DNA from: Lysobacterales bacterium
GTDB lineage: Bacteria > Pseudomonadota > Gammaproteobacteria > Xanthomonadales > Xanthomonadaceae
Length of the DNA stretch: 38,343 nt
Reading direction: 5' to 3'
Assembly (NCBI GenBank): GCA_017302035.1
Contig: JAFLEA010000023.1
Span: 1 to 38,343, forward strand
The notes beneath the pieces were generated by a model that was not told the origin of the DNA, did not search any database, and saw only the letters and a program-made list of their open reading frames with translations. This document shows, in pieces, positions 1 through 38,343 of the stretch. How positions within the stretch are numbered: position 1 is the first letter of the stretch; the number at the start of each line of letters is the position of its first letter. The position numbers and the translations under genes are program-made.

Positions 1-494
1 TTGGCCACCTGGGCGCGCGCGGCGTCGCGCGCGGCGAACGCCGCGTCGCGCGCGGCGCGCACCTGGTCGAGTTGCGCCTGCGAAACGTAGCGGTCGCCGG
101 CCAGCGACTGGAAGCGCTTGTGGGTGCTGTCGGCCTCGGCGGCGGCGGCCTCGGCCGCGCGCAACTGGGCGCGTGCGCTGTCGGCGCCGGCCTGCTGCTC
201 CACCGCGCTCAGGCGTACCAGCACTTCGTCGGCGGCCACCGTTTCGTTGACGTCGTGCAGCACTTCCCGCACGCGGCCGCTGGTCTGCGCCGACAGCGTG
301 GCCTGGCGCACGGCTTCGACCACGCCGTCCCAGGCGCGACCGCCGCTGGCTTCGCCGGCGTCCACGACCAGGGTGTCCAGGCCCTCGATCGCCGCCGGTG
401 CATGCGCCTGCGGCTTGCCGCCGCAGGCGGCAAGCGCGCTGGCCAGCAGCAATGGCACCAACCACTTGCTGCGCTTGTTCGTTTGCAGGTCCAC
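1..494 (-). CDS. RND-type efflux periplasmic adaptor lipoprotein (HlyD/MFP family), partial
   Basis: This is the N-terminal 164 codons of a membrane fusion protein, the periplasmic adaptor that joins an inner-membrane RND pump to an outer-membrane channel. The gene runs off the left edge. I chose the GTG start because a GGGAG ribosome site sits just upstream and a lipoprotein signal follows at once: basic N-terminus, hydrophobic core, then lipobox LAAC with Cys24 as the lipidated residue. After it come a biotinyl-lipoyl-like beta segment (around TLSAQTSGRVREVLHDVNETV) and an alanine-rich helical hairpin with heptad character (residues about 95-164). The start lies 25 nt beyond the DUF2892 gene on the same strand, so it probably belongs to the sqr operon. 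The pump gene would lie outside the window and the exported substrate cannot be told. Confidence 0.88.
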   Translation of the reverse strand, partial: MDLQTNKRSKWLVPLLLASALAACGGKPQAHAPAAIEGLDTLVVDAGEASGGRAWDGVVEAVRQATLSAQTSGRVREVLHDVNETVAADEVLVRLSAVEQQAGADSARAQLRAAEAAAAEADSTHKRFQSLAGDRYVSQAQLDQVRAARDAAFAARDAARAQVA

Positions 495-519
495 GCCAGG
501 CTCCCGGTTTCGGTACGGA

Positions 520-723
520 TTACTTGAAGGCACAACCGCTGGACAGGCCCAGCTTGCGGAACACGATCGCCGCCGGGCAGAAGCCGGTGATGCTCGACTG
601 CAGCAGGTTGGCGCCGACGAAGGCGGTGAGCCACAGCCACAGCGGCGAGAAGAAATGGGCCAGCAGCAGGCTGGCCAGGACCATGATGCCGGCGAAGGCG
701 AAAATGGCACGATCGACGTTCAT
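520..723 (-). CDS. DUF2892 (YgaP-like transmembrane) protein
   Basis: This is a small inner-membrane protein of 67 residues, about the usual size for stand-alone DUF2892 proteins. Two hydrophobic stretches (residues about 5-23 and 27-45) flank a short loop, and the C-terminal part carries the family pattern around TGFCPAAIVFRKLG. In other bacteria this domain is found alone or fused to rhodanese domains (as in YgaP), so its place between a sulfide oxidoreductase and an efflux adaptor, opposite a rhodanese gene, fits a sulfur-handling role. An AAGGAG ribosome site lies 8-9 nt before the ATG. It sits 39 nt after the sqr stop and is likely cotranscribed. Its biochemical activity is unknown; binding or passage of a sulfur species would be inference. 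Confidence 0.92.
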   Translation of the reverse strand: MNVDRAIFAFAGIMVLASLLLAHFFSPLWLWLTAFVGANLLQSSITGFCPAAIVFRKLGLSSGCAFK

Positions 724-762
724 TGCGACAGCTCCTTGGTTGCAGGTGTTGCGGAAAGGGAT

Positions 763-2034
763 TCAGTGGGTGCGCATGATGCCCAGCAGCTTGAGCACGT
801 ATTTCTCGTAGACCGGCTCGGTATTGCCGGACTTCATCTTCATCAGGAAGTACTTCTCGAAGGCGACCTTGGCCAGGTGCACCCACTTGCCGACCTTGGC
901 CCAGGTCACGTTGCGCGGCGGGATCTGCGGCAGGGCCACGAACGCGGCACCGGTATCGCCCATGTCGGCCAGGCAGATCGCGTTCCAGGTGGCTTCGGCG
1001 GTGGCCGGCTTGCCCTGCAGCTCGGCCTGGATGTTGTGCACGATGGCGGTGCACATCGACTCGATCATGAAGCCGGTCTTGGGCGCGCCGGTCGGCACCG
1101 GCGTCTGTTCCACCGGCGGGATCGCCACGCACACGCCCAGCGAGAAGATGTTGCGGTAGGTGGGATTGCGCTGGTGCTTGTCGATCAGCACGAAGCCGCG
1201 CGGGTTGCCCATGCCCTCGATCCCGCGCACCGCGTCCACGCCGGTGAAGGCCGGCAGCACCATCGAGTAGCGGAACGGCAGGACGTGGGTCTTCTTCGGC
1301 TGGCCGTCGTCGGTCATCTCGGCCACGTCCATCTCGCCGTCGCGGACCGCGGCGATCTTCGCGTTGACGATCCAGTTGATGTGGCGCTGGCGCAGTTCGG
1401 CCTCCAGCAGGCCCTTGGAGTCGCCGACGCCGCCCAGGCCCATGTGGCCGATGTACGGCTCCGGGGTGACGTAGGTCATCGGCACCTTGTGCCGGAGCTT
1501 GCGCTTGCGCAGGTCGCTGTCGAGGATCATCGCGAACTCGTAGGCCGGGCCGAAGCAGCTCGCGCCGGCCGCGGCGCCGACCACGATCGGACCGGGATCC
1601 TTCAGGAACGCCTGGTAGGCGTCCCATGCGCTGTTCGCGTGCGCGGTGGTGCAGACCGACTGGGTGAACCCGCCCTCCGGGCCCAGGCCGGGGATCTCGT
1701 CGAACGCCAGCCGCGGGCCGGTGGCGATCACCAGGTAGTCGTACTCGATGTGGCGGCCGTCGCGCAGCAGCACGCGGTTGGTCTCGGGTTGCACTTTCTC
1801 CGCGCCCACGCCTTCGAAGGCGATCTTCTTCTTCGCCAGGTGGGCGGCCACGGGCAACTGCACGTCGCCGGGCTTGCGCCAGCCCACCGCCACCCACGGG
1901 TTGGACGGCGTGAACGAGAACAGGTCGCCCTCGCCGATCACGGTGATCGCCGGATCGGGGCCGAGCGTGCCGCGCAGTTCGTAGGCGGCGCTCATGCCGC
2001 CGATGCCTGCGCCCAGTACCACGATGCGTGCCAT
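763..2034 (-). CDS. sqr: Sulfide:quinone oxidoreductase
   Basis: This FAD-dependent membrane-associated flavoprotein oxidises sulfide to polysulfide or persulfide and passes electrons to the quinone pool. It has 423 residues, normal for the family. A dinucleotide-binding GxGxxG motif (GAGIGG, residues 8-13) opens the protein and a second, ATGPRLAFDE, lies near residue 104. The three cysteines needed for sulfide oxidation in type I enzymes are present: Cys128, Cys160 (within GASCFGPAYEF) and Cys354 (in AICLADMGD). The C-terminal region, with VAFEKYF and YEKYVLKLLG, resembles the amphipathic membrane-contact part of the Acidithiobacillus type. I chose the ATG at 2034 because a GGAGGGG ribosome site stands 6-7 nt upstream and the FAD motif starts immediately; an in-frame TTG 57 nt further up is less likely. 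It is divergent from an SqrR/BigR-like repressor gene and shares its control region. Confidence 0.95.
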   Translation of the reverse strand: MARIVVLGAGIGGMSAAYELRGTLGPDPAITVIGEGDLFSFTPSNPWVAVGWRKPGDVQLPVAAHLAKKKIAFEGVGAEKVQPETNRVLLRDGRHIEYDYLVIATGPRLAFDEIPGLGPEGGFTQSVCTTAHANSAWDAYQAFLKDPGPIVVGAAAGASCFGPAYEFAMILDSDLRKRKLRHKVPMTYVTPEPYIGHMGLGGVGDSKGLLEAELRQRHINWIVNAKIAAVRDGEMDVAEMTDDGQPKKTHVLPFRYSMVLPAFTGVDAVRGIEGMGNPRGFVLIDKHQRNPTYRNIFSLGVCVAIPPVEQTPVPTGAPKTGFMIESMCTAIVHNIQAELQGKPATAEATWNAICLADMGDTGAAFVALPQIPPRNVTWAKVGKWVHLAKVAFEKYFLMKMKSGNTEPVYEKYVLKLLGIMRTH

Positions 2035-2085
2035 GGAATCCCCTCCACTTGCCGGCCAGCCCGCGGAGCGGGCCTTGGAGTCCGG

Positions 2086-2122
2086 TTGCAATTAAATTAG
2101 CACTAGCTTATATTAGAGTCAA
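2086..2122. promoter_or_regulatory. Overlapping divergent promoters with a candidate BigR/SqrR-type operator
   Basis: The gap between sqr and the rightward operon is AT-rich in an otherwise GC-rich region. Rightward, TTGCAA (2086-2091) and TATATT (2109-2114) are 17 nt apart. Leftward, TTGACT (complement of 2117-2122) and TAATTT (complement of 2094-2099) are also 17 nt apart. An imperfect inverted repeat, TTAAATTAGC (2092-2101) and GCTTATATTA (2106-2115) around ACTA, covers both -10 elements, so one bound dimer could block both operons. Known BigR operators are AT-rich imperfect palindromes, which supports the reading. No footprint is known to me for this organism, and the assignment of the repressor to the site is inference from gene context. 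Confidence 0.7.
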
Positions 2123-2144
2123 CTGAAATAAAGGAGACTCCCGG

Positions 2145-2243
2145 ATGCCCATGACCGTCGACGAACGGGTGGCTGCCGTGGGTTCGCTTGCCGGCGGCTT
2201 CCAGGCGTGGCGCAATGCGGGCCTGCCCATGAGCATGGAATGA
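2145..2243 (+). pseudogene. Rhodanese C-terminal remnant, translated as a 32-aa leader ORF
   Basis: A 32-codon frame opens behind a very good ribosome site (AAGGAG, 8 nt spacing). After about 12 residues it reads GSLAGGFQAWRNAGLPM, which matches the last helix of rhodanese domains (GG-x-x-AW-x-x-AGLP). The active-site loop and all earlier parts of the domain are absent, so it cannot be an enzyme. Its TGA overlaps the ATG of the repressor gene by four bases (ATGA), so its translation may drive repressor translation. It is either the scar of an older rhodanese gene deleted next to the promoter or a leader ORF that happens to keep rhodanese coding. An intact rhodanese lies just downstream with a different but similar C-terminus. 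Confidence 0.6.
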
Positions 2244-2614
2244 CGATGGCCAAGGCCCTGGCGAAATTCGAGTTCGACCTGGAGGCGATGCACGCGCACG
2301 CCGGCGATGCGGCGCAACTGCTCAAGGCGCTGGCCAACGAACGCCGGCTGCAGGTGCTGTGCCTGCTGGCCGCCGGCGAACGCTCGGTCGGCGAAATGCA
2401 GAGCCTGCTCGACCTGGGCCAGTCGGCGCTGTCCCAGCACCTCGCGGTGTTGCGCGAGGAAGGCCTGGTCGCGACCCGGCGCGATGCGCAGACCATCTAC
2501 TACTCGCTCGCACCCGGCCCGGCCGCGGCGGTAATGCATACCCTGCACGGCATCTACTGCGCACCGGCCGGTCCGGCGGGTGCGCGCAACGGCAACAGGA
2601 GGAGTGGAGCGTGA
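2240..2614 (+). CDS. ArsR-family persulfide-responsive repressor, SqrR/BigR type
   Basis: This 124-residue winged-helix repressor probably controls the sulfide operons on both sides. The helix-turn-helix lies at about residues 48-72 (SVGEMQSLL then QSALSQHLAVLREEG), followed by a wing with RRDAQTIYYSL. Cys41 (in LQVLCLL) and Cys107 (in GIYCAP) are the only cysteines and fall at the positions of the pair that forms a polysulfide bridge in Rhodobacter SqrR (41/107) and Xylella BigR (42/108). The metal-binding ELCVCDL motif of ArsR is absent. I chose the ATG that overlaps the leader ORF stop by four bases; an upstream in-frame start would overlap that ORF more. Its own TGA overlaps the rhodanese GTG, so leader, repressor and rhodanese look translationally coupled. 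Specificity for persulfide is inferred from the cysteines and neighbours. Confidence 0.93.
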   Translation: MTMAKALAKFEFDLEAMHAHAGDAAQLLKALANERRLQVLCLLAAGERSVGEMQSLLDLGQSALSQHLAVLREEGLVATRRDAQTIYYSLAPGPAAAVMHTLHGIYCAPAGPAGARNGNRRSGA

Positions 2615-2982
2615 TCGGTTGGCTGAAGGGATTGTTCGGGGCCGGCGGCGAGGATATCGGTCCCCAGGAGGCGGTGCGGCGGATCAACCAGGGCGCGGTG
2701 CTGGTGGACGTGCGCGAACCGGGGGAGTTCGCCGGTGGCCACGCTCCCGGCGCGGTGCCGTTGCCGCTGGGGCGGATCCGCGCCCAGGGCGCGGCTGCCA
2801 TCGACGCGCTCGGCCTGGTGGCCGATACGCCGGAAATCCTGCTGGTGTGCCATAGCGGCATGCGCTCGCGCGCGGCCCGGGCCGCACTCGCTTCCGACAC
2901 CCGTCGCCGCTACGTGAACGTGAGCGGTGGCATGGCCGCCTGGGCGGCGGCCGGGTTGCCGCTGATCCATGGCCGGCACTGA
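2611..2982 (+). CDS. Single-domain rhodanese (thiosulfate/persulfide sulfurtransferase)
   Basis: This 123-residue protein is one rhodanese domain that should carry sulfane sulfur on Cys80, in the active loop CHSGMRSR. Other family marks are LVDVREPGEFAGGHAPGA (residues 31-48) and the closing SGGMAAWAAAGLPL. A short amphipathic N-terminus (IGWLKGLFG) could touch the membrane. The start is GTG, with AGGAGGA 7-8 nt upstream, and overlaps the repressor stop as GTGA. Next to a sulfide:quinone oxidoreductase it most likely takes the persulfide made by that enzyme and hands it to thiols or sulfite. The acceptor cannot be read from sequence. A perfect hairpin follows 11 nt after the stop. Confidence 0.93.
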   Translation: MIGWLKGLFGAGGEDIGPQEAVRRINQGAVLVDVREPGEFAGGHAPGAVPLPLGRIRAQGAAAIDALGLVADTPEILLVCHSGMRSRAARAALASDTRRRYVNVSGGMAAWAAAGLPLIHGRH

Positions 2983-2993
2983 ACAACGTAGCT

Positions 2994-3027
2994 TGCGAAG
3001 GGCGGGCGATTCCGCAGGCCCTTCGCA
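2994..3027 (+). terminator. Perfect inverted repeat between rhodanese and CMD genes
   Basis: TGCGAAGGGC (2994-3003) and GCCCTTCGCA (3018-3027) form a perfect 10-bp stem with a 14-nt loop. No T tract follows, so it may only attenuate, stabilise the upstream transcript, or serve as a binding site. The next gene starts 30 nt later with its own strong ribosome site. Confidence 0.5.
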
Positions 3028-3057
3028 CCTGAACCCAGGATTCCAGAGGAGAACGCC

Positions 3058-3417
3058 ATGACCGCAATTGCTTCCTACACAGACCTGACCCGCGACGTCT
3101 CGCGCAACCTGACCGCCCTGCGCACCCACAATGCCGAGGTGATGCAGGGCTTCGGCGCGCTGAGCAAGGCCGCGCTGGCTCCCGGCGCACTGGACGAGAA
3201 GACCAAGGAATTGATCGCGATGGCGATCGGCGTGGCCGCGCGCTGCGACGATTGCCTCGGCTTCCACGCCAAGGCGCTGGTGCGGTTGGGCGCCACCCCG
3301 GAGGAGTTCCGCGAGATGCTCGGCGTGGCCGTGTACATGGGCGGTGGCCCGTCGCTGATGTATGCCGCCCACGCGCTGGCCGCCTACGAGGAGTTCGCCG
3401 CCGCCGCGGCGGGCTGA
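3058..3417 (+). CDS. Carboxymuconolactone decarboxylase-like (AhpD-like) CxxC protein
   Basis: This 119-residue all-helical protein belongs to the carboxymuconolactone decarboxylase/AhpD superfamily. The signature Glu51-x10-Ala-x-Cys63-x-x-Cys66-x3-His70 is complete (TKELIAMAIG, then ARCDDCLGFHAKAL), which in AhpD-like members is the thiol redox centre acting on peroxides or alkyl hydroperoxides. No substrate-specific decarboxylase residues can be pinned. An AGAGGAG ribosome site lies 8 nt before the ATG. It follows the rhodanese on the same strand after a hairpin, so it may be part of the sulfide operon, and thiol/persulfide reduction would suit that context. That role is inference; the family call is firm. 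Confidence 0.92.
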   Translation: MTAIASYTDLTRDVSRNLTALRTHNAEVMQGFGALSKAALAPGALDEKTKELIAMAIGVAARCDDCLGFHAKALVRLGATPEEFREMLGVAVYMGGGPSLMYAAHALAAYEEFAAAAAG

Positions 3418-3431
3418 CGCCGCTCCGCTCG

Positions 3432-3463
3432 ATCCGCCCGCTTCCACGAGGGCGGATTCCTAC
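3432..3463 (-). repeat. REP-like hairpin with GTAG head upstream of RAYT gene
   Basis: On the minus strand the element starts GTAGGAATCCGCCC and closes with GGGCGGAT, an 8-bp perfect stem (3432-3439 with 3450-3457) around a 10-nt loop. A GTAG tetranucleotide before a GC-rich stem is the hallmark of REP elements in Stenotrophomonas, Xanthomonas and Pseudomonas. It lies 58 nt before a RAYT-like gene, the usual partner of such elements. Confidence 0.55.
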
Positions 3464-3520
3464 ACGCCGCTGCGTGCGGCGCGGCTGTCGCCTCGCTCGC
3501 GGCGGCAGCAAGCTGGCGGC

Positions 3521-3997
3521 ATGGACATGCATGTCGAACAGCGGTTCCACGGCCATCGCGTCCTGCGCCATGGCCGGATGCCGCTGCCCGGCCGCGCCTG
3601 CCATGTCGTCGTGGCCACCCGTGGGCACCAGCCCTGGTTCTCCAGCTTCCACGTTGCCTGCGAGGCGGTGCGTGCTTTCCGCCAGCCGTCGGCGCGCGGC
3701 GACGCCGCGCTGCTGGCCTGGGTGCTGATGCCCGGGCGGGTGCACTGGTTGTTGCAGCCGGGCGAACGGGCTGCGCTGGCGACGGTGGTCTCGCGGATGA
3801 AGGCGACCGCGGGCGCGCAGGTGAACCGGATGCTGGCCCGGGCCGGACCGCTGTGGGAGCCGGCCTTCGATTGCCGTGCGCTGGACCAGGACGAGGATCT
3901 GCGCGTGGCCTCGCGCCAGTTCGTCGCCGGGGCGCTGCGCGCGGGACGGATCGAGGACTTCGGCGGCTACCCGTTCTGGGACTGTGCCTGGATGTAG
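3521..3997 (+). CDS. REP-associated tyrosine transposase-like protein (RAYT), catalytically degenerate
   Basis: This 158-residue protein has the layout of xanthomonad RAYT proteins (Y1/IS200-like nuclease fold): a basic N-terminus with GHRVLRHGRMPLPGRACHVV, the strand LLAWVLMPGRVHWLLQPGE, a helix KATAGAQVNRMLAR and the closing RAGRIEDFGGYPFWDCAW. Active RAYTs read MP-D/N-HVH in the metal-binding motif; here it is MPGRVH, so the first histidine is arginine. The catalytic tyrosine motif AR-Y-IVANP is here SRQFVAGA, so the tyrosine seems to be glutamine. Both changes together would abolish DNA cleavage, yet the frame is intact. I chose the ATG nearest the conserved N-terminus; no clear ribosome site is visible. 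It may be a domesticated DNA-binding remnant or simply decaying. It is flanked by REP-like hairpins. Confidence 0.8.
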   Translation: MDMHVEQRFHGHRVLRHGRMPLPGRACHVVVATRGHQPWFSSFHVACEAVRAFRQPSARGDAALLAWVLMPGRVHWLLQPGERAALATVVSRMKATAGAQVNRMLARAGPLWEPAFDCRALDQDEDLRVASRQFVAGALRAGRIEDFGGYPFWDCAWM

Positions 3998-4003
3998 CCA
4001 CGC

Positions 4004-4050
4004 GGCACGGGGTGCGCCCGACCCTGCCGCTTTGGCAGCGACCCGGTGCC
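4004..4050. terminator. Two-part hairpin between convergent RAYT and tex
   Basis: GGCACGGGGT (4004-4013) pairs with ACCCGGTGCC (4041-4050) with one mismatch, and within it CTGCC (4024-4028) pairs with GGCAG (4034-4038). It lies in the 72-nt gap between two converging genes and could end transcription from both sides. A GTAG at 3994-3997, overlapping the RAYT stop, makes a second REP-like element also possible. Confidence 0.45.
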
Positions 4051-4069
4051 AAGGCCGGGCCGTGTCCGC

Positions 4070-6472
4070 TCAGCCACGGCGGGCGCGGCTCAACGCATCG
4101 GCCATCGCGCTGTTGAACGGAGCGGGCTGGTCCTGGCGCTGGCCCCGTGGGGAGCCGGCATCGCCGCGCGGCGCGCCACCGGAACGGGCGCCGGCCTTGG
4201 CCGGGCGTGCGCGGTCCCCATTGCGGCTGTCGCGCTCGCCGCGTGCGTCCTGCGCTCCCGGTTCGTCGTCCAGGCGCCGGGTCAGGGCGATGCGCTTGCG
4301 CGTCACGTCCACCTCCAGCACCTTGACCTTGACGATGTCGCCGGCCTTCACCACCTCGCGCGGATCCTTCACGTAGCGGTCCGACAGCGCCGAGATGTGG
4401 ACCAGGCCGTCCTGGTGCACGCCGATGTCGACGAAGGCGCCGAACGCGGCGACGTTGCTGACCACGCCCTCCAGCACCATGCCGGGCCGCAGGTCCCTGA
4501 TGTCCTCCACGCCCTCGGCGAACTTCGCCGCCTTGAATTCCGGACGCGGGTCGCGGCCGGGCTTCTCCAGTTCCCTGAGGATGTCGCGCACGGTCGGCAG
4601 GCCGAAGCGCGCGTCGGTGAATTGCTCGGCCTTGAGCGAGCGCAGGAAGGCACTGTCGCCGATGACCTGCTTCACCTGGCGGCCGCTGCCGGCGAGGATG
4701 CGCTCGACCACCGGATAGGCTTCCGGATGGACCGAGGAGGCATCCAGCGGCTGCTCGCCGTCGGCGATGCGCAGGAAGCCGGCGCACTGTTCGTAGGTCT
4801 TCTCGCCCAGGCGCGGCACCTTCAGCAAGGCCTTGCGCGAGGCGAAGCGGCCGTTGGCGTCGCGGTGGGCGATGATATTTTCGGCCACCGTGGCCGACAG
4901 ACCGGACACGCGCGCCAACAGCGCGGCCGAGGCGGTGTTCACGTCCACGCCCACCGCGTTCACGCAGTCCTCGACCCGGGCGTCCAGCGCACGGGCGAGC
5001 TGGTACTGGTCGACGTCGTGCTGGTACTGGCCGACGCCAATCGCCTTGGGCTCGATCTTCACCAGCTCGGCCAGCGGGTCCTGCAGGCGCCGGGCGATCG
5101 AGACCGCGCCGCGCAGCGACACGTCCAGGCCGGGGAACTCCCTGGCCGCCAGTTCCGAAGCCGAATACACCGAGGCGCCGGCCTCGCTGACCACGACCTT
5201 CTGCATCTTCAGTTCGGGCGCGAGCTTGAGCAGGTCGCCGGCAAGCTTGTCGGTCTCGCGCGAAGCGGTGCCGTTGCCGATGGCGATGAGCTGCACGCCG
5301 TGGGTGCTGCACAGCTTCCTCAGCGTGGCCAGCGCCGCGTCCCACTGGCGCCGCGGTTCGTGCGGATAGATCGTGTCGGTGGCCACCAGCTTGCCGGTGG
5401 CATCGACCGCCGCGACCTTGACCCCGGTGCGCAGGCCCGGGTCCAGGCCGAGCACCGCCTTCGGGCCGGCCGGCGCGGCCAGCAGCAGGTCCTTGAGGTT
5501 GTCGCCGAACACCGCGATGGCCCCGGCCTCGGCCTTTTCGCGCGCCTGGTTGAACAGGTCCAGCAGCAGGTGCAGGTGGATCTTCGCGCGCCAGGCCAGG
5601 CGCACGGCGTTGCGCAGCCAGGCATCGGCGGCGCGACCGCGGTCCTCGATGCCGGCATGGCGGGCGATGCGGCCTTCGGCATAGGCGTTGCCAGCGTCGA
5701 TGTCGCCGCCCGGTTCCAGCTCCAGCTGCAGGAACTCCTCGCGGCGACCGCGGAACAGCGCCAGCAGGCGGTGCGAAGGGATCTTCGCCAGCGGCTCGGC
5801 ATGGTCGAAGTAGTCGCGGAACTTCTCGCCGGCCGTTTCCTTGCCTTCCACCACCTTGGCGCGGATCACGCCGTTGGCCTCCAGCCAGCCGCGCAGTTCG
5901 CCCAGCAGCGCCGCGTCCTCGCCCCAGCGTTCGATCAGGATCGCGCGCGCGCCCTCCAGCGCGGCCTTGGCGTCGGCCACGCCCTTGCCGGCGTCGACGA
6001 AGCCGGCGGCGAACGCCTCCGGCAGGCGCGAGGGATCGCCCAGCAGGCCGTCGGCCAGCGGCTCCAGCCCGGCCTCGCGCGCGATCTGCGCGCGGGTGCG
6101 GCGCCTGGGCTTGTAGGGCAGGTACAGGTCTTCCAGCCGCGACTTGCTGTCAGCGGCCTCGATCTCCGCGCGCAATTCACCGCTCAGCTTGCCCTGCTCC
6201 TCGATGCTGGCCAGGATCGCGGCGCGGCGCTCCTCCATCTCGCGCAGGTAGCCCAGCCGCGATTCCAGGTTGCGCAACTGGGTGTCGTCCAGGCCGCCGG
6301 TGACCTCCTTGCGGTAGCGGGCGATGAACGGCACGGTCGCGCCTCCGTCGAGCAGGCCGACCGCGGCCTCCACCTGGGTGGCCTGCGCGCCGATCTCACC
6401 GGCGATGGTCTGGACGATCTTGCGCGCGAGCGCGGTGGACGGCTGGGTCATGGGCTGCGGGTTCTGCGCCAT
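4070..6472 (-). CDS. tex: Transcription accessory protein Tex (S1 RNA-binding)
   Basis: Tex is a conserved nucleic-acid-binding factor related to eukaryotic Spt6 and linked to transcription and stress tolerance. This copy has 800 residues, close to the family norm. The N-terminal region carries [16 protein letters not shown] (about residue 50) and [20 protein letters not shown] (about residue 115). A YqgF/RNase H-like domain begins near residue 340 ([14 protein letters not shown]), helix-hairpin-helix repeats lie at about 505-570, and an S1 domain at about 650-727 ([20 protein letters not shown]). The last 70 residues are a charged, Arg/Gly/Pro-rich disordered tail. I keep the first ATG, though the ATG eight codons later is nearly as good; neither has a clear ribosome site. 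It is 78 nt downstream of a GH30 gene on the same strand but functionally unrelated. Confidence 0.97.
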
Positions 6473-6550
6473 CGGGGCGGGCCGCCGATTGTCGCAACCG
6501 CGTCGCGGCGATGTAAGCCGTTGACAAGCGGCACCCTGCGCGGCGTGCGC

Positions 6551-8002
6551 TCAGCGCTCGCCGGCCGGATCCGGGGCGGCCTCCCACACGAAGGTGCCGA
6601 GGCTGCGCGCGGGAAGTTCGTATTCGAACGAACGCCCACCCTGTTCCACGCTGAACCTGCGCGGCTGCTGCGCCGAATTGCTCACCAGCAGGACCAGCGT
6701 GCCGTCGTCTTGGTTGAGGAAGGCGACGTTGTCCAGCTCGCCGCCGGTTTCGTTGGAGCCGATCCGGTATGCGCCGGGGCGGATGAAGCGGCTGGCATGG
6801 GCCAGGATGTAGTACTCGTCGGTCCGCGAGACCTCGCCGCTGCGCGAGTCGATGGTCACCACCCCGCGGCAGGTATCGCAGCCGCCGGTGTACGGGCCGT
6901 TGTTCTCGTCCAGGGCCAGGTTCCAGTACAGCACCCCGCGTGCCCAGTGGCGCGCGGCGCCGATGAGCGTGGTGCGCGCCTGCTCGGTGATGCCACCGCT
7001 GCGCAGCGGCTCCCAGTCGCCGCCCGAGCACTCGGTCAGGTAGGCGTCCTTGTCCGGGAATTCGTCGTGCACCGGCGTCTGCGCCGACACCTCGCCGCCG
7101 TAGCAGTGCCAGGCCACGGCATCGACGTAGCGCCCGGCCGCCGGGTCGCGCAATACCGCCAGCGGCTCTTCGGGCTTGTCCCAGTTGTGGTCCCAGTCGA
7201 ACAGCAACGGCCCGTCGCCGCGGCGTTCGATCATCGGCCCCAGGTGGTCGCCGATCAGGCGCGCGCGCGCCGGCGCGTTGAGGCGCATGCCCGGGTAGCT
7301 GTCCGGCTCGAAGTCCGGTTCGTTCTGCACCGTCAGGGCGAAGATCGGCACTCCCTCGGCCGCATAGGCATCCACGTAGGCCAGCAGATAGCGCGAGAAC
7401 GCGTCGTAGTGCTCGGGCAGCAGTCGCCCCGTGACGAGGGCGTTGCTGTCCTTCATCCATGCCGGTGCGCTCCAGGGCGAGGCCATGATCTTCAGCTGCG
7501 GATTGACCGCGAGCATGGCGCGGGCCACGGGGATGACGTCGTCCCGGTTGGGGTCGATGCTGAAATGCCGCAACTCGTGGTCGGGCGCGCCATCGGGCGG
7601 GTCGTTCAGGCTGTAGTGGTGGCGGGAAAAATCCGAAGCGCCGATGGTCAGGCGGCTGAAGCCCAGGCCCAGCCCGCCGTGCTCGCGGCCGAACAGCTCG
7701 TGCAGCAGGGCGTCGCGTTGCGCCGGATCCAACTTGTGCCGGATCAGCCATGCGGACGAGTCGGTGAGCGATGCACCGAAGCCCAGCATCGTCTGGTAGC
7801 GGCGCTCCGGCTCCACCACGATGTGCTGCGGCAATCGATGCGGCGCGCCTTCGGCGACCGGGATCGGCGCCGTCGGCGTCAGGGCCAGGCGATGGTCGGA
7901 GGTGGTCACCCAGCCGTGCACGGTTCCGGCGGCCATGCCGTCCGCCGTCGCCAGGAGCAGCAGCCAGAGCAGGCACAGGGCCGGTGCAGGGGTCTTTCGC
8001 AT
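6551..8002 (-). CDS. Glycoside hydrolase family 30 enzyme (first copy), secreted
   Basis: This 483-residue protein has a Sec signal peptide (hydrophobic core LCLLWLLLLATA, cut near residue 25) and a GH30 (beta/alpha)8 barrel with its side beta-domain. GH30 enzymes are retaining beta-glycosidases acting on beta-glucosyl, beta-1,6-glucosyl or xylosyl links. The acid/base is Glu228 in TVQNEPDFEP and the nucleophile Glu324 in YLTECSGG. MASPWSAPAWMKDS, typical of the family, is at about 173-186. The C-terminal strand region (from about 400) completes the beta-sandwich. An in-frame GTG lies three codons above the chosen ATG; the ATG starts the better signal peptide. It is divergent from a TonB-dependent receptor, suggesting glycan breakdown outside the outer membrane or in the periplasm. 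The substrate cannot be fixed from sequence. Confidence 0.93.
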   Translation of the reverse strand: MRKTPAPALCLLWLLLLATADGMAAGTVHGWVTTSDHRLALTPTAPIPVAEGAPHRLPQHIVVEPERRYQTMLGFGASLTDSSAWLIRHKLDPAQRDALLHELFGREHGGLGLGFSRLTIGASDFSRHHYSLNDPPDGAPDHELRHFSIDPNRDDVIPVARAMLAVNPQLKIMASPWSAPAWMKDSNALVTGRLLPEHYDAFSRYLLAYVDAYAAEGVPIFALTVQNEPDFEPDSYPGMRLNAPARARLIGDHLGPMIERRGDGPLLFDWDHNWDKPEEPLAVLRDPAAGRYVDAVAWHCYGGEVSAQTPVHDEFPDKDAYLTECSGGDWEPLRSGGITEQARTTLIGAARHWARGVLYWNLALDENNGPYTGGCDTCRGVVTIDSRSGEVSRTDEYYILAHASRFIRPGAYRIGSNETGGELDNVAFLNQDDGTLVLLVSNSAQQPRRFSVEQGGRSFEYELPARSLGTFVWEAAPDPAGER

Positions 8003-8162
8003 GAGGCTCACAGTCCGGAAGGAATGGGGCGGCGGGGGCCGTCCCGCCCTCAGACCATGCCTGCGCAGGCTCGCGCGATCATTTTGCGTTGCAGCATGGC
8101 CTGAACCCGCGATTCATCCAAGTCATTGATTTTTGGTCACTCGGCGGTGGCATAAATAACGT

Positions 8163-8212
8163 TAGATTGACATTTTCCCGGGCCACCAATTAAAGACAGC
8201 GCTGTCAATCTA
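8163..8212 (+). promoter_or_regulatory. Receptor promoter with LacI-type operator palindrome
   Basis: GACAGCGCTGTC (8195-8206) is a perfect 12-bp palindrome with the central CG typical of LacI/GalR-family operators. It also overlaps a longer perfect inverted repeat: TAGATTGACA (8163-8172) and TGTCAATCTA (8203-8212), 30 nt apart. A -35 box TTGACA (8167-8172) lies in the left arm, and a weak -10 (TTAAAG, 8190-8195) follows after 17 nt, touching the palindrome. The receptor ATG is 16 nt beyond the last arm. A bound dimer would cover the -10 region and probably repress. The regulator gene is not in the window. The rest of the gap back to 8003 holds an AT-rich stretch but no clear gene. Confidence 0.6.
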
Positions 8213-8228
8213 CGGTCTGGAGGCCACC

Positions 8229-10970
8229 ATGACACCCATGATCCGTGCGGATCGCAACGTCGGTGCCGGCATACTGCGCAAGCACCACCTGGCCATCGCC
8301 TGCTGCCTGGCGCTGGCTTCGCCGCTGGCCTCCGCGCAGGAGCAGGCGACCACCACCGACGACGTCCAGACCCTCGACGAAGTCCGCGTCACCGGCATCC
8401 GTGCCGCCATCGCCAGCTCGGTGGAAACCAAAAGCGAATCGACTTCCATCGTCGAGGCGATCTCGGCCGAGGACCTGGGCAAGCTGCCCGACATCAGCAT
8501 CGCCGATTCGATCTCGCGCCTGCCCGGCCTGGCCACCCAGCGCGTGGATGGCCGGGCGCAGGTGATCAACATCCGTGGCATGTCCGAACAGTTCGCCGGC
8601 ACCCTGCTCAACGGCCGCGAACAGGTCAGCACCGGCGACAGCCGCGGCGTGGAGTTCGACCAGTACCCGGCCGAGCTGATCAATGCGGTGGTGGTGTACA
8701 AGACCGCCAACGCGGCGCTGGTCGGCCAGGGCCTGTCGGGCACCATCGACCTGCAGACCGTCCGTCCGCTGGACCTGGGCGAGCGCCGGATCGTGTTCAG
8801 CGGCCAGGGCGAGAAGAACTCGCTGGGCAACCTGACCCCCGGCGGCGGCGACTCGGGCTACCGCTTCTCGGCCTCGTACGTGGACCAGTTCGCCGACGAC
8901 ACCATCGGCGTGGCCATCGGCGTGGCGCGGCTGGATTCCCCGTTCCAGGAACGCCACTACAAGTCCTGGTGGTGGGCCAACACCGACCTGTGGGGCGCCC
9001 CGCAGGGCGCCAAGCCGGCAGACGCCATCGCCCTGCAGGGCACCGAGGGCTGGGTCAAGACCCGCGACATGACCCGCGACGGGGTGATGGCGGTGCTGGA
9101 GTTCAAGCCCAACGACACCTGGCACAGCGTCCTGGACATGTACTACTCCAGGTTCGACCAGGACGAGACCATGCGCGGCACCATGTTCACCAACGATCCG
9201 TGGTGGAACAACGGCGCAGTGACCTACACCGCGGCCCGGACCACGCCGCATGATGGCGTGCCGGTGGTCACCAGCGGCACCCTGGCCGGCATCCAGCCGG
9301 TGGTGCGCAACGACAACAACACCCGCGAGGACAAGATCCAGGCGATCGGCTGGAACAACGAGTTCAAGTGGGGCCTGTATACGCTGGGCGTGGATGCCAG
9401 CTACTCCAAGGCCGACCGCGAGCAGTCCACGCTGGAAACCTACGCCGGCATGCTCGGCCCGCTGTCGGTGGACTTCCAGATCCCGCTGGGCCCGGGCAAC
9501 GCCCACTATGCGCTGCCGGACCTGTCCAGCCCGACCCAGGTGTACCTGTGGGATCCGCAGGGCTGGGGTCACGAGGGCCGGATGGAGAACTCCTGGCAGA
9601 CCGACAAGCTGCAGTCGTTCCGCGCGGACCTGAACCGTGTCGTGGAATCGTCCGACTTCCTGCGCAGCTACGACGTCGGCTACAACCACAGCACGCGCAC
9701 CAAGGACAAGCGCGCCGACGTGTACTTCGCCAACCTGCCTGGCCGGGTGCCGGTCCTGGTCGGCTCCTCGTACCTGCTCGCGCCCACCAGCCTGGGCTTC
9801 GCCGGCATGGGCAACGTGCTCAGCTTCGATCCGCGCGCGCTGCTGTACCAGGTCTACAACGTCGACATCAGCGAGAGCAACGACGACCTGCAGAAGGACT
9901 ACGGCATCGAGGAGAAGGTCGACACCTTGTACTTCAAGGCCAACCTGGACATGGACATCGGCCAGGTGCGCCTGCGCGGGGACGCCGGGGTGCAGTACAT
10001 CCGCACCGACCAGCGCTCCAGCGGCGTGAACATCCAGGCCGACGGCCCGGTCGCGGTCAAGTCGATGGGTGCCACCTATGCCGACATCCTGCCGAACCTG
10101 AACCTGGTGGCGGAGTGGGGCGATGGCTGGAACCTGAGGCTGGGCCTGGCCAAGCAGATGATGCGTCCGCGCATCAACGACATGGGCGCCTACGGCAGCG
10201 TGTGGGTCGCCGTCACCAACGGCGTCGGCGAGTGGGCCGGCAGCGGCGGCAATCCGGAACTGCAGCCCTACCGGGCCAATTCGGTGGACCTGTCGCTGGA
10301 GAAGTACTTCGGCGATGCCAGCTACGTGGCCCTGGCGTTCTTCCACAAGAACCTGGAGTCGTACGTCTACACCAAGAACATTCCCTGGAACTTCGCCGGG
10401 TACGACTACGAGGGCGATACCCCGCCGGCCTCGGACTGGGGCATCTTCTCCGCTCCGGCCAACGGCACCGGCGGCACCTTGCGCGGCGTGGAGTTCAGCA
10501 CGGCCATCGGCGGCGAGGAAATCCACCGTTCGCTGGAAGGGTTCGGTGCGCTGCTCAACGCCTCCTATACCGAGTCGTCCATCAGTCCCGATGGCGGAGC
10601 CACCACCGACACGATCCCCGGCCTGTCGAAGATCGTGGCCAACGCCACCGTCTACTACGAGAAGCATGGGTTCTCGGCGCGCGTGAGCCAGCGCTTCCGC
10701 GACCCGTACCGCGGCGAGTACAGCTACATCTTCGGCCAGCGCAGCTATCGCTATACCAGGAACGAGCGCCAGGTCGACCTGCAGCTGGGCTACGACTTCC
10801 CCGAGTCGGGCCGGCTGTCGGGGCTGACCCTGATGTTCCAGGTGAACAACCTCAACAACGAACCGTTCCGCACCCAGGTCAGCGATTCCAACGGCCTGGG
10901 GCTGTTCTTCCCCGAGGAGTTCACCGAGTACGGACGCCAGTACCTGATCGGCTTCCGCTACTCGCTGTGA
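8229..10970 (+). CDS. TonB-dependent outer-membrane receptor (Xanthomonas/Caulobacter type)
   Basis: This 913-residue protein imports a ligand across the outer membrane using TonB energy. It has a signal peptide (cut near ASA-QEQ, residue 37), a TonB box around residues 49-56 (TLDEVRVTG), a plug domain to about residue 185 (with KLPDISIADSISRLPG and NIRGMSEQF), and a 22-strand barrel ending in YLIGFRYSL, the terminal-hydrophobic pattern read by the BAM machine. The plug pattern EAISAEDLGKLPD is typical of the family common in xanthomonads and caulobacters that takes up plant or fungal oligosaccharides. A GGAGG ribosome site precedes the ATG. It is flanked by two GH30 hydrolases, so a beta-glucan or related oligosaccharide is the likely ligand. 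Control by a LacI-type repressor is suggested by the upstream palindrome. Confidence 0.96.
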   Translation: MTPMIRADRNVGAGILRKHHLAIACCLALASPLASAQEQATTTDDVQTLDEVRVTGIRAAIASSVETKSESTSIVEAISAEDLGKLPDISIADSISRLPGLATQRVDGRAQVINIRGMSEQFAGTLLNGREQVSTGDSRGVEFDQYPAELINAVVVYKTANAALVGQGLSGTIDLQTVRPLDLGERRIVFSGQGEKNSLGNLTPGGGDSGYRFSASYVDQFADDTIGVAIGVARLDSPFQERHYKSWWWANTDLWGAPQGAKPADAIALQGTEGWVKTRDMTRDGVMAVLEFKPNDTWHSVLDMYYSRFDQDETMRGTMFTNDPWWNNGAVTYTAARTTPHDGVPVVTSGTLAGIQPVVRNDNNTREDKIQAIGWNNEFKWGLYTLGVDASYSKADREQSTLETYAGMLGPLSVDFQIPLGPGNAHYALPDLSSPTQVYLWDPQGWGHEGRMENSWQTDKLQSFRADLNRVVESSDFLRSYDVGYNHSTRTKDKRADVYFANLPGRVPVLVGSSYLLAPTSLGFAGMGNVLSFDPRALLYQVYNVDISESNDDLQKDYGIEEKVDTLYFKANLDMDIGQVRLRGDAGVQYIRTDQRSSGVNIQADGPVAVKSMGATYADILPNLNLVAEWGDGWNLRLGLAKQMMRPRINDMGAYGSVWVAVTNGVGEWAGSGGNPELQPYRANSVDLSLEKYFGDASYVALAFFHKNLESYVYTKNIPWNFAGYDYEGDTPPASDWGIFSAPANGTGGTLRGVEFSTAIGGEEIHRSLEGFGALLNASYTESSISPDGGATTDTIPGLSKIVANATVYYEKHGFSARVSQRFRDPYRGEYSYIFGQRSYRYTRNERQVDLQLGYDFPESGRLSGLTLMFQVNNLNNEPFRTQVSDSNGLGLFFPEEFTEYGRQYLIGFRYSL

Positions 10971-10988
10971 CCTGCGCCTGATCCGGCG

Positions 10989-11028
10989 GGGCCCGTGTCC
11001 GGGAGCAGTCCGTCCCGGGCACGGGCCC
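10989..11028 (+). terminator. Strong 16-bp hairpin after the receptor gene
   Basis: GGGCCCGTGTCCGGGA (10989-11004) and TCCCGGGCACGGGCCC (11013-11028) pair over 16 bp with one mismatch around an 8-nt loop. No long T tract follows, so it may partly end transcription or protect the receptor mRNA, leaving lower expression of the GH30 gene 50 nt further on. Confidence 0.65.
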
Positions 11029-11078
11029 GTTCGCATGATGGAACCGTGCAGTCGCACGAAAGACCGAGGAGCACGCCA

Positions 11079-12506
11079 GTGAAAACCATCCTGTTGACCG
11101 CATTGGTCGCGCTGGCGCTGCCGGCGCAGGGCATCGCCGCGGCCGGTTCGACCGTCGCCGTCTACACCACCGCCAAGGATGCGGAACGGCAGATGGCGCC
11201 CAGCCGGACCGCGCCGCTGGCCGAAGGCCATCCGCTGACCGAGGCGGAGAATTCGATCTTCGTCGAGCCGACGCGGCGCTTCCAGGCCCTGCTGGGCATC
11301 GGCGGCGCGATCACCGACGCCACCGCCGAGACCTTCGCCAGGCTCGATCCCGAGCGCCAGGCCGAGTTCCTGCGCGCCTACTACGACAGGGAGCATGGCA
11401 TCGGCTACACCCTGGCCCGCACCACCATCCACAGCTCGGACTTCAGCAGTGGCAGCTATACCTACATCGAGGACGGCGACGGCGACCTGAAGACCTTCTC
11501 GGTCGAGCACGACCGCAAGTACCGGATCCCGATGATCAAGCGCGCGATCCAGGCCGCCGGTGGCCAATTGCCGATGATGGCCAGCCCGTGGAGCGCGCCG
11601 GCGTTCATGAAGGACAGCGCCAACATGCTGCAGGGCGGCAAGCTGTTGCCGGAATACGCCGCGGCCTGGGCCCGGTATTACACGAAGTTCATCGATGCCT
11701 ACGCCGCCGAAGGCATCCCGATCTGGTCGATCAGCGTGCAGAACGAACCGATGGCCCGGCAGACCTGGGAGTCGATGCTCTTCACCGCCGAGGAGGAGCG
11801 CGATTTCCTCAGGGACCATCTCGGGCCGACCATCCAGGCCAGCGCCCATCCCGACACCAAAATCGTGGTGTGGGACCACAATCGCGACATGATGGTCCAC
11901 CGCGCCAACGTCATCTTCGGCGACCCGGAGGCGTCGAAGTATGCGTGGGGCATGGGCTTCCACTGGTACGAGACCTGGGCCGGTTTCGAGCCGATGTTCG
12001 AGAACGTGCGCCGGGTGCACGAGTCGTACCCGGACAAGGTGCTGCTGCTGACCGAGGCCACGGTGGAGAAATTCGACTGGGCGCAGGTGCAACGCTGGTC
12101 CAACGGCGAGCGCTACGGCACCTCGATCGTCAACGACCTCAACAACGGCGCTTCCGGCTGGATCGACTGGAACATGCTGCTGGACCAGACCGGCGGCCCC
12201 AACCATGTCGGCAACTACTGCTTCTCGCCGATCCATGCCGACACCCGTACCGGCGAGCTGGTGTACACCCCCAGCTACTGGTACATCGGCCATTTCTCCC
12301 GGTTCCTGCGCCCGGGCGCGCAGCGGGTGGGCGCGGCCAGCAGCCGCAGCAACCTGCTGACCACCGCCTTCCTCAATCCCGACGGGACGCTGGCCACGGT
12401 GGTGATGAATCCGACCGACCGCGAGATCGTCTACAACTACTACGTCGGCACCGCCTCGACCCGGGTGACCATCCCGGCGCATGCGATCCAGACGCTGGTG
12501 CTCTAG
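11079..12506 (+). CDS. Glycoside hydrolase family 30 enzyme (second copy), secreted
   Basis: This 475-residue protein has a signal peptide (LLTALVALALPAQGIAAAG) and a full GH30 fold. The acid/base is Glu223 in VQNEPMARQ and the nucleophile Glu326 in LLLTEATVE. MASPWSAPAFMKDS sits at 168-180, and WGMGFHWYETW just before the nucleophile is typical of glucosylceramidase-like and beta-1,6-glucanase-like members. The start is GTG with GAGGAG 8 nt upstream; it begins the signal peptide, whereas upstream in-frame starts would add an arginine-rich non-signal stretch. It differs clearly from the first GH30 (different nucleophile context, TEATVE versus TECSGG), so the two probably belong to different subfamilies and cut different positions or chain lengths of one glycan. 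It follows the receptor in the same direction and ends at a perfect hairpin. Confidence 0.93.
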   Translation: MKTILLTALVALALPAQGIAAAGSTVAVYTTAKDAERQMAPSRTAPLAEGHPLTEAENSIFVEPTRRFQALLGIGGAITDATAETFARLDPERQAEFLRAYYDREHGIGYTLARTTIHSSDFSSGSYTYIEDGDGDLKTFSVEHDRKYRIPMIKRAIQAAGGQLPMMASPWSAPAFMKDSANMLQGGKLLPEYAAAWARYYTKFIDAYAAEGIPIWSISVQNEPMARQTWESMLFTAEEERDFLRDHLGPTIQASAHPDTKIVVWDHNRDMMVHRANVIFGDPEASKYAWGMGFHWYETWAGFEPMFENVRRVHESYPDKVLLLTEATVEKFDWAQVQRWSNGERYGTSIVNDLNNGASGWIDWNMLLDQTGGPNHVGNYCFSPIHADTRTGELVYTPSYWYIGHFSRFLRPGAQRVGAASSRSNLLTTAFLNPDGTLATVVMNPTDREIVYNYYVGTASTRVTIPAHAIQTLVL

Positions 12507-12514
12507 GAACCGTT

Positions 12515-12545
12515 GCGACCGGCCGGCAGGTTGCCGGCCGGTCGC
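12515..12545. terminator. Perfect 14-bp hairpin between convergent GH30 and tamB
   Basis: GCGACCGGCCGGCA (12515-12528) and TGCCGGCCGGTCGC (12532-12545) pair perfectly around a 3-nt loop. The position, 8 nt after one stop and 3 nt from the other, suggests a two-way terminator. Confidence 0.75.
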
Positions 12546-12548
12546 TCC

Positions 12549-15500
12549 TCAGCGCTCGGTGCGCCAGTTGACCGAGGTGCGCGTTTCCACCGTGCTCGAC
12601 TCCAGTTCCACGTCGAAGCCGCGGTTGAGCAGGAACTTCAGGATCACCACCTGCCCGGCGCCGACCAGCGAGACGCCGTAGCCGACGTACAGCCGCGGGG
12701 TGATGTACTTGCCCACGCCCACCACCGAGCCGCCGAGCGCGCGCGAGTGCATCACCCCGGCGTCGTCGAAGCCCAGGCGCATGCCGAGCTGCCCGGCGAG
12801 CAGGCCGGTGCCGGCCGACAGCGCGGCCGAGGTCGCGGTGACCTGCTGGGCCTGGGTGCGGGTGGCGCCTTCCAGGCTGCGGCCCAGCATCAGGTAGGCC
12901 AGCGCCTCGGACTGCGGCATCGCCGGGTTGGACCAGACCTCGACCTGCGGCGTGCTCACGCTGCCGGACACGTTGATGCCGGCGACCACCTCGCCCACGC
13001 GGCGCTCGGCGCGCAGCGCGATGCGCGGGTCGTCGATCAGGTTGTTGCTCCAGGTCAGCTGGCCATGGGTGACGGTCAGGTCCTGGCCGTAGGCGCGGTA
13101 GCGGCCGCCGATCTCCAGCGCGCCGGTGGCGCGCATCTCGTGGCCCGGCCGCGCGCGGATCTGCAGGCGTCCGCGGGTCGTGCCCTTCATCCCGTAGCCG
13201 GTGACGACCACGTCGTTGGACAGGACCAGCGCCAGGTCCATGTCCAGCGGCGCGGTGCGCCGTTCCTCCGGATCGACCGGATCGACCACCACCACGTCCA
13301 CGGACGTGGACACGCCCTGTTCGAACCGTTCCAGGTTGAGCGTGGCATCGGTCACGTCGACTTCGCCGCGCAGGACCATGGTCGCCCCGTCCATCCCGAA
13401 CTGCAGGTCCGGATTGGCGGTGGCTGTGAGCATCGGCGTGTTGGCGATCAGCACGTCCTGGCCATGGATGTGCAGCTGCAGCGGCGTGTCCTGGCCGAAC
13501 CAGGACAGGCTGCCGTCGACCATCATCTTGCCGCGGCCGCCGGTGCTTACCGCGAAGGCGACGCGCGCCGAGCCGTCCGGTTGCGCGTCCAGGCTGCCGC
13601 TGCCGCCGGACAGGCTCAAGCCCAGCGCCGGCAGTTCGCCCTCGAAGTCCTCCAGCAGCAGTTGCCCATCCATCAGCGGCTGGGCGCGGGTGCCGCGCAG
13701 GCTCATGTGGCCGCGGATCACGCCGCGCGGGCGCACGAGGTCGGGCGAGAACAGCTCCAGCCAGAACAGCGAGGAGATGTGGGTGTACAGCTCGCCGTGC
13801 AGCGGCGAGTACGGCTCCCAGCCGGTGTTGAAGCTGGCATCGAGGTAGCCATCGCCGTGGAAGCCGATCCCCAGGCGGCCCTGGATCTTCTGCGGGTCGA
13901 ATGCCAGGTCGAAGGTGAAATTGTCGTAGCGCACGATCTCGCGCCGGGTGTTGTTGCCCAGACGCATGCCGCCATCCAGCGAGGCCAGGTGCACGCCGCC
14001 GGTCCAGCGGTTGCCCTGCGGACGGATGGTCGCGTCCAGGCGCACGTCGCCGCGCAGCAGCAGCGCCCGCCCGCCCTGGTTCGGCAGCCACGGCTCGAGC
14101 AGGGTCAGCGGCAGCCGTTCGCTGTGCAGCGCCAGGCCTTCGCGCGGCCAGTCCGCCTGCGCGCACAGGCGTCCTTCGCCCTTGTCGTGGGTGACCAGGC
14201 AGGCGGGCTGCAGCTGCCAGCGCGGGCCGGTGACCACGAACGCGGCCGGCGCCTCCAGCATCCACGGATTGCCGCGCGCCGGCTTCACTCCCAACTGGTC
14301 GATCGAGCCGTGCCAGCTGTTGCCGCGCCGTTGCATCTGCCCGCCGAAGTTCAGGCCGGCGGTCTGCGGGCTGTCGGCCTGCACCGTCAGGCGCAGGTGC
14401 TCGACCGCGCCTTGCGCATGCACGTTCACGCTTTGCAGGGGGATGCCGACCTGCAACTCGCTGCCGCGCAGGACCAGGTCGCCGCCGCTGCCGCGCCACG
14501 GCAGCTGCCCGTCCAGGTCGAGGGCACTGGCGCTCCAGTCGTTCCAGCGCAGGCCGCGGCCCTCGAGGTTGGCCTGCAGGTTCGGTGCCTGGCGGGTGCC
14601 GGTCAGGCGCAGCGAACCCGCGACGCTGCCGGCGCCGCCGGGCAACAGGTCGTCCAGCCGCAACGGCTGCAGTTGCGCGCTGACGTCGAGCCGATCGCCG
14701 GCCACGCGACCATTGGCGCGCACGTGGCTGTCGCCCAGGCGCAGCGCGAGCTGGCCCTCGCCCTGGTCGCCGCGCAGGGTGAAGTTGCCGTTGCCGGCCA
14801 GCGCCCGGCCGCGCAGGCGCCCGTTCAGCGATTGCACGTCCACCCAGGCATCGAAGCCCCGGTCCTCGCGCGCGTTGCCGTGGGTGGCGATGCGGCCGTC
14901 GACGTTGCCGTCCCAGCCGGGGACGAAATAGCCCGGATCGAATCCATCCAGCACCAGCGCCAGGTCCCAGTCCAGCACCGGATCCCAGCCGGCCTCGCCG
15001 CTGGCCTGCAGGGTGCCGGTGGGCATGGTCGCCTGCAGCGAATGGATCGTTGCCCGCGATTGGTTGCCGCGCACGTCCAGCACCACGTCGGCCTGTTCCC
15101 CGTCGCGGCTCAGGGTGGCGTCGCCGTACACCGCCCACTGCGTCATCGAACCGGCCACGCCGAGGGCGGCGTCCAGGCCGACCGCCGGCGCTGCCGGATC
15201 CTCGGCCGCGAAGGTCAGGCCCTGCGCGTTGAGCGAGAAGCGGAAGCGGGCATCCTCCGGATCGGTGAAGTCGGCCTGGCCCTTGAGCCGCACGCTGCCG
15301 TCGTACAGGTCCAGCGCCAGCGGGGCCACGGTCAGCACCTGGTCTTCCAGGCGCAGGTGCGAGGGCGCGATGGCCAGGTGCAGGTCGCCGCGGCCGACCT
15401 GGCCGGAAACATCGGCCGCGCCGCCGTTGCCGCTGGCGCGCAGATCGAAGGTGAAAGCTTCGGCCGAGGGTTCGCCGCCGGTGAACAGGGCCGGGTCCAG

Positions 15501-16349
15501 GCCTTCGCTGGTCGCGGCCAGCCGCCAGTTCGGCGCGTCCTTGTCGCCGCCGAGCGTGAGCGTCGCGCGCAGCGGTTCCGGCGCCCGTCCGCCGATGCCC
15601 ACTTCCATCTTCGACAGGTCGCCGCGCGCCAGCAGCCCGAGCCGCGCGGGACTGTGCCCGTGCGGCGCCGGCAGCACCGCGGTGGCCAGCAGGTCGGTGC
15701 GGTAGTCGTGCGCCGGCTCGTAGCTGCCGTGGAGGGAGAACAGGCCGCGGTCGCTGTCGATGTCGATGTGCTCGGCGCGCAGCGAGCCGTTGGCGATGTC
15801 GATCCCGCCGCGCAGGGTGCGGATGTCGATCGCGTGTTCGCCGCCGGAACTCACGGCCAGGCCGTCGATCGCGATGCGGTCGGCCTGGATCGGGATCGGC
15901 ATCTCGATCGCCGGCAAGGACTCGGGCCAGCGCGGCAGTTCGAATGGCTCGTCGCTGGCGGCCAGCTCCAGGGTGGCGCCCTCGATCTCCAGCGCGTCCA
16001 GGCGCAGGCGCCGGCCCAGCAGCGGGCGGATGTCCGGATCCAGCAGCGCGCGCCGCGCGGTGAAGCGGTAGTCCTGGTAGCGGAATTCCAGCCCATGGAA
16101 CACCAATGGCCCCGCGATCGGGCCCTCGGCCTTCTCCCAGGTCAGGCTGGAGCCCGCCGGCAGGCGCGCCACGATCTGCGCCAGCAGCACGTCGCGCCCG
16201 GCCACGCTCTGCAGCAGCCAGTACAGCAGCACCACCAGCCCGATCGCCAGCGCGAGCACGCCCAGGCCCGACCCGACCCAGAAGCGGCGCCGCCGGTAGA
16301 AGCGCGGGCGCGGCGCCGGGGGCGCGGCGCCGTCGGCCGGCACGCTCAC
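12549..16349 (-). CDS. tamB: TamB, inner-membrane-anchored translocation/lipid-transfer protein
   Basis: TamB is an AsmA-like protein with one N-terminal membrane anchor and a long periplasmic beta-groove. With TamA it helps assemble some outer-membrane proteins and move phospholipid to the outer membrane. This copy has 1,266 residues, normal for the family. An arginine-rich cytoplasmic stretch (RPRFYRRRRFW) precedes a single membrane helix (GSGLGVLALAIGLVVLLYWL, about residues 31-50), then repeated beta-strand units, and the DUF490 C-terminus with SVSTPQVEVWSNPAMPQSEA and ALAYLMLGRSLEGA. The GTG start overlaps the tamA stop by four bases (GTGA), showing tight coupling; longer upstream frames have an arginine-rich, non-coding look. 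It is divergent, through tamA, from the giant surface-protein operon. Confidence 0.94.
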   Translation of the reverse strand: MSVPADGAAPPAPRPRFYRRRRFWVGSGLGVLALAIGLVVLLYWLLQSVAGRDVLLAQIVARLPAGSSLTWEKAEGPIAGPLVFHGLEFRYQDYRFTARRALLDPDIRPLLGRRLRLDALEIEGATLELAASDEPFELPRWPESLPAIEMPIPIQADRIAIDGLAVSSGGEHAIDIRTLRGGIDIANGSLRAEHIDIDSDRGLFSLHGSYEPAHDYRTDLLATAVLPAPHGHSPARLGLLARGDLSKMEVGIGGRAPEPLRATLTLGGDKDAPNWRLAATSEGLDPALFTGGEPSAEAFTFDLRASGNGGAADVSGQVGRGDLHLAIAPSHLRLEDQVLTVAPLALDLYDGSVRLKGQADFTDPEDARFRFSLNAQGLTFAAEDPAAPAVGLDAALGVAGSMTQWAVYGDATLSRDGEQADVVLDVRGNQSRATIHSLQATMPTGTLQASGEAGWDPVLDWDLALVLDGFDPGYFVPGWDGNVDGRIATHGNAREDRGFDAWVDVQSLNGRLRGRALAGNGNFTLRGDQGEGQLALRLGDSHVRANGRVAGDRLDVSAQLQPLRLDDLLPGGAGSVAGSLRLTGTRQAPNLQANLEGRGLRWNDWSASALDLDGQLPWRGSGGDLVLRGSELQVGIPLQSVNVHAQGAVEHLRLTVQADSPQTAGLNFGGQMQRRGNSWHGSIDQLGVKPARGNPWMLEAPAAFVVTGPRWQLQPACLVTHDKGEGRLCAQADWPREGLALHSERLPLTLLEPWLPNQGGRALLLRGDVRLDATIRPQGNRWTGGVHLASLDGGMRLGNNTRREIVRYDNFTFDLAFDPQKIQGRLGIGFHGDGYLDASFNTGWEPYSPLHGELYTHISSLFWLELFSPDLVRPRGVIRGHMSLRGTRAQPLMDGQLLLEDFEGELPALGLSLSGGSGSLDAQPDGSARVAFAVSTGGRGKMMVDGSLSWFGQDTPLQLHIHGQDVLIANTPMLTATANPDLQFGMDGATMVLRGEVDVTDATLNLERFEQGVSTSVDVVVVDPVDPEERRTAPLDMDLALVLSNDVVVTGYGMKGTTRGRLQIRARPGHEMRATGALEIGGRYRAYGQDLTVTHGQLTWSNNLIDDPRIALRAERRVGEVVAGINVSGSVSTPQVEVWSNPAMPQSEALAYLMLGRSLEGATRTQAQQVTATSAALSAGTGLLAGQLGMRLGFDDAGVMHSRALGGSVVGVGKYITPRLYVGYGVSLVGAGQVVILKFLLNRGFDVELESSTVETRTSVNWRTER

Positions 16350-18142
16350 AGGTTCGCCCCCAGGCTCAGGTAGATCTGGACGACCGAATCGGGATCGTTG
16401 AGGCCGCGCGCGACGTCGATGCGCACGCCGCCGATCGGCGAGCGCCAGCGTGCGCCCAGGCCCACGCCGGTGCGCAGCCGGAAGTCGTTCTTGCCGTCGA
16501 AGGCGTCGCCGGTGTCGACGAACGCGGCCATGCCCCATGGCCCGGCATTGAAGTAGTGCTCGTACTCGGCCGAGGCGGTGACCACGTAGCGGCCGCCGAG
16601 GGCGAAATTGTCCGGCGGCGGCGTGCGCGGGCCGACTTCGCGCCAGGCGTAGCCGCGGATGCTGCGATCGCCGCCGGCGAAGAAGCGCAGGCTCGGCGGC
16701 ATCGCGACCAGGTTGCGGGTCCAGGTGGCGCCACCTTCGCCGCGCAGGATCAGCCGGTCGGCTTCACCCATGCCCTGGAACCAGGTGGCGCTACCCCAGC
16801 CCTGCACGAAGCTGGTGTCCGAGCCGGCGCCGTCGGCACCGCCGCGCAGGGCGACGCTGGCACTGAGCCCGTGGCGCGGGAACAGGCGGTTGTCCACGCC
16901 GATGTAGTTGCCGGTGACCTCGGGATAGAACAGGGTGGAGTAGCTGTACAGGCGCCCGCCGGTGGTCACGTCCATGTCGTAGCTCCAGCGCTCGCGCAGC
17001 GCGATCAGCGAGGCCACCGCGGTCCAGCGGTCGTTGAGCTCGCCGCTGCGGCTGGCCAGCAGCTTGACGTGGCGCATGTCGATGTAGTCGGTCTGCTCGT
17101 CGTAGGCGCTGGCGGCGACGGTGTACCAGCCGTCCAGCCAGGCGAACGCGGGCATCCGGTACTGGACCAGCAGGTTCTTGCGGTTCTGCGCGTAGTCCAG
17201 GTCGGTGACCAGCTTGTGTCCGCGGCTGTTGACGTAGCGCCGTTCCATGCCGAAGCGCACGCCCAGGCCGCTCTCGGTGCCATAGCTGAGACCGGCGCTG
17301 TAGACGGTGCGCTTGGCCAGCACCAGGTTGACGTCGACCGGTACCCGGAAGTCGTCGCTGGCGTCCTGCGGCCGCGGCTGGATGTCGATGGCGCTGAAGT
17401 AGTCGAGCCTGACCAGCGACTGCCGCAGCCGGTCGAGCTTGCCTTGGTGGAAGTAGCTGCCTTCCTCCCAGGTCACCAGCTTCTCCAGCAGGCCGGGACG
17501 GAAATAGTCCTGGTGGAACGTGGTCGGCCCCATGTCGTAGCGGAAGCCGCTGTCCCAGGCCAGGTCGATGTCGGCGGCGAAGTCGGCGCGGGTGACCCGC
17601 ACCTCGCGGCGCATGAAATCGGCGTCGAAGTAGCCGCGTTCGGCCAGGCGCCGGCTGATGCCGTCGCGGCTGGCGTCGTAGGTGGTGTGGTCGAACACCT
17701 CCCCCGGCGCCGGGCGGAAGGCCTTGATGTCGGCGACCAGGTACGGATCCTCGCCGCCGGGGCCGAGGATGGACACGTCGGATTCGCGCACCCGCACCGG
17801 TTCGCCCCTGTCGACGTGGACCACGACGGTGACGCGGTCGTCGACGCCGCGCGGCGAATCGACGGTGATGGTCGGCGAGTAGTAGCCGAACGGCTCCAGC
17901 GCCTGGCGCGCCTCGCGCTCGGCGTTGAACAGGAGGAACTCCAGGCGTGCCTCGCCTTGCTGCTCGCCCACCGCGGTGTTCACGCCCAGGGCCAGGCGCA
18001 CGTTGTTCTCCATCGCCGGGTGTGCTTCCAGGCCGCGGATTTCGACCCGGTCGATGGTGCCGCGGGCCTGGGCCCCGGGGATGGCTGCCAGCGCCGCCAG
18101 CAAGGCGATCGCACAGCGGAGGAAGGGGAGGGGCAGTGGCAT
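16346..18142 (-). CDS. tamA: TamA, Omp85-family outer-membrane barrel
   Basis: TamA is the outer-membrane half of the translocation and assembly module. This 598-residue copy has a signal peptide (PFLRCAIALLAALAAIPGAQA), three POTRA-like units (about residues 28-270, for instance IDRVEIRGLEAHP and YFDADFMRREV) and a 16-strand Omp85 barrel. The lid-loop signature is visible as DRSIRGYAWREVGPR at about residues 485-500. The last strand ends VVQIYLSLGANL, so the final residue is Leu, not the more usual Phe. The chosen ATG begins the signal peptide; no strong ribosome site precedes it. It overlaps tamB, and its promoter must lie in the 278-nt gap shared with the giant repeat-protein gene. Confidence 0.94.
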   Translation of the reverse strand: MPLPLPFLRCAIALLAALAAIPGAQARGTIDRVEIRGLEAHPAMENNVRLALGVNTAVGEQQGEARLEFLLFNAEREARQALEPFGYYSPTITVDSPRGVDDRVTVVVHVDRGEPVRVRESDVSILGPGGEDPYLVADIKAFRPAPGEVFDHTTYDASRDGISRRLAERGYFDADFMRREVRVTRADFAADIDLAWDSGFRYDMGPTTFHQDYFRPGLLEKLVTWEEGSYFHQGKLDRLRQSLVRLDYFSAIDIQPRPQDASDDFRVPVDVNLVLAKRTVYSAGLSYGTESGLGVRFGMERRYVNSRGHKLVTDLDYAQNRKNLLVQYRMPAFAWLDGWYTVAASAYDEQTDYIDMRHVKLLASRSGELNDRWTAVASLIALRERWSYDMDVTTGGRLYSYSTLFYPEVTGNYIGVDNRLFPRHGLSASVALRGGADGAGSDTSFVQGWGSATWFQGMGEADRLILRGEGGATWTRNLVAMPPSLRFFAGGDRSIRGYAWREVGPRTPPPDNFALGGRYVVTASAEYEHYFNAGPWGMAAFVDTGDAFDGKNDFRLRTGVGLGARWRSPIGGVRIDVARGLNDPDSVVQIYLSLGANL

Positions 18143-18420
18143 CCGCGGAGGATACCGGGAATGCCTCCGGCAGTGCCCTGTCGCCCACGGGCGACGCCGT
18201 CGCGGCGGGCGGCTTCCGCGCGAAGGTAGCAGCTGCAACCGGGGGTCGGGAGGGGAATATTGATATTTCCGTCACATTCTTGAACAATAGGCGGCTGCCG
18301 TGGGGCTTGATCCGTCCCTGGCAGTTCCGGAGGGCGCAAGCGCGCCCGATCCCGGCACTTCAAGCAAACGATTCCCGCCGGCCGTAGCCATCGCCGGCGG
18401 AGCGACAGGGGAAAACCAGC
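18143..18420. promoter_or_regulatory. Divergent control region and structured leader of the giant repeat-protein operon
   Basis: This gap separates tamA from the giant gene. The only AT-rich stretch (18255-18290) holds a rightward candidate promoter, TTGATA (18260-18265) and AACAAT (18283-18288) with 17 nt between, and likely the tamA promoter on the other strand. Downstream the leader contains two perfect hairpins: GGGCGC/GCGCCC (18332-18347, loop AAGC) and CCGCCGGC/GCCGGCGG (18375-18400, 10-nt loop). If the promoter is right, the 5' leader is about 125 nt long. I compared it by eye with the c-di-GMP-I riboswitch and do not find its conserved core. It may be an undescribed leader or only stable structure. 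Confidence 0.4.
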
Positions 18421-21400
18421 GTGAACCGAAAGGACGGGAAGCCGGCCATGGGCCGGCGTGGGACTGAATGTGCCACGGATACCGGGGCAGCCTGGCGGCG
18501 TTTCAGGGTCGCCAGTGCGCTCTGTGCGGCGTTGCTGTGGGCGCCGGCGGCGGCCGCGGCCGACCTGCTGATCAGCGACCTGTCCGACGGCATCTACGAC
18601 CCCTCGCCGGTCGGAGGCCAAGTCACCTATCACGTGTCGCTGGAGAACGGCGACGTCGACACCGCCACGGACGTGGTCGCGATCTTCGACCTGCCCGCCG
18701 GCGCGACCGCGGTGGCCCTGCCGGGGTTCTGCACCGCCGCCGCGACCAATCCGGTCCGCGTGCACTGCAATATCGGCACCCTGACGGGCGGCTCGCCGCG
18801 CGACTTCGACTTGACGATCGGCACCGCCGGCCTGACCCCGGGCGACGTGTACATCCATGGCGCCATCGGCTTCGCCGCGGGCCTGCCGGGCGCCGGCGAT
18901 GCGATCAGTGGCCTGGACGTCAGCACCCATCCCTTCTTCGACGGCGACTCGTCGCGCAACAACAACGTCAACAGCGAGCGCACCACGCTGCTGAACGCGG
19001 GCGACCTGCGCCTGGCCAAGACCGGTACCCCCGATCCGGTGATCGGCGGCGGCGAAGTCACCTACACCCTGACCGTCACCAACGACGGCCCGAATGCCTC
19101 CAGCGGCTTCAACGTGGTGGACACGCTGCCGGCCGGGGTCACCCTGGTACCCGGCAGCTTCAGCGGCTCCGGCTGGAGCTTCGTTCCCGGCACCATGACC
19201 GCCACCCATGCGGGCACGCTGGCCAACGGCGCCAGTTCCTCCTTCAGCTTCCGTGCCCGCGTCGGCGTGGGCAGCGGCAACGTGGTCAATGCCGCGGTAG
19301 TCAATGCCGGCAGCGCCGTGCCCGACCCGAATCCGGGCAACAACTCGGCCCAGGCCGTCACCTCGGTGACCCCGGGCGCCGACCTGGCCATCGAGAAGCG
19401 CGCCGACCCGACCCCCGCGGTGGCCGGTAGCCCCGTGACCTTCCATGTCCAGGTCCGCAACCTGGGCCCCAGCGCCGCCCAGAGCCCGAACTGGAGTGAC
19501 GTGCTGCCCACCGGCTTCCTGGTGACCGGCGGCACCCAGCCGAGCGGCTGGAACTGCACCACGTCGCCCGATTCCACCACCCGCAGCTGCGCCAATCCGG
19601 GCAGCCTGGGCGTCGGCGCGACCGCCGACTTCACGATCGAGGCCACGGTTCCCTCCAACGGTCCCAACAGCAGCGGCAGCGTGACCAACACGGTTGCGGT
19701 CGCTTCGGGTACGCCCGACCCGATCGCCGGCAACAACACCTTCAACAACACCTTCAACGTCCTGGCCGACGGCGCCGACCTGAGCCTGACCAAGCAGAAA
19801 ACGCCCACTCTGGTGACGGTGTGGCCGGGCACGGGCTCCGACACCGACAGCCGGATGACCTCCACGATCCGGGTGAGCAACAACGGCCCGCGCGCGGCGA
19901 TCGGCGGCGTGCAGGTCGTCGACGTGCTGGCCCTGGGCGAGGAATACCTCAGCGGCGGCAACGCGAACTGGAGTTGCTCGGTCGCCCCCGCCGCCTGGAG
20001 CGCGGCGGTCCAGCAGGTGGTCACCTGCGACCTGGCGGCTTCGCTCTATCCGCTGGGGGTGGGCACGACCGCGCCCAACCTGACCATCGTCACCCGTGCG
20101 CGCGCGTCCGGCGCCCTGACCAACCAGGCCTGTACCGGCGGTTCGGGTGGCTCGGTCCAGCCGCAGACCGGCGGCGTGGTCAACGAGGATCGCAATCCGG
20201 GCAACAACTGCGCCAGCGGCAACAACCGCACCACCGAAGATCGGGTCGACCTGCAGATCGAGAAGTGGACCAACGGCACGGCGTCCACCTCGGACAACAC
20301 CCTGGTCGTCGGCGCCAACAGCCTGACCTATACCTTGCGCGTCACCAACCTGGCGATCACCGACGCAGTGCCGGCCACCGGCATCGTGGTTGCCGACACG
20401 ATCCCGGGTTTCGTGGCCGCGGCCGGCGGCAATCCGGCCACCGGCGTGACCTGGGCGGTGCCGGCGGGCTGGACCTGCAGCCGGTCCGGCGCGAACGTGA
20501 CCTGCCGCTCCGGCGCCACGGCGCTGGCGCCGGGCGCTTCGGTCGACATCGTGCTCACCGTCGCCCGTCCGTTGTTCGACAGCGTCGGCCAGACCCTGGC
20601 GGCCAACAGCTGCGGCACCGGCAATCCCACCACCGGCGCGCGCTGCAACACCGCCACCGTCAGCGTGGACCCGGCCGTGGCCGGCTCGATCGGCGAGATC
20701 AACGGCGCCAACAACACCGCGCGCGACTGGGTCATCATCGAGCGCGAGGCCAACGTCACCACCACGGCCAAGGACATCACCACCGGCAACGTGGGCCGCG
20801 CCGGCGTCGACAGCAACTACGTGATGTCCTACATCAACCAGGGGCCCTCGGCGGTTCCCGGCGTAGTGTTCCAGGACACCTTCGTGATCCCGGCGGGCGA
20901 TGCCGGCTTCGTGCTGCGCTCGGCTACCCGGACCCCCGGCACGGTCAACTGCCCGGCCACCCCCGCGCCGGGCCTGGTCGCCACCGTCACTGCCGGCGGC
21001 ACGTCCTACTCCAATCCCACCGGCGGCGACCTGACCCTGACCATCGCCTGCCCGGCGATCAACCTGACCTACCGCCAGGCCGAAAGCCTGCAGGTCAGCA
21101 TTCGTCCGAACGTCAACTCAGGCAACACCGCCGGCGGCCGGGTCTTCACCAACGCGGCCAGCTTCTCCATCGCCGGTGGTGCGTCCGGAAGCGATGCCCA
21201 GGGTGGGTTCAACTTCAACACCAACACCGCCGACGACACCCGCAACGCCACCCTGACCTTCCTGGCGGGCGAAGCCGACTTGATCGTCAACAAGGTCGAC
21301 ACCGGTTTCACCGGGGGCGTGGACCCGCTGGGCTTCGACGCCACCAATCCGGCCGCGAACCTGATCACCTACCGCGTGTCGGTGCGCAATGAAGGCCCTT

Positions 21401-24400
21401 CGGTCGCGACCGGCGTGCAGATCGTCGACAGCTACCGCGCCCCGGCCGGGCGCCAGGTCGAATTCATCGGCATCGCCACCGGTCCGGCGACCGGTCCGGC
21501 GACCGCATTCGACCCGGCGGGTTGCAGTGTCGTGTCCGGCACCAATCCGTTCACCGGTTCGGGCTCGGAGATGACCGATCCGTCCGCGTTGACCGTGCGC
21601 TGCGATGTCGCGGGCAGCGGCTTCCCCGGGAGCAACGCCCTGGGCACGCTGGGCGTGGGATCCACCAGCTATGTCTTCATCCAGTATCGCTATCTGACTG
21701 CGCCGGGCCCCGGCGGCGACATCGTGCGCAACCATGCGCGGGCCGAACTGAACGAAACCGACCCGGCCCTGGCCAACAACGAGGCCGAGCAGTTCACCAC
21801 CATCCGCGCCCGCGCGGACATGGCGGTGGAAAAGTCGGTGTTCACCACCGCCCCGAACAGCGATCCGACCGTGGCCCTGCCGGCGACGCCGGCGACCTCG
21901 GTGTCGCTGATGCAGCCGTTCTACTACGTGGTCGAGGGCATCAACAGGGGGCCGGGGGCGAGCCTGTCGCGCGACCGCACCGGCAGCAGCCCGCTCGACG
22001 GCACCGGCACGGTGGTCACCGACACCTTGCCGCCCGGGCTCGAAGTCACCGGGCCGATCGGCTGGCAGAAGCGGGGCCCCGATCCGGGCGGCGGCGAAGT
22101 GCCCAACGGCGGCGGATCCTGCGCGCTCGCGGCCAACGTGGTGACCTGCACCATGGGCGACATGACCGTCACCGGCAGGTCGCGGATCATCATCCCCGTG
22201 CGCTGGGTCACCTGGCCCACCGGCGGTACTGCCACCAATGTCGCCCGCGTCACCACCGAGCAGGTCGACCCGGATCCGAACAACAACGAGGACGACGTGG
22301 TCATCAACGTGACCCGTTCGTCGCTGGCCGGCGTGGTCTACGAGGACCGTGACCGCAGCCCCGGCAATGGCGGTCGCCGCCAGCCGGGCGAACCCGGCAT
22401 CGCCGGCGTGACCGTCACCCTGGAAGGCATTGACGCCTACGGCAACTCGGTCAGCCTCACCACCACCACCGATGGCAACGGTGCCTACAGCTTCGGCGAC
22501 CTGGCTCCCGCCAACGCCGCCGGTTACACCATCACCCAGGGCCAGCCGGCCGGCTACATCGACAGTCCGTATGCGCCGCCGGTGGCGCCGGATGCGGATG
22601 CGCCGTCGCTGGGCGGCAGCTATGCCTCCGGCACCCGATACACCGGCGTGCCCGTGGGTGCCAACGACGCCGGCGTGCGCTACGACTTCCCGGAAGTCAG
22701 GAATCCGTCCCTGTCCGGCTACGTCTACGTCGACGCCAACTACAACAACGTCCGCGACCCGGGCGATGGCCCGATCGCGGGCGCCACGGTGGAACTGCTC
22801 AACGCGGCCGGCGCGGTGGTGATGAGCACCACCACCGATGCCAATGGCGCCTACAGCTTCACCGGCCTGGATCCGTTGCAGGTCTATACCCTGCGCCAAC
22901 CGCTGCCCGCCGGCGGTTACATCAACCGTCCGCTGGCGGTGAACCCGGGCCTGATCGGCGGCGCGGCCTGTGCCAGCGGCTGTGCAGCCGGCACCGGCGT
23001 GGGTGGCGATCCGGCCACCACCGACCGCATCAGCACCATCGACCTGGGCTCCGGCCAGGACGGCACCGAATTCAACTTCGGTGAATATGCCGTCACCACG
23101 ATCAGCGGCAGTGTCTACGTCGACCGCAACAACAACGGCCAGTTCGATGCGGGCGACGCCGGCACCCACTACTCGGCGCCCAACGGTGGCCTGACCGGCG
23201 TGACCGTGACCCTGGTCGGCGCAGGTCCGGACGGCATCTTCGGCAACGGCGACGACCCCGCGCCGGTGGTGGTCACCACCGATGCCAATGGCGTGTTCAA
23301 CTTCGCGGACGTGGTGATCGGCCAGAACTACCGCATCGACCAGACCCAGCCCGACGGCTTCGGCAACGGCCTGGAAAATCCGGGCAATTCGATCACGATC
23401 AACAACCTGCCGCCGGCCGGCTCGACCGGCAACAACTTCGGCGAAGTGCTCGGTTCGCTGGCGGGCTTCGTGTTCGAGGACTTCTCGTCCACCGCGGCCA
23501 ACAACAACAACGGCAGCTTCGATGCGGGCGAGAACCCGATCGGCAACGTCACCCTGACCCTCACCGGCACCGACCTGCGCGGCAACCCGGTCACGCGCAC
23601 GGTGCAGACCGCCGCCGACGGCAGCTACGCATTCGCCGACCTGATGCCGCCGCAGGCAGGCACCACCTACACCATCACCCAGACCCAGCCGGCCGGCTAC
23701 ATCGACGGCCGCCATACCCCCGGCAACGCGTCCACCCCGGGCAGCGCCAGCGCGCCCAACGTGATCGACGGCATCGGCATCACCGCCGGCGAGGCGGCCA
23801 CCGGCTACCTGTTCGGCGAACTGGCCAACGCCACGATCAGCGGCACCGTCTACCTGGACCGCAACGACAACGGCAACCAGGATCCGGGTGAACCGGGCTT
23901 GCCCGGCGTCACCATCACCATCGAGGGCGCAGGCCCGGACGGCATCTTCGGCAACGCCGACGATCCGGCACCGGTGGTCCTGACCACCGACGGCAACGGC
24001 CACTACAGCTACGACGGCGCGGTCACCGGGCAGGACTACCGCGTGGTCCAGACCCAGCCGCCGGGCCTGGCCGATGGTCAGGAGAACCCGTCCAACACGA
24101 TCACGATCGGCAACCTGCCGATGACCGGATCCAACGGCAACAACTTCGGCGAACTGGCCGCATCCATCGCCGGCAACGTCTGGCTGGATGCCAACAACAA
24201 CGGCGTCCGCGATCCGGGCGAGGACGGCATCGCCGGGGTGAGCATCAGCCTGCCCGCCGGGACCGTCGACGCGCTCGGCAATCCGGTCGCCAGCGTGTTG
24301 ACCGATGCCAACGGCGACTACCTCTTCGTCGACCTGCTGGCCGGCACCTACACGGTGACCCAGCAGGCCGCGCAGCCGGTGGTCGGCGGCGTGACCACGC

Positions 24401-27400
24401 TCAACGGCACCACCGTGGCCGGTACCGTCTCCGGCGTGCCCAGCGGCACCGCCAGCACCGTGGCCACCGTGCCCAGCGCGGTGTCGGGCATCGTGCTGCC
24501 CGCCGGGCGCGCGTCGATCGGCAACAATTTCGGCGAAACCTTGCCGGTGGCGGTATCCGGCCGCGTGTTCTTCGACGTCAACAACGACGGCGTGCAGTCC
24601 GGCCCCGGCGAGACCGGGATCGCCGGCGTGACCATCGAGTTGACCGGGGTGGACGACACCGGCGCCAGCGTGTCGTTGACCACCACCACCGATGCCAACG
24701 GCGACTTCAGCTTCGAAGGCCTGCGCCCGGGCACCTACACCCTGACCCAGCCGACCCAGCCGCCGGGCACCAGCAACGGCCAGACCATTCCGGGCAGCGC
24801 CGGCGGCACCGGCACGCCGATCACCACCGTGCCCAGCGCGATTTCCGGGATCGACCTGACCACCCCGGGCTCCCGTTCGATCGACAACCTGTTCGGCGAG
24901 ATCCCGATGAACAGCTCGATCAGCGGCCGGGTCTGGAACGACCTGGACAACGACGGCGTCATCGACCCGGGCGAGACCGGCATCGAGGGCGTGGTCATCC
25001 GCCTGACCGGCACCGATCCGGCCGGCAATCCGGTCAGCCGCGAAACGGTCACCGGTCCCGACGGTCGCTACACGTTCACCGAACTGCCGCCGGGCACCTA
25101 CGTCATCGTCCAGCCCGAGCAGCCGGCCGGCACTCTCAGCGGCATCACGGTGCCGGGCACCGGTGGCGGCACCGCCACCACGCCGTCGACCACACCGTCG
25201 ACCATCTCCGGCGTGGTCCTGGGCGTGGGCGAGGAAGCCAGCGCCAACAACTTCGGCGAAATCCCGGTGGGCCGCATCTCCGGGCGGGTGTACTACGACA
25301 ACAACAACAACGGCGTGGTCGATCCGGGCGAGGCGGGCATCGCCGGGGTAACGGTGGTGCTGACCGGCACCAACGACCTGGGCGAGGCGGTCAACGTCAC
25401 CGCCACCACCGATGCCGATGGCCGCTATCGCTTCGATGGCCTGCGTCCGGGCACCTATGCGGTGACCCAGCCGGTGCAGCCGCCGGAAACGACCAACGGC
25501 ATCACCAGCGCCGGCACCATCAACGGCAGCGTGGTCGGTATCGCCACCCCGGTGGACGTCGTTCCCTCGGCGATCAGCGCGATCGTGCTGCCCATCGGCG
25601 GCGAATCGATCGACAACAACTTCGGCGAGATCGGCGATTCGCCCGACGTGGTGGTGAGCAAGCGGGCCAACCCGGCCTTGTTCACGGTCAACAACCCGGC
25701 CACGTACACCATTTCCGTGCGCAACCGCGGCCAGCGCCAGACCGAAGGCCAGTACACCGTGCACGATCGGTTGCCTGCCGGGATCGTCCTGGCGGGCGTG
25801 CCGAGCGGCGACGGGTGGACCTGCTCGGGCCAGGCCGGTGAAACCCGTTTCAGCTGCAGCAGCAGCCGGGTGCTCGCCGCCGGTGCCGACGCCGCGCCGA
25901 TCGAGCTGCCGGTGAAGGTGTCCGCCGCGGCGGCCGCCACCGGGACGGTGCACAACGCCGTGTTGGTCGAGGGCGGTGGCGAAAATCCGTACCGTGCGCC
26001 GACGCCGGCCGAACGTGCCGCCTTCGAGGGCGACATCACCGGCCTGCCGGTGTGCGATCCGGCCATCACCCAGAACGCCTGCCGCCTGCCCACCCGGGTA
26101 CAGCTGTCCGCCGCCCTGAGCGGCACGGTATGGCTGGAACTGGGCGGCACCGGGGACCATTGGCTGGATTCGGCCGACCAGCGCAAGTCCGGCTGGATCG
26201 TCGAGCTGGTCGATCCGGTCACCGGCCAGGTGGTGCGCACCACCACCACCGGCAACGACGGCCGCTATCGCTTCGACGACGTCGTTCCGGGCGTGCGTTG
26301 GCAGGTGCGCTTCCGCGATCCGCAGAGCGGCGCCATCTGGGCTTGGCCGGTGTCCGGTGAAACCCCGGCGGGCCCGCCGGCGCCGTGCGATGCCGACGCG
26401 GCCATCGCCAACGGCACCGCCAGCAGTTGCCGCACCCAGTCCGGTGGCTTCACCGCGCTGGAAGTGGTCCTGCGCCCGGGCAGCGAACTGCCCGAGCAGA
26501 GCCTGCCGCTGGATCCGGGCGGCGTGGTCTACGACTCGATCACCCGTACTCCGGTTCCGGGTTCGATCGTGACCCTGACCCCGGTCGGCGTGTGCGCCGG
26601 CTACGACCCGGCCACCAGCCTGCTCAACGTCGGCCAGGGCGGTTACCAGATCCAGGGCGACGCGGTGTCGATGACGGTCGGCAGCGACGGCTACTACCAG
26701 TTCCAGTTCGCCACCGGTGCGCCGGCGCGCTGCGAGTTCCGCCTGACCGTGACCCCGCCGCCCAGTTACACCTTCGTCTCCACCACGATCCCGGCCAACG
26801 ACGGCACCCTGTCGCCGCCGGGTGGCGGTGATGGCCGCTACCCGGTGCTGCCGGGCGCGACCGCGCCGACCGCGCCGGTGGGCGATGGCACCCGCTATTA
26901 CCTGACCGTAATCGGTGGCTCGGACGTGGCCCGGATCGTCTACAACCACATCCCGCTGGATCCGCGGCAGCCGCCGGGGCTGAGCATCAGCAAGACCGGC
27001 AACCGGCAGATCGTGGAGATCGGCGACACGCTCGAGTACACGATCACCGTGCGCCAGACCGCCGGCGCGCCGCTCGCCCAGGTCACCGTGCTCGATCGCC
27101 TGCCGCGCGGCTTCACCTACGTCGCCGGCACCGCCCGCGTGGATGGGCTGGGGATCGCCGATCCGGACGGCCAGCCGGGTCCGCGCCTGGCCTTCGACAT
27201 CGGCGCCATCGGCAGCGGCGCCCAGCGCGTGCTGACCTACCGGGTCCGGGTCGGCGTGGGTGCCGACCAGGGCGACGGCGTCAATCGCGCCCAGGCCCAC
27301 GGCTGCGCGTTCCAGCAGGGTTGCGTCGATGCCGGCATGCAGCCGTACCCCGGCAGCGTCCCGTCCAACCAGGCCCAGTACCGCGTGCGGGTCACCGGCG

Positions 27401-27930
27401 GCGTGTTCACCAGCGAAGGCTGCGTGCTCGGCAAGGTGTTCGTGGATTGCAACCGCAACCACGTGCAGGATCCCGAGGAGCTGGGCATCCCGGGCGTGCG
27501 CATGTACTTCGAGGACGGCACCTGGGTGGTGTCCGACTCGGAGGGCAAGTACAGCTACTGCGGCCTGCCGCCGCAGAGCCACACGCTGAAGGTGGATGCG
27601 TCCACGCTGCCGGTCGGCTCGCGCCTGACCACCAGCAGCAACCGCAACCTCGGCGACGCGGACAGCCTGTTCATCGACCTCAAGAACGGCGAGCTGCACC
27701 GCGCCGACTTCGTCGAGGGCAGTTGCTCCAACCCGGTGATCGAGCAGGTCAAGGCCCGCCGCACCCAGGGCGAGGTGCGCGCGCCGGAGACCGAGACCGG
27801 CCAGCCTGCGCTGCGCTTCGAGAGCAAGCCGCTGCGCAGCCCGCAGCAAGGCACGGATTCGGCCAACCAGAGACCGATCGTGGATCCCAGACCCACCCGA
27901 CCCACCGACGGACGGGAGGTGCAGCCATGA
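18421..27930 (+). CDS. Giant secreted repeat protein: DUF11 array, SdrD_B/Cna-B-like array, conserved C-terminal module
   Basis: This 3,169-residue protein has a Sec signal peptide (hydrophobic RVASALCAALLWAPAAAA, cut near residue 47). Then come eight DUF11-type Ig-like domains (about 48-1300; openings such as ADLAIEKRADPTPAVAG, closings PDPNPGNN). Nine SdrD_B/Cna-B-like units follow (about 1301-2408), most with a calcium-loop pattern D-x-N-x-N-G-x-x-D-x-G-E and closing NNFGE. A ninth DUF11 (about 2409), further Cna-B-like units (about 2564 and 2702), a tenth DUF11 (about 2853) and a cysteine-bearing C-terminal unit (about 2997-3110) complete it, with a polar disordered tail. There is no LPXTG, autotransporter barrel, type I glycine-rich signal or type IX tail. 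The start is GTG with AGGGGA upstream; an ATG ten codons in is possible. Its stop overlaps the next gene by four bases. It probably forms an extended surface fibre; ligand and export route are unknown. Confidence 0.9.
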   Translation: MNRKDGKPAMGRRGTECATDTGAAWRRFRVASALCAALLWAPAAAAADLLISDLSDGIYDPSPVGGQVTYHVSLENGDVDTATDVVAIFDLPAGATAVALPGFCTAAATNPVRVHCNIGTLTGGSPRDFDLTIGTAGLTPGDVYIHGAIGFAAGLPGAGDAISGLDVSTHPFFDGDSSRNNNVNSERTTLLNAGDLRLAKTGTPDPVIGGGEVTYTLTVTNDGPNASSGFNVVDTLPAGVTLVPGSFSGSGWSFVPGTMTATHAGTLANGASSSFSFRARVGVGSGNVVNAAVVNAGSAVPDPNPGNNSAQAVTSVTPGADLAIEKRADPTPAVAGSPVTFHVQVRNLGPSAAQSPNWSDVLPTGFLVTGGTQPSGWNCTTSPDSTTRSCANPGSLGVGATADFTIEATVPSNGPNSSGSVTNTVAVASGTPDPIAGNNTFNNTFNVLADGADLSLTKQKTPTLVTVWPGTGSDTDSRMTSTIRVSNNGPRAAIGGVQVVDVLALGEEYLSGGNANWSCSVAPAAWSAAVQQVVTCDLAASLYPLGVGTTAPNLTIVTRARASGALTNQACTGGSGGSVQPQTGGVVNEDRNPGNNCASGNNRTTEDRVDLQIEKWTNGTASTSDNTLVVGANSLTYTLRVTNLAITDAVPATGIVVADTIPGFVAAAGGNPATGVTWAVPAGWTCSRSGANVTCRSGATALAPGASVDIVLTVARPLFDSVGQTLAANSCGTGNPTTGARCNTATVSVDPAVAGSIGEINGANNTARDWVIIEREANVTTTAKDITTGNVGRAGVDSNYVMSYINQGPSAVPGVVFQDTFVIPAGDAGFVLRSATRTPGTVNCPATPAPGLVATVTAGGTSYSNPTGGDLTLTIACPAINLTYRQAESLQVSIRPNVNSGNTAGGRVFTNAASFSIAGGASGSDAQGGFNFNTNTADDTRNATLTFLAGEADLIVNKVDTGFTGGVDPLGFDATNPAANLITYRVSVRNEGPSVATGVQIVDSYRAPAGRQVEFIGIATGPATGPATAFDPAGCSVVSGTNPFTGSGSEMTDPSALTVRCDVAGSGFPGSNALGTLGVGSTSYVFIQYRYLTAPGPGGDIVRNHARAELNETDPALANNEAEQFTTIRARADMAVEKSVFTTAPNSDPTVALPATPATSVSLMQPFYYVVEGINRGPGASLSRDRTGSSPLDGTGTVVTDTLPPGLEVTGPIGWQKRGPDPGGGEVPNGGGSCALAANVVTCTMGDMTVTGRSRIIIPVRWVTWPTGGTATNVARVTTEQVDPDPNNNEDDVVINVTRSSLAGVVYEDRDRSPGNGGRRQPGEPGIAGVTVTLEGIDAYGNSVSLTTTTDGNGAYSFGDLAPANAAGYTITQGQPAGYIDSPYAPPVAPDADAPSLGGSYASGTRYTGVPVGANDAGVRYDFPEVRNPSLSGYVYVDANYNNVRDPGDGPIAGATVELLNAAGAVVMSTTTDANGAYSFTGLDPLQVYTLRQPLPAGGYINRPLAVNPGLIGGAACASGCAAGTGVGGDPATTDRISTIDLGSGQDGTEFNFGEYAVTTISGSVYVDRNNNGQFDAGDAGTHYSAPNGGLTGVTVTLVGAGPDGIFGNGDDPAPVVVTTDANGVFNFADVVIGQNYRIDQTQPDGFGNGLENPGNSITINNLPPAGSTGNNFGEVLGSLAGFVFEDFSSTAANNNNGSFDAGENPIGNVTLTLTGTDLRGNPVTRTVQTAADGSYAFADLMPPQAGTTYTITQTQPAGYIDGRHTPGNASTPGSASAPNVIDGIGITAGEAATGYLFGELANATISGTVYLDRNDNGNQDPGEPGLPGVTITIEGAGPDGIFGNADDPAPVVLTTDGNGHYSYDGAVTGQDYRVVQTQPPGLADGQENPSNTITIGNLPMTGSNGNNFGELAASIAGNVWLDANNNGVRDPGEDGIAGVSISLPAGTVDALGNPVASVLTDANGDYLFVDLLAGTYTVTQQAAQPVVGGVTTLNGTTVAGTVSGVPSGTASTVATVPSAVSGIVLPAGRASIGNNFGETLPVAVSGRVFFDVNNDGVQSGPGETGIAGVTIELTGVDDTGASVSLTTTTDANGDFSFEGLRPGTYTLTQPTQPPGTSNGQTIPGSAGGTGTPITTVPSAISGIDLTTPGSRSIDNLFGEIPMNSSISGRVWNDLDNDGVIDPGETGIEGVVIRLTGTDPAGNPVSRETVTGPDGRYTFTELPPGTYVIVQPEQPAGTLSGITVPGTGGGTATTPSTTPSTISGVVLGVGEEASANNFGEIPVGRISGRVYYDNNNNGVVDPGEAGIAGVTVVLTGTNDLGEAVNVTATTDADGRYRFDGLRPGTYAVTQPVQPPETTNGITSAGTINGSVVGIATPVDVVPSAISAIVLPIGGESIDNNFGEIGDSPDVVVSKRANPALFTVNNPATYTISVRNRGQRQTEGQYTVHDRLPAGIVLAGVPSGDGWTCSGQAGETRFSCSSSRVLAAGADAAPIELPVKVSAAAAATGTVHNAVLVEGGGENPYRAPTPAERAAFEGDITGLPVCDPAITQNACRLPTRVQLSAALSGTVWLELGGTGDHWLDSADQRKSGWIVELVDPVTGQVVRTTTTGNDGRYRFDDVVPGVRWQVRFRDPQSGAIWAWPVSGETPAGPPAPCDADAAIANGTASSCRTQSGGFTALEVVLRPGSELPEQSLPLDPGGVVYDSITRTPVPGSIVTLTPVGVCAGYDPATSLLNVGQGGYQIQGDAVSMTVGSDGYYQFQFATGAPARCEFRLTVTPPPSYTFVSTTIPANDGTLSPPGGGDGRYPVLPGATAPTAPVGDGTRYYLTVIGGSDVARIVYNHIPLDPRQPPGLSISKTGNRQIVEIGDTLEYTITVRQTAGAPLAQVTVLDRLPRGFTYVAGTARVDGLGIADPDGQPGPRLAFDIGAIGSGAQRVLTYRVRVGVGADQGDGVNRAQAHGCAFQQGCVDAGMQPYPGSVPSNQAQYRVRVTGGVFTSEGCVLGKVFVDCNRNHVQDPEELGIPGVRMYFEDGTWVVSDSEGKYSYCGLPPQSHTLKVDASTLPVGSRLTTSSNRNLGDADSLFIDLKNGELHRADFVEGSCSNPVIEQVKARRTQGEVRAPETETGQPALRFESKPLRSPQQGTDSANQRPIVDPRPTRPTDGREVQP
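18562..22320 (+). repeat. Array of eight DUF11-type domains in the giant protein
   Basis: Units start near 18562, 19008, 19378, 19774, 20247, 20749, 21274 and 21817, each about 120-190 residues. Most open with ADL/VDL followed by a lysine-containing strand, carry a V-x-N-x-GP strand and V-x-D-x-LP, and end with PDPN-x-x-NN. They are diverged in sequence, so this part looks old rather than recently expanded. Confidence 0.85.
22321..25644 (+). repeat. Array of nine SdrD_B/Cna-B-like units in the giant protein
   Basis: Units start near 22321, 22710, 23101, 23455, 23836, 24166, 24553, 24919 and 25276, each about 110-130 residues. The common plan is ISG-x-V-aromatic, a D-x-N-x-N-G loop, DPGE, G-I-x-GV, a strand, T-T-D-A-N-G-x-Y-x-F, T-x-T-Q-x-Q-P and NNFGE. 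Several units share near-identical segments at the DNA level, for instance around 23218-23280 and 23929-23991, a sign of recent duplication or gene conversion. Confidence 0.88.
27409..27930 (+). other. Conserved C-terminal module and tail of the giant protein
   Basis: The last unit (CVLGKVFVDCNRN, then QDPEELGIPGVRMYF, SDSEGKYSYCGLPP, SSNRNLGDADSLF and GELHRADFVEGSCSN) is a Cna-B-like fold with several cysteines. It is more tightly patterned than the internal repeats. About 60 polar residues rich in Pro, Arg and Gln follow to the stop. Its place next to the barrel gene makes it the best candidate for a docking or export signal. That role is inference. Confidence 0.55.
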
Positions 27931-30900
27931 GCCGGTTCTCCTTCCGCCGTGGTGCCCCGAGGCTGAGCCTGCTCGCATGCGCCCTGGCCGTCGCCGCGCC
28001 GGCGCTGGCCCAGGACCCCTCCGGCAGCCAGCGTTTCACCTCCGTGCTCGGCACCGCCGATGCGTTGTACCCGCAGTCGCCGGCGACCACCAACGCCGGG
28101 CCGCGCGTGGTCGACCGTCGTTCGGGCAGCGTCGACTACAGCGCCAATCGCAGCGTCGACCGGATCCTGGTCGAGCTCGACCGCGACGGGGTACCGGCCG
28201 ATGGCCAGTCGCCGGTGCACGTGCGGGTGCAACTGCTCGGTGCCGACGGCCTGCCGCTGGCCGGCCAGGTGTTCGCCACCATCGAGCACAGCGGTGGCCG
28301 CATCCGCCTGCCGGGTTCGCGTACCGACGAGTTCGGGCCCGGTGCCAGCGATGCCGACAAGGCCACCCCGGGCGTGCAGCTCGAGGCTGCCGACGGCGTG
28401 GCCGAATTCGACCTGATCGCCCCGCATGAACCGCAGGACGTGTTCCTGCGGATCACTGCAGGCGACCAGACCGCAGAAGGCGTGGTCGGTTTCCTGCCGG
28501 AGATGCGCGAGCTGCTGGCCACCGGCCTGATCGAGGGCATCGTCAACTTCAACCGCAAGGCCAACCGCGAGCTGATCGCGCCGGTCCAGCACGGCGATGC
28601 GTTCGAGCGCGAGATCCGGCGCTGGGAGAAGCAGTTCAACGACGGCAAGGCCAACGCCGCCGCGCGCACCGCGTTCTTCGTCAAGGGCCGGATCAAGGGC
28701 GAGTACCTGTTGACCGCGGCCTACGACTCGGACAAGGAAGTGCGCTCGCGCCTGCTGCGCGACGTGCGCCCGGAGGAGTTCTATCCCGTCTACGGCGACT
28801 CCTCGTTGCACGGTTTCGACGCACGCTCCTCCGGACGCCTGTACGTGCGCCTGGACAGCGGGCGCAGCTACCTGCTCTACGGCGACTTCCAGACCGGCGA
28901 GACCCTGGCCACGAGGACCGGCGTCGGCGGCAGCGGGCCGATCCCGCAGCGCAGCCTGGGCGCCTACAGCCGCACGGCCACCGGCCTGGGCTGGCATTTC
29001 GAGAGCGGGCGGGTGCGCGGCAACGTGTTCGCCACCGAGGACTCGCTGCGCCAGGTGATCGAGGAGTTCGCCAGCCAGGGCAGCGGTCCCTACGCGCTGC
29101 GCAACAGCGCGGTGCTGGAAGGCAGCGAACGGGTCGAGGTGGTCGTGCGCGACCGCTACCAGCCGTCGCGGATCGTCGAGGTGCGGCCGCTGGCGCGCCT
29201 GGTGGACTACAGCTTCGAACCGTTCTCCGGCCGGATCCTGCTCAACCAGTTCCTGCCGGCGTTCGATGCCAACCTCAACCCGGTGACGCTGCGCATCACC
29301 TACGAGCTCGACCAGGGCACCGAGAAGTTCTGGACCTACGGCGCCGATGCGCAGTGGAAGCTGACCGACCGCTTGGAGATCGGCGGCGCGGTGGTGGACG
29401 ACCGCAATCCGTTCGCCGAGTTCCGCATGGCCAGCGCCAACCTCGGCTACCGCTTTGGCGAGAAGACCTACCTGGCCGCCGAGTTCGCGCGTACCCGCAG
29501 CGAGGTCAACACCAACAGCATCAACCAGTACGCCACCCCGGGCCTGCAAGACCTGACCGGGGACGTGGACGGCGACGCCTGGCGGGTCGAGTTCGGCCAC
29601 GAGGGCAAGGTGCTGGACGCGCGGGTGTTCGCCGCACGTACCGATCCTGCGTTCAACAACGTGGCCTCGCCGCTGTTCGGCGGCCGCGGCGAGTACAGTG
29701 CGCGCCTGACCTGGAAGCTGGGCGAGCGATTCCAGCCGTACCTGGAGGGATTGCGCAGCGAAGACCGCAATCCGGATGGCGGCAAGCGCGATGCGGCCGG
29801 TGCCGGCCTGCGCATCGGCGCTACCGACCGGCTCACGGTCGACCTGGGGCTGCGCAGCATCCGCGAGACGGTGGGCGCCTATTCGCCCTGGACCGCGGGC
29901 ATGCCGTTCGGCAACGCCGGTGGCCTGACCGGCGGCTTCGCCACCGGTGCCGGTGGCGGCGCGCTCGGCTTCGGCCAGCAACCGCTCGATCCGTTGACCG
30001 GCCTGCCGGTGATCGGCAGCAGCGGCGCGCAGGGCGAGTGGACCAGTTCGCTGCCGATCGGCACCGAGCTGGAGTCGGAAACCGCGCGCATCGGCCTGGG
30101 CTATCGCGCCAGCGAGACGTTCACCGTCGGTGGCGAGGTCGAACAAGCCTTCGGCGGCGAGGACCGCAACCGCCTGGCGTTGGGCGTGGACTGGCAAGTG
30201 TTCGAGCGCAGCCGCCTGTATGGCCGCTATGAGAAGCAGACCGGCCTGACCAGCGCCTACGGCATCACCGAGGCCGGCCGCGAGGCCGACGCGTTCGTGT
30301 TCGGCGTCGACAGCAACTACCTCAAGGACACCCAGGTGTTCAGCGAGTACCGCATGCGCGACGCCGTGGCCGGTCGCGACCTGCAGGCCGCCTCCGGCAT
30401 CCGCCAGAACTGGGACCTGGGCCCGGGCTTGCGGATGAGCGCTTCGGCCGAGCACGTCAAGGTCTATGACGGCGCCACCGGCGATGCCACCGGCCTGGCC
30501 TTCGGCGTTGACTACACCGGCAACCCGTTGTGGCGGGGCAGTGCGCGGGTGGAGCACCGGATCTCGGGCGACGTGGCCGGCACCGACCTCGACGAGTCGT
30601 TCGACACGACCCTGGTGCAGTTGCTGGCGGCGCGCAAGATCAACCGCGACTGGACCGTGCTCGCGCGCAACTACCTGCTGGCCACCGACTACCGCGCCCG
30701 CGGCGACGTGCTCCAGGACCGCTTCCAGCTCGGCCTGGCCTACCGCGACACCGACCGCAACCGGATCAACGCGCTCGCCCGCTACGAGTACAAGCTCGAG
30801 AGCGACGAGAGCGGCCTGACCCTGGACCGCGGCCAGGTGGTGGCGGGCACCAGCCAGGACATCCGCAGCCGCGCCCACATCGTCTCGATGCATGCCGACT

Positions 30901-31322
30901 GGCATCCGTCGCGGCCGTGGTGGCTCACCGGCCGGGTGGCGGGCAAGTGGCAGGACGACCGTTTTGCCTACGCCGACGGAAGCCGCGTGGACGACAGCTT
31001 CGACGCGGTGCTGCTGTCCGGGCGGATGGTCTACGACTTCACCGAGAACTGGGACGTCGGGGCGATGGCCTCGACCTTCCGCGGCCAGCACGGCGCCAAC
31101 CAGTACGCATACGGTGTCGAACTGGGCCGCCTGCTGCGGCAGAACCTGTGGCTGTCGGCCGGATACAACTTCTCCGGATTCGACGGCGACCGCGACTTGT
31201 CCGGCTACGAGTACACCCAGCAGGGCATCTACCTGCGCCTGCGCTTCAAGTTCGACGAAGACCTGTTCCGCAGGGACGAACCCCGCTATCGCGAACCCGT
31301 GCGCTACGGAGCGACCAACTAA
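27927..31322 (+). CDS. Large predicted outer-membrane beta-barrel with N-terminal Ig-like domain
   Basis: This 1,131-residue protein begins with a signal peptide (LSLLACALAVAAPALAQ, cut near residue 29). Residues about 70-200 form an Ig-like/invasin-like domain (ILVELDRDGVPADGQSPVHV, VFLRITAGDQTAEG). A conserved region follows with FVKGRIKGEYLLTAAYDSD and FYPVYGDSSLHGFDARSSG, then GSERVEVVVRDRY and ILLNQFLPAFD. From about residue 500 on, alternating strands with aromatic ends (for example WRVEFGHEG, LYGRYEKQTG, NALARYEYKLES) suggest a many-stranded barrel. The final strand IYLRLRFKF is followed by a charged 21-residue tail, unlike most BAM substrates, which stop at the last strand. The ATG overlaps the giant gene's stop by four bases behind GGGAGGT. 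It is a candidate exporter or anchor for the giant protein. I do not recognise a named family. Confidence 0.85.
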   Translation: MSRFSFRRGAPRLSLLACALAVAAPALAQDPSGSQRFTSVLGTADALYPQSPATTNAGPRVVDRRSGSVDYSANRSVDRILVELDRDGVPADGQSPVHVRVQLLGADGLPLAGQVFATIEHSGGRIRLPGSRTDEFGPGASDADKATPGVQLEAADGVAEFDLIAPHEPQDVFLRITAGDQTAEGVVGFLPEMRELLATGLIEGIVNFNRKANRELIAPVQHGDAFEREIRRWEKQFNDGKANAAARTAFFVKGRIKGEYLLTAAYDSDKEVRSRLLRDVRPEEFYPVYGDSSLHGFDARSSGRLYVRLDSGRSYLLYGDFQTGETLATRTGVGGSGPIPQRSLGAYSRTATGLGWHFESGRVRGNVFATEDSLRQVIEEFASQGSGPYALRNSAVLEGSERVEVVVRDRYQPSRIVEVRPLARLVDYSFEPFSGRILLNQFLPAFDANLNPVTLRITYELDQGTEKFWTYGADAQWKLTDRLEIGGAVVDDRNPFAEFRMASANLGYRFGEKTYLAAEFARTRSEVNTNSINQYATPGLQDLTGDVDGDAWRVEFGHEGKVLDARVFAARTDPAFNNVASPLFGGRGEYSARLTWKLGERFQPYLEGLRSEDRNPDGGKRDAAGAGLRIGATDRLTVDLGLRSIRETVGAYSPWTAGMPFGNAGGLTGGFATGAGGGALGFGQQPLDPLTGLPVIGSSGAQGEWTSSLPIGTELESETARIGLGYRASETFTVGGEVEQAFGGEDRNRLALGVDWQVFERSRLYGRYEKQTGLTSAYGITEAGREADAFVFGVDSNYLKDTQVFSEYRMRDAVAGRDLQAASGIRQNWDLGPGLRMSASAEHVKVYDGATGDATGLAFGVDYTGNPLWRGSARVEHRISGDVAGTDLDESFDTTLVQLLAARKINRDWTVLARNYLLATDYRARGDVLQDRFQLGLAYRDTDRNRINALARYEYKLESDESGLTLDRGQVVAGTSQDIRSRAHIVSMHADWHPSRPWWLTGRVAGKWQDDRFAYADGSRVDDSFDAVLLSGRMVYDFTENWDVGAMASTFRGQHGANQYAYGVELGRLLRQNLWLSAGYNFSGFDGDRDLSGYEYTQQGIYLRLRFKFDEDLFRRDEPRYREPVRYGATN

Positions 31323-32347
31323 TGAAGACCAACACCACGATGCCCATCCGTTTCCCCGGCGCCCGGCGCGCGCTCGCCCTCGCCCTGCTGGCCTCGCTTC
31401 CCTTGGCCGTGCAGGCCCAGGACGCGGTGCGCCTGGCTCCGCAGCAGGCCCGGATCACCGATGAGGCGATCCATGCCGACCTGCAGAGCTACGAGGCCAC
31501 CCAGGGCCGGATCAAGGGGCTCAACGACGCCGGCCGCCCGGTCCGCGACTACCACCTGTCCAAGGCCCAGTGCTGGCTGGACGTGTCCTTCCACGAATAC
31601 ACCCGCAACGACCGCAGCGACTTCCCCCAGGAAGCGCTGGACGAGTCGGTGAAGTTGATCGTGGGCATGGAGAACCGGGTTTCGCCGCTGCCGACCGATA
31701 CCCCGCTGGTCAACGGTGCCGTCCGCCTGCGCGAGGACCTGTGGGCGCGTCTGGCGGCATTGCACGGCACCCCCGGCTTCACCTGCGCGCAGCAGGCGGT
31801 GGCCTGCGGCGAGGTCGAGCTGGTGCACGCCGGCAACGAGTTCAACCAGCAGCAATGGCGCCACGCCAAGCCCTACATCCAGATCGCCGAGGACCTGGTG
31901 AACGACGCCGAGGCATTGGCCCGCCAGTGCGGCGCGGCCCCGGCCGCCGCCGTACCTGTCGCCGGTCCGCCGCTGGTGGCCAACGTCCTGTTCGAGTTCG
32001 ACCGCGACAAGCGCGGCGATATCCGCGGAGGATCGTTGCAGGAACTCGAGCGGGCACTGGCGCAGATCAGCGCCGAGGGACTGACCGTGGAGCGCGTTGA
32101 ACTGGTCGGCCATGCCGACCGGATGCAGGGCCGCGGCGCGGACTACAACAAGGAATTGTCTGCGCGCCGGGCCCGGACCGTGCGCGAACTGCTGGTCGGC
32201 CGCGGCATCGATCCGTCGCTGATCGAGTACAGCTACCGCGGCGACCTGGAGCAGGTGGAGTACTGCAAGGGCGTGACCCCGCGCGCGGCCCTGCTCGAAT
32301 GCCTGCTGCCGAACCGCCGGGTGGAAACGCGCTTCATCGTGCGCTGA
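31322..32347 (+). CDS. OmpA-family peptidoglycan-binding protein of the giant-protein operon
   Basis: This 341-residue protein has a signal peptide (ALALALLASLPLAVQAQ), an uncharacterised N-terminal region of about 185 residues (with YHLSKAQCWLDVSFHEYTRN) and a C-terminal OmpA domain (about 217-341). The peptidoglycan-binding pattern is present: GHADRMQGRGADYNKELSARRARTV, where Asp266 and the arginine helix correspond to the diaminopimelate-binding residues of OmpA/Pal. Six cysteines remain in the mature part, which could form disulfides in the periplasm. There is no lipobox, so it is probably held by peptidoglycan and by partner proteins. Its ATG overlaps the previous stop by one base (TAATG), and a perfect hairpin follows. 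It likely tethers the barrel/giant-protein assembly to the cell wall. Confidence 0.9.
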   Translation: MKTNTTMPIRFPGARRALALALLASLPLAVQAQDAVRLAPQQARITDEAIHADLQSYEATQGRIKGLNDAGRPVRDYHLSKAQCWLDVSFHEYTRNDRSDFPQEALDESVKLIVGMENRVSPLPTDTPLVNGAVRLREDLWARLAALHGTPGFTCAQQAVACGEVELVHAGNEFNQQQWRHAKPYIQIAEDLVNDAEALARQCGAAPAAAVPVAGPPLVANVLFEFDRDKRGDIRGGSLQELERALAQISAEGLTVERVELVGHADRMQGRGADYNKELSARRARTVRELLVGRGIDPSLIEYSYRGDLEQVEYCKGVTPRAALLECLLPNRRVETRFIVR

Positions 32348-32359
32348 CCCGCGCCGGGG

Positions 32360-32390
32360 CCGAACCCGTGCCTGCCCGGCACGGGTTCGG
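32360..32390. terminator. Perfect 13-bp hairpin ending the giant-protein operon and glyS
   Basis: CCGAACCCGTGCC (32360-32372) and GGCACGGGTTCGG (32378-32390) pair perfectly around a 5-nt loop in the 75-nt gap between converging genes. It is probably a two-way terminator. Confidence 0.75.
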
Positions 32391-32422
32391 TCCAGACTCC
32401 CGGATCCACGGTCCGCAGCGGC

Positions 32423-34594
32423 TCAGGCCGACAGGTGCCCGATCGCGGCCACCGCGCCGAAACGGTCGGCCAGGCGCTTGAGCAGGGCCAGGCGGTTGGC
32501 GCGGATGGCCGGGTCCTCGGCGTTGACCATGACCTGGTCGAAGAACGCGTCCACCTGCGGCCGCACCCGCGCCAGGCGCTCGAGCACGCGCACGTAGTCG
32601 TGCCGGTGCAGGGCGGCGTTGCTGTCGTCCAGCGCGGCTTCCACCGCCTCGGCCAGTGCGCGTTCGGCGGGTTCGGCCAGCAGCGCCACGTCCTCCATCG
32701 CCGGGATATCGATGTCGGCCTTCTTCAGGATGTTGCCGATGCGCTTGTTGGCCGCGGCCAGCGCTTCGGCTTCCGGCAGCGCGGCGAAGGTGCCGATCGC
32801 GTCGATCCGGCGGTCGAAGTCGTACAGCGAGGCCGGCTTGAGCTCGGCCACGGCGTTGAACTGCGCGGCCGGCACGCCCTTGTCGGCGTAGTAGCCGCGC
32901 AGACGGTCGAGAATGAAATCGTAGACCTCGCTCAGCTCCGAGGCAGCAAGCGAGCGCAGGTTCGAGTGGCCGGCAGGCGTCTCGACCCCTGCTTCCCTTG
33001 CCTTGTGCGCCGCGTCGGTCTTCTGTCGAAGCACGACCTCGGACATGGACATCGTGACGGCTTCATGGGCCTTCTGGATCAGCGCCATGAGGTCGAAATC
33101 GTAGCCGCTTTCGATCACCGTCCGCGCCAGTCCCAGCGCATTGCGCCGCAGCGCGAACGGATCCTTGTTGCCGGTGGGCTTGAGTCCGGCGGCGAAACCG
33201 CCGGCCAGGGTGTCCAGGCGTTCGGCGATCGCCAGCACCTTGCCCAGCGGCGACAGCGCGATGTCGTCGCCGGCGAAGCGCGGCCGGTAGGCCTCGTCGA
33301 TGGCCAGCGCGACTTCCTTCGGCTCGCCGGCGGCCAGTGCGTAGTGGCGGCCCGCGATGCCCTGCAGTTCGGGGAACTCGTTGACCATGCGCGACTGCAG
33401 GTCGTTCTTGCACAACTGCGCGGCGCGGCGCGCCTGCGCCGGGTCTGCGCCGACCTGCGCGGCGATGGCCTGCGCCAGTGCGCCCACGCGCGCGGCCTTG
33501 TCGGCCACCGTGCCCAGCTTGGCCTGGTAGGTGACGGTCTTCAGGCCCGCGCCCATCGACTCCAGGCCCTGCTTGAGGTCCTCGTCGAAGAAGAAGCGCG
33601 CGTCGGCGAAGCGCGGCCGGATCACCCGCTCGTAACCCTTGCGCACCTGCACCGGGTCGCGCGACTCGATGTTGGCGATGCCGATGAAGTGCTCGGTCAG
33701 CCGGCCGCCGTCGTCCAGCACCGGGAAGAATTTCTGGTTGACCTCCATGGTCTCGACCAGCGCTTCCTGCGGCACCGCCAGGAAGTCGCGCTCGAAGCCG
33801 CACAGCACCGCCGCCGGCCACTCGGTCAGGCACACCACCTGCTCGAGGTTGTCGTCGGTGATGCGCGCGTCGCCGCCAGCCTGGCGCGCCGCCTGCTCGA
33901 CCTCGGCGACGATGCGCGCGCGGCGCTCGGCCGGATCGACCAGCACGTGCGCGGCGCGCAGCGCGTCCACGTAGTCGCCCGGCTGCCCGATCCACACCGG
34001 CTTGTCGTGCTCGAAGCGGTGGCCGCGGCTCATCCGGTCCGATTCCACGCCCAGCAGCCGCATCGGCACCACCGCGTCGCCCAGCAGCGCCACCAGCCAG
34101 TGCACCGGGCGGGCGAAGGCGTGGTCGTGGCCGCCCCAGCGCATCGGCTTGGGGATCGGCATGCCCGCGATGGCCTCGGCCACGATGTCCGGGAGCAGCT
34201 CGGCGGTGCGCGCGCCCGTGCGCAGCGAACGGTGCACGAAGCGCTCGCCCTTGGCGTCGCGGGTGCGCTCCAGGACGGTCCAGTCCACCCCGGCCTTGGC
34301 GGCGAAGCCCTCCAGCGCCTTGGTCGGCTTGCCTTCGGCATCCAGGGCGATGTTGAGGTACGGCCCCAGCACTTCCGAAGCCTGTTCGGGCTGCTCGACC
34401 GCCACGCCCGGCAGCAGCACGGACAGCCGGCGCGGCGTGTGCAGCGGCCGCGCGTCGCCCAGGTCGGCATCGATCCCGCGCTTGCCCAGCGCGGCGACCA
34501 TACCGTCGAAGAACGCCTGCGCCAGCCCGGGCAGCGCCTTGACCGGCAGTTCCTCGGTGCCCAGTTCGATCAGCAGGGGTTTGGATTCGCTCAT
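32423..34594 (-). CDS. glyS: Glycyl-tRNA synthetase, beta subunit
   Basis: This is the larger subunit of the tetrameric bacterial glycyl-tRNA synthetase; it recognises tRNA-Gly. It has 723 residues, slightly above the usual 690. The start [18 protein letters not shown] is the family N-terminus. [20 protein letters not shown] lies near residue 290, and an HD-like segment with [15 protein letters not shown]-type sequence lies near residue 405. The C-terminal part (about 590-700) is the DALR-type anticodon-binding domain, with [18 protein letters not shown]. It starts 12 nt after glyQ and is cotranscribed with it. The ribosome site is weak, in keeping with translational coupling to glyQ. Confidence 0.98.
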
Positions 34595-34606
34595 GGTGAC
34601 GGGGAC

Positions 34607-35518
<912 letters not shown>

Positions 35519-35549
35519 GCGGCGGGTCCGAAGCCGGGGAGGGCGCGGC

Positions 35550-35577
35550 AGTATAGCGTTGATGCCAGGCGACGTAA
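35550..35577 (-). promoter_or_regulatory. Candidate glyQS promoter
   Basis: On the minus strand a -35-like TTACGT (complement of 35572-35577) and a good -10, TATACT (complement of 35550-35555), are 16 nt apart. Transcription would start about 25 nt before the glyQ TTG. This also argues against the longer glyQ reading frame. Confidence 0.55.
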
Positions 35578-35612
35578 GGTGGGCCGGCCCGGGGCCCGCC
35601 CGGCACCGAACC

Positions 35613-35629
35613 TGCACCATTGTTGTGCG
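35613..35629 (+). promoter_or_regulatory. NtrC-like enhancer site upstream of glnA
   Basis: TGCACC (35613-35618), five bases, then TGTGCG (35624-35629) match most of the NtrC consensus TGCACY-N5-RGTGCA. It lies about 105 nt upstream of the sigma-54 promoter, a usual enhancer distance. The match is imperfect on the right half. Confidence 0.55.
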
Positions 35630-35722
35630 CACGATCCGCGGCTCGCCCCACAATGAAGCAGCTGGCGACTCCCGTTCGGAGCCTTTCCTAGCCCGGACAA
35701 TAACTTACGTTCCGCTCGCTTT

Positions 35723-35739
35723 TGGCACGGCTGTTGCAA
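35723..35739 (+). promoter_or_regulatory. Sigma-54 promoter of glnA
   Basis: TGGCACGGCTGTTGCAA contains the -24 GG (in TGGCAC) and -12 GC (in TTGCA) elements with correct spacing (TGGCAC-N5-TTGCA). It lies about 90 nt before the glnA start, giving nitrogen-limitation control through RpoN and NtrC. The remaining bases between 35519 and 35830 hold the glyQ promoter and the NtrC-like site; I see no gene there. Confidence 0.88.
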
Positions 35740-35830
35740 TAGGATTGGGCACCGCCGCGGCCATCACCAATTCCTACAGCGCCGCCGCCGGCCGTTTTCG
35801 CATCACCGTCCCCTACCGTAAGGAGCCGAA

Positions 35831-37243
35831 ATGTCTACGCCTGCCAATGCCCTGAACCTTCTCAAGGAGAAGGAGGCCAAGTTCGTCGACCTGCGCTTCA
35901 CCGACACCCGCGGCAAGGAGCAGCACCTCACGATCCCCGCCCACACGGTCGACGCCAGCTTCTTCGAAGACGGCAAGATGTTCGACGGTTCCTCCATCGC
36001 CGGCTGGAAGGGCATCCAGGAATCCGACATGGTGCTGATGCCCGACGCGGCCAGCGCCCTCGTGGACCCCTTCATGGAAGACACCACGGTGTCGATCCGC
36101 TGCGACGTGTACGAGCCCTCCACGATGCAGGGCTACTCCCGTTGTCCGCGCATGACCGCGAAGCGCGCCGAGGCCTACCTGAAGTCCACCGGCATCGCCG
36201 ACCAGGCCTTCTTCGGCCCCGAGAACGAATTCTTCATCTTCGACGACGTCCGCTACGGCGCCGACATGCACGGCTCCTTCTACCGGATCGACTCGGAGGA
36301 GGGCGCCTGGAACTCCCGCAAGGAGTACGAGAACGGCAACACCGGCCACCGGCCGGGCATCAAGGGTGGCTACTTCCCCGTGCCGCCGGTCGACGCCCTG
36401 CAGGACATCCGCTCCCAGATGTGCCTTACGCTCGAGGAAATGGGCCTCGGCGTCGAAGTGCACCACCACGAGGTCGCCACCGCCGGCCAGTGCGAGATTG
36501 GCGTGAAGTTCGGCAGCCTCACCGCCAAGGGCGATGAAGTGCAGATCCTGAAGTACGTGGTGCAGAACGTCGCCCACGCCTACGGCAAGACCGCCACCTT
36601 CATGCCGAAGCCCCTCGTGGGCGACAACGGCAGCGGCATGCACGTGCACCAGTCGCTGGCCAAGGGCGGCAAGAACCTGTTCACCGGTGACCTGTACGGC
36701 GGCCTGTCCCAGACCGCGCTGTACTACATCGGCGGCATCATGAAGCACGCCAAGGCCATCAACGCCCTGACCAACCCGAGCACCAACAGCTACAAGCGGC
36801 TGGTCCCCGGCTTCGAGGCGCCCGTGATGCTGGCCTACTCGGCCCGCAACCGGTCCGCTTCCATCCGCATTCCCTTCATCTCCAACCCGAAGGGCCGCCG
36901 GATCGAAGTGCGCTTCCCGGACAGCATGGCGAACCCGTACTTCGCCTTTGCCGCCATGATGATGGCCGGCCTCGACGGCATCCAGAACAAGATCAATCCG
37001 GGCGAAGCCATGGACAAGGATCTGTACGACCTGGAGCCGGAGGAGGACGCCAAGATCCCGAAGGTCTGCTTCTCCCTGGAGCAGGCCCTCGAGGCCCTCG
37101 ACAAGGACCGGGACTTCCTCAAGGCCGGCAACGTGTTCAGCGACGACCTGATCGACGCCTACATCTCGCTGAAGATGGCCGAGGTCACCCGGGTTCGCAT
37201 GGCGACCCACCCGCTCGAGTTCGAGCTGTACTACAGCCTCTAG
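35831..37243 (+). CDS. glnA: Glutamine synthetase type I
   Basis: This dodecameric cytoplasmic enzyme makes glutamine from glutamate, ammonia and ATP. It has 470 residues, standard for GSI-beta. The beta-grasp domain carries [16 protein letters not shown], and metal and substrate residues lie in [17 protein letters not shown] and [17 protein letters not shown] with the NRSASIRIP block. Tyr399 in [12 protein letters not shown] is the adenylylation site used by GlnE. An AAGGAG ribosome site lies 6 nt before the ATG. Transcription is very likely sigma-54 dependent (see promoter). A hairpin closes the gene, and the nitrogen sensor kinase lies two genes downstream, the usual xanthomonad order. Confidence 0.99.
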
Positions 37244-37260
37244 AGGCACGACGGTCGACC

Positions 37261-37292
37261 GCGTCCGGTCCGCACTGCAGCGGACCGGACGC
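37261..37292 (+). terminator. Perfect 13-bp hairpin after glnA
   Basis: GCGTCCGGTCCGC (37261-37273) and GCGGACCGGACGC (37280-37292) pair perfectly around a 6-nt loop, 17 nt after the glnA stop. A short GGTTGG follows rather than a T tract. Confidence 0.75.
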
Positions 37293-37327
37293 TGGTTGGC
37301 CCCGGGGCCGGGGCGTATGCTTGAAGG

Positions 37328-37885
37328 ATGCGGCCGCTTGCCCTTCTCCTCGCACTCGTTCCGGTCACCGTCCTCGGTTCGGTGGACGTCTTCCGCTGGA
37401 CCGATGCCAATGGCCAGACCCACTACTCGGACCGGCCCCAGGCCGGCGCCGAGCGGGTCACCATCGCGGTCAGCCCACCGGCGAGCGGTACCGGCACTGA
37501 CGTCGACCCGGCCACCAGCCAGGACGACACCGACGCCGCCCCGGAGTTTGTCCGTTACCAGTCGCTGACGATCACGAGCCCGGCGCAGGAACAGACGCTT
37601 TGGAACATCGAGGGCCAACTGGACGTCGCGGCGGCGGTGCAGCCGGAGTTGCAGCCGGGTCACTCCCTGCGGTTCACGCTGGATGGCCGGCAGGCAACGG
37701 CGGAGCCGGGCAGCCGACGGATCCGCTTCGCGGAGGTGTTCCGCGGGGAGCACTCGCTGCAGGTGGAAGTGCTGGACGCAGCGGGCACGGTGATGGCGGC
37801 GAGCCTCACGACCCGGTTCTTCGTGCGCCAGACGGCGCTGCCCAACCCGATTCCGCCTCTGCCAAGGCCGCCCGCGCGCCCCTAG
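37328..37885 (+). CDS. DUF4124 domain-containing exported protein
   Basis: This 185-residue protein has a short signal peptide (LALLLALVPVTVLGS, cut near residue 17) and then a DUF4124 domain (about 18-50: VFRWTDANGQTHYSDRPQAG), a small beta domain with the Trp-x-Asp and YSDxP pattern common in gamma-proteobacterial envelope proteins. A second, Ig-like part covers about 78-165 (ITSPAQEQTLWNIEGQLDV, HSLRFTLDG, ATVMAASL-type strands), and the end is proline-rich. The ribosome site GAAGG lies unusually close to the ATG. It sits between glnA and ntrB, a conserved arrangement in xanthomonads, but its link to nitrogen control is unknown. Confidence 0.9.
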   Translation: MRPLALLLALVPVTVLGSVDVFRWTDANGQTHYSDRPQAGAERVTIAVSPPASGTGTDVDPATSQDDTDAAPEFVRYQSLTITSPAQEQTLWNIEGQLDVAAAVQPELQPGHSLRFTLDGRQATAEPGSRRIRFAEVFRGEHSLQVEVLDAAGTVMAASLTTRFFVRQTALPNPIPPLPRPPARP

Positions 37886-38343
37886 ACCCACCAGCGCTCG
37901 CGCCCAACGACCTGCTGGCCAGCCTCGCCACCGCGGTGCTGGTGGTCGATCCCGACGGCACCATCCTCTACCTGAACGCCGGCGCCGAGGATCTCCTTGG
38001 CCTCAGCCCCCGGGCCAGCCTGGGCCGCCCGCTGCATGCCCTCGTGCCGGGCCTGCGCACCATCGAGGAACTCGTCCGCCGGGCTTCGGCCGAAGGCGAA
38101 CTGTTCGGCCAGCTGGTCAGCATCAGCGCGCCCCACCAGGGCGAGGCGCCCATCGAGGTGGCCTGCCACGTGTCGCCGCTGCGGGGCACCGGCCACCGGG
38201 TGCTCGTGGAACTGCCCGACGCCACCCAGTGGCGGCAGATCGACCGGGAGCACGCCCTCATCAGCCAGCGGGACGCGAGCCGCCGCATGATCCGGCAGCT
38301 CGCCCACGAGATCCGCAATCCGCTGGGCGGCCTGCGCGGTGCG
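37882..38343 (+). CDS. ntrB: Nitrogen regulation sensor histidine kinase NtrB (GlnL), partial
   Basis: The frame holds a PAS domain (DLLASLATAVLVVDPDG, then LYLNAGAEDLLG) followed by the start of the HisKA dimerisation helix with the phospho-acceptor His in QLAHEIRNPLGGLRGA, where the window ends. This is the NtrB kinase/phosphatase that controls NtrC by nitrogen status through PII. No ATG, GTG or TTG lies before the PAS domain in this frame after the last in-frame stop (37498-37500), except a TTG deep inside the DUF4124 gene (37600). A GTG at 37936 would remove the first PAS strand. The left bound given is where the frame crosses the DUF4124 stop; the true start may be a CTG at 37912 or 37915, or the frame may be fused by slippage. 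Confidence 0.88.

Follow-up and report, generated by a model that had tools for sequence, protein, structure and literature searches.

A giant DUF11/SdrD_B stalk with a wide predicted barrel and an OmpA partner: a probable, so far neglected mode of giant-protein display

Three linked genes of a Lysobacterales bacterium appear to build one machine of the cell envelope, composed of a giant DUF11/SdrD_B stalk protein, a very wide putative outer-membrane barrel and an OmpA-domain partner. A functional partnership of the three is well supported by comparison across genomes, and related bacteria join and re-join the same parts differently, which suggests that they probably represent a means of surface display for giant proteins that has escaped notice. 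In the reading that we regard as probable, the window (the whole 38,343-nucleotide stretch of DNA that was analysed) carries, in split form, a family of wide distribution that has apparently not been described before: the barrel holds, and perhaps exports, the stalk by its C-terminus and the OmpA protein ties the assembly to the wall. No description of the stalk-barrel-OmpA family or of the barrel family was found in open-licence PMC text. The surface display of DUF11/SdrD_B stalks of thousands of residues in Gram-negative bacteria calls for an explanation, as the stalk described here lacks the known signals for transport and anchoring. If true, the proposed reading would offer a route to the surface for such stalks; the fused or adjacent barrel would be a named candidate for the missing partner, which makes this route testable.

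Organization of the locus and its products

The host genome amounts to 2.9 Mb in 125 contigs, and its closest named relatives, as judged by the barrel, belong to Pseudoxanthomonas, with 88% identity to P. kaohsiungensis among the best 79 of 568 loci. The barrel was present in 2 of the 6 genomes sampled from the genus of the window, which indicates that the three-gene set is accessory. All three genes lie on the + strand, and each downstream gene starts within the end of the preceding one: the stalk and barrel genes share four bases (ATGA, 27927-27930), the barrel and OmpA genes a single A (31322). The features of the locus are the following.

18421..27930, + strand: giant stalk gene (GTG start, 3,169 aa, signal-peptide-like start judged by eye)
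27388..27930, + strand: terminal SdrD_B module plus tail of the stalk protein, its most conserved part (identity across split giants)
27927..31322, + strand: gene of the putative outer-membrane barrel protein (1,131 aa)
28116..28553, + strand: Ig-like region at the N-terminus of the barrel protein (residues 64-209, boundaries approximate)
28650..31253, + strand: barrel domain spanning about residues 242-1109, with roughly 40 strands predicted (from the strand lists of the models)
31224..31253, + strand: last-strand motif of the barrel, GIYLRLRFKF (from the sequence; conserved in the consensus of relatives)
31322..32347, + strand: OmpA-domain partner gene (341 aa)
31439-31936, + strand: N-domain of the OmpA partner (from the sequence)
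about 32039-32269, + strand: OmpA domain of the OmpA partner (Pfam)
32357..32393, + strand: hairpin 3' of the operon (folding energy)

The coordinates bear out the original prediction of three same-strand genes overlapping by 4 and 1 bases, and the product sizes match the expected values of about 3,170, 1,131 and 341 residues. Sec signal peptides had also been assigned to all three proteins, and their N-termini look the part when judged by eye. A leader and a strong hairpin had been proposed as the bounding elements of the operon, and the hairpin is real (-35.6 kcal/mol, z -4.2; no T-run behind it). The putative leader, region 18272-18420, folds no better than its own shuffles (z -0.64), therefore a special leader structure is not supported, and it contained no RNA family in Rfam and no tRNA.

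As had been predicted, the first product is a DUF11/SdrD_B giant and the third carries an OmpA domain. Pfam recognizes SdrD_B in 11 stretches and DUF11 in 9 stretches of the stalk protein, and the OmpA domain PF00691 in the partner, which scores 38.8 bits where the cut-off is 27.2. Both repeat types are described as stalk domains of surface proteins in a survey of stalk-rich adhesins (PMC9210967) and in work on an Acinetobacter silvestris fibrillar adhesin (PMC12617251); the latter states an OmpA-like anchoring domain for this adhesin, demonstrates an isopeptide bond, and uses the recent name CLIPPER for DUF11. A T11SS paper that returned many counts of "DUF11" was set aside, as the text available mostly means DUF1194. 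Like the fibrillar adhesin stalks of the DUF11/SdrD_B type, our giant combines tandem stalk domains with great length and a secretion-type start (signal peptide by eye). A regular expression for the isopeptide triad matched all three positions in 3 of the 6 DUF11 candidates and was set aside as too crude. RTX, autotransporter, T9SS-tail and sortase-signal families were all absent from the matches listed for the stalk at E ≤ 1 in Pfam and NCBIfam, so the earlier claim that the giant lacks type I, V, IX and sortase signals holds among the matches listed at this threshold. No adhesive domain was recognized at the stalk N-terminus in the same two collections.

Conservation within the stalk is markedly uneven. 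Across 48 complete split giants, residues 3001-3100 show 86% identity to the protein of the window and the tail (residues 3101-3169) 72%, while the remaining hundreds range from 19 to 61%. Since conservation is concentrated at the C-terminus, we propose that this is the end that docks. Split giants range from 2,384 to 3,260 aa, an open frame that includes a barrel reaches 11,777 aa in one relative, and a plasmid of Sulfitobacter guttiformis encodes an 18.6 kb DUF11 gene (6,195 aa) followed by a barrel annotated as a TonB-dependent receptor.

Co-occurrence, gene order and recurrent fusion

To place the three genes in a wider context, the barrel was searched alone (E ≤ 0.001) in a family sample of 149 genomes, and the terminal module of the stalk was searched separately in the same genomes, with the co-occurrence table being counted by hand. 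The barrel was detected in 68 of the 149 genomes, 27 of which hold a close barrel (above 250 bits, a limit set afterwards). The terminal module was found in 33 genomes at E ≤ 1e-10, all within the 68, and in 26 at E ≤ 1e-30, all inside the 27; the sole close barrel without a module (G135) is truncated where its contig stops. Genome G105 carries close barrel, module and OmpA partner in two copies each. The N-domain of the OmpA partner occurred in 24 of the 149 genomes, all of them among the 27, and the three close-barrel genomes that lack it encode fused proteins instead, one of which has its own OmpA domain. Giants that lack a barrel partner as a rule would have spoken against the predicted partnership, and the opposite was found: a barrel accompanies the module in 26 of 26 genomes at E ≤ 1e-30 and, counting distant barrels, in 33 of 33 at E ≤ 1e-10. 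These figures cover the giants that bear this stalk module, as distinct from DUF11 giants in general, with their other C-termini. At the level of the phylum, a barrel profile matched 53 of 398 genomes at E ≤ 1e-10, and the 13 genomes with the module (E ≤ 1e-15) were all among the 53; at the level of the class, the profile matched 51 of 369 genomes.

At least 568 relatives of the barrel were confirmed in Lysobacteraceae, Burkholderiales, Rhodocyclaceae and Nevskiaceae, among others; none was found in viral contigs. The best 79 of the 568, which constitute the named-genome loci, were used for gene order; at least one genome is counted twice among them, and two loci were placed by hand. The stalk module (here the C-terminal module, the stalk frame being short or broken in some loci, L099, L126 and L132 among them) immediately precedes the barrel in 71 of these 79, two are fused, two have the module behind the OmpA gene (Lysobacter antibioticus) and four are contig-cut. 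As the loci were found by their barrels and the remaining eight are fused, re-ordered or cut, this arrangement is not due to chance. The OmpA gene adjoins the barrel in 76 of the 79, and of the other three, two are contig-cut and one (L148) has no OmpA gene in the 4.2 kb past the barrel. Conserved synteny had been suggested as a check of the predicted partnership, and co-occurrence, gene order and the natural fusions described below give strong support to a dedicated barrel and a dedicated OmpA partner.

In several members of the family, the stalk and the barrel are joined in one protein (3,747-4,258 aa) and OmpA is encoded by a gene of its own, as observed in loci L047, L048 and L093 (Stenotrophomonas humi) and in L051/L153 (Lysobacter selenitireducens). 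Locus L061 goes further and combines stalk, barrel and OmpA domain in a single protein of 2,532 aa, and four loci (L062-L065) hold DUF11-type domains and the barrel in one frame. Distant split barrels are also found, and all nine (L068-L076) are preceded by a long protein with weak stalk matches. Among all 49 class genomes with a profile match outside the family, the module and the barrel share one intact frame in 28 and are encoded by neighbouring genes in 14, with one further case of each state in broken frames; in one, a DUF11-type protein is encoded 1.7 kb before the barrel, and four show no stalk, three of them contig-cut and the fourth (L257) with 3.7 kb searched before the barrel. At the phylum level, 17 of 20 loci from 19 of the 53 genomes are fused and 3 are not. 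Where a genome held at least two barrels (G644, G272, G574 and others), one or two of them were looked at. A plasmid of Acinetobacter haemolyticus encodes a fused stalk-barrel followed by an OmpA gene, and a plasmid of Synechococcus sp. NIES-970 (Cyanobacteriota) contains a weaker barrel match. Judging by these searches, the barrel family is spread over Pseudomonadota, with weaker candidate members in a cyanobacterium.

A tree of 80 chosen barrels, assembled ahead of the later-added class genomes and labelled fused or split by the presence of the module in the frame of the barrel, contains five changes between the two states, four of which are forced by well-supported branches. A fused clade of Lysobacter and Stenotrophomonas is nested among split forms, which indicates that joining has recurred, and it is hard to explain why the same pieces would repeatedly be joined and parted unless their products cooperate. 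The predicted three-gene operon is correct for the window and too narrow as a general picture, because many relatives carry the same parts as a single polypeptide.

The barrel, the OmpA domains and comparable systems

The barrel protein matches no Pfam or NCBIfam family above cut-off, and public annotation calls its relatives hypothetical, DUF11 protein or TonB-dependent receptor. AlphaFold2 modelling of the mature protein from 63 sequences predicted an Ig-like N-terminal region followed by 41 strands of at least 7 residues (36 of at least 9), some of the short ones possibly falling outside the barrel, with pLDDT 68 and pTM 0.61. A second model, of a natural fusion, yielded 38 such strands (32 of at least 9) with a mean pLDDT of 65 and pTM 0.66, and left the tail of the stalk disordered, its contact with the barrel not being placed. 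With the moderate confidence that these models allow, the barrel would be very wide, with about 40 strands as counted from strand lists, which may or may not close into a single barrel. To our knowledge, such a number, if the count holds, would place it among the largest single-chain barrels. Foldseek returned barrels of many kinds for both models, including SprA, SlpA, Mtr and LptD, with TM-scores of 0.10-0.34 among the 50 matches listed for each, hence a large barrel can be proposed and a closer assignment is not possible. An Ig-like N-terminus had been predicted for this protein, and the sequence searches point weakly in the same direction, as the barrel profile matched an invasin Ig domain among PDB sequences with E 0.009 and Invasin_D3 appeared in the barrel of one relative with E 0.002, under the Pfam cut-off. 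The last strand carries GxYLRLRFKF in the consensus of relatives, and the GIYLRLRFKF of the window resembles the signal that BamA reads.

The placement of OmpA domains, which bind peptidoglycan, offers a clue to the orientation of the assembly. Besides the separate partner of the window, an OmpA domain forms the C-terminus of the single chain of L061, sits between the stalk domains and the barrel in four fused proteins (L199, L238, L244, L249), and is N-terminal on a separate barrel protein in four others (L204, L266, L268, L272), all nine scoring above the Pfam cut-off; it was not found by Pfam on the N-terminus of the separate barrel protein of L263. The eight fused proteins and four of the five others sent to Pfam had been picked for an OmpA hint or for their architecture, so these cases do not give the frequency of such domains. 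If they attach to the wall in the usual OmpA manner, the barrel would have both of its ends on the periplasmic side, and the presence of OmpA domains inside fused chains suggests that those stalks are probably periplasmic on at least their C-terminal side.

The closest analogies are found among type V systems. Type Va autotransporters, which carry a passenger N-terminal to their own barrel in one chain, have a C-terminal barrel of the Autotransporter family PF03797 with about 12 strands, and type Vb two-partner systems, in which the passenger and barrel genes are adjacent, consist of a TpsB barrel with POTRA domains and a TpsA secretion domain. Judged by predicted strand number, the barrel here is approximately two to three times the size of theirs; it also follows the stalk in gene order and is accompanied by an OmpA partner. 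The stalk-barrel set would work like an autotransporter or a two-partner system, yet on this comparison it falls outside both: PF03797 is absent at E ≤ 1 while the models have about 40 strands, and no Autotransporter, POTRA or TPS family is among the matches of the stalk and the barrel at E ≤ 1. Inverse autotransporters (intimin/invasin) have an N-terminal barrel and a C-terminal Ig passenger, whereas the barrel comes after the stalk in the fused relatives examined. SprA, a very large barrel that serves as the exit for giant surface proteins in type IX secretion, was the best Foldseek match of the second model (E 1.9e-9; TM-scores 0.10-0.20 in the listed matches of both models), but the barrel profile did not match it among PDB sequences at E ≤ 10, and the stalk has no T9SS tail. 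SlpA, the large wall-tied S-layer barrel of Deinococcus, likewise appeared in Foldseek with low TM-scores and without a sequence match, and we know of no stalk partner for it. TpgA is likewise an OmpA protein whose gene accompanies that of a surface adhesin, and its NCBIfam model gives 74 bits with our OmpA partner; this is far under the cut-off of 350 bits, and TpgA is the partner of a trimeric autotransporter, an adhesin of another type. The CLIPPER adhesin of A. silvestris shares a DUF11 stalk, a Gram-negative envelope and an OmpA-type anchor with our system, but OmpA is given there as the anchor, and the word "barrel" is absent from the main text (PMC12617251).

Competing readings and the passage of the stalk

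In our preferred reading, the giant protein would be a long surface stalk that docks on or inside the very wide barrel by its conserved C-terminal end (SdrD_B module and tail), the N-terminal side of the barrel would face the periplasm, and the OmpA partner would link the complex to peptidoglycan. We infer the surface location of the stalk, the physical complex and the periplasmic side of the barrel N-terminus. If the distal stalk is outside, which its length and variability suggest, and its C-terminus lies at a periplasm-facing barrel N-terminus, the chain has to cross the outer membrane, most simply via the barrel, which would most likely be the exit of the stalk in an autotransporter-like manner, acting in trans in the window and in cis where relatives have both fused. 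That the stalk passes through the barrel is a guess, and its transport by the barrel makes a good hypothesis, short of a result. The modest scores of both models, the low TM-scores, the disordered stalk tail, the probably periplasmic C-terminal side of fused stalks with an internal OmpA domain, the lack of a recognized adhesive domain at the stalk N-terminus, the absence of an OmpA gene within 4.2 kb in L148 and of a stalk match within 3.7 kb in L257 all count against this reading.

Transport is not evident from the locus itself, and a stalk with a Sec-type start and none of the known transport signals could cross the outer membrane along a different path, type II secretion for instance, with the barrel merely anchoring it afterwards. 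A route for folded proteins would also suit DUF11 domains, which can carry isopeptide bonds (PMC12617251). We consider this unlikely, as a stalk that is fused to its barrel, as in the relatives, has to exit while joined to it, and no secretion genes were seen travelling with the locus (for further neighbours, the check covered the window and the tam genes). The OmpA domains located between the stalk domains and the barrel in four fused relatives, together with the few stalk domains of short fused relatives, would fit a stalk that serves as a periplasmic spacer or wall-associated rod, with the barrel, a pore or receptor, on one side and OmpA and peptidoglycan on the other. This seems quite improbable: thousands of Ig-like residues, the length spread of the split giants and the 6,195-aa neighbour gene of Sulfitobacter suit the outside better, a frame of 11,777 aa with a barrel is a poor fit to the periplasm, and DUF11 and SdrD_B are described as stalk domains of surface proteins (PMC9210967, PMC12617251). 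By far the least credible reading is an ordinary porin or nutrient receptor in an operon with an unrelated surface protein; it draws on the TonB-dependent receptor annotation of several relatives, but no Plug domain was detected in the barrel protein at E ≤ 1 (Pfam), and the near-perfect co-occurrence and repeated stalk fusion argue strongly against it.

Returning to the preferred reading, the family might, as a tentative extension, define an unnamed outer-membrane route in which barrels of about 40 strands export and hold giant Ig-like stalks, either as the C-terminal part of one chain with them or as a partner. It is conceivable, with similar reserve, that these stalks pass already folded and isopeptide-locked, and that the OmpA wall anchor can reside in any of the chains.

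Left of the operon, genes matching tamA and tamB are encoded divergently. Their membership in the system was considered and rejected, because they are retained next to the stalk in three loci only, L039 and L108 (one genome) and L134; loci such as L040-L056 have room upstream of the stalk and lack tamA and tamB, while many of the 79 have too little room. On the right, glyS and glyQ follow on the opposite strand.

Gene order at related loci

The stalk, barrel and OmpA genes are not always arranged in their usual order. In two loci of Lysobacter antibioticus (L150 and L152), the barrel gene comes first and is followed by the OmpA gene and then the stalk gene, and the match positions in genome G034 read in the same order, therefore the partnership is independent of the usual arrangement.

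Some relatives carry a disrupted stalk frame or barrel gene (L130, L058/L132, L258 and L259), which reflects either mutation or assembly error. Very long frames also occur. On contig C2 of genome G644, a barrel match at approximately 461473-462696, partly within locus L251, sits in a reading frame that stays open for 11,777 aa. In addition, the 53-kb Sulfitobacter guttiformis plasmid pSG53 (L256) carries an 18.6-kb DUF11 gene, followed by a barrel-family gene annotated as a TonB-dependent receptor.

Cysteines of the stalk C-terminus

The terminal module and tail of the stalk protein contain four cysteines (residues 3001, 3010, 3047 and 3102). The second and fourth are both absent in the Lysobacter/Stenotrophomonas clade that encodes stalk and barrel as one protein (L047, L048, L051/L153 and L093), a joint loss that looks as though the two made up a disulfide pair.

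Genes upstream of the stalk gene

Two gene pairs lie to the left of the stalk gene:

8229-12503, + strand: TonB plug-domain receptor gene and adjoining glycoside hydrolase family 30 gene
12552-18238, - strand: tamB-like and tamA-like (Omp85, POTRA) genes, immediately 5' of the stalk gene and divergent from it

The former are perhaps a sugar-uptake pair. Among loci with enough visible sequence, the tam-like neighbours are retained in only two other close genomes.
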